A stretch of DNA of 64,000 bases, taken from Climacium dendroides (lineage: Eukaryota; Streptophyta; Bryopsida; Hypnales; Climaciaceae). Shown here piece after piece: positions 1-64,000 of the stretch. The notes under the pieces are model-generated. The model searched no databases. It had not been told where the DNA came from and worked only from the letters and a program-made list of their open reading frames with translations. The DNA lies in NCBI GenBank assembly GCA_950106755.1, contig OX467092.1, positions 4,526,001 to 4,590,000 on the forward strand, read 5' to 3'. The position numbers were made by a program, and so were the translations under genes. The number at the start of each line of letters is the position of its first letter. Within the stretch, counting starts at the first letter, position 1.

Positions 1-984
1 ACGTTCCGTCCACAGGGTCCACGAGGAAGTGACGTGGCTACCAGAAACGCGACTGGAGACTGCAGGGGACTACCAAGTCATTGCAGTATGACTCTAGGAC
101 TGAAAGAAGTCATGGGGAAGATGTTTTCTTTTACTTATACGTAAAGAAAAAGAAGTGAAGCCCCAGAGCGGTCCATGGAGGACAAGAGCGGGCAACTACA
201 TTATTGGGTATGTGACTTCAATATGACTGCAGAATCACTGGGACTTCTTGCACATATAACTAGGGGCATGCAATAAGGTGTTTAGGGGAATATGATAGAG
301 GGGGCCATGCTTCAAATGGATGGAACTTCCGATAAGATGTGATGTAGGAAGTCTGAAATGAAACAACATTTAGGTACAAAGAGAGAGATGTGGGAGTGTC
401 ATTATTCAAATGAAGCACATACAACATGAAGTGTACAAGGAAGGTATAATACTACTCGGGGTGGAAGCTCATTGAGCATGGAGGCGTTTGAGGCGGCAAC
501 TAGCATGCCAATGTCTCACTACTCCCACATCATATTTGCGGTTTTAGCATTCACACTTGGTTGATAAAGTTTGCATTCATGCATTGGACACTAAGGTTCA
601 CAGAAATGTGGCTAATACAATACCTGCACAAGTGGGAATTGTATTGAATATGAATGAAGGACAATGACAAAGGCAAGGTCATCACCCAATAAATGGGGTG
701 ACATTGAAAGGAAGGGACACCTTGTGGCAAGTGAAGCCTAACTAATTGCAGTATGACTTCACCATGATTGTGATGCAACTACAGAATGACTGAAGCACGA
801 CTAGAGAGTCTAATTAATGACTTCGGTATAACTACTAACTGTCCGAAATGTTTGCAAGTGGTCTACTTGTCTAATTGTTGTATGACGCGTTTAGCTTTTG
901 TGATGCTCCGCGACCCATGACACAATGAGGGACACTAAAAACGACGTGATTACCTTCCGACTATGAACCTAAGCAGGATTGTAC

Positions 985-1450
985 CTAATATTGCTCTTGC
1001 GCCAATAAGTTCTCTTCCACCAATAATTCGATGGCTCCGACTAGATTGGCGGTGGAGCTTCTATCCGGCACTCTTCGTGGAGCTGTAAGTCCTATGGCCT
1101 CGCCATTGGTTGTGATGAAGGCATCTGTGCGGTCGAGTACCTCTTGTTTCAAACGGGTTTTGTGGCATAAGACCACTTTCCAGCCAGGTCTGTCTGCTGC
1201 ATCGGAGAAAAATACTTGTGTGGCTTGACTCGGGAAGATGAATGGCTCGGCCATGCGAGGGAGTTTATGGCGGAAGTTCACCAAAAGGAATCCTGCGTCA
1301 TCACACACATACGTAGGGTTCTCTCGCGTGTCAATTGGTTTCACCCACAGTATAGTGTGGTCATGTCTGCAAACACCGTTTTGGGAACTCCTATTTGGAG
1401 AAACACACTGCAGACACTCATAGTTGCCACGGTGTGCAATTACAGGATTG
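985..1450 (-). pseudogene. CACTA transposase C-terminal remnant (DUF4216-like)
   Basis: The minus-strand frame ends at a stop at 985 and reads upstream past 1344. It contains ILWVKPIDTRENPTYVC, then DDAGFLLVNF, then EPFIFPSQATQVFF and GWKVVL. This follows the usual order of the C-terminal part of plant CACTA TNP2-type transposases: a W/C-rich strand, 'DxxGFxxVNxxxxxxxxxPFIxxSQAxQVFFxxD', then 'WxVVL'. The catalytic portion that should lie upstream (1.45-2.9 kb on the minus strand) is not recognisable, so this is a relic exon. It is antisense to the FCP1-like gene next door. The 5' limit is approximate. Family assignment is by pattern recognition only. Confidence 0.6.
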
Positions 1451-2918
1451 AAATGAAAGACAGAAATGTGACTTCAGTGTGACTGCCGACGGAGTGACGA
1501 GCAAGTCGCGTAGAGTCCAGGGACTACGGACTGACTTCTATATGACTTCTAAGGGTTCTGTGTCTGTGGACAGGACGATGGACTTACCCACAGTGAAGTC
1601 ACTCTGTAGTTGTATCCTCCTCTTCGACTGCTGCCTGTCATATTGCACGTATGAAAGTTAGAGCGTGTAGTATGATTAGCCAAATTCCATTTTTGCGTCA
1701 GACATGAGTCTAAAGGCAGCTAAAATTGAGGTCAATTCATAACAATTCTGATTCCATTTTTTTTTTGGCTTCGCAATCTTTCATCAACAAACAATTAACC
1801 TTTCTTTGAATAGGTGTTCTTAAGCATGCACGTCCATTGTCATGGACATTATTGTTGGTCATACTTATATTCTTGTCCATGGAAATAGTCATTGTCCTAC
1901 AGCGTGACTTCCGGGTCCCAAATTATTATAGTGTCTATTGTTCTGACACACCTTCATCTAGCCTGACTATCCTATGTACTGAATTCAGGATGTATGAGAC
2001 CTAAACAAGGCATTGAAGTTAATGGGCTGCACTTGGAAAGAGGCTCAAACTTTATACTACACACATACTCCTCTTCCAAGGCCTCCATACTCCGTAATTT
2101 ATAAGGTGGTTTCTAATTGAGCAATTGTAATGGGAGTGCTGTAAGATTTAAGGTCCTTAGGGAAGAGATTACAACAAATTACAAAGAAAAGAAGTGGTCT
2201 ATGCATCGTAAGGAATTGGAACAGAAGGCCTCTACTACACACAGATTTAGACTCAACACCACAGACTAACTTCCAGGAGTCATTTCCGAGTAACGAAAAT
2301 CAAGTCATGACAGAGAAATGACTGACAGAAGTCATGTAGGAGTTGTTCACGATTCAGAATGACTTCACCGTGACTTCCGGGTGACTTTTCTTTACAGGAC
2401 AACGAATTCATGCTGAAGAGGACTCCAATGCACTACCAATTGGGGGGATCGCCGCCCACCGTACCATGCACACAAAAAATGAGGACGACAACGCACAATT
2501 CTATCCATCAATCATCATCATGAGCAAAAGGTTGAAAAGTACACGGTCACACCGCACTTGAAAACCGATGTACATGCACTCACTCCTCACAGTCGCCCGT
2601 GTTCATTGCGCAACTCTGCCCCATGTCCGCCGCCTTTGCAAGGGACTTTATGATCCACCACCAACTACTGGGACCCCATGATGACCACTCCCTGTCCTGC
2701 CATCAGAGTTCAAAGTAAGGTTTTAGGCACTTACAAGGCAGTCCGCGACTTTGCCATCTGCGTTACAGCCTCCTCCCCACTCCGCTACCTCCTGAATTGT
2801 TTCGATTTAGCGCCTTGGAGCAGTAGCTTGTCTCCGCGATTTTGTCAACAATCAACGTCCGGAATGGCCTACTGTGAATTCCGTGCATGCTCGCATTTAA
2901 CGCGATAGTTGTTGTGTC
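1451..2918. other. Intergenic DNA inside the CACTA element
   Basis: No convincing coding exon was found. Clusters of TGACTTC/TGACTGCA words occur at 1480-1560 and 2290-2390, matching the subterminal motif of the surrounding element. Confidence 0.5.
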
Positions 2919-4858
2919 ATGGAGTCGCCGCCAGAGAGCCCGCCTCATCCGAAGACAACTTATGAGGTCCTGCGCGACCAGAAGAAGGCCAAGATGCTGA
3001 AGGCCTTCGAACCCGTTCTCCGCGCTAGGAGAGAGTTGTAAGTTCCACTTAACTACGCCTTACGAATTGTTGCAGATTTGCTTCTTGCATGCATGTAGTG
3101 CCTCCCTCGATCGACTGTGCTGCATGCAAACTTTAGTCTATATAGGCCTCCGTCGCATGCAACTATCCAAATAGTATAGTTGTCCTGTACGCAGTTGTAG
3201 ACGTTGGGTCCTAGTAACAGGATCCAATTTTGCAATGACAATTTGAATAATTTGATAGGGAGGTTTAACTGTTTTGGCGTCCTAGGGTTTGCGGATGTTC
3301 AGTCATTAATTTCAGCGCCGTTTGCTTTTTGGGGGGCCGCGAAGTCGTGCGACAATCACAAGGACGTCACTTTGCAAAGTCACGACTCTGTCATCACTAA
3401 AATGAAGTCGTGTCGTAGTCATTCTGAAATTGGTCGAGCCTCATTTGCATTTGAATTTTCCGGTCCACGTGGAATCCACTGCGCTCGCGGAGCAGGCGTC
3501 CTGCAGCGCACTGACAAACCCTAATGTCACCTCCGCGCAGAGGGGATCATTTTTTGGCTTTGCGATCATTTTTGCAGCTGATTCTTAGCGACTATCTATC
3601 CTAGTGTCTGCTCGCGGCGCTTGCATTCTTGTTCTTCGTGGCGCTCATTATTGTGTTCCGCGGTCTAGGGACAAGCAAGAAGACGCCCTGAAAGCACCGC
3701 TGCAGGTTCACCCGCCGTTGTAGCAGATACGGAAGCGGCTCCAACAGTTGTTGCAGCAAACGTTGATGTGGCCCAATCTTCCGAGGAGCCAGCCCTTCCA
3801 AACGGCAACGTGAAGGTCAGCCCTGATGAAGGAGGCGAGGGAGGTTTCGAGGACGCTTCCACTGACCGCTTAACTGCAGTCAATGTCGCAGCAGCGCCGT
3901 CAAGGAAGGCTAAGAAAGCTCCCAAGTCTCCTAAGGTTTGTATCTCCAAGCACACAAGTCCATGTGCGTCCGTTCCTGGAGTGCCTTTCCTTACATTGTA
4001 GGATCTCGTGACTAATCGGATGGGCGGCAGTAGTTTACATGTTCAGAAGCTTGTCATTTTCAATGTACAAGGAACCCTGTTGGACTATAGTTTGCTTGCT
4101 GCTCCAAACCCAAACTGTAGTATCCGTGCTAGCAACCATACGCAGTTCCATAAAGTAGTTTTCCGACCATGGCTGAAGCACTTTTTGGACTGATGCTTCA
4201 GGCACTTCAAAGTTGCATTTTGGGGTAGTAAAAGTGCTCCGTACATGGAGGATGTGGTCCCTCAAATGTTGGTAGGGTTTTACAGTCGTGCCTATGATAG
4301 GGATCCACTCTTTTGTTGGTCTTACGTAGCTGATTCTGAAAGTGGAGGGGAGCAAGATAAGGGAACCTCGGGGCAAAAAAACTTATCTGTAGTGTACGGG
4401 CAATACCCTGAGTTCAATCCAGAGAACACAATCATTGTAGATAGTAAGCTTTGTAGGGTCACGGAGAATGCACAATCCAACGTGCTCATCACAAATCCTT
4501 TCTATGTAAAGTGGCTGCGCACCTTGGATGAGGACAAGGAATATCTGAAGTTATACTCGTGGCCTTTGCTGGAAGCCTTTTGGAGATGCCCCGACGTGAC
4601 TACCTTCCGTGCAAAGTACCCACAAGTTGTGAACAAGTCCAAATCTCAGTGGCTTCTGAAGCGCAGAAGTGGAATTGGATACAATTTTGTGAATATGGTG
4701 GGAGGTGAGGGACTTGCAGTCCGGCTGGTTTGAACACCCTGCGACCCTCACCTTCATATTTTTTTGATTTTTAACTTCTGCTCTTTGTTTTTGCAGGCAA
4801 GGATGGGGAAGCAGAACACGCGATCGAAGTCAACCTCTACCACGGGGTCGCGCTGTGA
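2919..4858 (+). pseudogene. FCP1/NIF-like HAD phosphatase-like gene, interrupted by one in-frame TGA
   Basis: Proposed exons: 2919-3037 (ATG, then SPPESPP, donor GTAAGT), 3669-3935 (acceptor TAG, donor AAG|GTTTGT), 4002-4704 (donor G|GTGAGG) and 4797-4858 (TTTTTGCAG acceptor, stop TGA). The last three join in phase. Exon 1 ends in phase 2, so a small exon or shifted splice site is missing between 3038 and 3668. The third exon has an FCP1-homology (NIF, HAD) layout: LVIFNVQGTLLDY in place of the DxDGT box, FRPWLKHFLD followed after the stop by FKVAFWGS, and NTIIVDSK. The first two catalytic Asp positions read N and Q, so a phosphatase reaction is unlikely. TGA at 4191-4193 sits where the family normally has Trp (FLEW), consistent with TGG to TGA. 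A long acidic Ala/Pro-rich linker precedes the domain. It lies inside the CACTA element and may be captured cargo. Confidence 0.6.
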
Positions 4859-5152
4859 TAAGGTAGGCACTATATAGCACTCATTTCACATTTTGTTCAA
4901 GCGGTCTACCTTTCAGTTGCGTTCTTGTCGTGTATAAATTGCCCAGAAGTGACGTTCCAGTTATGGTTGGTCATCAAGTCGTATTGTAGTGTCGGGAAAG
5001 TCGTGAATTCTGTCCATGACTGCTTCATGACTTCACAATGACTCAATGGCGTATGCAATGCAGGGGGTTACTCTGAGAACAGAAATGGACGCCACTGCCA
5101 AGATCGACTACAAATTGTTGTTTGTAGTTTTTTCTTGCATTGTTGTTGTAGG

Positions 5153-5675
5153 ATATGAGTTCATCCCGCCTATCAGCATTGTCGTTGGTCATTCAAGTGT
5201 CCATCGTGAGTCAGTCCCACGATGAAGTGGTATATTCACAAGCTCCGCAGCACTGCACTAACTAAGTAATGTTCCTGTGAACCTTGTAGGCCATTCTAGA
5301 ATGCGTGATGTCTCAAGTGAATCGCATCTTGCGCTTTTTTGATTATGTAACTGTTAACTGAATTGTGCTATGTCTTGCATGCCACAGGGTTTCATCATTG
5401 GCGATGAAGTTTTCCTCATAAACCCATGCGCTGTACGGCAGAAAGTGGCCCTTGGAACGATCAGCAGACTTCCAGGGTCTCACAAGTATCATGATAAGGA
5501 CATACCAGCATTGTGGGTGAGGGTGGATGTCCGTGAGGTTCTACAAACAGGGGTGAGCCTCATGTTTCCCAATTACGTAGCGGACCAGGAGTTTATAGAG
5601 GACGTGAAGGGGTCTTGCGCAATATGGTCAGAGAAGTCAATGAAGTTTTTTAATGGTACTTGGCTTAGCTTGTAA
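5153..5675 (+). CDS. CACTA-associated C-terminal domain exons (DUF8039-like)
   Basis: Two exons are visible: 5153-5229 after a TTGTTGTAG acceptor (reads DMSSSRLSALSL..., donor GTG|GTATAT) and 5388-5675 after GCCACAG, ending LSL-stop. The second reads GDEVFLINP, VALGTISRLPG, ALWVRVDV and KGSCAIWSEKSMKFF. This resembles the small beta-rich domain at the C terminus of plant CACTA proteins, where a residue stretch similar to 'VARGxI ... VxVDxV ... GxFxxWP' is typical. It may be the 3' end of the preceding gene by alternative splicing, or a separate CACTA gene. No other domain is visible. Confidence 0.4.
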
Positions 5676-5689
5676 ATTTTGTTGGAGAC

Positions 5690-6110
5690 TTACTGCACCC
5701 TAAACCCACTTGTGGACGCCATGTATATTTGGGCTGCTATTCTATCCCACTCCATTCCTTTTGCAATAGAGGACTCAATTTCTAACTCCGTGCCTGTGAA
5801 TTTGTCATTGTTGTGTCAATTTTTGTTGGCTTACCGTTTCCTCAGCCATGGCTCTGCGTTTACAATGTTGTTCTTGCTCGTTTGCACGTAATTAGGTAGT
5901 ACATATTACTTGAATGTAGTGTAGATGAACCGACTGGTGAATGACCCCTTCGAAGTTGCCGTGACTTCAGCACTACTAGCGGAATAGTGCACGTGCTACT
6001 GTGACGCAACTCCATCTACACTGCAGCACGACTTCTGAATGACTCCATGTTGCCCCTAAATTGTTGCCCACATCATGTTCATTTGCGACTGCAGCGTGAC
6101 TGCAATATGA
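5690..6110. other. Downstream spacer with CACTA motif words
   Basis: No supported exon. TGACTTC/TGACTGCA words recur from 5950 onward and run into the 68-bp array. Confidence 0.4.
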
Positions 6111-6117
6111 TTCTGTT

Positions 6118-6550
6118 TGAAATGTCCACGTCAGATTTAGGAGGGGTCAGACACCACTGCAATGTGACTTTACCATGACTGCGAGTGACGTCCACGTCAG
6201 ATTTTAAAGGGGTCAGATGCAACTTCAACATGACTGCACAATGACTGCAATTGACGTCCACGTCAGATTTAGGAGGGGTCACGTGCAACTCTAGCATGAC
6301 TGCAGGACGACCGGTTCAGAACGTCCATGTCAGATTTAAAAGGGATCGGACGCAACTTCAGAATGACTTCCTTGTGACTACGCCCAATCTGTCCACGTCA
6401 GATTTAAAAGGGGTCATACATGACTCTAACATGACTTCAACGCGATTACGTTCAAATTGTCCACGTCAAATTTAGATGGGGTCAGACGTGACTCCAGAAT
6501 GACTTACACATGACTATTGCAAAAAAGTCCACGTCAGATTTTAGAGGGGT
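6118..6550 (+). repeat. Tandem array, 68-bp period, seven units
   Basis: GTCCACGTCAGATTT (with small variation) starts at 6124, 6189, 6255, 6323, 6391, 6459 and 6527. The spacing grows from 65 to 68 and is constant at 68 over the last four intervals. Each unit also carries GGGGTCAGACG, an AACTTCA-type word and one or two ATGACT words, so the array merges the CACTA subterminal motif with an ACGT-core box (CCACGTCA). It lies about 280 bp inside the CACTA terminus at 6826, a usual place for subterminal repeats. Confidence 0.85.
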
Positions 6551-6826
6551 CCCCTACTTGTCCAACTCAACCCAAGCCATCTTTCCTTAGTCTCATTTTC
6601 TTTATCTCCCTCAACTGAGCCTCTTCTCATCCAAAGTTCCATCCGTCTCCACTTCGTTGGGTGATAATAAATCTGCAGTCATTCTTATAAATGACTTGTC
6701 CGAAATGACTGCAGGGTCCCGGAGTCACATTTTCATTTTTCAAGTCACATTCTCGTTTTGCGACTGCAACATGACAGTTTTGCAGTCATTTGCCGCAGTC
6801 ACGATAACCCCCAATTCCTTGTAGTG

Positions 6827-9800
6827 CAAGTAGCCAAGAGTTCAGTTCAAAATCTAGAATCCAAAAATTAGTGTAAAGTTCCCATCATTAACATCCAACC
6901 ATTTAGTTCTAAAATAATATTTTAGATAAGCATAACAAATTGGCACCAAAATTAGGCCCCAATGTTTCAAAGCCCATATTAGAGGCCCTATATATACTTT
7001 GTGTGAGAAGAAAAAACAAGCTCTATTTGTAGAACTCAACTAATAGAAGAAGGTCAAAAATTGGCAAGCACTAGGCAACCAAACCAACCAACAATTATAA
7101 CACATAGTCTTTGCTCTAAAAGATTGGCCAATTAGGATGTGCTATGCGTCATGCCCAATTAATAGATGGATATAGTCAAATGACAAGGGGCCAACAAATT
7201 AGAGCCCACCATGTGGCAATGCTTTGGTAGAACGGGGTTGTTTATAGGGGATTGTTGAATTTGCTTGGTTTGGTCTAATTTGGATAGATTTTGGACTAAT
7301 TTTAGACTCTTGGATCCAATTCAAAACTCAAAATTTGAATTGCAAGTTTGCAAGTTGAATATATATAAATGAATCCAACTCAATTGAAGCGCAAGTTTCC
7401 TAGTTGTTGATAGTAAATGCTATACAAAACCACAATAGGTTAAAATTAAAGGATTGAAAGGAGGAGATGGGAGCAAGTGAAGATTGATAGAAGGATAGGA
7501 GGTGGAAATGAAGTGCACAAAACCTTTAGAAGATAAAATAAAACTATAAACAAAAGAAAATAAAGGTAGGATTAAAATTTGGCTTGCCCAATCACATAGT
7601 AGCCTTGGTGGAGATAAGATACAAGATAAAGGTTAGCAATTATTGACTTAGATAGGGAAAAAAATTATTGTATTCAATTTGGAGACAAATATTCTGTTGC
7701 AAGGTCAACTAGTGAAGTTCAATTATTGAATAGAATATAAGTAGAAAAAAAATGAAATGTAGAAGAAAAAGACAAAAAAATAGGAAGTATGGAAAATTAG
7801 GAAGTAGTTCTTAGAATTAAATTCAACACCTTGAAACCAAAACTTGAAAATTAAGTAGTAAGCATAGACTGTGGAAAGACAAGATGGCAAAGAAAGTGGG
7901 CTTTAAGGGTATTTCTGACCACCTCCTATATGAGGCTCTATTTGAAGTGAGTTCCTAAATTCCATCCCTTTTTTTTAACTTTTTAATTAAGAACCAAAGT
8001 ACAAGTTAGATTCATACCCTTGAGGCTAGATTTATTTCAAGTTTAATTTTAGAAACTTGTAGAAGAGGTCCAAAGATTTCTAAAAACAAAATAGATTTAA
8101 AATGAGGAAGATGCAAGTGGATGAAGTTTAGGGGCTAAATTGGATAAAAATTAGTCAAAAACATATAAAACAAACAAGAATTGAAAATTAAAAAGTAGAT
8201 AGAATTCAGAGTTTGAAAATCAAATTAGAAGTTGATTTTGAATTGTAAATTGAATGTAATTAGTAGATGAAGATTAAAATATCAATTAGTAGTCAAAATT
8301 CATCTATTTACAACTTTCACTAAAAATGTTCAATATTCAATTCACTTAAGATGAAATCAAAATCTTTAAGGAACAAGCTTTTAAAATTTAAAAATAATAA
8401 ACTGATAAAAGTAATTCAATGTCTTTAGGAAAAAGTGGATGTGTTAATTTTGGACCTCTTGAAGTTAATTAAGTAGGAAATTAGGTCTACGTTCTCATAA
8501 GGGAAGATTGATAACATCAAAACTAGTTCACAAACAAGAAACAAAATCAAACTCTTTAAGAAATCAAAGGATGAAGTTTAGAATGAGTTTTGGATGAACT
8601 TAGTGGGATTCCATCCATCCACGGTCAAAATTAGGTATAGATAATAGATTTTAACTTAAAAGTATAGCAAATATCCAAAGTCAAAAGAATTTAGGAGTTG
8701 GTAGAAAAGGATGGATGAAGTTTAAATTACTATCCCAAGAAAGGCTAAACTTCATCCAATGCACTTGAAGTTTAGATTTTGTTTTCTCACAAAAATCCAG
8801 AACTATAGTATAGGGTTTTAAAGTCTAGAGAATGGTCAAATAATTTGATGTATTGTGACTAAAGTCACTTGCATTCAATAGTATAATGGAAATAATACAC
8901 TTTTTATTTGTAAAATCAAATAAATATTCACTCTTATTCCTAAGGGTAAAATTTTGTTCACAGTCTTTTACCGATGCTATGGACACAATGAATCTGTCCT
9001 AATCTTGTCTACTGTGCTACAGGGAGGTCAAATAGTCTGGCCAAAAATTCAAGTTTAGTCAAATCATCTTATGCAATGGATACTTTAGGACTTAATCAAT
9101 TCCAAGATAATACTTTGAAAATAGTACAAATACTTCATTAATTAATACTTTCTATGTATATAGGTCAAATTGTCCAATCAATCTATAACTATCACGTCCA
9201 ATGCAAAAATGCCTAGCAATTCTATCAACTACGTCAAATTGTCCCAATATGCAAAGCGGGATGCAAAGAGTATGCAAGTAAGAATTATACTAAGGTCAAT
9301 TGTTTTTTTTGCTTTTGGTCAAATTGTCCAAGTTCACACAATTAGTTCAAGCCTACAGTGGTGTACCAAATAGCCATTGCACTTAGAGTCTTGGATTCCA
9401 ACAACACTCTTTTTGACTTTTTGTTTGAAGGTTTGAACTTCAAATGTGCCCCAAAGTATACACACCTAAAAGTTCATGAAGCAGATCACATTTTTGTTTT
9501 ATCTTGAAAGTCACACAACACTCCTCGCCGTCTCGTTTGAATGTTGCCAAAACACAATTCGAATGCCCCACACTATGAGCGTCTTACAATATGCAAGGGA
9601 ATTTGATTCTTTACTCCAAATATCTAATTGCAAAGATGCTCAAACGTTTGTCGTCATTCACCACAACACTGGCACTGCATGGATTTGCAATTTCTCAATT
9701 ATTTAATCACCGTCAATCTCTCTGTATACTAGCTCACCTAATCCAATAAACAATTTCTCACACTAAGTTATCTTTGCGAAATTCACAAACTCTTGCTCAA

Positions 9801-11360
9801 GTTTTTGAAACACTAGTAGCCTCCATTCCAATCTCAATTTACAATACTAAATTTTTTTGGTAATACTCAATTAATTGCTCAATTCACAATCATCAACTCC
9901 TAGACAAGTGTTGATTCTTAAGTTTCCACAATTGCTCAATCATCCACACATGGAAAATTGCAATCGTGACAATACAAGTATATTGTAAACCCTAATTTAC
10001 ACAGAAACACTCCCCAAAACACAAGACAAGCAAGAATATGAATAATGATATATTAATATTAATAAAAATATACACTATAAACATTCTACATAATGCCAAT
10101 TTTTAAAAAAAATTCTGGGACTTTATATAGGCTTTCCTTGGGAAGGCTACAACCCTTCCTAAAAAGGTGTATTTTCTCAATTTTACTATTTATTTTTATT
10201 TTATTTTTATTTTTACTATTCATTGTTCACTAAAACATTAATTTTAATTTTAATCTCTACTCCTAAGGTAAATTTGTAACCCCTTATAGGTTCCCTAGGT
10301 TGATTTTAAGATATTTGTATTTCAATTTCAAATTTATATCTTATTAGCTTCTAAATGTCCTAGGAAAAAAAAAATTGTCAATTTATGCTATATTTCTGTA
10401 CTACATAGCTTTCTTTAAGAACATTGAATTTGAGTGAATTTTATGTTTTTAGAAATGTCATGATCTGATATTTAACTTAGGATTGATAGATTGTGATTGT
10501 AAACTCTTGGTTCAAAAATCAAAATGGCCTTGTTTAGTTCGGTTGACTGACCAAAAGTTGTATTTTTGTTAAATTTTGTTGGTTTATCTTGCAAATCACC
10601 TCCAGTACACAATTAGAAGACACAATGGATCACACCTAGGGATCCAATCAAATAGGAGAAATTTCTACACAAACATTAGAACTTGGATGTATTTGTTTAC
10701 ATATTGAAGATAGTTATTAAAACGTTTACAGTGTCTTGGCGCACCACGCATCATGCTAAACATGAATGTGTTGCAAAGCTCAAGAATTCCATTGCATCAA
10801 GGACTATAAAGAAATATTTGAAAATTCATGCAACATGGTCAATAGTAAGGGTAGTTCAAGCTAACTCCACTTTTGGCATTGTTCTAAATTTTTAGAAACA
10901 TTTTGAAAGGAATAAATACTCTATAATCTATCTCTTCTTCAGCCATTAGAACTCAAAGACAACTAACTAGAATTTTTGACAAACAATTTATGTGTCACAT
11001 CAAAATATAGACATTCATCTTCAAATATTTTGAGGTCAAAAAATCATGACTTAACATCATATTCATTAAAATGAGAGTTTTCCAGTGAAATGGGAGTAGA
11101 GGAAGAGACTTTCAACCATGAATTTAATATACTTGTAGACCAATGAATACCAGAAAAGCATTGCAATGACACAGAAAGTGCATACAAAAGGTACAAATTC
11201 CAAAATCGAAGGTCAAAATTGTGACTTCTTCATAATTTATAGAAAGTCATCAAATATACATGTATTGGATGTATGCACTATAAACATAGTATAATCCATG
11301 TACTAAACTACTACTTCCATTGTGGACTACACTTGTATAAGATACATATGCTGTAAAATG
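6827..11360. other. AT-rich intergenic DNA, no gene seen
   Basis: About 4.5 kb of AT-rich sequence without a supported coding exon. It contains dispersed TTAGTAG/AAATTAG-type words and poly-A/T runs, but no clear terminal repeats. Open frames here are short and lack splice context. Confidence 0.5.
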
Positions 11361-11488
11361 TAGGATTCAGGAAGCACTACGGCTGAGCACTAGGACTTCT
11401 GTGAAATTGACAATTGCGTCTACAAAATGAAGGCTTCGTGACCAGAAGGCTATGAGCCTGCTTTTATCAACAGTAGAGACAAACGTAG

Positions 11489-12010
11489 GGATTGTCAAAG
11501 CCCGGATATTGGAGAATCGAATAGCACCTGTTCTCCCACCAAATATTCTCAGACATTGCACCGGAGAAAGTGCAATGCAAAAGATTATTTGGTGAGGGAA
11601 CAATTGTTATTCAACTCTACAACATCCGGGCTACGACAACGTACTGTCCATAATGACTATGAGGTCTAGGATTGTCAAATCTCGGAAATTGTAGAATCGA
11701 ATAACAGCGGTCCCTTCACTAAATATTCTCAGACACTGCACCGGAGAAAGTGCAATGCAAAAGATTATTTAGTAAAGGGGCCGCTGCAATTCTAATCTAC
11801 AACTTCCGAGCTCCGACAACGTACTGTCCATAGTGACTATGAGGTCCAGGATTGTCAAAGCCCGGATATTGGAGAATCAAATACCAACTGTTACCCAACC
11901 TAATATTCTCAGACATTGCACCGGAGAAAGTGCAATGCAAAAGATTATTTGGTGAGGGAACAGTTGTTATTCAACTCTACAACATCCGGGCTACGACAAC
12001 GTACTGTCCA
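11489..12010. repeat. Three tandem 180-bp units, each a 150-nt foldback
   Basis: GGATTGTCAAA-type starts fall at 11489, 11669 and 11849, an exact 180-bp period. Within each unit the left arm (AAGCCCGGATATTGGAGAAT... to CATTGCAC) pairs with the right arm (GTGCAATG ... to CATCCGGGCT) around the short loop CGGAGAAA. The foldbacks span about 11491-11640, 11671-11820 and 11851-12000. The units differ from one another in the arms, yet the changes are largely matched on the opposite arm: unit 2 has GCGGTCCCTTCACT against AGTAAAGGGGCCGC, whereas units 1 and 3 have CTGTTCTCCCACC or CTGTTACCCAACC against GGTGAGGGAACA. It lies just beyond the 3' end of the minus-strand FCP1-like gene. Confidence 0.9.
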
Positions 12011-14119
12011 AAAGAATAGATCATAATGGCATATGATCGCATTGTACTTTGCATTATGGAGGCTTAACCATGATGCTAATTCAACATACTATAAATGTGA
12101 TACCATGATTCTAACTCTACATACTATGACTGTGTCCTACTCTTCAGTATCTCTATTGCCTTTAATATTTTTGGCCCTCGACTATATCCATTACTAGCAG
12201 CGGATCTTTGGCGGGCATTCTCTCGCTGTTGCATCTTCAAGGACCTCCGCTCCCAGGCATCCCACAATCCACTGCTACAATGAAGAGGAGGCAATTCAAC
12301 ATGTATTTTACATTGTCGTTTCACAATATCCAAAGAAGATAGTCGAGGTAGAGTGCCTTTAGCTACTGCAGGCCGCTTCACCAGTTCTATAGTCTTTATA
12401 CCCTCAGAAGTGTTGCCCAACATGGCAACAGAAGAAGGCATTGAATCCTGCACCTGCAAAAATCAGTAGAATCAGACATTTGCAACCTACATAGTCTACA
12501 ATGCAAAACTTTAAGACAACAGACCGCATTCAGTTGTTGATTACACACCTCAACAATGGCCACGACAGCCACTTCATCATCGTAGAGCTTTCTTTGCGTT
12601 TCTAGATTCACTCCAGATCGATTCCGTGGAGTTTTCGAATGGGACTTCAAAGGAGATGGAGAGTGCATTAATGCAGGGCGCTTTCCTCCATTGGGAGGAC
12701 TATCAACAACACCATCATCTATGTCCATCATAGAGAAATCCATTGTAGACTGTGCAGTAGCCGCCGAGTACATGACATGCCGAATTACAGGTGCCATAGC
12801 ATTCCTAACCTCCTGGGTACAATACAAAGATATTCACTGCAAATGAATGAAATATTGTATTTGCTTCACCAACAATCACACTTCAGGCGTACTCTTCCAA
12901 TACAACGAAGGCGACCACAAAATCCATGAGATTCTACAAACTTCGTGGTGCGGGAGGCAGACAAGGACGGAAAGAAGATGTCTTCTACGCTAAGCTCTTC
13001 GCGTTTCGCTGCGGTTTTCTTCTTCCAGGGGATGGCACGTCCAAAATCATCCACTTTCCGCTCACTATGAAGTGTATTGGAGACTGCAAGCGCCCTTTGC
13101 AGTTCCTTGTACTTGGATTGGTCGAGATCATGCATGAGGTGGATCCCCCCCACAGCATCGTCTCTCCGAAAAGGAAACAGTTCCCAAGGCTTCTCTACAT
13201 GCAGTCTCTTAATCCAAGGTAGAAGTTCACGTACGAGGACCATGTCTCTCGGCCCCTGACCTTCGAACGACCACGTATCTAGGAGCACTACGTTTGTGGA
13301 GTCATTCAAGAAGTGTTTCTCAGGCTTGTCGTCCACTATTACAGTGTTGTCCTTAGTGAAGATGGAGCCCTTCAGTTTGTATAATCTATCCAATGGCTTT
13401 AAATATAGGTCTTTGCAGGATCCCGGAGACCTGTAGTTTTGTAGCGTCCCATTTCTGCCTCTACATTTCATAACGACACATTGTTCTCGGCCTAGGACAC
13501 CGTAAGGGGGGATTAGTCCGCGGAAGAAGAATTCAGCGATGAGCTTGGCGTAGGATTGGTCCATGGAGCTCCAGACCACGACGTTTGCGATGGATGTCAA
13601 CTCCCGCAAGAACCTTCTGACATGGGGTCTAGGAGTGACCCTATGCAATTCCATGACGTCGTGGACGGCCTCACGGACTACCTCTCCAGGATAGCATAAT
13701 CTTCTTTCTCTTATATGATATCTTATATCATCACACACGCACAATAGACCATTCAGATCTAGAACGACATTGAGCCATTTTTTAGTGAACCTGGACATGC
13801 ATGGTCTAAGGATTTGGACTTCCGCCTCACAGTCAACAACAATTCTCTTTGTGGCACCCTGCTCATAAGGAACAGAGACATAGAGAAAATTAAATGGGTG
13901 CAAATTTGAAATCAACGGCAGCACCGAAGTTGCGTATCAGAGACTATGAATTACATCGAAGAGGTCAAGAAAAACAAGGGTATTCAACCAGTGTCAGTCA
14001 CAACGACCACGACAGTGAAACGTACATGACAAAGTACATACCGCAATATCAACCGAAGGATCTGGGGGGGAGCATTGTGGATCCTCTCTTTCACCGCTCG
14101 GAGCAATATCACCCATCAC

Positions 14120-14235
14120 CTGAGCGTCATCAGGAAGGGCTTCGAGCACCTGTGCGTCTTCGGGAAGGGCTTCGAGCACCTGAGCATCTTCGGGAAGGGC
14201 ATCGGGAACCTGAGCGTCGTCGGTAACGAATTCGA
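14120..14235 (-). repeat. Coding 30-bp tandem repeats (EDAQVLEALP)
   Basis: Three to four copies of a 30-bp unit in exon 1 of the FCP1-like gene, translating to repeats of (E/D)DAQV(L/P)(E/D)ALP. They make an acidic low-complexity linker before the HAD-like domain. The linker preceding the HAD-like domain of the other FCP1-like gene is also acidic but not repetitive. Confidence 0.8.
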
Positions 14236-14639
14236 GCACCTCAACGTTGTGGCCAAGAAGACCATCATCCTCGAATCTCACTTCCGCAGGACATGGCAGA
14301 CATGCCTCATGTGGAGGTTCATCGTTGGGAGCCACAACCTCTTCTGTGCCATGCGCAAGGAATTCTGTGGGAATCCGGAATCCGGAAATAGATCAATAGC
14401 ACAAGAAGTAGGTGCGAAAAATAGAGAAAAATCAAAAAAATTATAGTTAGAGCGTGATTTTTGGACCAGATAGCTTGAATTAGAAAATAAGCGTTCCGGC
14501 ACAACTCGTAACTGGAACTTATCTGGATCCAGAATCCGGACTCATCCGGAACACAGGAACCTACCGTATAGGTCTCATAGCTACGGAAGTAGGATACCGT
14601 TAATACAACGGACCTGTAGCCGTTGTCCTTAAGTCCGTA

Positions 14640-14670
14640 AATAGACAGTTTAGTATTTAAGCTGTCTTCC
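14640..14670 (+). promoter_or_regulatory. TATA-like promoter of the LTR-type element
   Basis: AGTATTTAAGCTG is kept in all three copies of the family (A here; C near 41855; B on the minus strand near 48575) while the flanks vary. It lies about 145 bp upstream of the reading-frame ATG at 14797. Conservation between diverged copies supports a core promoter role. Confidence 0.5.
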
Positions 14671-14796
14671 TAGGGTTTTCCTCTTCACTTTCCTGTTCTG
14701 TGTTCCTGAGAACTGTTTGTGTGAGTAGTTGAGAGAAAGAGTGGTGAGTTAGCGACTGAAGTAGAACTACTTTTCCCTCGTTCTCACTTAGATCTT

Positions 14797-16746
14797 ATGG
14801 CATCCGGACCAGTATGGAAGGTAGCGGTATCTGCCCGAGTTATCTCTCCGGCCATTCCGGATAGCCCGGAACTACACAAGTAGTTAGAGGAGGACTTAAC
14901 TAGGTTAGGATGTGTCGGTCTACTACACCGACCATGGAACCTCAAGAGTGAAGAGATGATTCAAGAGCTACTTCACGGTGTTCCGAATCAGTATGAGCTC
15001 ACTTTGAGAGGGCGGCCAGTCACGTGGACCGAGGACATCTGGACAGACGTCTACCAGTTCCGGAAGAGTGGGAACGGATTAGCATCGAGGATGGACCGTT
15101 TTGTAATTGGGAAGTTCACTGGGTCTGCAAACCCTAAGGACGGATTCGCTATCAGCGAATGCAAGGACGAGAGACATAGGCAGATACTAGAGTTTCTGAT
15201 TCCGACCTTGTATCCGGAAAAGCCAACGCGGGTTACCATTACGGTGGCCAATACTATCTTTGGGGCTATGGAGAACCGGGTAGTGCACTGGAGTAGGGTC
15301 ATAGCCGGGATAGTGGCGAAATTAGCGGATCACGTGACCCGAGCAAAGGCGAGTCCAGTCAGCACCTACTTGTTTCATCTGTACCATCAACAGGAACTTT
15401 TGAGTGCGGCGGAAGTGATCCAGTATGACACCGGAAAGACGCTCTTGTCATACGGACTTTCCGGGGAGGAAGCAGAAGATCCGGTCGAGTCTGATCCGGA
15501 GGAACTTCCCGAGGAACGTCTGACCGATCCCAAGACCAAGAAGAGGAAGTCAACCGATCCGGGGTCGAGAATCAAGCCACAGACGATGGAGAGGGGGGAA
15601 TCTAGTAAGGGACCTGAAATGGAAACGGAATCCGCATTTTTCAATGCAGGGCTCGAGTGGATACGTGAAGCCAAGGTACTCCACGACGGTCTGTCGGATT
15701 TGGTGATAGATATCGTGAAAGTGTTGAAAGTGGATCCGGATCAGATCGTGGAAGCTGTCAAGCGATTGCCCAAATCGGAGGATCTGAAGAAGAGGGAGGA
15801 GCGGATCCAGGAGTTGGAGGCGGAACGGAACCTACTCCAGACCTGAGTGAATTGGGCGGAAGGGGAAATGGTAGCTGCAAAAGAGAAAGAGAGAGAGGCT
15901 CTCGCTCTAGTCAAGAATCTATCCGGAGCAGTCAACATCAAAGCCGACATCATCACAAAAGCTGCCTTGTTTGACTCGAAGATGATATCGAAAGGCCACA
16001 TTACCGGAACCAAGGTAGTTACCATCCTCGTGGACTTCACCACGAGGATAGAGCGAGTTTTTAAAAAGATCCAGAAGTTACTGGCGGCCCTCGACCCAAA
16101 CCATGCGATGGATTTCTCCACCTTTCCGGAACTTCCTTTTGTATCAGGTACCCCAGGGAAATTAGTGGCGGATCATGCAACCCGGATGGAGGGTTTGAGG
16201 GGGATATTCACACCAGCAGAGCCTTCCGCCAGTAAAATACGGATGACGGAGTTGAATTTGAGGCCAGCCTCGGAACCGGAACCGGAGTCTAGCGCAAAAA
16301 CAGTTCCGGTGCCATCTAAGTTCTCAACCCTGGAAGTTCCCAAGTCCCAAACAATGCCGAACTTGATGGCCGAATCATTTAAGGTTCCGGGACAGCAAGT
16401 TAGGGGAGATCTCATCAACCGGATCGGAGGGATGACCAATCCGGCTCGGACTAATCCGAAAGGATTTGTCCACATGCAGGAAACCACACCGGGGAAAGTA
16501 AGCGAACCCGCAACATTGGAGGATACAACACCAGAGAAGGAGAAGGAAGTTCAAGTCATCGAAGATTCTGAGGAGGAGAGTGCCCACTCCACTTCCGGAA
16601 CCGAAGGTGACAGCGATCCGTCTCCCGCAACGTGCCATATCCAAACTCGGGCCATAGCAAAGACTACGCCAGCAAAGAGTACAAAGGGGACGCCTACCAG
16701 CCAAGCGTGGAGCCATTCAAAGAAAGGGTGGAAGCCAAAACATTAG
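14797..16746 (+). pseudogene. Gag-like / plant transposon-protein frame of element A, two stops
   Basis: The frame starts MASGPVWKV at 14797 and ends KPKH-stop at 16746, about 650 codons, broken by TAG at 14881-14883 and TGA at 15844-15846. In copy B the first is CAG and the second CGA, so both stops are C-to-T changes. The N-terminal half (EDIWTDVYQF, ECKDERHRQILEFLIPTLYP, VANTIFGAMENRVVHW, ASPVSTYLFHLYH) is a helical domain that resembles the putative plant transposon protein domain found with retroelements. The second half is coiled coil (REERIQELEAERN), then a Pro/Ser/Thr-rich tail ending in basic KKGRKPKH-type residues. No protease, reverse transcriptase or integrase is present. A structural (capsid- or nucleic-acid-binding) role is inference. 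Confidence 0.6.
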
Positions 16747-17718
16747 GGTTGTAGGAGAAGAAGTATAGGATCCGGAACGGGGTTCCGAGCATAGACCCGG
16801 TTTCCGAAATCTTAGGCGGATAGTCAGGAAATCCGACAATCTCGGACGGCAATTAGCAATCTTTCCGGATATCCCAGGAGGTTCAGAGATTGGTGGCCTG
16901 GATTTCCGGGTTTCCTTTTCAGGCTTTTAGGAGTTGACTTTGGGTTTTTGTGTTAGTATTTTAAGGGCAGGCAAGTTAGTTGTCTGCCATTCCATCCTAC
17001 TCCATTCGATCTTAGTGCTTTCACATATGTATTACGATTTCCTTTTCTTAATCTAAGTTAGCCAGGGTGCTTCTAGCTGCACTTTGCTTAGACGGAATCT
17101 TTGGCTCAGTGTATGCATGTATGTTTGTATCCTTGTACTGGAGAAAGAGAAGGGAGGGAGAGGAGGAATCCGGATCTTGAGCTACGGACCATCTGGGGGT
17201 GCAGCTAGTGAGAAGGAATGCAAGCCGAGTAAGGGAGTGTAAGTGTGACGTGCTTTTAATTTACCGGAACGGCAATCCGGATAAGACGGTAGAGGTCCCT
17301 GCGAGTCCGGAACCAGGAGGGTTCTGTACGGAGTTAAGCAACCGCCAAAGGAAAGGATCTCCCGCTACTTCGGAAAGTCTGCCAACCTCCCCTTTGGTAA
17401 ATTGTCTTCTCCTTGAGATTCTATTCTTTTGGGTCTATAAGTTCTGATCCGTCGTTGTAGTAAGAGAGGTGTGAAAAGTGCTCTGTGTGACCTGATTCCG
17501 GATCGACCAATCCGAAAACTGTGAGAGAATACTCCTCCCTCCTCCTACAACTGTGTTGTCTTGGGTGTGTTGTTTAGTAGATTTAGAATACAGAGAGGAT
17601 AATTGTATAAGTGGTGAGTCCCTACCTCTTTCTAGATCAAGGGCGGACCCTCTGAGGGTAAAACAGAGGCAACAAAAACCAGTGACGGAAGAGAGACGAA
17701 ACTCAGATCCAGGTGTAT

Positions 17719-19838
17719 CCGGTGTCGCACTGTAAATGCGTACATAGTGTAAAAAAGTGTGGTAATGTTTTATTTCTATTGATTTGGTTTTCACGAATAT
17801 GAGGAGAATAATGACATCATCTTTAGTGGCTTCAAGGTGACGCCTTCTTACGATGGCCTGAGTCATCTATATAAGATTAGGTTGTCATCTTAGAATTCCA
17901 TCAAACTTGAAGTAGTTTTCTTCATTATTTGTTATAGATTCAATATGTCGAATTGGAGGGTTTTTTCTGAGTCCCAAGATGAAATTGGAATTCTAGTTTT
18001 TTTACCTCTAATAGGTGTACGTTGAGTTTTAGTTCTTCATTCCATATTTGGAGTGAATTTCTATAATAATTTTGTGTTTGTGAAGTAGTTGTAAGGAAAT
18101 ATTCAAATGGTTTGCCTTCTAGGTGAACTTGAAGTAAATTTCCTTTAAAGATAAAGATAAGGAGATAGTAGTGGGGCCAAATAAGTGCTCAATTATTGTT
18201 AGAGGAGTTTTAAGAGTGAATTAGAGGCGGACCCCACTTGTTTGTGTGGTTGAGAGTAGATAAGGTAGAGGAAAAGTTGGATAGGATTCATCTTCTCTCC
18301 CATTGTGAGTTTAGGGAAAGACCCGAATGTTTGGAGGGCCATTGTGTTGTGGGTTTTTGGAATTTTGAAATGAAAATTGGTGGAGTTATGTATCATGGTG
18401 TCTTCTTTCTAAATGGATCTCACTTGCTTGATTTGGAGTTGTGAATCAAAAGTTGTGCTAGTTTGAGTGGAGGGAGGTTTGTTGCCTTCGAAATTAAGAG
18501 GTAGAGACTTCGACCGACCATAAAAGACGGACAGGTTCTTGGTTTGCATTGATATTTGGAGGAAGTGTAGGAAATTAAGTTAGCTTTCTAGGAAGATCTC
18601 ACTCATTCTATTTGGAGCTTGTATGAGTGAGTTACGAGTGTAGAAGTGAAGGAGTGTCTGCTGCCTATCATTTCTAGAGGCCGAAACTTTGAGTGGCCAT
18701 GAAAGGTGGACAGAGTGTTAATTTGATTTGAGTTTTGGAGAGGATGTGTAAAGTTTTGTTAGCTTTCTAAGAAGCTATCATTCGAAGTAATTGGAGCATT
18801 TATGAGTAAGTTGTGAGTGTAGGAGTGAAGGAGGGTCTGTTGCCCTCACTTGTAGAGGCCGAAACTTTGGATGACCATAGTTTTGGGTCAGAGTATTGGA
18901 ATGAGTTGAGATTTGGAGGAAATGGAGAGAATTGTGTTAGCTTTCCAGAGAGTTATCATGCAACCCATTTGAAGTTGTGAAGCAACGGTGGTGATCATTC
19001 AAAGTTTAGCTTTGAAGATGGAGTTGGGGTAGAGATTTGAAGTTGGAGTTTGAGTGAAAATTTGAAGTTGAAGTTGAGGTGGAGCTTTGAGTGATGATTT
19101 GAAGTTGAAATTTGAAGACACAAAGATTGAAGACTCGTGTGTTGTGGCTTGTGGCTTGTTATTCCTAGCCGGATTTGGGGGCTCGTTGTCTTTCTATGGT
19201 TATTCCCAGCCGGTTTTGGAGGCTAGTTGCAATTTTCAATTTCAGCATTGTGAAACTGTTGCGAGCCGTGGTTATCCAGTAAGCGCTCCATTTTGTGTTT
19301 GTGGAGACTATTTGGGATTTAATCACCCACTTGGTTGCTCTTTTATGTTGTTCCCATTGGTGAAAGGCGCTTCCTGGTCACCGTGGGTTTGAAAGTTTAG
19401 GGTCCCATCATCCGGACGGTCACTCATGTTGGCTGTCCCGTTTTACCCGTCCGAGGCCGTGGGATCTTATCACCTTACCCTTACCCTTACCCTTATAGAG
19501 CCACCACAGGATAGGCCAACGGGGAGGAGTTTGAAGATTGAAGATTGAAGATTGAAGATTGATGATTCGACGACCGTATACGAGATTTGAAGACCAAGAT
19601 TAGAGATTCACGAGAGACAAAAATTTTTGTTGTTGTACAATATCATTTTGTATTTGACTGGTGAATTTGTGGGTGACAAGTTCACTCACCTTCATCATTC
19701 TAGTTAGAAGACTGGGTTTGCAAGTGACAAGTCCACTTGCCTTTATTCTCCTATCATATTTTTATTCCTTAGCCATTTCTAGTTGCAGCCAGAATCTTTG
19801 TGATTTCCTAAGGCAAACCGCTCTCAACACGACACCGG
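17719..19838 (+). mobile_element. 2112-bp TGTCG...CGACA element (probable solo LTR), 4-bp duplication CCGG
   Basis: The insert 17723-19834 begins TGTCGCACTG and ends CAACACGACA, flanked by CCGG at 17719-17722 and 19835-19838. Copy B of the host element has the uninterrupted site (a single CCGG in the matching place near 43397). TG...CA termini and lack of a transposase suggest a solo LTR. The interior has no credible gene. It has repeated 'GAGTGAAGGAGTGTCTG...GAGGCCGAAACTTT' blocks (18600-18900), a short CCTTAC run at 19475-19495 and GAAGATT repeats at 19530-19560. A related start, TGTCGTGTTGTAAAT, is seen on the minus strand at 51697. Confidence 0.75.
18600..18950 (+). repeat. Imperfect tandem ~180-bp blocks in the solo-LTR-like insert
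   Basis: Phrases such as 'GAGTGTAG(A/G)AGTGAAGGAG(T/G)GTCTG', 'GAGGCCGAAACTTTG' and 'GTTAGCTTTCTA(G/A)GAAG' recur about every 180 bp between 18470 and 18960, with heavy divergence. Similar phrases appear on the minus strand at 49.5-50.2 kb. Confidence 0.5.
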
Positions 19839-20260
19839 ATCCGGAACGGAATCCGGATTGTACTAAGGTTCCGGAATGAGATAGGGTAAGTGAAAGAAAG
19901 AGGATTAAGTGAGTAGTCACGATCTGGATACTTCTAACTCAAACGATATCTTACTAGAAGTTCCCTGGAACGATAATTCGTGTCATCTTGCAACCATTTG
20001 TTGTTGTAAGGATACTTACGGCTAACTGCGCGTACGACAAATTCCTCCAGCAACGATTTTGGAGCAGCGTAGAGAGGAACATCATTGACACACATCAAAC
20101 CCACGACTACGACATTCAAGCCAGACAATGCTTTGTGAGAGAAAAAATATATTACAAAAGCTCATTAAATGAGAAAATGTTACATTACATACAATGGACT
20201 AAGAAAATTGAACCTATCTGCTAGTCGCTACTCTACACTATCCACAAGAACTCGGAAGAA

Positions 20261-20283
20261 TTTCAACTCGTACCGAGTTGAAA
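20261..20283. repeat. Palindrome AACTCG-TAC-CGAGTT downstream of the methyltransferase-like gene
   Basis: TTTCAACTCG-TAC-CGAGTTGAAA, 10-nt arms, lies about 105 bp beyond the stop of the ParB/methyltransferase-like gene. It belongs to the palindrome family described at 24363-24947 and 33755-34479. Confidence 0.85.
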
Positions 20284-21309
20284 TGAAGGCTGAGGGAGTC
20301 ACAGGGAACAACCTGGAGGCATACTAGTCACAGGGCCCTGTGACTGTTGGCCCTCTATTCCATCCGCGGTTCCTTGCTCATCTTCTAACTATGTGGCAGA
20401 ATCTGGTGCAGTGTCGACATTTGCATCTCCCTGTGCTCCAGCATCCATCAACACCAAGTTCCGCTCGATCGGTGCAGAGCTGGTTGACACATGCGCCATC
20501 AAATTCTCCGACATGGTCGGTACAGATGGGATGACTGGAGACGCAGCCCGCGCTTGCCTAGCACTATCCGCTGAGCCATGTGCCTGATTTGCGATCATGA
20601 GTTGGGGAGACATAGCAGCCGAGTCCAGCATCATCATCGGTCTTGCAGACATCATTTTGCTCACGACCTCAGGCAAGACATCGATCAGTTGAGCGATCAG
20701 TTGATTGCTTTCCTGCCAAGACCGCTTGTTTTCCGCCCTCATCTCCTCTCGCTCTTCCTGCCGTTTCCTTTCCTCCGATTCATTATTCTTTTGGATAATA
20801 TCCAGGATCCATTGTTGACTAACCGGAGCATCAGACGGTGGCGGATGCGCTTTCTTCTTCTGGGAGAGGCGAGTACGCGAGATCGGCGTGTGAAGTTCTT
20901 GGGCCGATGAACTAGATGATCCCCCCATCTCACTGGTTTCAAGATTCAACGCCGCTGCACCAGGTCTGTCAGCGCTCAATTCCAATACACTGTCGATGGG
21001 GTCGACCCATTGTGCCTCCTCATCATCGTCGATCTCTACAAGGTCAATCTGATCATCTCCCCGAGACTGATCAGGAATCCTCTGTTGGTATTGTCGCGCA
21101 GATTCCTTCCCCTTTCTCGAGGTTGACGCTTCTTTGCCCCGAGTAGATGGCGCAGGCCTTTCATTCCTTCCATCGAAGTCCTGGTCGTCCAGGAAATACA
21201 CAGACTCAAGGAAATCATCCTTGTCCATGTTCTCAGAATCGACGCACAAGGAAAGGAACTCATTCTTCTTCTTGCTATCACCAACAATATAGTGATCCAA
21301 CGATAGCAT

Positions 21310-21432
21310 CTGTATACAACATACAAGACTGTAGTCAGCACAACAATTTCCACTCGACTCGAGTTAAACTCGATTCAAAATTGCTGGTACACATAATGAT
21401 AAGAACATGATTTCGTATGCACACACACTTAC
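21310..21432 (-). other. Intron with palindrome
   Basis: GTAAGT...ATACAG intron of the methyltransferase-like gene. It carries CACTCG-ACT-CGAGTT plus an extra AAACTCGA half at 21351-21374, close to the acceptor side. Confidence 0.8.
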
Positions 21433-22771
21433 CCACGCAGCACATGTGAGTTTGCCTCCCGCGAAATACGACAACACAACATCCCTCGGGCAAACGAACA
21501 GGTCTAGCACATTTAAATAGAACTCCATTCGAAGTTCTGTGTCGTAGATCCTGTACTCGACTTCCACTGTTTGCCTCTTAGCGTTGTAATGCGATTTTGG
21601 TGGTACCGAAAATGATTGCGGAATTTGGCGGTTCTTCATGGCCGCCCCATTCTTCACAAGGAAGAGTAGCTGAATAGGATCCCTCGCGCGACTGCTCCTC
21701 TTAGGAATGTCGCCTATCCTTTCGAAGTTGGACGGTTGATAGTCGGCATAGTGTTCCGAATATCGGCGTTCTGATGAATCCGCGGAGTTCCAACTCCACG
21801 TCCTTGTCTCCTGTGATCCAGAGATACACCTGTGGATCGGTGAGGTCGTTCTCTGGATCTTCTTCGAGAATTCCCATGAATTTCTCGAAGAATGAAGAGT
21901 CCTGCGCGCTTGAACCCCTATTGATGACGCCGGGGATGTTTCTGAAGTCGATGATCGCCATCTTGATCTTCGACTGCACTTCCTCATCCCAAACATTCGC
22001 ATCCCAATGGCCGAGCTCGTCGTCCTTCGTTTCGTAGGGCCGGAAAAAGGCGCTTGCTTGCAGCTTTATGAACTTCCCCTTGCTCTCTAGGAAGACCTTG
22101 AAGAACTCCTTGGCCATGGGAGACAGCTCATCGATTGTCTTCTTCTTGTTCGATGGCATCTTCATTTGAGTGAAGAATGTCTCCCCAGGCCCTGTGAGTA
22201 GCGTGTTCATCGTGGCCTTGGTAACGTTATAGTCACGCTTGAAATCCTTCCAAGCTTTCCTCCTGGAGTTCCCGTCGTTGTCAAATAGCCGGAGCTTCGA
22301 GTCAAAGTGGTGAAGCTGAATCCTCACAGCGGCTTTCCTCTTCATTCGCTCCAGCCAGTCCTTTGCAGTGTAGCAATCAGGGAGAACTGACTTTGGTGCC
22401 TTCATAACAACTTTTGGGTGACCGTGTGCCCGATTCTTCGTCCTGAAAAGGAGATGTAGGGCAAGCCTCCTCAGGTCATTCTCGGTGACGTTACCGATCC
22501 ATTTGAAAAACTCCCGAGATATGACTCCATCCTTGTCCGGGTCCCAACCCTTGACGTCCTTGAACGCCATCAATGAGTCGGGATCGATGAGACCCCCTTG
22601 GGACTGACTTGAAATGACCTCGGTCCAAAGGTCATAGACATCCTGAGACGTAGTAATGAGTTTGATCTCATTGTGAATGTCAATGTCTCTCTGGTTCTTC
22701 TTGCCGAGGTAGCCCTAGTTCTTCTTCACATCAATCATAGAAAACCTAAGCTTGATAACGGTCTTGAACTC

Positions 22772-22906
22772 CTGCAGTTCATACATGTCATATTCAGTTT
22801 GTCAATGAGTGATCTTAACTTGAGGCGAGTTAAATATGCAGAAGCACAGACAAGGACCAAGAAATAAACGTTTTAACTCGGCTCAAGTTGAAGTTCATGA
22901 ATTTAC
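22772..22906 (-). other. Intron with two palindromes
   Basis: Intron GTAAAT...CTGCAG containing AACTCGGCTCAAGTT at 22872-22891 and AACTTGAGGCGAGTT at 22814-22835, each one base away from the perfect AACTCG-NNN-CGAGTT form. Confidence 0.8.
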
Positions 22907-24362
22907 CGCAAACAGTCTCTGATTATAGCCGTCTGCCTTTGTCTTCTTCCCACCAGTTATCATCTTCCTAAGCTCTGTGGGCTCTCTTGGTGGAGTTGGA
23001 CTTCCCATACTTGTCCACACAGACCTTGATGCAAGAATATTGGTGGACCATGTTGGCATGAAGATCTGGAAATGGTTCACCCGATTATAGTATGCCGAGA
23101 TTTTCCTGATGACATTGTCATCTTTGTTCCAAACCACAAAACAGTCCCACTTTTTGAACTTCGCCTTTTTGTCATCAGGAATTTGCTCCATCCCTTGCAT
23201 TCGCTGAGACGCTGCCACGCAATGTTGGCCATTCACCATCCAGAACTTGGCGTCCTTGACATCGTCAAACCTTGTTGGCCTTGTCTTTACTCCTTGGGGA
23301 TAGGCGCAGAGGGTCATCTTCTTGTCAGGGTCGAGCATGTTCACCAGGAAGTTCAACGCCCTCAGTACACCCTTCTCTTCCAATTCTCGAATGTTGAGAT
23401 TTTGAGGTGGCTTCTCCAGCTGGTCTATGGAAATCTCAAACTTTTGACCAATCCCTTCGACGTACGATTCCGTGCATGCAGACCAATAATCGGAATACGA
23501 TTTACACGCCACCTCGTAGTCGATGTCCTTTATGTTTCCGCCGAGGTCCTGTGGAATGTCTACAATCTCGGATGACAGACTGCTTTCAGGTACTAGCGAT
23601 GTCCTTCCTTTCAAAGTTCGGGGTTTTGGCGTAGTAGACGGAGACCCTGACGGATCTCCTCGACTGAATCGCTCGGTTTGTTTCAGACGTGTGTGGCTTC
23701 GACCAGTCTCTAGTGTTACAAGCACGAGGGATCCATGGCTGGGCTGGTTGCTGTAATCCCTCGTAAGTGAGACTGGCTGCAGTCTGTCACTCTTGCTTGC
23801 TAGTGATGTCTTGAAATTACCAAACCCGTTGATGAGTGAATTCACCCTCGATGCCAGTGTAACTGACTGCAGAGGGCCTCCATCTTTGTTTTGCCACCTC
23901 TTCTCCTCTAGCTGCTTCTCAATAGTCTTTTGCAGCGCTTAATAGTCTGTGTTTTCCAATGTCTTGTAGTACGCAGACACGGAGAAGGAACACTTCCAGC
24001 TATTCACAACGTAGGAGAATATGTACTCCTCCGTTTGGTTGGGGTCGACGGTTTTACAACAAATGAAGAGCAAGCCATTTGGACCTGTCAGGACCTCCCG
24101 CATAGCCTCCGTTAGTGTTACGGGGAGGTTGTCTTCCACTTTCTTGTATTTGGTTTTGAATGACAGGTGTTTCGTCATGGGAACAAGGACAATAGTCCAA
24201 TACTCAACTTCATGGGGTTCTTGCCACTCCCAACATTCACCGAGCATGTCGGCGTCGCCGTACTCGTCGCGGTCTTCTTCAGGAATGGAAAACCGCTTCA
24301 GGTACACCTGCAAACCGGAAACCTGTGCGTCCATTCCTGCAATGGTATCACACAGTCCCAAC

Positions 24363-24947
24363 TGTTAACTCGACTCGAGTTAAATATTATTTAGTCATAA
24401 ATGTATTTTCAGGAGCATGGTGGTTTGCTTGACATTCTGCGGGTGAAGTGTGTTATTGATGTTACTCATTTAGTTCGATGCTTACCGTTTGCATTGTTTT
24501 TAACTCGGGTCGAGTTAAGCATTCTATTTTGATAAGGTTTGAGTTGTTCTTGTCTTCCTAGGAAAATAGTTTTTTTTACAAGTATGTTATCTGTCGGATT
24601 GGATTATTTCCGGAGTTCTATATTTGGTCTTGTTATGTATGTGAATTCAGTATTTACTCACTATTTCACTCGAACCGAGTTAAATAGATTCGGTTACCAA
24701 ATTAACCAATGGAGGTTTGCCGTTGGCATTTAACTCGGCTCGAGTTAAACTTGTCGTCAGGATTGGTTTGCAATATGTTTCTGGGCTTTCTTCATCCACA
24801 GATTACATCGTGCATGGTCATTACAGTCAAGTCGCGTACAATTTTAACTCGAATCGAGTTAAAATCTAGCGATGCTTTGAAAGAAAAGCTTCTGAATACC
24901 TAGTTATCGAGTTAAACTAGCATCGAGTTAAATTGCTTCGTGTTAAA
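24363..24947. repeat. Palindrome cluster upstream of the ParB/methyltransferase-like gene
   Basis: Copies of AACTCG-NNN-CGAGTT (usually inside TTTAA...TTAAA) lie at 24363-24386 (spacer ACT), 24499-24518 (GGT), 24664-24685 (one arm CACTCG), 24728-24750 (GCT) and 24841-24864 (AAT). Half-sites continue at 24906-24947. The outer sites abut the 5' acceptor of the first visible exon. The 3-nt spacer varies while the arms are kept, which points to a protein-binding or recombination site rather than plain duplication. Confidence 0.9.
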
Positions 24948-24959
24948 CGTACATCGTGA

Positions 24960-25590
24960 TTGGTTTTAGGGTTTAGGGTTTCTACTGGATTTACTTTGAT
25001 GTGTGAATTGAATGGGTTCAAACAGTTGCACACAATGAAAATTGCAATGCCACAAAAACTATGAATTCAATGCCACAAATCTAAAAGCTCAGAAATTGAG
25101 AATGCAGATGCACAACAGGATTGGAATGAAAGAAGGATTGCAATAGAAGGAGGATTGCAATTCTAGACCAATTCTGTACGAGCTAGAAATTTTACGTACC
25201 TACAGACTTCAATTCTATACGACTGACAAACAGGAACAGAAACCCGAACAAGCTTAGACACAACAACTCCCAAAAATCTGAAAGCAGAGCAGCAATGGAA
25301 TCCCAGAAACCCTAAACGCTGCGCCCTTTACTTTGCTCTGTGAATTGAATGGATTCAAACAGTTGCACACAATGAGAAATGCAAGGCCACAGAAACTATG
25401 TATTCCATTCTACAAATCTAAAAGCTCAACAACTGAGTATGCAGATGCACAGCATAATTACAATGAAAGAAGGATTGCACAGCAGGATGCACAGCAGGAT
25501 TAGAATGAAGGAGGATTGCAATGAAAGTAAAATTCAGTACAAGGTAGGAATTTTGCATACCAGGAACAGAAACCTGAAGAAGCTCAGATG
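24960..25590. repeat. Tandem duplication, ~345-bp unit, with telomere-like start
   Basis: The block starting near 24985 (TTTACTTTG, then GTGTGAATTGAATG and GTTCAAACAGTTGCACAC) is repeated near 25327 with modest divergence. AAACCCTAAACGCTG-type tracts lie at the unit edges (25308 and 26255) and GGGTTTAGGGTTT at 24968. There is no coding potential. Confidence 0.7.
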
Positions 25591-26206
25591 GGTAAGTGTA
25601 CACTAGACCCTTGTACTTTTCATGTCACAATTCAATTTTCTCAAAGAACGTGGTTTTCTACAAGGTGTTATTCATATTTAAAGGTCGTTTTTACAACTTT
25701 TGTTTTATTTTTCTAGATGCTAGATATGTCTAGTTTGCATGTGCATTATAAGATTTGTTGAAAAACTTCTTTGAGTGTGTTAAATTTGTACTTTTGTGAA
25801 TTATTTATAAGAAGTCACAGTCAATTTTGTACTACAATCATGTGAAAAAGTACAAAATTTTTGGTCTTAGGAAACTTCAATTTTGATTTCCTTTCTCTAG
25901 AATAGACATCAATAGATCTTCTATTAGGATTTATTGTTGAATTTACAATCACATCATTCTTGTAGCAAAGATCTAAAAAAATAGTATTATTTTAGTTGGG
26001 AATGGATAAGTTGGTGAAAAGTGAGCAATTTCAAAATCAACTCTAAGATTTTAGATTCTATTGGCTAGTTCTAGAATGGCTAAGTGATGGAATTTGAAAT
26101 TTTTGGTTTTTCCACCTTCTATTTCACTTTCTTTAGTAAATTTGTACTTTTAAAGTACTAAAATTTTGCCAAAAGTGTATGGGATCTAGTGTACTTTCAC
26201 CCAGAT
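25586..26206. mobile_element. 613-bp inverted-repeat element with 4-bp duplication AGAT
   Basis: The ends are GGGTAAGTGTACACTAGACC (25590) and, on the other strand, GGGTGAAAGTACACTAGATC (26202). AGAT flanks both sides. The interior is AT-rich and non-coding. It sits in the second unit of the 345-bp tandem duplication, whose first unit is uninterrupted. The superfamily is unclear. Confidence 0.65.
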
Positions 26207-26619
26207 GCACGAACTCCAAAACATCCAAAAACGGAGCAGCAACGGAATCCCACAAACCCTAAACGCTGTGCCCCCACAGAACTAGACACGAGCTGCACAC
26301 AGGAACTCCAAAACGGAATCCAACAAACCCTACACGCTGCCTCTCCCCACGAGCTTCACACACCCTAAATCCAAATCGGAAACTCGCCAACTACTGACCA
26401 GTCGCCGAAACGTGCCACCACTCGCCGACTGAAAACAAGACTACGCAAATCCAAATCGGAAGCTCGCAAACTGAAAACAGAAAACAAGACTACGCAGACA
26501 CAAATCACAACTACTGACCACTCGCCAACTACTGACCACAAATCACACAAAAACTCTCTCATGCAAGCATGAGCTGGAACAACAGCGCATTTCGAAGAGG
26601 CTAGGGTTCCAGCGCGCGG

Positions 26620-26705
26620 ACGAAGGAACTCGAGTTTCGGGGAGGCGTGCAATCTGTCCCGGACGAAGAACTCGGGTTTCGGGGAGGCGTGCAATCTGGG
26701 CCCTC
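26620..26705. repeat. Direct repeat, ~40 bp, two copies
   Basis: GGACGAAG(GA)AACTCG(A/G)GTTTCGGGGAGGCGTGCAATCTG occurs twice in a row, ending near 26660 and 26700. Confidence 0.75.
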
Positions 26706-26709
26706 CATT

Positions 26710-28740
26710 GCAATTGATCATTCAGATTGATGATTGCTGTCTCCAACGCATTCAACCTCCAAATTTGGCATTAATGACATGTTGGTTATGGTAATGAAGT
26801 TGCTGATTTGGGTTTGGGGCATGCTGATTTTTAATTTTTTTAATTAATTTCTTTGACACAAACGGTAGGAGGTCCATACATGGATTTTCTAAGGATCTAG
26901 AATTGAAATTAGGGTAGGTAAAACATCTTCAAATTTTTTTCAATAAATTTTTCCTAAAAGACAAGTAGAATTCACATCTAACCCAAAATGTTTCATATTT
27001 GGGGGAGCTTTTTGTAATTAGTTATTCAATTTTGCAATTGAAATGGCATAGGGCTCCAAAATGGCTCACCTCCTACAATGTACATTTTTGGAACATTACT
27101 AAGGACTATGGAAAAAAAAATGTACAAATAGTGTACATTTAAGAAGGTGGGCCATTTTAGAAAGAGTGCTATTTTAGGACCTCATACCTTAGTACATTTC
27201 ATCCTGAAATTGTCAATATCATAACTCTAAACCCCTCATGTATTTTCATAAATACATGTTGTATACTTCATATATCACATTTCTTTATGGGATTCTTAAT
27301 ATTTCATTGATAGTCATCAATATTGAAAAGGTATGACAAAAATTACGATACGATTTGAAGCTAGTGAAACAAATTATAAACTTTATCATCCCCACATTAC
27401 TAATTATTCAATACACTCTATTCCTACTACAATGTGCTTGAAGATTCTTGAATGTTCTTTTCTTCACATCTTAAGAGTACCTTTTCTTTATTGATTCTTA
27501 CGAAATTTAATCATATAATACCAAATGTCCTCACTCTTTACAATTCCATCTTATAATTAATTTTTACTATTTGTGTGTATATATTAGGGTTCAAGTGAAA
27601 TCTAAAATGAACTCATAAATGCCAAAGGCACCCAAATATGGTGTTTGCAAAACTTTGAAGTTAAATAAATCTTAACCAACTTAGTACTTTTAGTAGTTAA
27701 TATTTTTGAATGTTCTTCTTGAAGTCTAGATTTACCTCCAAAAGTCTGATCTTGAAATTAAATGACAATGATTTTTCTATAAGAGATTTTGTGCAAGAGT
27801 ACCCTGCGTAATCTTGACTTTCTTAAGTGTTAAGAGCTCTTAGAAATGAGCCTCAAATTATACAGTACATCTTGGAGAAAAAATCAGATTCTAAATTCAT
27901 TTTAAAATGTTGTAGAGAGAATTTCAAGAAGTCGTAAATTCATTCGGGTTCTTCAAGTAAGGCAAGTGAACCTCCAATTTTTTTGGTCATGGACTTTTTA
28001 GATTTCACTTGCAAAAAAGACTTCAATTGTTTTTTGCTATTTTAGCACCTTCATAATCAAACGTTATAATCTTTCACTCCATAAGTGATATTGTTGTACT
28101 TTTTTTTCACGTGAATTTCATGACTTTATATTGATTTGGACATTAAAGGACAGGGCAAGGTTCTTGACCCCATTTTCTTTATTTCACGTAGAAGGTCATT
28201 CAAAGTGACCACCAATATCATATTTTTTTGAATGCTTGAGTTTAGGATTGATTGCAACTTGGACAACATGTTTCCCATTTTTTTTCACATGAATGTCCAC
28301 TATTATATAGTTTTGGACATTAAAGTACAAGGCAAGGTTCTGGCCTTCATTTTTTATTTCACATACAAGGTCATTCAAAGAGACCAACAATTGCCTACAT
28401 CTGTGTCTAAATTCTTGAGTTTATGAGTGATTGCAAGTCGAACAATATGATTTCCTTTTTTTTAAAATGATTTATTCTATTGACGATATACTAGGGCTTG
28501 GATGCTATTGCAATATTTTCAAAATCAAATTATTCATGCTCAAAGTAGAATTCAAAAAGATCCTTCCAAAAATTTAAACTACCAAAAATAGCAATCAAGT
28601 AAGGGTTCATATAACTTCAAAGTTCTTTACACACAACATTTTGAAAGAACATGCTCAAAGTAGAATTCAAATTTTTTGAATTCCATTATTTTTTTGTTTT
28701 GTTTTCACTCTTATTAATATTGTATTCATTCTTATTAATA
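26710..28740. other. AT-rich intergenic DNA, no gene seen
   Basis: About 2 kb with no supported exon. One imperfect ~180-bp duplication is visible: 'GACATTAAAG(G/T)ACA(G/A)GGCAAGGTTCT' followed by 'CATTCAAAGTGACCA' near 28140-28210 and again near 28315-28385. Confidence 0.5.
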
Positions 28741-28751
28741 TTGTTTTCAAG

Positions 28752-29223
28752 ATGCTCCATCCAGACATAGAGGATGGGCTTATTGTTAGAGAAGTTGGCA
28801 CTCGCCATGGCATTGACAAAAACACCCCTTTGTCACAAGGATTATCTTCATCATGTGGTGCATACAATGTTCCAGAACTCCCAGTCTTTATTGATGACGA
28901 CGTAGGAGAAATTGGTATTTCTAATACTGAAGAAGAGCCGATGGTCTTCAAAGACAAAGATCCCAAAGTGTGGGGTAGTTCGGCCTAATCCTCATGTTCT
29001 TTTTGAAGACCTATTGACATTAGTAGATGAATATGATTTGCATGATCACCGGATAGCCGATCTTCAAGCCATTCGAGGGAAGTATAAGAGTATGGTAGCA
29101 CGAGGGGTTGCCAATGTTGGAGCATTCAATAGTACTTGGTCTTTCCCTGAATTGCTTGGTGATAACAGTTTGATACGTCGCAAAGGATTCTTAGAACCGA
29201 AGTCCAGGAAAGTTCAAAAGTAG
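28752..29223 (+). pseudogene. Fragment of an unrecognised protein gene, one frameshift
   Basis: The frame opens with MLHPDIEDGLIVREVG and runs to DPKVWG near 28975. The neighbouring frame then takes over with VVRPNPHVLFEDLLTLVDEY and continues to a stop at 29221-29223 (RKVQK). Codon usage and a continuous sensible protein across the shift suggest a single-base indel in a real gene or a gene fragment. No family is recognised. The DNA around it is AT-rich with no other exons. Confidence 0.4.
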
Positions 29224-30440
29224 CATGTCATTGATACATGGTAGGTAAAGGTTTAGCCATTTAATTGTAGGTCTACAAGTATTATATGTCAACACTATTT
29301 AGAAAAAATGAAAGAATATGTTCTTTTGAAATTTTTGAGTAATTTAATGCCTTAGATTTCTTTATGATTTACATTCTTATAATCTAAAGACACAAATAAT
29401 CCTACATGTTTTAATTTGCAATGCCATGGCACAAATTAGAGTGTTTGAATCTTATATTACAAGCATTATGAATTTGATTTTCTCTTCTATTTTGTATATA
29501 ATTGAAGTTAATTATTTTAAAAAATAATAATAATAGAGTTTCTATTCTATTGATTTTTCCAAAATTTAAATGAATTTATTGAATACAAATTTATCACAAT
29601 TCAAAATTCTTAATACAACAAATTTCAATTAACTCACAAATGACCAAATAGGTTACTTTGGATTTTCTGAGAACTTGTGAGTCCTCTATTGGTTTTATGA
29701 TTTAGAATCTTTACATGAATTTCATATAGTGGATGTCATTCATTCAAATTTATACGTGAAGCTTTGTTTCATGTCATTCCAAAAAAATTTCCAGAAGTCT
29801 TAAGTTTAATTTTTTATGTTAAAATTGGGTAGTAAAAAATTTATTTCAAAAGAAATATTGTATGTTTTTTTAATTGCATGAAATGATACTTTCTCCTCAA
29901 CTTCTAAACCATTTAATTTTTAATTATGGAATAGAAGTTATGATTGTATACATTGATACCTACACCTAACTTTTGAACCATTTAAAATTTTAATTATGAA
30001 ATAAAAGTTACAAAGAGTTTCATTTTGCAAAAAAGGAAAGGTCTCTAAACCTTAAGAATACTCAATTTCAAGAGTTGCCAATATGAATTCTCAATTCCAC
30101 AAAGCTTCAAAAAATATGCAACAACTTGGACCAAATGTCAATTCTCCTTGTCTTTCAAGGAAAATTTACTGAAAAATATTTCAAGATGTTTCACCTCCCT
30201 AAAATTCAGTTCCAAACCTTAGATGGTTGACTTATGAACTTCGTACCTTAATTGGTGAGTTCAGTTCTGTACTAAGGAATGGACCAGTAGTAGGAGTTGG
30301 GCTAAGCGAGACGGAGTTGCTGCGCGAGAGGGAGTGGAGGGAGTGCAGCCGGGTAGGAGTGCAAGCCGGGCAGTTGGTCCTGGTAGGAGTGCAAGCTGGG
30401 CAGTTGGTCCTAGCAGCCTGGCCAGGGCCCATTGCCTGCC
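29224..30440. other. AT-rich intergenic DNA, no gene seen
   Basis: No supported coding exon or inverted repeat was found. The final 200 bp turn GC-richer, with a duplicated GTAGGAGTGCAAGC(C/T)GGGCAGTTGGTCCT at 30352-30410. Confidence 0.5.
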
Positions 30441-30444
30441 ACAG

Positions 30445-30475
30445 AGGCCCCCCTTTCTCTCGAAGGGGGGTGTTT
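30445..30475. mobile_element. Isolated element end matching the 30550-31935 termini
   Basis: CCCCCCTTTCTCTCGAAGGGGGGTGTTTAAC has the same order (C-run, T-rich spacer, CTCGA, G-run, TGTTTAAC) as the right terminus at 31905-31935, and faces the left terminus at 30550. Between them lie only 74 bp, including AAACCCTAAACCCTAAAC. Confidence 0.6.
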
Positions 30476-30549
30476 AACGTCGCGCAAACCCTAAACCCTA
30501 AACAATAGCTGGTCAATCGTAATCGGAACTGAACCTGCAAATGTCGGAC

Positions 30550-31935
30550 GTTAAACACCCCCCCTCAAGCAAAAAGGGGGTTCTGGTAGACACAGTGGGC
30601 CCCTACTTCTCCTCTGTTCCCTCTGTCCGTTCCCTTCGTCTTTTGCCTTCGTTCTTCCTTTTCTCCTCCCTCTCTTGCTCCCTTGCTTCCTTCCTTGACT
30701 CCTATCATTTAGCCACAGGTTTCTTTAGCTTCAACCTCATGTTTTTGCCTTTATCCCCTAATTGTCCAAGGCATCGAATTTTCGCGTTTCAAATATTGTG
30801 ATGTTGAATAAAGCCTTAAGAATCAATTTTCTTTTCCTATGTGATTTCTAACGTGTTTAGTTTGAATTGTACAGTTACAATTCAAAAAAAATTGATTGAA
30901 CTTATCAAAATGTTGGCTTTTGTTCAATTTCAAGCAAATCTCGAGAAGCTAAAAACAAGCCTTAAGCATTTAGGATTAAATGTTTTCTTTTGCATCAAAT
31001 GTTTTATTTAAAATTTCATTTCAAATACTTCTTAAGCACCATTCATTCCAAAAGCATGGTTATAGTCTTCATCAATATTTTTTTAAAACAAATTCAACCA
31101 TAGGATTCTTTGGTTAACTTGTTCAAGTACATTGTTCTAAGATTATAAAATGACTTTTACTACCAATTGCAAGTTCAATGTCCTAAAAGTTAAATTTAAA
31201 TGTAGGCTTCACTAGCACTTCTAAAAGGTGAAGGCTTTTGTATTTCAACATTTTTAGAAAAGAAATATGTATGTGTTATAACTTGTCCATGTAGTCAATA
31301 TGTTGAAAAAGTCAATATGTTCAAAAACCTTCCAAATTTCTTTTCACATATGAAATCTAAAAAGTTGGTCACCCCCAAAATATATGAGGTTATAAGGCCC
31401 AACATGCACAACCCCAATCAATTTATGGCTTTCCAAAATCTATTCTACAATTTTTGAAAATGAATTTCTTATGTGATTTTATTTCCACAATCTAGTGTAT
31501 TTGAGGCTCATTTCCAAGAACCCTCAATACTACGTGAAGTCAAGATTGAAATGGGTAGCCTTGCGCAAAATCTTGAATAGAAAAATCATAATCATCTATT
31601 TTAAAAATCGGATTTTTAATGCTAAAATGAAACTTCAAATATAGTTTTGCAAAAAAATAAACTAATAGAAATAGAAAGTTGGTTAGGTTTTATTTACCTT
31701 TACAATATTTGAAACTTGAAAATCTGGTGCCTTGAATGATTAAGGGTTAAACACAAAGACACAAGGTTGAGGTTGAAAACATCCGTGGCCAAAGGATAAG
31801 AGTGAAGGAAGAGAGCAAGGGAGCAAGAGAGGGAGGGAGAAGAGGAGGAGCCAAGGCAGGACAGCGAAGGGAACGGACAGAGGGAACTACTAGGAAGAGC
31901 AGGCCCCCCCTTTTGCTCGAGGGGGGGTGTTTAAC
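30550..31935. mobile_element. 1386-bp element with GTTAAACACCCCCCC inverted ends
   Basis: Left: GTTAAACACCCCCCCTCAAG. Right, on the minus strand: GTTAAACACCCCCCCTCGAG. Homology extends inward through the poly-pyrimidine 'CTCTGTTCCCTCTGTCCGTTCCCTTCG' stretch (30610-30645) and its mirror (31860-31890). A left flank AAATGTCGGAC and right flank AAATGCCGGAC (4 bp off the end) may be an imperfect duplication. The interior has no gene. The superfamily is unknown. Confidence 0.65.
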
Positions 31936-32570
31936 CCTTAAATGCCGGACCCATGACCATTGATTTCAAGCCTTAGTGCCCATCACTTATTTTTCTTCCA
32001 TTCTGCAAGTACATATACATGAAAATTTTTATATTTATTTCTTAGAGATGAAACTACATGTCTTCTTTAGATCACAAAAAATTTAGATTTTTTTGGAGCA
32101 AAATTGATTTTTTTGATAATTTCTGAAGAAAAAGTGAAGACAAATCATATCAAATAGAATATTAGTTAAAAAAATCCAAAATTTTCACCATGTGTATATA
32201 TTATAGTGATAAACATCATGGTGTAAACTCAATTTCCGTGTCATCCTATAAATAGAATTCTATAGAAATTGAAAATACACCCAAAGTTCATTGGAGTAGA
32301 AATTAATGTACATGACCTTCGTTTCACTAGTTCAGCTCAAACTCAGAAAACAACATTTTTGTAGAGAGATTTCATATTTAGAGCAAGGAACCACAACTTC
32401 CCAAAATACACTGACTGAAATAGCATATTTTGTAATCCATTTTTTTACTTAATCCTCAACTACATACCCACAAACACTAGTTAGACTAAAAACTCAATTG
32501 GATACTCTTTGTAACTCAACATGAAAGATCAACAACAAGAAGTGGATGAAAAAATGCTTCTCATTTCTCT
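31936..32570. other. AT-rich intergenic DNA, no gene seen
   Basis: No supported feature was found apart from general AT richness. Confidence 0.4.
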
Positions 32571-32574
32571 TGAG

Positions 32575-32660
32575 AACCCTAGACTGTCATTCAAACCCTA
32601 GACTGTCATCCAAACCCTAGACTGTCACCCAAACCCTGGACTGTCATCCTAAACCCTAAT
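32575..32660 (+). repeat. Tandem 19-bp telomere-like repeat
   Basis: Four to five copies of AAACCCTAGACTGTCATCC with small variation, ending AAACCCTAATCC. The AAACCCTA core is that of the Arabidopsis-type telomere repeat. Confidence 0.8.
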
Positions 32661-32724
32661 CCTATGCAATTTGCACTGGCGGCATTCCAAGGTTAACGTC
32701 CAGCCCTGCAAATTGCATAGGATT
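32658..32724. repeat. Perfect 18-bp inverted repeat (foldback)
   Basis: AATCCTATGCAATTTGCA at 32658-32675 is mirrored by TGCAAATTGCATAGGATT at 32707-32724, with a 31-bp loop. It lies directly after the telomere-like tandem repeat. Confidence 0.9.
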
Positions 32725-33754
32725 CTTCCTTTTCTTTTCCTGAATTCGACAAAACAGTCAATTAATATCGACATTTGGTTCTGGAAATAGGAGCTTTTTT
32801 GCGTAAAAAAGTTATACTGGCGACATCGAGCTAAATATTCTTAAGTAGCTAAAAGTGGAAGATTCTAGGCTGTCAGAAATTAATAAATGCACTTGTCAAC
32901 GGGAACAAAAGTGCCGGCGTATTTCTATTTGCGGTTCATGAGAAACATTTGAAAATCCCGCGCCTTGTTCCCGGGATAACCTTTGCGTAATGCGTTTAGC
33001 GGCAAGAGTGTTCCTCTCCCTTTCCCTCATGCGAACTTCCCATTCTCATTTCCGCTGTCCACAATCAGAATCCTCCCTTAGACAGAACTTTCCATTGTCA
33101 TTTTCGCCGTCCGCACTCATACACCTCCCTCACGCACAGCTCCCCGTTGTCATTTTCGTCGCCTGCACTGAGAATCCTACATCTCTTTTCGTAGTATGCC
33201 ACACACTCGATCTAACAAAGGTCATTTTATTACGTCTTTACTAGGACAGTAAGTAGGCATCTTTGATTTTCGTAAGGGTCATTGGCGACAATTCATTTGA
33301 TTGGATTCCGGGTTTGGGTACGCAATACATGTCCCTCAATCTCTCTTCATTTTCTTCCAACAATCGTTTTGTTTTTTCCATCAAGCATTGTCATTCTATC
33401 TCTCATGCGGCCTCTCTGACAATATGCTCCGCGTATCTACAGTGCACATCATTTGAATTTGTGTCTTCTGAATTTTACGTAATCCAGTTGTGGGACAGTG
33501 GAGAGTACGCGGATTTCATAGGGTGATTGAAAACGTCTTGTTTGCTGCTTGTAATTTTCTGTAGATTTTGAGGTCTTTCAGTGTTTTCATTTCGGATATG
33601 GGACTTATTGCGATCAACTCGGCAAGGCTCTGCGTCACATTCCATGGTTAATGGTCTAGTTTGTGGAAATGAAATCCCCGAATACTCGCCGCATTTTTAG
33701 GATGATCACTATATAACGTAATATGAGAAACCTCCGTGAATTGCGGGAACGAAC

Positions 33755-34479
33755 TTCCACTCGACCCGAGTTAAAATATGAGTACATCATTCGACGAGAA
33801 TCGTATTACAGGAGGAATTTCAACTCGACCCGAGTTAAACTATTAGTACATCATTCAACGAGAATTGTGTTACAAGATGAATTTCAACTCGACCCGAGTT
33901 AAATCATATGGGAGGAAATGATTTAATCTCACTTCTACCTGGTAGAGGACAAAAGTAACTGTAAGTTTGGGTTATACGAATAGAACCGTTATTTTCTATT
34001 TAACTCGAGTCGAGTTGACTTTGTTTTACCTTTAGGGCATGGTGTCTTGTTTCAGAAATGAATTCATATCTATGATCATATGGAACCATATGAACTTTGA
34101 TATTCAGTCAGCCATGAAATTCTGCAATGTCACATTGTATCTAATCGTACAAGTACTTTATCTCGTATCGAGTTAAATGTTGAAGTATATTTTAGATAAA
34201 ATTCTTCTCGCGAAAGGTATCATGTGCTCTCAATCCTAGTTCATTTAACTCGAATCGAGTTGATAATTTCAGGTGGCATATTCACTCTCTTCAAACTGAT
34301 TTCTTGATTTACTGACCTGAAATAATCTATTACTGATTTCGTCCGTAGGATATTTTAATGTTCTGTATATTTCGCCCTCGTAAGATCAATCATCGATGCC
34401 CTCTAAGTTAACTCGATTCTAGTTAAAGCTCAGTATCTTACAAGGTCGTTACTTACAGTTAACTTGAGTCGAGTTAAGT
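33755..34479. repeat. Palindrome cluster upstream of the DUF7869-like gene
   Basis: Eight sites of AACTCG-NNN-CGAGTT or near matches: 33755-33777 (ACC), 33817-33839 (ACC), 33881-33904 (ACC), 33998-34019 (AGT), 34157-34178 (arm ATCTCG), 34243-34263 (AAT), 34406-34428 (GATTCTAGTT half) and 34457-34479 (AACTTG arm). The first three sit in a ~65-bp tandem repeat (AGTACATCATTC(G/A)ACGAGAAT). The cluster ends 80 bp before the ATG at 34561. The same family flanks the ParB/methyltransferase-like gene. Confidence 0.9.
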
Positions 34480-34560
34480 ATATTCATCCGCACGGTCATA
34501 TCAAATGATTCAATATTAGTATCCATGTTTAATAAGTTGTTAATTTCACGTAGAGTTGAG

Positions 34561-37390
34561 ATGGCTGCTCGCGATCATCCTTTTCAGGAGTACTCTTCTG
34601 ATGAAGGAGAGATTGAGATTGATCCAATACAAGACATCGTCATTCCAGATTGTGACGGTATCCCTCGAAGACTATGGATCACGAAAATTGTTGTCCTCCA
34701 CAACTCTAATGGGGAAGTGGTTGCTGAGGGAATCTGTCATAGCGTGAATTCCAAACATGTTGTAGGTAGCAATGGTCCCCTTGGAGACTCGCTTGTCGCT
34801 GTTCAAATATCCAAATCGCTACGGCCTACTGAAGTTCCTGAAGACTGGAAGTACTCACTTCGTGCTTGGCCCATTGACCGGGTGTTTTTAAATGGGGCTA
34901 GCCTTAATGACCACGAGATTCGAGACCAATATAATCGTCTACAAGCAAGACTGTCACAGGGGTCCTCCTCAAGTGCAAGACCATACGCAAGCTCCGTTAG
35001 GATTCCTCCGCCTCAGGTTCCTGTTAGAGCATACACTCTACTTAGCCAAGAGTCTATCAATTTAGTATCGAGCAAGACGTGCTGCCCTAGAAACTGTGTC
35101 CAACCTTTTCCAAGAGAAAAGATTCGGGCTTTCCGTGAACGTATGTACCACAAGAAAACCTTTGAATTCCGATACCACATGAAGTTGGACGTTCATCGAC
35201 AAGTTCACCGTAATGCTCAGGGGAAGAGGGTGGTCACTCTCGAAGGGATTGATGTTTGTATGGCAGCATGGCGACATATTGCAAGTGTTTCCGAATCCAC
35301 CTTCCACCGTTTCCAAGGATATGCTGCAAGAGGTGAACAAGCTCAACCACATGGAAATTTGGGAACGCAAAAGGCTCGAAAGCATTCTTTGCAAGCCCTT
35401 GCGACATTGAAGTGTGTGCTTGAGAAGTCAGCTGACCACATGCCGCACCGCACGCACACCCTTTCGTCTGGGGAGAAGGTGGTGTCTAAGATTCTACCCG
35501 CCACATTCACTTGGAAAAATACGCTACCCGAGGTCAACGCAGCAAATGCTATGTTTGGGTTGAAAGAAGTTTCTCCATCGAATATTTGCAAAATTCGGAA
35601 ATTAAATTTTCCTGAATACTCACTGAAGAAACCCGGAGATAATTTCGCTCATTGCTCTGATTGTGATAGATATCATGAACAAAGAAGAATTGCCCCCATT
35701 GGATTACGACGGAAGTGGGACCACCTATTGGAAAAACACAATGCTTGTGCTCGAACTCATCGAGATCTATACTATGCCAATCGGTACAGATCGAGCGCCT
35801 ACCCTCATGAATGCCTTACGATCATGCATGATAAAATGGATCATGCAAAAACGGCATCTCCTGTGTTTTCACACAAAAGCAAACAACTTGACGGCCTCAC
35901 AAAGTTGCCGGTATCAGTGACCGGAATGATTGCTCATGGGCACGGTGACGTCCGTTATGCTCATTACGGTCTTGATATCTTCTTACACGACTCTAACTAC
36001 ACGGTGGGGTCGTTTGCAAAGCTATTGCGAGACCTTGAACTTCCTCCAAAGTATTCCTCCCGGGAGTTGTTTGTTGGATCAGGCTCAGCTCCATTATTTG
36101 AAGCAATGTTGAAAGGGTCTGAAATGTGTACATCGTCACTTCGGCCACCGCCCGAAGTCCCTATTGCAGCCGTTCCCCTTCCTCCAATTTTAAACGTTCA
36201 AATGGACAATGCCACTGGTGACAACAAGAATCGTTGTCTTTGCGTTTTGGTCCCTTTTAGTAGCAAAGAAGATTTTCTGGGAGATTTACGTGAATTTCAT
36301 GTTAGTTGGTCATACACATGATGACATTGATGCTTTGTTTGGAAGATGGAGCATGCAATTGAAGAAAGAAACTTTCCCTACCATTCCAGCTCTCATGAAA
36401 TCCTTCATGGATGTAGATTCTGTGCCTACAATTCCACACTTGATTGAGGAGGTACTTGATTTCAAAGCCTTTATAGAAGGCTCCATTTTGGAAGGGGACG
36501 AAGCACTTGTTGGCCATACAAAGGCACAACAATTCAAGTTCTACCTCAACTCGGCAGGTGTTCCAATCATGAAGTATAAGAGGTATTGTATGGATAGTGA
36601 TTGGCTTCCAGAAGAGGGGGGAATCAAATTGTGGCGAGAAGATTCTGAAGGATGAAGTCTATGGCCTCGTGGTGAGCCCATCCCAGTTGACTACGTTCCC
36701 ATGCGGGGCGTGGAGGACAACTCAAAAGGGATGTCAGGGTTCATCAAATATTGGGAGGCATTATGCAACGAAGACGAGAGTGGAGAGTACAGGAGATGCT
36801 TCGAGCATTTGTTGTTCTATTGGGGTGCAGTGAAAGCATGCTTGGTGCAACCTATAGTACCATTCGAGACGTTGAAGGATGGTTTCTGGCCTTCTACACG
36901 AGTGGAAGCCATTGTAGAGGACGAACTTGATGACAATGGTGACGTTCGTGAAGAATTTGCTGAGGACGATGTCTTTGTGGGGCAACGCCGTGATCAGCCA
37001 TTGCCATCTTTCCGAGTGGGACGTGATGTTCAGAAAGACTTTTTTGTCGCCCTTCGACCGGCTGAAGGTGATACAAAGCCCGTTTGGATTGCTAGAGCTT
37101 TGTCTGACCCATTCACAAATCCGGAGCATCCAAATTGTATCCTGATTCAGTATTTTCGGCCCACGGCAAGAGGCCAAAATGTTCAAGACTTTTACACTGG
37201 TTGGGACTCTGCGAAGGGATTGCGTTGGAAAGTGGACGAGACCCAAGAACCTATTTGGGAAGATACGAATTCCCTCATTATAGCATGGAGGTCGAAGGTC
37301 AAGAAGGACACAATAGAGTGTGTCCTTAGAATCCCTGCAGCACAAGTTCATGTCATCAACGGGAGTTTGTCTTCGTACAATTCCGATTGA
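34561..37390 (+). pseudogene. DUF7869-like, transposase-like gene with one frameshift and one stop
   Basis: ATG at 34561 follows a possible TTTCACGTAG acceptor. About 940 codons run to a stop at 37388-37390. N-terminal acidic region; a Cys pair in CCPRNC (about residue 175); CSDCDRYHEQRR (about 365); then a likely RNase-H/DDE-type core: MHDKMDHAK (first Asp), YGLDIFLHDSNYTVGSF, VQMDNATGDNKNR (about 550, second Asp) and GHTHDDIDALFGRW (acidic pair after His). The 'DN..GDNKN...GHTHxDID' signature matches the DUF7869 family, seen in transposon-like genes of invertebrates and algae. After GDNKNR the frame must shift (near 36235) to reach VFAFWSLL and GHTHDDID. TGA at 36653-36655 (CGA to TGA would fit) interrupts before SLWPRGEP. 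The gene is head-to-head with the ParB/methyltransferase-like gene and shares its palindromes. A transposase role is inference. Confidence 0.6.
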
Positions 37391-37750
37391 ACATGTACTA
37401 ATGGTAGTGGAGTTAGTTTATTGTATTTGAAGTTCAGTTTAGTAGTTATTACCCTATAGTAATGGTATTGTGTAACCATACACAATTTTCTATGATTTAT
37501 TAGTGTGTGTTGTAGAGTACATTGTGTGGATTGGATTTCATAGTTCTTTATTAGGATTACTTCTATATTTTGTGTGTTATTACTTGCATAGCAAAGTGTA
37601 ACTAATACTAATAGTATTAAATTTTTTTTTTCATATTATACATGTGGCAATCTATATGATGGCATCATTTCAATATTAATTCACTTTGTATGTCATTGAT
37701 TTTTAAAAGAACATTCACTTTGTGTGTCATTGACTTGAAAAAAATTGTAG
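37391..37750. other. 3' flank of the DUF7869-like gene
   Basis: AT-rich, with GTGTGT and TTTTTTTT runs; no gene. Confidence 0.4.
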
Positions 37751-37759
37751 TAGGTAGGA

Positions 37760-37975
37760 CCACTTTTTATTTTGTTAACGTATCAAGCACTTGTCACAAT
37801 ACGGATAGGGGGCCGGTTGGTTGTTACAACTTTCCTGCCACCAAAGTTCACTTAGCAACACCAAATCATGTATATCTCATAGCTGCTCATACGAGTACAG
37901 TGAGAATCGAACTCGGACCACCTAAATGAGATAAATAGCTTTTTACAACCAACCATCCAGCTCATGACTTGGTGT
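37760..37975 (-). mobile_element. tRNA-derived SINE-like element
   Basis: On the minus strand GAGCTGGATGGTTGG (A-box-like) is followed by GGTCCGAGTTCGATTCTCAC (B-box, GTTCGATTC), the layout of a tRNA-like RNA polymerase III promoter. The sequence then runs into a non-tRNA body. It does not fold as a complete tRNA by eye, so it is listed as a SINE head rather than a tRNA gene. Confidence 0.45.
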
Positions 37976-40900
37976 TGAGAAAGGACCATTCATCGCATTT
38001 ATACGAGAAGACATATTATCAATGTCACTAATAATTTGTCAAATACGCCCCAAAAAGCCTAAACTGTCATTATAATGGAAATTAGGACTAAAAAAAGGAC
38101 AAATTCAATTATCCATCACTTAAATTTTCAGAAACGCAAATTCAATTTTCTGGTCAAAAAATGAACAATATTATTTTGGGAGGTCCCCAATCTCCCAAAA
38201 TAATGAATATGATGTTACTTGTGGCAAATTTTACTTGTTATTTAACAAAGAGACAAGGCCCATGATTGACTATGTAGTGCATGACTAGTTGAGGAAAATC
38301 ATGTTTTGAACTACTGGACATCTTGTTCAACATCCACCTAAATTGAAAATTACAAGGTCAAAATTGTGCTTGTAAATTGAAGCAAAAAGTAAATAGGAGA
38401 GCTAAATTCAATTAAGGAAATGAAGATGCAAACCTCATTTCTATTTACAAGAAGAAGAAGCCTTGCATATTGATGTTTGCACACAGTTCTTCCTTCTTCT
38501 TTAGCCCAACTACGAATGTTCTTCATCTTCCTAATTTCCTCTTTATGCTATAGGTTTGTCATCAAATTTTGGTAGAAACTAACATATAAAAATGTAATTC
38601 AAAATGTCGAGAAAGCACATGAGAACTAAACAGTAAGGAAGAAAAAATTGGGAGGTATAAAAGAGGAATAGTTCAGATTCATGGTAGGTTGGAAATGTTG
38701 AAGCTCGAAGGAGCAAGCTAGTGATTCTAAGATTTTTGTGAGTGAAGAGATTGATTTTCACAATATTGTAGGAGATTCTTCAAGCTTGAAGACAAAAAAT
38801 TTGCTCATGAAATGATTAAAAATTCAAACATGAAATGGACATTCCATTTCAAACTTGATTATTTCATGCCAAATTGGGTTTAGAAAGATCTTTGGGAATT
38901 TCAAGGGACCAAATTTAACACTAACTTCACAATGCATTAGAATTAGAGACTAACGATCTTGGACTTCCAACGATTTGTAAACATCATAGAATTAGATTAT
39001 CCACAATTTGAAAAGTATGTTTAGAGATTCTAAGTTTGTAGAGGTTAGGTTTGGAACTCCAAAACTTTCAACAAGCCTTGAATCAAACTTACAGTATTGA
39101 AGTGTAAATAACCTCCATAACTTACTTTTTATTTAAGCACAATGGAGAATTTGAATTCAAAGATGAAAATAAAAAGGCTTAGATCCAGTCTTCACAAATG
39201 CATACTTCATTATTTTTGGACCCGACCAAAATGTAGCACATGCACAAAATATTATTTTGATTGTTTATTGATCTTGCTTTACGCACGATACAATTTCATT
39301 TTGCAAAATAGATGACTAGTATTAGAATACACAATGATTGGGTCTATGCTAGATCTTCAACAATTCACTCTATAATTTGAGGAATAGAGACATAAGACTT
39401 GAAATGGAACAATATATTTATTTTAAGTTAGTTCACATCTTTGACAATATCCAAACTCATGAAAAAACTACACAATCCCTAGGTATAATGGAGCAAGCTC
39501 AATGTTTACAAATTACATTTCTAGTTTACATTTTTGAACTTTAGCATACACAATTGACATAATTTTATGCTGGACCTAATTAATGATCTACTAGAGTATT
39601 ATAGATAGTTTACGCTTGTTGAGTTAATCCAATAATATTGTTTCTTTGTTTGATTTCATCATTACTATATTCATATTGCACAAGTTATACATAAATGCAA
39701 GAGTATGAAATGACACTTAATTTCATCAAGGACAAGTTCCATGAAGGCAAAATAGTTTAAAGAAAAGGAATGGAAACCACACATGCTTACATTTGCAACA
39801 ATCTCTTCTCTTGATTGATTTTGTATATTAGTAGTGTCCTTAGACATCTCTTACACTACATCCAAGTTTTATAGTCCACCTTCTACCTTACTGCCATTGG
39901 CTCCTCTTTCAAAGCAAAGGATTTTTTAGAGGTTGTCAAATGTTGACTAACTTGTCTTCAACATTGTTCTCTTTCCATTCATTCTAAATTTCCTCTACGC
40001 TTTTGAAAATGAGAAATGCAAAGAACTATGCTTCTTTGTGCACTTTAAAATAACAAATAAAGCACCTAGTTCTCTAAAATCATGAGGTAATAGAAAACTA
40101 CATCAAACCTCTCTCAAGTACAAATGGTGTTCCTTACAAAATACATTGAAAAGACTCTTGTATAGAGTAGCAGCTGCTATTTATGCACTTATAAGTAATA
40201 GTTGCCAAGCCTACAATGTGACATCCAAAAACAAATTGATGACAAACGCCAACCTATAAAAATGACAATTTTCACACCTAATATTACAAGAAGTTTGAGA
40301 CTTGAAAGGGCTGTTAGTTCCTTGACAACGAGGAATATTGGCCAAAATAACGAGGAAAAAATATTTATTTATTTATTTTTCAGCAAACTATAGGGCCTGC
40401 ATAGCATGGAATAGATTTAATAAATATTTTAAAATATTAAAAATTATTTATAAATAAAAATAAATAAAAAATTACAAAACTCTCACAATTTGATGTAGCA
40501 CTACTACTACCACATCAAATTGTGATTATTTTAATATTTTTTGTGTATTTTTTTTAAAAAATAATTATTTTTTATATTTTTATTATTAAATAATCTGGCC
40601 AACATTGTGCATGTTCACAATTTGGTGAACCTTTTCTTAATAGCCTTTTCAAGGCCTGAATTTTTCCTAATGTTACTTCAAGAATGCACTATCAATATTT
40701 ATGTGATGGCATTTGCAGATTCAAATGGTAATTTGATAGTTAGCTTATCCAAACAACTTTTACATAGATCATGAATCTCTCATAATATATTTCGGTGTGT
40801 AACTATTTGAAGGCTCCTAATATATGCTCCTAACACAACTGCGTATATTCATTAAAATTTCATTAGAGTTGCATGGCTTAAGAAGATTGTAGATGGTGAC

Positions 40901-41568
40901 ATGACAATTGTTACTTTAATTGAGAGTAAATGATAAACTACCTACTTACAACATGTTTTGTCATTTCTTAATTGATGTTCTAGGAAGCTAGGATATTATA
41001 ATACTTCACAAAATTCAATTCTTCTCCACACCTTCCAAAGTATCAACTGCTTTTATTTCCACTAGCCCTTGCATTTGTATTCTCAACATGGTTTCCATTC
41101 AAGTAGATGGTCATGTTGTTTTTCTTGAATTTCTAGTAGATGATAGAGGATGTGCTAGAGTACTAAGTCACTTTCTTCACATCCGCTTCAAATTTGTATA
41201 GTCGGATATAGTTCATTTATAAATTTTGGGTGTTTGCTAGTCTATGGCTTCACAAGTGTTGATCATTTTCTGCACTTTCGTGAATTGCCACGGTAGCTCT
41301 TTTGACACCAATTTTTGCAGATATATACCAGGGCTAGTCCTACATCTATTACACCTTCATATGCCCCATTTTGTAGCCGCATCACAAATTTATGAATGGA
41401 GTTCTCATTATTGCTCAAAACGATGTCAATATTGGCTTTACTCACCAACCTCTCTGTCCCACCATGGCAATCCTTCTCCAACCAAAAATTGCACCAAAAG
41501 ATTGCCATTTTGCTTTTCATTCAACCCCGCATTGCCTCACTTCATGCAAATCCACTGTTGATTCAAAT
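37976..41568. other. AT-rich intergenic DNA, no gene seen
   Basis: No supported gene. The only clear structure is the foldback at 40487-40532. Open frames at 41240-41620 exist on both strands, but none looks like a known protein. Confidence 0.5.
40487..40532. repeat. Short foldback (MITE-like core)
   Basis: CTCACAATTTGATGT and CACATCAAATTGTGA form ~14-bp arms around GCACTACTACTACC. AT-rich, roughly mirror-like flanks extend to about 40400 and 40600. No duplication was identified. Confidence 0.65.
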
Positions 41569-41993
41569 TGTGGGAATCTAGAAACTTGGGACGGATTCAG
41601 ATTTGATGGAAACGGGTAGAAATAGGTGAAAATTTAAAAAAATTTAAGTTAGAACTTGGATTTAGTCTAAGTGAACTTAAATTGTAGAATAGACATTACG
41701 GTGAAATCCGTAATCGGATCCTATCCGGATCCAGAATCTGGAAATTGCCGGAACCCAGCAACCTATAGCCTAGACTCCGGGGCTACAAGATTAGGGTACC
41801 GTTTCTGAAACGGTCCTGTAATCGTTACCCTGATAATCGTAGTCGACACGTCTGTATTTAAGCTGGCTGCTCCCGAGTTCATTCTTCATTTTTCTTTACA
41901 ATAGTCTTCCACGTTGTTAGCTAAGTGAAAGAGTGGTGAGATAGAGACTGCGTTAGGTATTCCTTCTCTCGTATCTCATTCCCGCTTAGCTTT

Positions 41994-43197
41994 ATGGCGT
42001 AGGGACTTGTCTGGAAACTCGTTGTACCTACTTGGATGATCTCTCCATCCATTCCAGGGAATACGGAACAAAATAGGCAGTTAGAGGACGGTCTAACTAG
42101 CATTGGATGTGTCAGTCTATTACGTCAACCATGGAGTGTGAAAAGTGAGGGGATGATTCAGGAGTTGATTAGTGGAGTTCTGAACCAGTTCAAACTCACG
42201 TTGAGAGGTCGGCTAGTCACGTGAACGGAAGATATCTGGACAAATGCATACCAGTTCCGGAAAAGCAGAGTTGAGTTAGCCTCAAGGATGGATCTATTCA
42301 TAGCAGATAAATTCTCAAGGTTAGCAAACTCTAAAGATGGTTTCGCCATTAGTGATTGTAAGGACGAGAGACATTAGAGAGTCCTAGAATTTCTCATTTT
42401 GATCTTGTATTTGGAAAAACCCACGCAGGTCACCGTTACAGTAGCCAACACTATTTTTGGAGCTATGGAGAATAGGATCGTCTACTGGGGTAGAATCATA
42501 GCCAGAACCGTCGCCAAGCTAATAGAGCATGTGACTTGGGCTAAGGCTAGTCCAGTTAGCACCTATCTTTTTCATTTGTATTACCACTAGGAAATCCTAA
42601 GCAATGAAGAGGTAGTCTAGTATGATACAGGTAATGCCATTTTGGAGTACGGGCTTACTAGAGAGGAGCCAGAGGATCCGGTTGAGTCAGAACTAGAAGA
42701 ACCATCTAAGGAGCACTTGACCGATCCGAGGGCGAAGAAGAGGAAGTTTATGGATCCTTCATTACAGATCAAACTTCTAGTTATGGAGAAAGGCGAACTA
42801 AGTAAGGATTTGGAAGAGGACCAAAGTTTGACATTTTTCAATGCCAGGTTCAAATGGATACGGAAAGCTAAGGTTCTTCATGACAGCTTGGCGGATCTTG
42901 TGCTTGAGACTACAGAGGCACTGAAGGTGGAATTAGACCAAATCGCACACACGATCAAGTGATTGCCAAAATCGAAAGACTTGAAGAGGAGGGAGGATCC
43001 GATTTGCGAGTTGGAGACAAAATGGGACTAGCTTCAATCTCGGCTAAATTGGGCGGAGAGAGAGTTATTAGCCACAAAGCAGCGGGAAAGGGAGGTCCTA
43101 GCCCTAGTCAAGAAATTGTCAGGGTCAGTAGCCGAGCCAACAGACGTCGTCACGAAGGCGGCCATGTTTGACACAAGACTATTACGGGAAGGCCACG
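41994..43197 (+). pseudogene. Remnant of the gag-like frame in copy C
   Basis: It is homologous to the frame of copy A from its ATG to the coiled coil. Stops include TAG after ATG-GCG, TGA at 42222-42224 (TGG in A), TAG near 42586 and 42619 (CAG in A) and TGA near 42960 (CGA in A). The coiled-coil part is also shifted. It is non-functional. Confidence 0.7.
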
Positions 43198-44375
43198 TGT
43201 CGTACGCGCAGTTAGCCGTAAGTATCCTTACAACGACAAATGGTTGCAAGATGACACGAATTATCGTTCCAGGGAACTTCTAGTAAGATATCGATTGAAT
43301 TAGAAGCATCCGGATTGTGACTACTCACTTAATCCCCCTTATTTTACTTCCCTACTTTATTCCGGAAACTTAGTACATTCCGGATTCCGTTCCAGATCCG
43401 GACACACCTGGAACTGAGTTCCGTCTCTCTTCCGTTACTGGTTTTTGTTGCCTCTGTTTTACCCTCAGAGGGTCTGCCCTTGATCTAGGAAGGGGTGGGG
43501 ACTCACCACTTGTACAATTATCTTCTCTGTACTCTAAATCTACTGAACAACACACCTAAGACAACACAGTTGTAGGAGGAAGGAGGAGTATCCTCTCATA
43601 GTTTCCGGATTGGCTGATCCGGAATCAGGTCACACAGAGCAATTCTCACACCTCTCTGACTACAATGACGGATCAGAACTCATAGACCCAAAGGAATAGA
43701 ATCTCAAGGAGAAGACAATGTACCAAGGGGGAGGTTGGTAGACCTTCCGAAGTAGCGGGAGTTCCTTTCCTTTGGCGGTTGCTTATCTCCACACAGAACC
43801 CTCCTGGTTCCGGACTCGTAGGGACCTCTACCGTCTTATCCGGATTGTTGTTCCGGCAATTTAAAAGCACGTCACACTTACACTCCCTTACTCAGCTCGC
43901 ATTCCTTCTCACTAGCTCCACCCCCAAATGATCCGTAGCTCAAGATCCGGATTCCTCCTCTCCCTCCCTTCTCTTTCTCTAGTACAAGGATACAAACATA
44001 CATGCATACACTGAGCCAAAGATTCCGTCTAAGCAAAGTGCAACTAGAAGCACCTTGGCTGACTTAGATTAAGAAAAAGAAATTATAATACATATGTGAA
44101 AGCACTAAGATCGAATGGAGTAGAATGGAATGGCCGACAACTAACTTGCCTGCCCTTAAAATACTAACACAAAAACCTCACAGTCAACTCCTAACAGCCT
44201 GAAAAGGAAACCCGGAAATCCAGGCAACCAATCACTGACCCTCCCGGGATATCCGGAAAGATTACTAACTATCGTCCGAAATTACCAGATTTCCTTACTA
44301 TCCGCCTAAGATTCCGGAAACCGGGCCCATACTCGAAAACTTGATCTGGATCCTACACTTCTTCTCCTACGGATT

Positions 44376-46327
44376 CTAATGCTTTGGCTTCCGCCCTTTC
44401 TTTGAGCGGCTCCCTGCTTGACTGATAGGTGTTCCTTTCGTACTTTTAGCTAGCGTAGTCTTCGATGTAGCTCGAGTTTGGATATGACGCGTTGCGGGAG
44501 ACAGATTGTTGTCGTCCTCAATTCCGGAAGTGGAATGGGCACTCTCCTCCTCCGAGTCTTCGATGACTTGAACTTCCTTCTCCTTCTCTGGCGTTGTATC
44601 CTCCAAGGTTGCGGGCTCGCTTCTCTTTTCCGGCGTGGTTTCTTGCATGTGTACAAATCCTTTCGGATTAGTCTGAGCCGGATTGGTCATTCCACCGATC
44701 CGGTTGATGAGGTCTCCCCTGATTTGCTGTCCCGGAACCTTGAATGATCCGGTCATCCAATTCGACATTGTTTGTGACTTGGGAACTTCCGGGGTTGAGA
44801 TTTTGGGTGGTACCGGAACCGATTTCACGCTGGACTCAGGTTCCGATTCCGAAGCTGGCCTCAAATTCAACTCCGTCATCCGCATTTTGCTGGCGGAAGG
44901 CTCGGCTGGTGTAAGTATCCCCCTCAATCCCTCCATCCGGGTTGCACGATCCGCCACTGGTCTCCCTGGGGTACCTGAGACAAAAGGAAGTTCCAGAAAG
45001 GTGGAGAAATCCATCGCCTGGTTTGGGTCGATAGCCGCCAATAGCTGCTGGATCTCCTTCAAAACTCGCTCTATCCTCGCAGTGAAGTCTACAAGGATAG
45101 TCACCACCTTGGTTCCGGTAATGTGACCTTCCGATATCAGCTTGGAGTCAAACAAGGCAGCCTTCGTGACGAGGTCGGCTTTGATGTTGACTGCTTCGGA
45201 TAGATTCTTGACCAGAGCGAGAGCCTCCTTTTCTTTCTCCTTTGAAGCTGCCATTTCCCCTTCCGCCCAATTCACTCGGACCTGGAGTTGGTTCCGTTCC
45301 GCCTCCAACTCCTGGATCCGCTCCTCCCTCTTCGTTAGATCTTTCGGCTTGGGCAATCGCTTGACAGCTTCCACGATTTGATCCAGCTCCACCTTCAATA
45401 CTTCCGCGGTATCTATCACCAAATCCGCCAGACTGTCGTGGAGTACCTTGGCTTCACGTATCCACTCGAGCCCCGCATTGAAAAATGCGGATTCCGTTTC
45501 CACTTCAGGTCCCTTGCTGGACTCCCCCCTCTCCATCATCTGGGGCTTGAATCGCGACCCTGGATCGGTTGACTTCCTCTTCTTGGTCCTCGGATCGGTC
45601 AAACGTTCCTCGGGAAGTTCCTCCGGATCAGACTCGACCGGATCTTCCGCCTCCTCCCCGGAAAGTCCGTATGATAGGATCGCCTTTCCGGTGTCATACT
45701 GGATCACTTCCGCTGCACTCAAAAGTTCCTATTGATGGTATAGATGGAACAAGTAGGTGCTAACTAGACTCGCCTTTGCTCGGGTCATGTGATCCGCTAA
45801 CTTAGCCACGATTCCGGCTATGACTCTACCCCAGTGCACCACCCGGTTCTCCATAGCCCCGAAAATAGTATTGGCCACCGTAATGGTAACCCGCGTTGGC
45901 TTTTCCGGATACAAGATGGGAATGAGGAATTCTAGTATCCGCCTATGTCTCTCGTCCTTGCATTCGCTGATGGCGAATCCGTCCTTAGGGTTTGCAGACC
46001 CAGTGAACTTTCCAGCTACAAAACGGTTCGTCCTCGATGCTAATCCGTTCCCGCTCTTCCGGAACTGATAGACGTCCGCCCAGATGTCCTCGGTCTACGC
46101 AACTGGCCGCCCTTTCAAAGTGAGCTCATACTGATTCGGAACACCGTGAAGTAGCTCTTGAATCATATCTTCACTCTTGAGGTTCCATGGTCGGTGTAGT
46201 AGACCGACACATCCTAACTTAGTTAAGTCCTCCTCTATAACTGCTTGTGTAGTTTCGAGTTATCCGGAATGGCCGGAGAGATAACCCGGGCAGATACCGC
46301 TACCTTCTGTACTGATCCGGATGCCAT
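44376..46327 (-). pseudogene. Gag-like frame of copy B, best-preserved C-terminal 448 codons
   Basis: The ATG matching copy A lies at 46327. The first part is broken by a 2-nt insertion after KQL and by TAG at 46095-46097 (TGG in A) and 45729-45731 (CAG in A). From 45722 to the stop at 44376 the frame is open and includes the position that is TGA in copy A. Domain order is as in A: helical N-terminal domain, REERIQELEAERN coiled coil, Pro/Ser-rich region with ATLEDTTPEKEKEVQV, then a basic SKKGRKPKH end. Comparing A and B gives the ancestral length of about 650 codons. Confidence 0.65.
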
Positions 46328-46674
46328 AAGATCTAAGTCAGAACGAGGTAGAAGTAACCCTGCTTCAGTCGCTAACTCGCCACACTAGTAGAAAAGGGGC
46401 TATCAATGACTGCTCCCTATGATTGCATAACCAATCATTTCGGACACTTATGACAATAGTATGACTGAAAGTAGATTTTGGGCTTAGAGTCATAGAGGAC
46501 GAGTGATTATGGACAAGATAGTCATTTATACCATGATCATTCTTTTTCATCCTATGCTGATGTGGAACTTCATTAGGGTGTGATTATATGGAGCACCTCC
46601 AATGGCAGTTTGCCACGTGGCTATAGATCTAACATGTTGAGTTGGCAGTTTTTTATTCGTTGGTATTGGAGTGA

Positions 46675-47120
46675 TTCTATTTGATGTCAAAAAGGTTATT
46701 GGAGTCATATTATAGGCTGCTGGAGTCATTTTGCAGGTTGCTGGAATCATTTTGTAGGCTATTGAAGTCATTTTGTAGGCTGTTGAAGTCATTTTGTAGG
46801 CTGTTGAAGTCATTTTGTAGGCTGCTAGAATCATTTCACAGGTTGTTGCAATCAGTTTGCAAGCTGCTGCAGTCATTTTATAAGTTGCTGGAGTCATTTT
46901 GCAGGTTGCTGCAATTAGTTTGCAAGTTGTTGCAGTCATTTTGTAAGCTGTTGGAGTCATTTCGCAGCCTGTTGCAATCATTTCACAAACTGTTGCAGTC
47001 ACTTCGTAGGCTGTTGCAGTCATTTAATAAGCTGTTGTAGTCATTTTTCTGGCTACTAAAGTCATTTTGTAGGTTGCTGGAGTCATTATATAGGCTGTTG
47101 GAATCATTTTGTAGTTACTA
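46675..47120 (+). repeat. Tandem ~21-bp array inside the CACTA element
   Basis: About 20 units of GCTG(T/C)TG(A/G/C)AGTCATTTTGTAG with variation. On the other strand each unit reads as ATGACTGCAACAGC, i.e. the TGACTGCA word that also fills the 1-6.8 kb CACTA region. Placement and motif fit subterminal transposase-binding repeats. Confidence 0.85.
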
Positions 47121-47939
47121 TGTAAGCTATGGTAGTCATTTTCAAGTGATATTCATTCCAAAAAATGATTAGTTCGGTCACAATATTGTAAGCATAAATG
47201 ACTACATTTATACTATTACTACACTATGTTTGCACTATGACTACACTATGAATATACTATAATTGCACTATGTCAAAATCTGAATTGCTTAAGTTGCCTA
47301 AATTGCATGAACTACCTAAACTCCTTGAATCACCTAAGTTGCTAGAAATCAGGAATTGCTTGAGTTGCTGAAATTGCTTAAATTTTCAAAACCACATGCA
47401 TTACCTGAACTATCAGAATTGCCTGAGCTACCTGAATTGCCTCAACTACCTGAATTGCCTGAACTACCTAAATTGCCTGAACTGCCTGAATTGAACAACA
47501 ACAAATAACAACAAACAAGAAGTAAACAATAGAAAGCACTAAAAAAAAGTAAATTGCTACATTCAAGAGATAAGGTTGGAGGTAGACCTAAACCTTCATT
47601 TACAAGCAAGAGGAACAAATGAGAGGAAGTTGATGAACAAGAAGCAAGAAGGAAACAAAAACAAGAAGCAAGAAGGAAACAAAAACAAGAAGAAAGAAGC
47701 AAAGAGGAGGCAAAAGCAAGAAGAAAACATGAAAGAAGATGAAGCTTGAAGAAGAAGGCAGCAACAGCTGTAATGTGTGTTTGACAGCTGCAATTACAAT
47801 ATGCCACATGTCAACCTACATAGAAATAAAAAGGCAGCTGACCTAAAATGTGGCGGCTGACCTAAAATCTAAACCCTCCATTTACTATCAAGATACAATC
47901 TTATCCATCCATTTAAAGTCTAAACTATTCATTTTGAAA

Positions 47940-48075
47940 TTGTCCATCTGATTCCACCATTTCAACCGTCCATTTGATCCGTCCATTTGATCCATCCATC
48001 ATTCCATCTAAGCCATCCATTTGATCCATCCATCATTCCATCTAAGCCGTCCATCTGATCCATTCATCTAAGCTG
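47940..48075 (+). repeat. CCATCCATTTGATC-type short tandem repeats
   Basis: Runs of CCGTCCATTTGATCCATCCATC and ATTCCATCTAAGC recur between 47940 and 48075 inside the CACTA element. They are non-coding. Confidence 0.65.
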
Positions 48076-48899
48076 TCCATTTGAAAAGTAGTTTGTGACT
48101 TAAAAATGACTACAATGCAATTAGCATTTTATAGAGAAGCAAATAATAAATTTAATAAGTTCAATTTTCATGGTGTCCTATTGTCAATCATTTTTCAGTT
48201 TTACTGTAGTCATATATTGTGCTCATTTTATGATAGCACAACTCAAATATGACTCAACCAAAACTGCATCAGCAATAAGGCTACAGAATACAAACTGAAC
48301 TGTGGATGACACTAGTTCTGGTCGTTTGTTTCATCTGGTTGCCATCCACTACTCTGGGAAATCACTACTAAATGATTGCTAATTGTGACAGGTTAGCTTT
48401 GGCACCATTTCCATGATTGTCAGTCATTTTCTAGTAGCCTTTTAGTCACCAGTCATTTCTTGATTGGTCACATTTGACCCTATTTTCTACTAGTGCCACT
48501 CTTTCTCTCAACTACTCACACGGACAATCTCAGAAAAAGCAAAACAGGAAAGTGAAGAGGAAAACCCTAGGCAAACAGCTTAAATACTAAACCGTCTACT
48601 TACGGATATCAAGACAACGGCCACAGGTCCGTTGTATTAACAGTATCCTACTTCCGTAGCTACGAGACCTATGTGGTAGGTTCCTGTGTTCCGTGTGAAT
48701 CCGGATTCGGATAAGTTTCAGTTCCGGGTTGTGCCGAAACGCTTATTTCCTAATCCAAGCTATCTGGTCCAAAAATCACGCTCTAACTATAAATTTTTGA
48801 TTTTTTTTCTATTTTTCGCACCTACTTCTTGTATTATTGATCCGTTTCCAGATTCCGGATTCCCACACCACGTAACCGGAACGAAGCATGGTTGTCATA

Positions 48900-51330
48900 A
48901 TGGACGGACGTCCGGTTCGCCTGTCCGTTAGAGGGCTCGCCCGTTGTCGGGTAATAAGAGTTTGCTTAGGGGAAACACAGGGTTTTTTGCTGCAACTAGA
49001 AGTGATTAGGTTTGGGAGCAAGTGAAAACAAAGTCAGGTCTTTGATTTATAACACCAAACTAAGAGAATACAATAGATGATAATACTTCAAGTGGAGGGA
49101 ACTAAAGCTGTCCGTAAATAAATGGATGAACCATCAAGGTAAAAGAATAATCTTGAATACGCAAGAGTATGTATATAAGTATAGGTAGAAATACTTGTAT
49201 TCAAATACAAACGTCTTTATACCAAACATACAATATGTATAAAAGTCGTGTACGTATAGTCGTACAATACAAGTATAAAATACGCATAAAATTCGTGTAC
49301 GTATATACGTATAAATATGTGTATATGAATATGTAGAATACGTATATAATAGACCGTATATACACCGTATAAATATTAATACAAGTGTTTGTGTGGTTCT
49401 AAATGAAGTAGGAATCAAAACCGCAAGCCTTGAAACTCTTGAAGAAAGCAGCAACACTAAAATGGATGCTCCAAACACATCATAATCTCAAATGAAGTGT
49501 GTTATAAGTTTTTGAAAAGCTAACAACACCATCTACTCTTCCTCCAAATTTCAACAGAATCGAACTTACAAGTCATAAGTTATAGTCTTTCAAAGTTGGT
49601 GCTCCAAAATCCCTTGGCAACCGAACATGCATACACCTTGTAAGACATAAAATGCTCAAAAACGCTCCAAATTGCTTGATATTTGAGTCTTTGAAAAGCT
49701 TAAAGTATCATAAAGATCTCCTCCAAAACTGAACTCAAAATTCCAAATACTCCTCCTTCTATAGCACCCCAAACTTAAGCACTTCAAATTTGCTTGGCAG
49801 CTGAATGTGCATGTGCTAGTTTCGGCCACAAAATGTTCAATAATACTCTAAAACTCTTGAAACTTGAAAGGTTGGAATCCTAACTTGCCTTAAAACTCTA
49901 CACCAAATGTTCAATTCCAAATTCCACCCTACCTAAGTTCTATGACACTCCAAATTCAAAACTAAAGTTTGTAGAAGCGGTCTCTAACTTCATCTCCTTC
50001 TTCCTATCACTCCTTCACATTTCTGTCTATAACTTTTGTTTCACAAACTCAATTTACAAGTGTGATAGCTTTTTGAAAAGCTAACAATAAGACCTACACT
50101 TCCTCTAAATTTCACTTGAATACAAGAAATATTGAGTCTGCAGGAGAGGCTCGAAGTCTCCACTTCTCTAATCGGATAGCAGCAGACCTTCCCTCACTCT
50201 TTTACTCATAACTTTCTCATAACAACTCCAAATCAAGTGAAACTAGTGCCAAAAGAAGCGCAAGAACAAGGTGTGCAACTCTGCCAAATATCAAATCAAA
50301 ATTCGTCTCCTACACAAAGCCTTAGTCGCTCGAAAATCACAGTATGCAAAATTTTTTTTCTTTTTCCATAACAACCCACAAAAAAAAGAAGAGATGGAGG
50401 AGGAAGCCCCCTCCTTCCTTATCTCCTCTCCTAAGGACCACATCAGCCCATGACTTGACCCATAAGGCATCTAGAAGCCCATTGGTTGAGGTACTACTCC
50501 CTCTTATCTCCACTACATCTTCTATTCATTTACTAAAATCTTAGAAATTCAACTAGAAGGGAAAAACCAAGTAGGAAAAAAAACCCTTCTCACAACTTAT
50601 TGTAGGAACTTTAGAACAAGTTAAGGTTCCTCTAAACTCAACATAAAAAAAACACTGGAATACAAATCAACCGCTCTTAAAGGTATTTTAAGAGGAAATA
50701 AATGACTAAACATGTAAAAACTCAAGGATTTGAAGAACTACTTCGGAAATGAAACTAGCCCTCCGTTGACTACTCAAATGACTGAGTTGCCCTTGAAGCC
50801 AAAGGCGATGCCCAACTTCACTTGAAATGCGACTAACCATCTGCCTTTCAGCGTTATTCTCAAAACGTCCTTCAAATATCATTTGATGATCTCCAGAAAG
50901 CGTAGATTCAGCCTCCAAAACAATAACCAAGGCCCTGGTATCAAGTTGAATACTTGCAGCTGCAAATTGAAAATTACTTGGGTCTGGATCTGTTCGCAGT
51001 TGAACACAACGCTCAGAAGGCTCAACTTCATCACGTACACGACGTCTTGAAGTAGAAGGCAAATCAAGATCAAACAGCGGTTGAGATAATGGTAGCTCCC
51101 AATCCTCAAGATTCTGCGAATCCATCACTACAAATAACTGAATCCAAAATCAAAGCCTAAACAGGTTCTTCTAAACCAAGGAATGTAACCCATTCCCTTT
51201 ATACAAAACTAATAGCTTCATTGAGAAGCTAATTCCAACTAACCAATCCCAAGTCAAATATTTATAGGTATATGTTTTTGTCTCAAAAGAAAACCTATGT
51301 AGAAATGGATCAAGGTACACTGCTTCGTTC
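48900..51330 (-). mobile_element. Probable LTR-retroelement interior remnant
   Basis: On the minus strand the region follows a primer-binding-like site and a small frame (50706-51128), and then runs AT-rich to 48.9 kb without polymerase domains. Phrases such as TTTGGAGTTGTTATGAG, AGAGGAAGTGTAGG and GTTAGCTTTT resemble the interior of the 17723-19834 element. 49150-49400 is a low-complexity tract of alternating GTATA/CGTATA words. No second LTR was found. Confidence 0.35.
50706..51128 (-). CDS. Short frame after the primer-binding site, unrecognised
   Basis: 140 codons from MDSQNLEDWELPL to FLHV-stop. It is acidic at the N terminus, with SRISSEVGHRLWLQGQLSHLSS helices near the end. It lies about 200 nt downstream of the TGGTATCAGA site, where a gag gene would begin, but is far too short for one and shows no zinc knuckle. 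It may be a gag fragment or a spurious frame. Confidence 0.3.
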   Translation of the reverse strand: MMDSQNLEDWELPLSQPLFDLDLPSTSRRRVRDEVEPSERCVQLRTDPDPSNFQFAAASIQLDTRALVIVLEAESTLSGDHQMIFEGRFENNAERQMVSRISSEVGHRLWLQGQLSHLSSQRRASFISEVVLQILEFLHV

Positions 51331-51331
51331 A

Positions 51332-51341
51332 TCTGATACCA
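51332..51341 (-). promoter_or_regulatory. Primer-binding-site-like TGGTATCAGA
   Basis: The minus strand reads TGGTATCAGATG, the plant LTR-retrotransposon primer-binding sequence complementary to initiator methionine tRNA. It sits 5 nt after a CA that could end an LTR starting TGTCG at 51697. Confidence 0.5.
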
Positions 51342-51346
51342 CACGA

Positions 51347-51697
51347 TGCAACCATCAACGGTATAAAACCGTTGTGGGGCTAACAATCAACGCCAAGTTG
51401 CGGACTTGGCTGGTTGTTGAAGTCCCCGTTAGTTGTCGACTGGTTCCGGGTTCGAATACCATCGGGCCCGTTGAATCAATCTAAGCAGCGGCAACTTGGC
51501 ACCGCTAGTGAAGGCAGGAAATAACCAGCCAGCCAGCCTCCTACTTCCCCTGAGCTAAGCGACAAGATGTAGTACAAAACCCAAACCGTGGATTTCTCCA
51601 CGACCCCACCTTTTCTAACTCAATCCTTATACTCCATTGACGTTCTAAAGAGTTCTTTTCGTAGTTTTTAAACACCACACCTATTTACAACACGACA
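51347..51697 (-). mobile_element. Candidate 351-bp LTR, TGTCG...CA
   Basis: The minus strand begins TGTCGTGTTGTAAATAGG, similar to the start of the 17723-19834 element (TGTCGCACTGTAAAT), and ends TTGCA just before the primer-binding site. No partner LTR is visible, so the boundaries are tentative. A SINE-like segment overlaps it. Confidence 0.35.
51395..51600 (+). mobile_element. tRNA-derived SINE-like segment
   Basis: TTGGCTGGTTG (A-box-like) and GGGTTCGAATACC (B-box) are spaced about 45 nt apart, as in a tRNA-type polymerase III promoter, followed by a non-tRNA body. A clean tRNA cloverleaf is not apparent. Confidence 0.4.
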
Positions 51698-51779
51698 CCG
51701 TCCGATACAGTCAACACAAAGTTGACTTTATGAAAATGGAAAAATAGGCCACGTGGATGCCACTGGGATGTCACGTGGA

Positions 51780-51860
51780 TTCTGGAACATGCAGGGCGCA
51801 GACGCCATCGTTAGGGCGCGGATGCCATGGTCAGGGCGCGGACGTGAACGTCAAGGCACG
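51780..51860 (-). repeat. GTCCGCGCCCTG-type motif cluster
   Basis: CAGGGCGC(A/G)GACG, TAGGGCGCGGATG, CAGGGCGCGGACG and CAAGGCACGGATG follow each other about every 20-25 bp, i.e. minus-strand copies of the GTCCGCGCCCTG motif found at 56-61 kb. Confidence 0.75.
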
Positions 51861-51916
51861 GATGGGATTTAATAAATATACTAAATTAATATGCTTTTTA
51901 CATATTTCCATTTCAT

Positions 51917-52634
51917 ATTCCATACAGGGTTGTCTATTTAGACGTGACGTGGGCTTTTCACGTCCGGATGTCATGATGCGTCCATCTTGACGTGTCATGA
52001 CGCCGTCAGGATCCGTCCCCAATACTGACGTGACCGTCCCAGCGTGGATGAAGTCTGTCTAGCTGTGGACGGCCTCCTGGACGGGCCATCCATCCTCTCG
52101 ACGGCCTCCTGGACAGCCATCCGTCCCCTCGACGGCCATTCGTCTTCTCGACTGCATCCTGGACGGCCATCGGTCTTCTCGACAACATCCTGGACGGCCA
52201 TCCGTCCCCTCGACGGCCTCCTGGACGGCCATCTGTCCCCTCGACGGCCTCCTAGACGGCCATCCATACCCTCGACGGCCTCCTAGACGGGCATCCGTCC
52301 CCTTGACGGCATCCTGGACGGCCATGTGTCCCCTCGACGGCATCTTGGACGGCCATGTGTCCCCTCGATGACATCTTGGACGGCCATGCATCCCCTCGAC
52401 GGCATCCTGGATGGCCATCTGTCCTTTGGACCCGTCCCTTGGACGACATCCTGGACGGCCATCCGTCCCCTGGACGGCCTACGCATCCCTTCGACGGCCT
52501 CCTAGACAGTTTCATCCCCTATGGACAATTTTCATTGGGATTTCATCCTGACGGACGCCGGGGATGGATCCTGACGTCCGACCGGACATCCTGACGGACG
52601 GACGCGACGTGACGGGGACAACCCTGATTCCATA
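51917..52634. mobile_element. Non-autonomous hAT element (51925-52626), 8-bp duplication ATTCCATA
   Basis: The ends CAGGGTTGTC and GACAACCCTG are 10-bp perfect inverted repeats of hAT type (CAGGG). ATTCCATA lies immediately outside on both sides (51917-51924 and 52627-52634), the 8-bp duplication diagnostic of hAT transposition. The 702-bp body is GC-rich and filled by a minisatellite. No transposase inside. Confidence 0.93.
52050..52520. repeat. Minisatellite GGACGGCCATCCGTCCCCTCGAC inside the hAT element
   Basis: About 14 units of ~31-33 bp built from GGACGGCCATC, CGTCCCCTCGAC and GGCCTCCT (or GGCATCCT). All six frames are open over long stretches because of the repeat, so open frames here are not evidence for genes. 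Confidence 0.9.
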
Positions 52635-52920
52635 TTCCAAATCACTACAACAGTCCATATTTTTATTTAATGTTAGATCATATCACTGTAACACCCAAAT
52701 AAATTCCATATCCTAATCAATCCATCATTCCATATTTTTGCAGGGTGTTAAATTACCTCATTATAAGTTTGTAACACCCAAACCACTTCCACGTCCAAAT
52801 CACTCCACCAATCCACCATTCCATAAATTTTTTGGGTGTTACATTATATTACACTGACACCCAAAGCATTTCCATATTCGAAAGCATTCCACCATTCATA
52901 TTTCTTTTAATGTTAGATTA
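52635..52920. repeat. AT-rich repeats with GTAACACCCAAA phrase
   Basis: TGTAACACCCAAA, with TTAATGTTAGATTATA and CCATTCCATA(T/A)TTTTT around it, recurs three times (about 52690, 52770 and 52850) at ~80-bp spacing. No gene. Confidence 0.6.
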
Positions 52921-52924
52921 TAAC

Positions 52925-53925
52925 TCCTTCAAAATAATTGGCCACCCTAAAATAAATTGGTATGCTTTTCAAAAGCTTTGGTCACCCCATCTTCCCTTTT
53001 GGACATAGATTTTTAAAGCACACTTCCATTCCAAGTGATTGCCATTATTTTTTGGGAGGAATCATTCTCTTTCCTATTTTTTTGGCATCATTACCATAAG
53101 TCTTTTATTTGAATTCAATGCCACTTGTGTAGGGTGGAATGACTTTTTTTTCCTATTTTATTTTTTGTGATTAGCAAAATTGTTCCATCCCAAGCCGAGG
53201 CCATTTCTTTTTCGTTGATCATTCCCATTCCTTTCATTTTTTGCTCCATAGCAAAACTCTTTCATCCCAAGTGAATTCCATTTATTTTTTGTGGTATCCC
53301 AACTCTATTTGAACTAAATGGTAATTTTTTGGGGCTGTTAGTTGAAATCACTTTGACACACTATTTTTTGTGGGCTTATCTCTCTCACAAAATTGTTCCA
53401 ACCCAAGCCCAATCCATTTTGTATTTGTTCCATCATTTCCTTTCCTATTTTTTTTCCATTAATGAACAAAGCTCTTCCCATCCCAACTCTATGCCATTCT
53501 TTTCGGTTCGGATCATTCTCTCTTTTTTTTTTCTTCATTCCTAAAACTCTCCCATCCGAACTCATAGTTATTCTTTTCTTTTCGAACATTTTTTTATTGA
53601 AAGAAATGGACAATTTTCATGTTCTAACATTCCAAATTTTCAATTTCTATTTTGTTTTGGTTCATTAATTAGGAAGACTATTTTATTCGAACTCATAGTT
53701 CTGCTTTATTTGTTCAATATTTCCCTTCCCTATTTTATTTTTCTGATTCACTAAAGTTATTCCATCTAAGCTCAAAGCCATTATTCTTATTTTTTTGTTC
53801 CATCATTCTCTGTCCTTTTATTTATTTTTTTCATTACTAAAATTATTCCAATCTACTTCAATGTCATTCTTTTTTTTGGTGGATCAATTACTTTCTTTTG
53901 GAGGGGGGGCTTCATTAACTTCTAG
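52925..53925 (+). repeat. Left array of a ~60-bp unit (mirrored at 59180-59945)
   Basis: Roughly 12 diverged units of TTCCATC(C/T)(C/A)AA(C/G)T(C/G)AA(T/A)GCCATT, then TTTTTTTGTTCCATCATTCTC, TTTCCTATTTTTTT, and ATTACTAAAA(C/T)T. The same unit appears in reverse orientation on the far side of the kinase and RING genes. Confidence 0.8.
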
Positions 53926-54288
53926 AATATAGACCTGTTCTTTTAATGCATTGTTTTTTCCATTTGTTCAAAAAAGAAACAAAAAAAACATAGACCTACT
54001 GAAAAAATACAATGTATGTATTCTTATACCAAACTACTGCATTCACTGTTTTTGTAGAGGTTTTACCATCAACTCATAGAATTCATAAAAAATAAAAATG
54101 CAATGAGAAAGAACAATGATATGGCATATTAATATATTATGACATTTTGAGTAGAGAATACATCCGATTTTATATATATTTGAGATGTTTCGCAATTGCC
54201 AAGTATGTATACATGGTCCTCTACGAGGATGGTTTACCTTCTATGCCTGAACTATATGGTAAACTACAAAAATTAAAAAAACTAAATA

Positions 54289-55869
54289 CTATATACAATA
54301 ACAACAATCTGGCATAGTCCAACAGTGGGGGGCCTTCTTCAATGTGTCCAGAACATCTTGCACTGTCGCCCTTTCACTTACATCATCTTTCATGAGGCTT
54401 CTCAATTTGATCCTGAGGTTCACATATTGCTCTGAATTCTTCGTTGTAAAGTATTTGGGGTCCCACTCCTCTTGCCAAATTGCAGCTGCTATCCATCCCG
54501 CCGCATATGCATCAGCTGCCATGGAGTACAAATGCGTTTTCTACATGGCCTCAATTGAATTAGCTGAACCTTGCTCTCTGTATACATAAAACAACTCAGG
54601 GGCTGCAAACTTTCGCTTTTTCTTTTCCTTCGCTAGGGTCTCCATGTTGGAAAAGCCATACCTTGATGGCTCCTTCTCTACAACTCGGCTAGAAAGTCCT
54701 CAATCACATATCCCTATGTACACCCTGTGCTCTTTCCAATCATCAAAATGGAGCAAAACATTGGATGGAGTTATGTCGTTGTGCATGTACTGCGCATCGT
54801 GGCATTTCCCCACAATGACAAGCAAGGAGAGTGCCAAGTTCACTCGGTTCCTTCGGTAAGTTGCAACCCATGCAAGCTCTTCTTTTGTCAGCAGCGTACC
54901 TTGTTCACGCTCAATATCATCCACATCCACTGATTCGTTCACTTTCAAATTGTACTTGGATAAGAAAGAAATTAGAGATCCTCCATTCCACCATAGGGTA
55001 TAGCCTTCCATCGTTTTAGGGTGGATGTACGCAATTCGAATGATGCTAGGATGTATCATTGGACACCCTCCCGCCTCATTGATGATTCCTTGGCGCTTCT
55101 CCTTCTCATTTGTGGTTTTCAAGCTCTTCCCAGCAAAAAATATCCAACTAGGAATGCTCTCAAGTTTTGTAAGCATCACCTTCCTCACGGTCCCATATGA
55201 ACCAACCACACTATTGTCCGGCATGGGGATGACTTTCACTGTACTTTCAAGCCACTTGAATGTTCCACTCACACAGTGAGCCGTTATGGCGTTTTCTATT
55301 GTGGCTTTCCATGGTGCTTGTTTTTTCTTACGCGATGAAGAAAATTGTTGAGCGAAGTTTTGAATGATTTTCAACTTTGCAACCACCTCTTTATTCTACG
55401 TGTCTCAATCGCTACCATCTTCTTTCTTCCCCGTGTGGTAACACCAATTTGACACTATATTGGTTGTGAAGGCAACCACCTGTTTATCCAGCCAGTCTTG
55501 GTGCAACCAATAATCAGAGAAATTGTTGAATTTCTCTGATGATTCAAATTTGGACTCCAGCTCCCTTCGCAGGTCCTTCGTCAATTTGTGGTATCCTTCT
55601 TCGTTGTGCGCCACATACTCCCTGGTCAACATAGTTGTACTTCGACGAGTGTAGAACACCACAACTATTGCTCTCCCTTCAACTATGAATTCGTGTGGAG
55701 GCATATGGGGATTGGGTGCTTTCTTGCGCTTCTTTTGGCCCGATGAGGAAGGATTCGATGAACTTGAGGCCACCAATGTATTCGTGGATGGAATTACCAT
55801 CTCACCGACATCATCCAAATCTATAAACATGGGACGTTTCTCCGCTGATCCACTCCCTTCCCTTGTCAT
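54289..55869 (-). pseudogene. Protein-kinase-like gene with four in-frame stops
   Basis: Minus-strand frame from ATG 55869 (MTREGSGSAEKR) to the stop at 54289. It stays in one frame but is cut by TGA 55405-55407, TAG 55396-55398, TGA 54700-54702 and TAG 54541-54543. All are one C-to-T or G-to-A change from CGA, CAG, TGG and CAG. N-terminal third: basic QKKRKKAP and no known domain. Kinase part: GSYGTVRKV (glycine loop), FAGKSLK (ATP Lys), MHNDITPSNVLL (catalytic loop, HND for HRD), CD-stop-GLSSRV (the DFG site, probably DWG), KFAAPELFY (APE) and ADAYAAGWIAAAIW (helix F). The layout is of a eukaryotic Ser/Thr or Tyr kinase with non-standard HRD and DFG. It diverges from the RING gene across a shared promoter. 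A kinase fold is likely; activity is not. Confidence 0.7.
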
Positions 55870-55974
55870 AATGAAGAATATTTTATACGATGGGCCTCTG
55901 TATCTCTCCTCAAGCACGGAAGTTCAAAAAAAAATTTAAAAAACCGGGTCACATATGCGGGCCAAGCCCACCAC

Positions 55975-56345
55975 CCACCAAACTCACTCGCATAGGCCGT
56001 TAGAACTAGCGTATGAGGCATAGGGCGCGGACTTGGCAAAAAAATGAGGGCGGGGACTCGCTTTATATAGTCCCCCCCCTCACGTCCACGCCCCATCCTC
56101 TCGCATTCCCGCCCCATCTCTTCACGTCCCCGCCCCGTTCCCACACGTCCGCGCCCCAACCGCGATGATGTCCGCGCCCTCACTTCATGTCCGCACCCCC
56201 ACATCGATGGCGTCTACGCCCTGGTTTGACGTCCGCGTCCCCGCTCGATGGCGTCCATGCCCTGCCTTCACGTCCGCGCCCCCGCATTGATGGCGTTCGT
56301 GCCCTGGCGTACCCCACCTCCCGCTATATAAAGCCGTCCCCGCCC
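55975..56345. promoter_or_regulatory. Bidirectional promoter with mirrored TATA boxes and GTCCGCGCCC repeats
   Basis: CTATATAAAGCGAGTCCCCGCCC on the minus strand (TATA at 56061-56070) and CTATATAAAGCCGTCCCCGCCC on the plus strand (TATA at 56334-56343) face away from each other, nearly identical over 20 nt. Between them are about ten CACGTCC(G/A)CGCCC-type words, several paired with CGATGGCGTC. The kinase ATG lies about 190 bp from the left TATA. The RING frame opens about 85 bp from the right one. Confidence 0.75.
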
Positions 56346-56425
56346 CATTCGTCCCCGCCCTGCATACTCTCAGCCTTCCACCTCTTCATTGAGTTGGTTG
56401 TGAGCGTTGTGTGGGGTCCTCTTGA

Positions 56426-58759
56426 TTGCCACGTGGGAGGTTTTCGATTTTTTCTGCAAAAAAGGCTACGCCACCAAGAACGACCAAGGAGGAACGAGAC
56501 AAGACCCGACTTCGACCAGGAAATAAACATCGTAAGCGACTGCATGTTCTACGTAATCCAGCCAAACTTGCATTCAAGGGGTGGGAGGACGTGCCTGATC
56601 CATGGACCTTTGATGACTACGCCAATTACATCGAGTGGTGCCACATTGACAAGGTCTTCCCAGAAGAGCGCCACAACTTCCACAGACGCTTCCACAAGGC
56701 AAATTTGAAACATTGCCTTGACGAGGAGTTTACGACCCGATGCATCGAGGTGGTCCAAGTGTTGTATGATGTCTCAACTGTCCCGCTCAATGAAGTGCAT
56801 CTTTTCATTGCACGAGGGGTCCATGCAGAGGTGAAGTTGAACAAGAGAGTGGATTGGTCAACTTTGAAGACAATGGGAAAAGATGTCAATATTCCTACCC
56901 CAGCAAATGGATTTATTCCAAGGGGGGTAAAAAGATACCCGGAAGGTGGTCTAGGGAAAACAACTACACAAGTTCAACCACCACCAACATATGAGACTCC
57001 GGACTCATCTACGGACAGCGACTCTGATGGATCTCGTGTGGTAGTTCCAGTCAGCCATAGAACACAACAACAACGTGCTAAAAGGAGAAGGGCTGCGCGT
57101 GCAATTGCTGAGGTTTTACCTGAAAATGTTGTGGAGGAACAGGTGCCACCTACGGACGAACTAGTAGTAGGAGTTGTCGATGTTACAGCTGCTGCAAACC
57201 GAATTCAGAGTTTGCTGACCGAAGTGAATGACAAGAATGCGGAATTGCGTTCTTTGTATAATGATGTTAACAAATTGAGGGAAAAAAATCCAAGAGAAGG
57301 ACAACATCATCAATCAACAACAACGTGACATGGAGGCACTTCGACACACTCTCTAGGCAGCAACAATGGCCAATGCTGGTCAAGATCCACGAGGGGAAGC
57401 ACAAGGGCCTTTGAATACTTCTCAAATTTCATTGGAACATGCAGAAGTTGGTGCAACAATGAATACTCAAGATGATTCATTGTCCTTCGGAGAATTACCC
57501 ATGAATGAAGTTGTAGCAATGTCTGTTGACCAAAGCACCCAACTGACGGACGCGCTTGCAAAGAATTTGAGATTGAAAAATCAATTGCATGCGTTGATGG
57601 AGCAGTATTATCAATGGAAGATGGCATGTGTCTTCAGTGTTGACAGGACTAGGCAAATGGTAGAAGAATTCAAAAAAATTGACTACAATTACGGCTCACA
57701 CAATCAGGAGAGGGTTTTTGGATTGACATCGTGGGCCCTGGTGGATGATCATTTCAACATGAATGAAATGGCGACCATCGACAGTACTGGTCAACCAACA
57801 ACCATCGATTGGTCCAAACATGGTTGGGATTTCAAGAATCAAGTTGGCACTGCCGTCGACCATCAGGGCAATCCATTACTACTGTGGCCAAACCCTTCAA
57901 CCTTCGTGCATGATGGAACTACATGTCCCATTTGCCTTAATCCATTTGGCCCGGAAGGTGGAATGCACCTAGGCACGTGCGAACATTTGTACCATCCATT
58001 TTGCCTAATTAGCTTGATGATTGTTCGCCGACGTTGTTCATTGTGCAAGGCTCCTTTCCATGAGCGTTTGTATGAGTTGTTTGGATTAGTTCCCTACATA
58101 CCACCGCATTGGGAATACAATGAAGAAAATGCGCCTGATCATTCGTCGAAGTGGGGAACAGACTTGGTATGGAGCTGGAAACTGAACATCCATTCATTGG
58201 GCAAACAACACCTTTGTACCGAATGGGGTTGGGAAACAGATCCATCTAAAATTGTCAAGGTGTGCCACCACTTGGTTCCACTAAAGGACAACTTCAGCCA
58301 AGGACGACGGAATTTCTTTTTCCAATGCTTCAATGGCATTGGAATGAGGCTGGACAATACTTCCAATTTGGCCCTCATCCTCGTGGATGGTTGTGGGGCG
58401 TTGATGGACGTCGCATTACTGATGACCAAGGCATGCGTATCGGGGGAGACATTGACATGCCAAACCCAGCTGAACTTGCACTACTATCAGAGTCAGAGTG
58501 GAGAAAAACCTTTCGAGATGAAGGGATGGACTATTTGATGGAACAGCATAGCCCAGGAACTCTGCAATGTCTTGAGAGCCTCAAACAATCACAAATATTG
58601 AGGGCTATATTAGAGGAAGACGGACCAGCAAGGAGAACCCAATCCGCAGTTCGTAGACTTCGTTTGGGCTCAGATGAAGACCTTCCAGTCCGCGCCAGGA
58701 CACATGACAATGAGGCTGGACCAAGTGGCAATGCAAGCAGTCCAATGAACATGGACTGA
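56426..58759 (+). pseudogene. RING-H2 protein gene with two frameshifts and one stop
   Basis: The frame opens at about 56426 (no ATG near, so the start or a 5' exon is unknown) and ends at 58757-58759 (NMD-stop). The N-terminal third is basic with a Tyr/Trp-rich helical domain (WTFDDYANYIEWCHIDKVF). Next a Ser/Asp linker and a coiled coil. An A7 run at 57282-57288 shifts the frame; the coiled coil continues as EKIQEKDNIINQQQ, then TAG 57354-57356 (CAG-like). The RING has CPIC, 14 residues, C-x-H-x2-H-x2-C, 10 residues, CSLC (about 57925-58055), i.e. C3H2C3. RING-H2 domains bind E2 enzymes and transfer ubiquitin. A second single-base shift near 58316 in CTTTTTCC leads to the C-terminal WLWGVDGRRITDDQG part. 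Homopolymer shifts could be assembly errors. Confidence 0.7.
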
Positions 58760-59108
58760 GTACAGTTTAGAGTGTTTTAGCTAGTGAGCTTAGGTTTTCT
58801 TAGAAGACTTACTTTCCTAGCATTATATAGGCTTATATACTTTCCTACTTTGTATTACACTATGCATATGAAATATATATGATTTTGTTTTGAATGGTTT
58901 TGCCCAAAGTGACTTCGTTCATTTTTTGCACGTACTCATTTGGAACGACTTGTCCACTTCATACATATTAAAATTATTTATACCATGAAATTAAATGTCA
59001 TTGAATTGGAGTACAATTCATTCCCAAACACAAATCAATGAATAAAATTAGAAAATGACCACAAATGTCATTTACTAGGAAAAAACGCTTTTGAAATGTT
59101 ATTAATGG

Positions 59109-59165
<57 letters not shown>

Positions 59166-59180
59166 AAGGAAATAAAGAAT
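58760..59180. other. 3' flank of the RING gene with (AT)n microsatellite
   Basis: No gene. A perfect alternating AT tract of about 52 bp lies at 59110-59162, shortly before the right-hand inverted array. Confidence 0.8.
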
Positions 59181-59945
59181 GATGGAACCCAAAAAAAAAT
59201 GGGATGAAAATAGTCAAATAGGTACGTATCTAATTGCAAAATAGGCAAAGGAATGATGGATAAAAGCCAAAAATTGGGAAGGAATGGTATACAAGAAAAT
59301 GAATGGCATTTGGTTGGGATAGAATAATCTTGCAAATCAAGGCCCAAAAATAAAGAATGGGTTTAGGAAATACAAAAATTAAATGGCCTTGGGTTGAGAT
59401 GGATCTATTTCGCTAATCAATGATTTACAAAAAAAAATGAATGATTTACAAAAAAAATTAATGGTATTGAAGTGAAATGAAAGAGTTTTAGGAATGAAGC
59501 AAAAACAAAAAAAGGAAAGAGAATGATGGAACAAAAAAATAATGGCTTTGAGTTGGGGTAGAAGAACTTTGGGAAATAAGCAAAAATAAATTAATGGCTT
59601 CAGGAGAACTTCAGGAAATAAGCAAAAATAAAATAAGGGCTTTGAGTTGGAAATTTTGGAATTGGGATCAATGGGATGGGAGAATTTTAAGAAATAAGCA
59701 AAAATAAAATAGAGAAGGGAATGATTCAACAAAAAATAGGAAAGGGAATGATGGAATAAATAAAAAATGGCATTGACTTAGGATGGAAGAGTTTTAGGAA
59801 TATAGCCAACAAAAATAGGACAGGGAATGATTCACCAAAAAAAAGAATGACAATGAGTTGGAATAAAAGAATTTTAGGATTGGAGTAAAAAAATAGAAAA
59901 ATTTCTCTAATTAATGAAGCAAGAAAAATAGGAAAATAATGATTT
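59180..59945 (-). repeat. Right array of the ~60-bp unit, inverted relative to 52925-53925
   Basis: On the minus strand the phrases TTCCATCCCAACTCAAAGCC, then TTTTTTTGTTCCATCATTC, TTTCCTATTTTT and CCTAAAACTC recur in the order seen on the plus strand in the left array. About 10 units. Confidence 0.8.
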
Positions 59946-60330
59946 TATCAAGTACAATACATTTTCAAAATATTGCCTAAACATTTCCAAAATATTTCCT
60001 CAAAGTGTTCTAACCATTTCCTAAATCAAAGAATTTAGAGTCTTTGTTTTACACCCTAAAGTATATGTTGGTTCAAAGTAGTTTGAAGTGTTAGAAGAAG
60101 TAAGGAGAAACATTTTCCACCACAACGATGGGACATGGTCTTCCATGAAGTTTCTTCCAAATCTTAGTCCGTGGAGCTCTTAATTTGGTCTCTTGCTTTC
60201 ATTGACTTGTCGGAATCCAAAACAAGTTGTTGAGGTTGAAATTAATGGTTCACCCGCTCCAAGAATAGGACGGATTGAAGGATGTTAAGCCCAAGCGCAT
60301 TTCAAAATCATGCCTCCTATGCTGGACGAC
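59946..60330. other. Intergenic DNA, no gene seen
   Basis: AT-rich with TATTTCC/AATATT words. No supported exon. Confidence 0.4.
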
Positions 60331-60334
60331 CACA

Positions 60335-60625
60335 TCCACGCCCTGGAGTCCGCGCCCTGACTTGCAGTCCGCGCCCTGACTTGCAGTCCGCGCCCTGACT
60401 TGAAGTCCACACCCTGAAGCCCACGCCCTGACTTCAAGTCCACGCCTTGGAGTCTGCGCCTTGACTTCAAATTCACGCCCTGGAGTCCACGCCTTGACTT
60501 CAAGTCCGCGCCCTGACTTGAACTCCAAGCCATGGAGTTTGTGATTCAGCTGCGCTCTCTCAAGTTCCGCCTCTGTGAATTGTCCGCTCAGGAGTCCGCG
60601 CCCTGCGTCCGCGCCCTGACACAGC
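60335..60625 (+). repeat. GTCCGCGCCCTGACTTGCA tandem array
   Basis: About 14 copies of an 18-19-bp unit AGTCC(G/A)CGCCCTGACTT(G/C)(C/A). It is the densest cluster of the GTCCGCGCCCTG motif. Long open frames on the minus strand here (SQGADLKSR-type repeats) are products of the repeat. Confidence 0.88.
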
Positions 60626-60849
60626 CCATTCAGCGAAAACGTATGTTTAACTTTGCCAGCTTCTCTCCCCACAAATATGAGGAATCCAAAACAAGGTGTG
60701 TCAACAATTAATGTTTCCCTTTCTCCATGAAAAGGAGGGACACCATCTTCCAAGACCATTAAATAGAAAGAAGGAGGGATCCCATGCCGGAGGTCAACCT
60801 ACTTTTTAGTGCATCCCCATGTGCGCACCCCCATTTCTATTATGGTGTC

Positions 60850-61090
60850 ACTCCCTAGAGTCCGCGCCCTGAGGTTCGCGCCCTGTTCTGGAGTCCACGC
60901 CCTGTTCTGAAGTCCGCGCTTTGAAGTCCACGCCCTATGATGACGTCCACGCCCTGAAGTCCGCGCCCTACCTTCCTGTACCCGCCCTGATGCCAAGAAT
61001 TCAGGTGTGCGTTGTGAATGTCCTTCACAAATTCTCAGATTGTGCGTCCGCGCCCTGTTGGCACGCACAACGATGAAGTCCACGCCCCTG
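60850..61090 (+). repeat. GTCCGCGCCCTG motif cluster before the hAT gene
   Basis: About ten dispersed copies (e.g. GAGTCCGCGCCCTGAG, AGTCCACGCCCTG, CGTCCGCGCCCTGTT), ending 10-20 bp before a TATATATAG box. Confidence 0.8.
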
Positions 61091-61100
61091 CATTCCCTAA

Positions 61101-61110
61101 GTATATATAG
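61101..61110 (+). promoter_or_regulatory. TATA box of the hAT transposase gene
   Basis: GTATATATAG lies about 260 bp upstream of the ATG at 61370 and directly after the GTCCGCGCCCTG cluster. This is the same arrangement as at the kinase/RING promoter. Confidence 0.55.
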
Positions 61111-61369
61111 AAAAAGAAGACCGAGCATTCCCCACATTTGTCACCCGGCCTCTATCTCTTGGACTTCAATTCATTTTGAGCTCCTCGTGAGTCTACTTGG
61201 GTGGCAGATGGCCCTAGTTTGCTGCTGAGGTGATGTTAAAATCAGTTCAAGTAGTGGATTAGCGCTAACTGTTGTTACTGATACTTTGTTCGGTATATCT
61301 TTGGTCTTTTTAACTTCAATACAAAGGAGGAGGAAGACATTTGGAATTATTTGTGAACGGCTGAACGCA

Positions 61370-64000
61370 ATGGCAAGTCAAAGGAAGCAGACCAAGGAAT
61401 GGGAACCGTGGCTAAACTTTGCGGAGAATGGGACGAAGGTGACTTGTGTTTTTTGTGCTGGGACCTTCAGTTACAAGCGTGAGCGTGCTTTTGTACATTT
61501 CGGATATGGCTCAAAATCGGAGAGGTCAATTTGTCGAAGTATGCCTCGTGCAGTGCGCCATAGATTTGCCAATTGTGCAGGTTTTGTCCCGCTACGAATG
61601 GATCCTAGGGACATGTATGAAGGAGAACCAATTCAAAGTGCGCCATCTAGAACAACTCCACTTGCAAGTTCAAGTGAAGCCACAGAAAATGAGGTGACGG
61701 GTGGGGTCAATGGTGGGAGAGCGGAAGAAGGGGCAAACGTTTCAGAAGGAAATGAAACCCTACAAACGTCCAATAGCCTTGCTGCATCAAATTCTACGAG
61801 ATCTGGATCATTACGTCAGCAGCGCATGGTGGACGCATTCAACATTGCAAAGAGGAAGGAGTTGGATGAGAAGTGGGCAAGTTTTTTCTATGAAGCGAAT
61901 GTGCCATTTAGTATGGCAAGGCATCCAGCCTTCTTGGAGGTTGTGAGGGCAACTTCATTGGCAAGGTTTGAACATAGTCCACCTTCTTACCATCAGTTCA
62001 GGACTAATTTAATTGAACCGAGGAGGTTGCAAATTGAGAAGCAGATTGAGGAGAAGGTTGGTTTTGCTGTGAAGCACTACGGGGTGACGATATGCAGCGA
62101 TGGTTGGGATGATGTCAATTGAAGGCCTCTCATGAATGTGATGATGTCATGCTCCGCAAGTGATGTATTTTTGGGGTCGATTGATACTACCTCACAAAAG
62201 AAAACCATGCGCTATATAGCGGACCAAATGAAAGTGTACATTGAGAAGGTGGGTTCCAAATATGTGACACAAGTGTGCACAGATAATGCAACAAACATGC
62301 TTGGGGCATTGCAAGACATCACTCGAATATACCCGCACATTTTTGCGCAAGGCTGCATGGCACATGCATTGGATCTCATGTTGGAAGATTGGGCCAAAAT
62401 CCAAGAATTTGCCGATTTGATTGTCAGGGCAAAAAGATTGTGCCAATACATTCGAAACCATCATGCGACCATGTCAGTTTTCCGTGAGTTGAGTCCGAAT
62501 CTGCAACTCGTAGTGCCTACTGAAACCCGCTTTGCTTGTAATTTCCTCATGTTGCAATGCCTGGTGAGACTCAGAGTAGTCTTGGAGCGGTTGAATAACC
62601 ACCCGCGTGTTCTAAATTACTTTGATACCTTACGGAACGAACAAAATGGCCCACAGTCAGCTACCGCTGCACATAATGTCAGAAACACCATTCAAGATGT
62701 GGCCTTTTGGCAACGATGTGTGAATTACGTGTACATGACTGAAGACGTATTGAAGGCTTTGCGTGTGTTTGATGGACGAGAACCAGCCATGGGTCGGGCG
62801 TGGCTCGTAATGCACAATTTGCGAGGGCACGTGTATTCTTTAAGAGAACCACCTTTCAGCTTACATGATGATATAGCGGTCACTTTGGAAGAATCTTTCA
62901 ATGAAAGGTGGGAGATGGCTTTTGAAGATACACACTACGCTGCGGCCCTTTTGAATCCATACCTCTTGGATAATGTGGCGCTCAGGGTGGATGGAATTGC
63001 CCTACGTGCATTGTACAAAGTCATCCGTAAGATGGCAGATTCAGTGGGTGTGGATTTCGATGATGTGCTGGCGGAATTAACACAATTTGAGGAGGGTACT
63101 GGACCGTACAGTGCAGCTGAGACACCCAACATCCGTGTGATACAAATGCTTCCCCACCAATGGTGGCACAGGGTTGGAGATCGGGCTCTTTCTAAAATTG
63201 CCGTGCGTCTTTTATCCCTCACATGTTCCGCAAGCTCTTGTGAAAGGATTTGGAGTAACTATTCATTTGTTCACAATAAGGTCCGAAATCGATTAGCCCC
63301 CGAAAAGGCAGAGTCATTGGTATATATTTATACCAATAGCCGTGTACTTCAGCAGCGACCAGGAGCCGATCTAGTTCATTGGTATGATACAAATATATAC
63401 TCGGAGGATTCCGATCCAGATGCCCTTGGTCCAATCTCAGTGAATGAACGCAATTGGGAATTCGACGCAATGCAAGCAGAGAAAGAAAAAGAGGTTGATG
63501 GAGAAGCCAATCTAAACCCTCAAGAGTATCCGGCAAACCCAGATCTTTGGAGGCGAGGAGCCGATCACCTCGAGGAAGCGAGGAACTACTATGGAGATGA
63601 TGACGATGGAGAGGAGGAACTCCTTTATGGTCGTTGGGGTCCTTGGGGGCCACCCATTCCACCCAATCCATGTCGCCATCCTTCACCTCCACTTCCTCAA
63701 AATGAAGGGAATGTTGAAGTCCAAGCTTTGTCGTCTTCTTTAGAGACCGACAATCCAAATGACGATAACGTCGATGATGGTATTTCCCATAACAACAATG
63801 ACGATGATGACAACCTCCCTCCAAGAAATGGCGGTGGAAATGGAAATGGTGGTGGAAATGAAGATGGCGACGGAAACAGGGGGAGGAATGCAAATCCAAA
63901 TCGTGGAGGATCTTCTCACAATCGAGATGGCAATACAGGGCTTACGGGAGTGAGGCCATCAACTCGTAACATTAGAACTATTCAAGGACACTATGATAGA
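61370..64000 (+). pseudogene. BED zinc-finger hAT transposase (DUF659 type), one stop, runs off the window
   Basis: ATG 61370 (MASQRKQ). N-terminal BED-like finger: WEPWLNF, VTCVFC, VHFG, SICRSMP. Ser-rich linker, then the DUF659-type part: LEVVRATS, TICSDGWDDVN (first catalytic Asp), a TGA at 62120-62122 where family members carry a residue before RPL (TGG to TGA fits), then VCTDNATNM (second Asp) and CMAHALDLML. The hATC dimerisation region is SASSCERIWSNYSFVHNKVRNRL with the catalytic Glu in CER-x-W. The C-terminal tail is Asp/Asn/Gly-rich and stays open to base 64000. Apart from one stop the frame is intact over about 877 codons. hAT transposases cut at CAGGG-type ends and make 8-bp duplications, like those of the element at 51925-52626, although whether this protein recognises that element is unknown. 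Confidence 0.85.

Follow-up and report, generated by a model that had tools for sequence, protein, structure and literature searches.

A giant two-gene DNA transposon of the moss Climacium dendroides and its palindromes, candidate sites for control by the accessory protein

Bacterial ParB-parS partition systems and KorB operators rely on palindromic sites, several of which are found per element. Among transposons, VANDALs are Mutator-like elements. VANDAL21/VANC constitutes an anti-silencing system of Arabidopsis (PMC5735166, PMC10398659) in which, according to the excerpted accounts, dense short motifs occupy noncoding positions, within introns of accessory genes and ahead of the transposase gene, on tandem repeats with fast-changing surroundings (PMC5735166). 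Sola1-1_Ec32, a 21.5 kb element of Ectocarpus, bears on the strand opposite its transposase an accessory gene that combines ParB-like and DNA methyltransferase parts, and its account, as excerpted, describes nested inserts and broken copies as general in the algal giant transposon families (PMC12477816).

Here we describe an element of the moss Climacium dendroides found in a 64,000-nt stretch of contig OX467092.1 (positions 4,526,001-4,590,000), the window, whose numbering is used for all coordinates. Like Sola1-1_Ec32 it is giant, with an accessory gene opposite the transposase strand and ParB-like and methyltransferase-like parts, but its methyltransferase part lacks motif IV and is fused to a NIF phosphatase domain. 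Moreover, its transposase is a DUF7869 protein, its host is a moss, and the excerpted account of the algal element does not speak of a private palindrome array (PMC12477816). ParB-methyltransferase accessory genes are thus already known from algal transposons, and the moss element is a variant. The placement of its palindromes resembles that of the VANDAL21 motifs, although the VANC21 motifs of an array all point the same way and the moss sites are palindromic (PMC5735166, PMC10398659, as excerpted). With ParB-parS and KorB it shares a ParB-like box and several palindromic sites per element, whereas those systems are bacterial and serve partition, and no ParA partner was noticed in the moss element. 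We consider it probable that the palindromes of this giant two-gene transposon are dimeric sites by which the accessory protein would control its own element.

One transposon with two genes

The sequence-only reading of this DNA had proposed a large two-gene DNA transposon, which termini, target duplications and further copies bore out: the DUF7869 gene and the accessory gene are parts of one element with terminal inverted repeats (TIRs) and target-site duplications (TSDs; Table 1). The 16-bp TIRs enclose both genes and are exact in the window and in copy E14, with 1-2 mismatches in E23, E29 and E51. Seven copies were examined, and all five with both ends located carry a 4-bp TSD that differs by copy (ACTT in the window, ATCG in E14, AATT in E23, TAAT in E29 and AAAG in E51), the left ends of E23 and E51 each having been picked from two candidates. 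TIRs around the genes and a fixed-length TSD that varies by copy are the properties of a cut-and-paste DNA transposon, and the 4-bp length agrees with the TSD of the Sola superfamily. E14 aligns from 11052/11053 to 38216 at 95-96% identity, and the element measures ~20.5-20.8 kb without nested inserts, as judged from other copies. A reading as two separate elements was rejected because both genes sit between the same termini in the copies; TIRs sought around just one of the two genes did not surpass those in shuffles.

Table 1. Features of the element in window coordinates
Feature	Position	Strand	Remarks
4-bp TSD ACTT, left	11049..11052	.	partner at 38217-38220
Whole two-gene DNA transposon	11053..38216	.	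27,164 bp in the window; ends common to other copies
Left TIR, 16 bp, AACATCATATTCATTA	11053..11068	+	0-2 mismatches elsewhere among copies
Accessory 3' exons, NIF/FCP1-type phosphatase domain	12576..14365	-	ORF 12866-13936; further homology 12576-12776
Nested 5,674-bp element	14366..20039	+	TG...CA ends, TSD AATTC; in accessory coding exon; absent from E14
Palindrome 3' of exon 3	20265..20279	.	probably in intron 3
Accessory exon 3	20389..21309	-	end of methyltransferase-like region, acidic and coiled region
Accessory intron 2	21310..21431	-	one palindrome
Palindrome in intron 2	21351-21365
Accessory exon 2	21432..22771	-	degenerate methyltransferase-like region; in-frame TAG 22715-22717
Accessory intron 1	22772..22906	-	two palindromes
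Palindromes in intron 1	22817-22831 and 22875-22889
Accessory exon 1	22907..24334	-	N-terminal part and ParB/DGQHR-like box NGQHCVAAS; in-frame TAA 23939-23941
Six palindromes directly 5' of first accessory coding exon	24367..24929	.	starts 24367-24915
Second nested insert, ~611 bp	25591..26201	.	missing in E14, E23, E51 and other copies
Eight palindromes before the DUF7869 ATG (34561)	33758..34475	.	starts 33758-34461
DUF7869 transposase gene	34561..37390	+	Pfam DUF7869 E 1.3e-25 and 1.2e-11; RNase H/DDE model
Right TIR, 16 bp	38201..38216	-	0-1 mismatch elsewhere among copies

The predicted structure of the DUF7869 protein is that of an RNase H/DDE transposase, with an RNase H-like core and conserved acidic residues, in keeping with the DDE-like transposase seen in the sequence-only reading. 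Its cutting at the TIRs would give rise to the 4-bp duplications. The window copy is dead, with both genes broken: the DUF7869 gene has a frame break near 36240 and a TGA at 36653-36655, and accessory exons 2 and 3 have a frame break near 21720-21790 and a TAG at 20389-20391, respectively. In E23, the best-preserved copy, the DUF7869 frame is open over 943 codons from its ATG and the TAG position of exon 3 is open, but the accessory gene has an early stop in exon 1 and a stop plus a frame break in the NIF part. None of the copies examined showed a fully open accessory gene.

To compare copies we aligned six of them with the window, leaving out pieces below 700 bp or 88%. Differences by codon position were 111/66/123 and 48/48/55 in the DUF7869 gene, a weak or absent third-position excess, and 80/59/77 in accessory exon 3, with little or no such excess.

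The accessory protein

Three parts are joined in the accessory protein: a ParB/DGQHR-like box, a degenerate region resembling methyltransferases and, at the C-terminus, a NIF/FCP1 phosphatase domain. This last domain, missed in the sequence-only reading, was recognized in the 3' exons by Pfam NIF (E 3.6e-14), by tblastn with the Ceratodon protein P0001 and by the accessory frame, which at the empty site of the nested element is continuous with the 20041 side. The domain is found in 14 of the 18 members of set A4, and TIGR02251 matches 10 of the 18 (best E 2.2e-5). FCP1/NIF (HIF-SF) phosphatases usually have a DxD motif, yet this position reads DLNG in the moss domain, which is moreover fused to a transposon accessory protein.

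The box of the ParB-N / DGQHR (DndB) superfamily is of the G-x-(H/R)-R-x-x-A type. P0004 reads NGQHRVAA, and other members read NGQHSVAA or NGQHCVAA, without the arginine. Local profile matches of this part were weak and below curated cut-offs (DndB E 0.0058, phrog_1033 E 0.012, phrog_723 E 0.19, each in one of four members), and unrelated models matched with similar strength (MHCassoc_trimer E 0.0027, the phrog_4880 replisome organizer E 0.031, HAT_PRP39_N E 0.04). AlphaFold gave no usable model (pLDDT 32), and a PDB profile search of the ParB-like part returned unrelated weak matches only. The ParB-like nature proposed earlier for the minus-strand protein is supported by the box and the weak DndB/ParB matches, not by a fold.

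Beta-class N4/N6 methyltransferases carry FxGxG as motif I and (D/N/S)PP(Y/F/W) as motif IV, both of which had been claimed for this protein. By eye the motif I region looks related, reading FAGGK in the window and (A/G)GTK after Y or C in Ceratodon, in each case without the second glycine. DPPY is absent from the window, E23 and 16 Ceratodon relatives, where the motif IV place (DLTDPQVYLWITGDKD in the window, DLTDLQVYLWIAGDKD in E23, FNDVRHWLLICGDDED in Ceratodon P0001) reads GDKD (window, E23) or GDDED (Ceratodon). No methyltransferase family of Pfam, NCBIfam or PHROGs matched up to E 10, in searches whose filters drop weak matches, and a search of the PDB with the accessory protein gave no convincing match. 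Neither motif claim was upheld, and active methylation is unsupported because motif IV and family matches are both missing. It is accordingly very improbable that the palindromes are marked by an N6/N4 DNA methyltransferase that is active, despite a run that by eye is like beta-class motifs X-I-II (ELRMEFYL...VVLSYFAGGKLTCAAWMLSLDHYIVGD), weak PRMT7 matches (E 0.23-0.31, beside an unrelated match at E 0.2) and the Ectocarpus precedent.

Two protein searches found relatives of the accessory protein only in the moss Ceratodon. A phage tblastn gave no match, and protein searches of viral contigs gave none. The Ceratodon family is numerous: one of its 16 protein clusters comprises 139 sequences, and for 12 of the 16 the locus tags are those of a sex chromosome, U or V.

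The palindrome array and its distribution

The sequence-only reading had tied the two genes together by about 18 copies of AACTCG-NNN-CGAGTT. We confirmed 18 sites with at most one arm mismatch in the window; allowing two mismatches gives 20 matches, whereas shuffles average 1.56 and have at most 5 (0/100 reach 20). The palindrome is real but wider than first described: the alignment columns of the sites outline a 21-bp form, TTTAACTCGA-N-TCGAGTTAAA, with AACTCGANTCGAGTT as a candidate protein-binding site. As had been noted, exons are free of them: none of the 18 sites is exonic though exons make up 76% of the two-gene regions, and a single two-mismatch match (36548) falls inside the DUF7869 exon. 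Ten of the 18 lie in and around the accessory gene, and three of the eight upstream of DUF7869 ride on a 64-bp tandem repeat. The site at 20265, earlier placed just after the stop of the minus-strand gene, does exist but is probably intronic, because the gene continues to the NIF exon at 13936-12866.

The palindromes are unsupported as end sites for the transposase, a use suggested earlier, because even the nearest ones lie several kb from the termini: ~3.7 kb on the right side and 9.2 kb on the left, where discounting the nested insert brings the distance to ~3.5 kb. A role as transposon ends was rejected on these positions.

Between the six copies and the window, palindrome arms differ by 3.6% and the surroundings of the arrays by 6-7%, so that the palindromes change more slowly than their flanks. 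The intergenic DNA of the element differs by 3.05%, no faster than the arms, which therefore stand out against an unusually fast background. The 9-bp arms and 3-nt loop, and the intronic position of some sites, would suit RNA or single-strand hairpins; most mismatches, however, affect one side only, and covariation is no higher than in shuffles, and we rejected this function as barely conceivable.

Genome-wide the exact site occurs 882 times, whereas the reversed pattern, used as a control, occurs 26 times. We inspected the first 50 listed, all on one contig (C1), leaving out BLAST pieces below 150 bp or 80% from the mapping. Of these, 44 are in copies of this element and correspond base for base to a window site; five of the remaining six precede divergent DUF7869 genes by 0.4-1.6 kb. 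A tie to this element or to DUF7869 genes was thus seen at 49 of the 50 places. The gene-free clusters that would have refuted the sequence-only reading did not occur among the 50, where one lone site (C1:12590651) is without a tie to either gene within the 10 kb examined. Beyond the moss, the palindrome occurred in no IMG/VR stretch and in four stretches of GTDB genomes, about chance by our estimate; a related palindrome occurred in three IMG/VR stretches.

These distributions bear on who reads the sites. At the divergent DUF7869 loci no accessory gene was found in the flanks fetched (one of 9.5 kb, three of ~5 kb), so the sites could be read by the transposase itself or by a factor of the host. 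In this element, ~9.4 kb separate the accessory gene start from the DUF7869 palindromes, and an accessory neighbour could be missed because only one flank reaches 9.5 kb. That the palindromes are regulatory or assembly sites read by the DUF7869 transposase, the accessory protein having another job, is favoured by these five sites and by the DUF7869 relative P0050, which has palindrome-coded peptides 5' of its gene. We regard it as unlikely, since more than half of the window sites belong to the accessory gene, none is near a terminus, the short flanks may hide an accessory neighbour, and Ceratodon accessory genes, from their translated leaders, seem to carry palindromes as well. Over all 132 proteins, palindrome-coded peptides were not significant (2 seen, shuffle mean 1.2); outside the regions of homology there were 2 in 198 residues at one mismatch, reached by 0/2,000 shuffles in a test designed post hoc. 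P0050 is modestly colinear with the window leader (33/1,000 shuffles do as well).

Palindromic shape suits many dimeric factors, and clusters lie 5' of both genes, as would be expected if a host transcription factor bound them as enhancers of both promoters. The near-complete tie of the inspected places to this element or DUF7869 genes, together with the sites in introns 1-2 and 3' of exon 3, makes such a factor quite improbable.

Proposed function and meaning

In the reading that we prefer, control of the element by its own accessory protein, a dimeric DNA-binding protein would occupy the 21-bp palindromes, the accessory protein being the best candidate. Sites in introns and upstream regions would direct the binder to the noncoding parts of its own copies, and the bound protein may keep both genes expressed or in check, by anti-silencing or autoregulation. 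The palindromes would then serve expression control and not the formation of transposition ends. Weighing against this reading are the ParB-like part that gave no fold model and whose profile matches have unrelated rivals of like strength, the faint codon-position signal of exon 3 and DUF7869, the broken accessory gene of E23, arms that are no slower than the intergenic DNA, the lone site on C1, and divergent DUF7869 loci that bear sites although no accessory gene was seen in the flanks fetched. As with VANC targets, a sequence-specific motif array is found in noncoding parts of the element itself, and we favour the view that the accessory protein may act like VANC on its palindromes.

More tentatively, a ParB-derived, dead-methyltransferase-like/FCP1 fusion might nucleate on the palindromes of introns and promoters as ParB does on parS and counter the silencing of its own copies only, acting on chromatin or RNA polymerase II. 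Site and protein would change together, because, judging by translated leaders, the site of relatives in Ceratodon and an ENA contig seems to be shifted, with GCTCG instead of ACTCG.

With this element, two-gene transposons whose accessory protein is ParB-like extend to a land plant, and the protein gains a defined candidate DNA site. The idea drawn from algal transposons, that accessory proteins bind their own element and mark it, can thereby be put to a direct test in a moss. The NIF/FCP1 fusion may point to a link with RNA polymerase II or chromatin. The palindrome array has a parallel in the VANC targets of an element that is apparently unrelated; if this is true, self-recognition arrays would be a recurrent solution.

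A two-gene element with shared termini

A search of the DNA flanking both genes for inverted repeats accompanied by a target duplication yielded one terminal pair, whose score was equalled in 2 of 300 dinucleotide shuffles and whose 17-bp exact match was found in none of the 300. The genome scan covered 412.6 Mb in 123 contigs (the window being C41:4526001-4590000); copies were taken from five paired-cluster units and from the loci of the other palindromes listed. Seven copies, window included, were examined; both ends were located in five, and E09 and E32 had one terminus each. All five copies with both ends carried 4-bp target duplications (window ACTT, E14 ATCG, E23 AATT, E29 TAAT and E51 AAAG); in both E23 and E51 the left end has two mismatches to the terminal repeat and was picked from two candidates. 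The alignment of copy E14 to the window spans 11052/11053-38216 with 95-96% identity, and E14 has neither of the two nested inserts; the copies measured 20,771 bp (E14), 20,528 bp (E23) and 20,552 bp (E51). With shared termini, 4-bp duplications in five copies, and both genes and the sites inside, the two-gene transposon proposed in the sequence-only reading is borne out: both genes and the palindromes move together as one element.

Both genes are disrupted in the window: the DUF7869 transposase gene has a TGA as well as a frame break near 36240, and the accessory gene has TAA, TAG, TAG, a frame break and the 5,674-bp insert. In E23 the DUF7869 frame is open across 943 codons from its ATG. The accessory gene of that copy has one stop near the start of exon 1, which is otherwise open; nothing interrupts exons 2 and 3, and the NIF part has one stop and one frame break. 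Thus an intact transposase frame is present among the copies examined, and an intact accessory frame was not demonstrated.

Coordinates of the element's features in the window
Feature	Position	Strand	Remarks
Terminal inverted repeats	11053-11068 and 38201-38216		flanked by ACTT on both sides
Accessory gene start	24334	-	
Accessory exon 1	22907-24334	-	
Accessory exon 2	21432-22771	-	
Accessory exon 3	20389-21309	-	
NIF/FCP1-type phosphatase domain	13936-12866	-	same strand as accessory exons; E 3.6e-14
Nested element	14366-20039 (5,674 bp)		5-bp duplication AATTC; between accessory exons and NIF part

A second copy of the nested element lies at 43198-48867; the two measure 5.67 kb, are ~90% identical over their longest shared part and have TG...CA ends with 5-bp duplications (AATTC and CGTGG), and no long terminal repeats were found in either. 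A 611-bp insert (25591-26201) is missing from other transposon copies and has a 98% copy beside E23 (C1 about 23088448-23089060). Also beside E23, the Ceratodon protein P0008 matches a NIF part (38%) and a motif I region (29%) at C1:23090508-23093489, as if in a diverged second element, and a second diverged DUF7869-like gene adjoins E23 at C1:23118235-23120500 (66% DNA identity). In the window, a DUF4216 match, a domain of CACTA-type transposons, lies at 985-1473 (E 4.9e-7), and a second NIF/FCP1-like reading frame at 4194-4733 (E 0.003) possibly belongs to another accessory gene of the same kind.

The accessory gene and its protein

The nested element interrupts a coding exon of the accessory gene. 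Since the reconstructed empty site gives a continuous frame and E14 is without the insert, the gene extends beyond the model first drawn and takes in the NIF domain, and the palindrome at 20265 is probably intronic; tblastn on the window placed the 3' homology at 13810-13211 and 12776-12576. Substitutions by codon position showed a third-position excess in exon 1 (106/80/209) and in the first part of exon 2 (49/34/124), so this part of the protein has evolved under selection; exon 3 showed no such excess (80/59/77).

In two protein searches every relative came from the moss Ceratodon purpureus, where P0001 matched at E 4.6e-87 and 28% identity and one cluster represents 139 sequences. On the strength of these closest relatives, the host is taken to be a moss. 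By locus tag, the 16 relatives comprise nine U, three V, three autosomal and one unplaced, so that 12 of the 16 bear sex-chromosome tags. Most Ceratodon proteins end in the NIF/FCP1-type domain (matched by 14 of the 18 members of A4). The NIF domain has DLNG in place of DxD, its usual motif.

The proposal of a ParB-methyltransferase fared unevenly. In its favor, the window and Ceratodon proteins share a box, NGQH(C/S/R)VAA, included in a weak DndB profile match of a single member (E 0.0058), and the same member weakly matched ParB-like PHROGs (E 0.012 and 0.19); unrelated families reached scores as good. The AlphaFold model failed (pLDDT 32), and the unproven ParB fold is one of the weakest links in the proposed reading. 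On visual comparison, exon 3 together with the last part of exon 2 resembles the X-I-II segment of beta-class DNA methyltransferases. Against the proposal, motif I is FAGGK or YAGTK, and the place of motif IV holds GDKD or GDDED, not DPPY, in the window, E23 and Ceratodon, and profile searches gave no methyltransferase family match. This region is termed methyltransferase-like and is probably inactive.

The palindromic sites

At up to two mismatches the window holds 20 palindromes (shuffle mean 1.56, largest 5). The approximately 18 copies of AACTCG-NNN-CGAGTT first noticed around the divergent pair agree with the 18 counted at up to one mismatch, none of which lies within exons, though exons make up 76% of the two-gene regions. 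The sites lie in introns and leaders, are kept in noncoding parts, and are absent from the element ends; three of them lie in a 64-bp tandem repeat (33751-33903), as if sites multiply through tandem duplication. The consensus of the 18 sites, both strands pooled, is TTTAACTCGA-N-TCGAGTTAAA, in which the central base alone is free; the T at -2 is invariant, as are several positions in the arms. One-sided changes are frequent and paired ones do not rise above the shuffles, so the site looks less like a hairpin than like a palindrome that a dimer reads on double-stranded DNA.

Across six copies, differences from the window amounted to 3.6% in the arms (45/1,243), 1.8% in the outer TTT/AAA (11/622), 6.1% in the spacer (19/312) and 6.9% in flanking DNA (475/6,859); for arms against flanks p was 4e-6, a value to be read with the copies' shared history in mind. 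Divergence of the array neighbourhood outpaces that of the element's intergenic DNA (3.05%), and therefore the arms are slow only relative to their own surroundings.

Across the genome, exact palindromes number 882 and exact matches to the reversed pattern 26, and those palindromes listed include recurring cluster pairs 8-12 kb apart. Among the first 50 of the 882 places, all on contig C1, 44 coincide exactly with homologous window sites in element copies, five sit upstream of divergent DUF7869 genes at distances of 0.4-1.6 kb, and one (C1:12590651) has no link to either gene in the 10-kb stretch examined. The divergent genes show 60-88% protein identity over the longer matched pieces, with further imperfect palindromes. 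No accessory gene was seen in the stretches examined at these loci, another of the weakest links.

Translation of the palindrome would give LTRxELN or FNSxRVK. LARVELN stands directly ahead of the first coding exon in Ceratodon P0010, whose gene model runs into noncoding DNA, LARVNLN lies inside the retained intron 2 of the P0001 model, and the leader of P0050, a DUF7869 relative from ENA, has FSSIRVE and then LARLELN. At one mismatch, two such peptides occur in 198 noncoding-derived residues against none in 2,000 shuffles, in a test designed post hoc; counted over whole proteins they are not significant. If this is right, both gene families would carry the palindrome in other genomes too, in matching positions.

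Known systems and a possible role

ParB-methyltransferase accessory genes in transposons are already published; new here are the apparent moss host, the NIF fusion, the DUF7869 partner and the palindrome array. Limited literature searches did not find the term DUF7869, and for a ParB-methyltransferase transposon in moss they listed bacterial matches only. Among described proteins the nearest is an accessory of Ectocarpus Sola1, a ParB-methyltransferase (PMC12477816); the same source cites similar proteins for green and red algae. The closest described layout (PMC5735166 and PMC10398659) is that of VANDAL21, likewise with noncoding sites in introns and upstream: the motifs bound by VANC lie within VANC21 and VANB21 introns and also upstream of VANA21, and VANC removes silencing. 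The fast-changing array neighbourhood recalls the fast-changing VANC targets. The accessory protein is the best candidate reader: it would bind the palindromes and regulate its own element copies.
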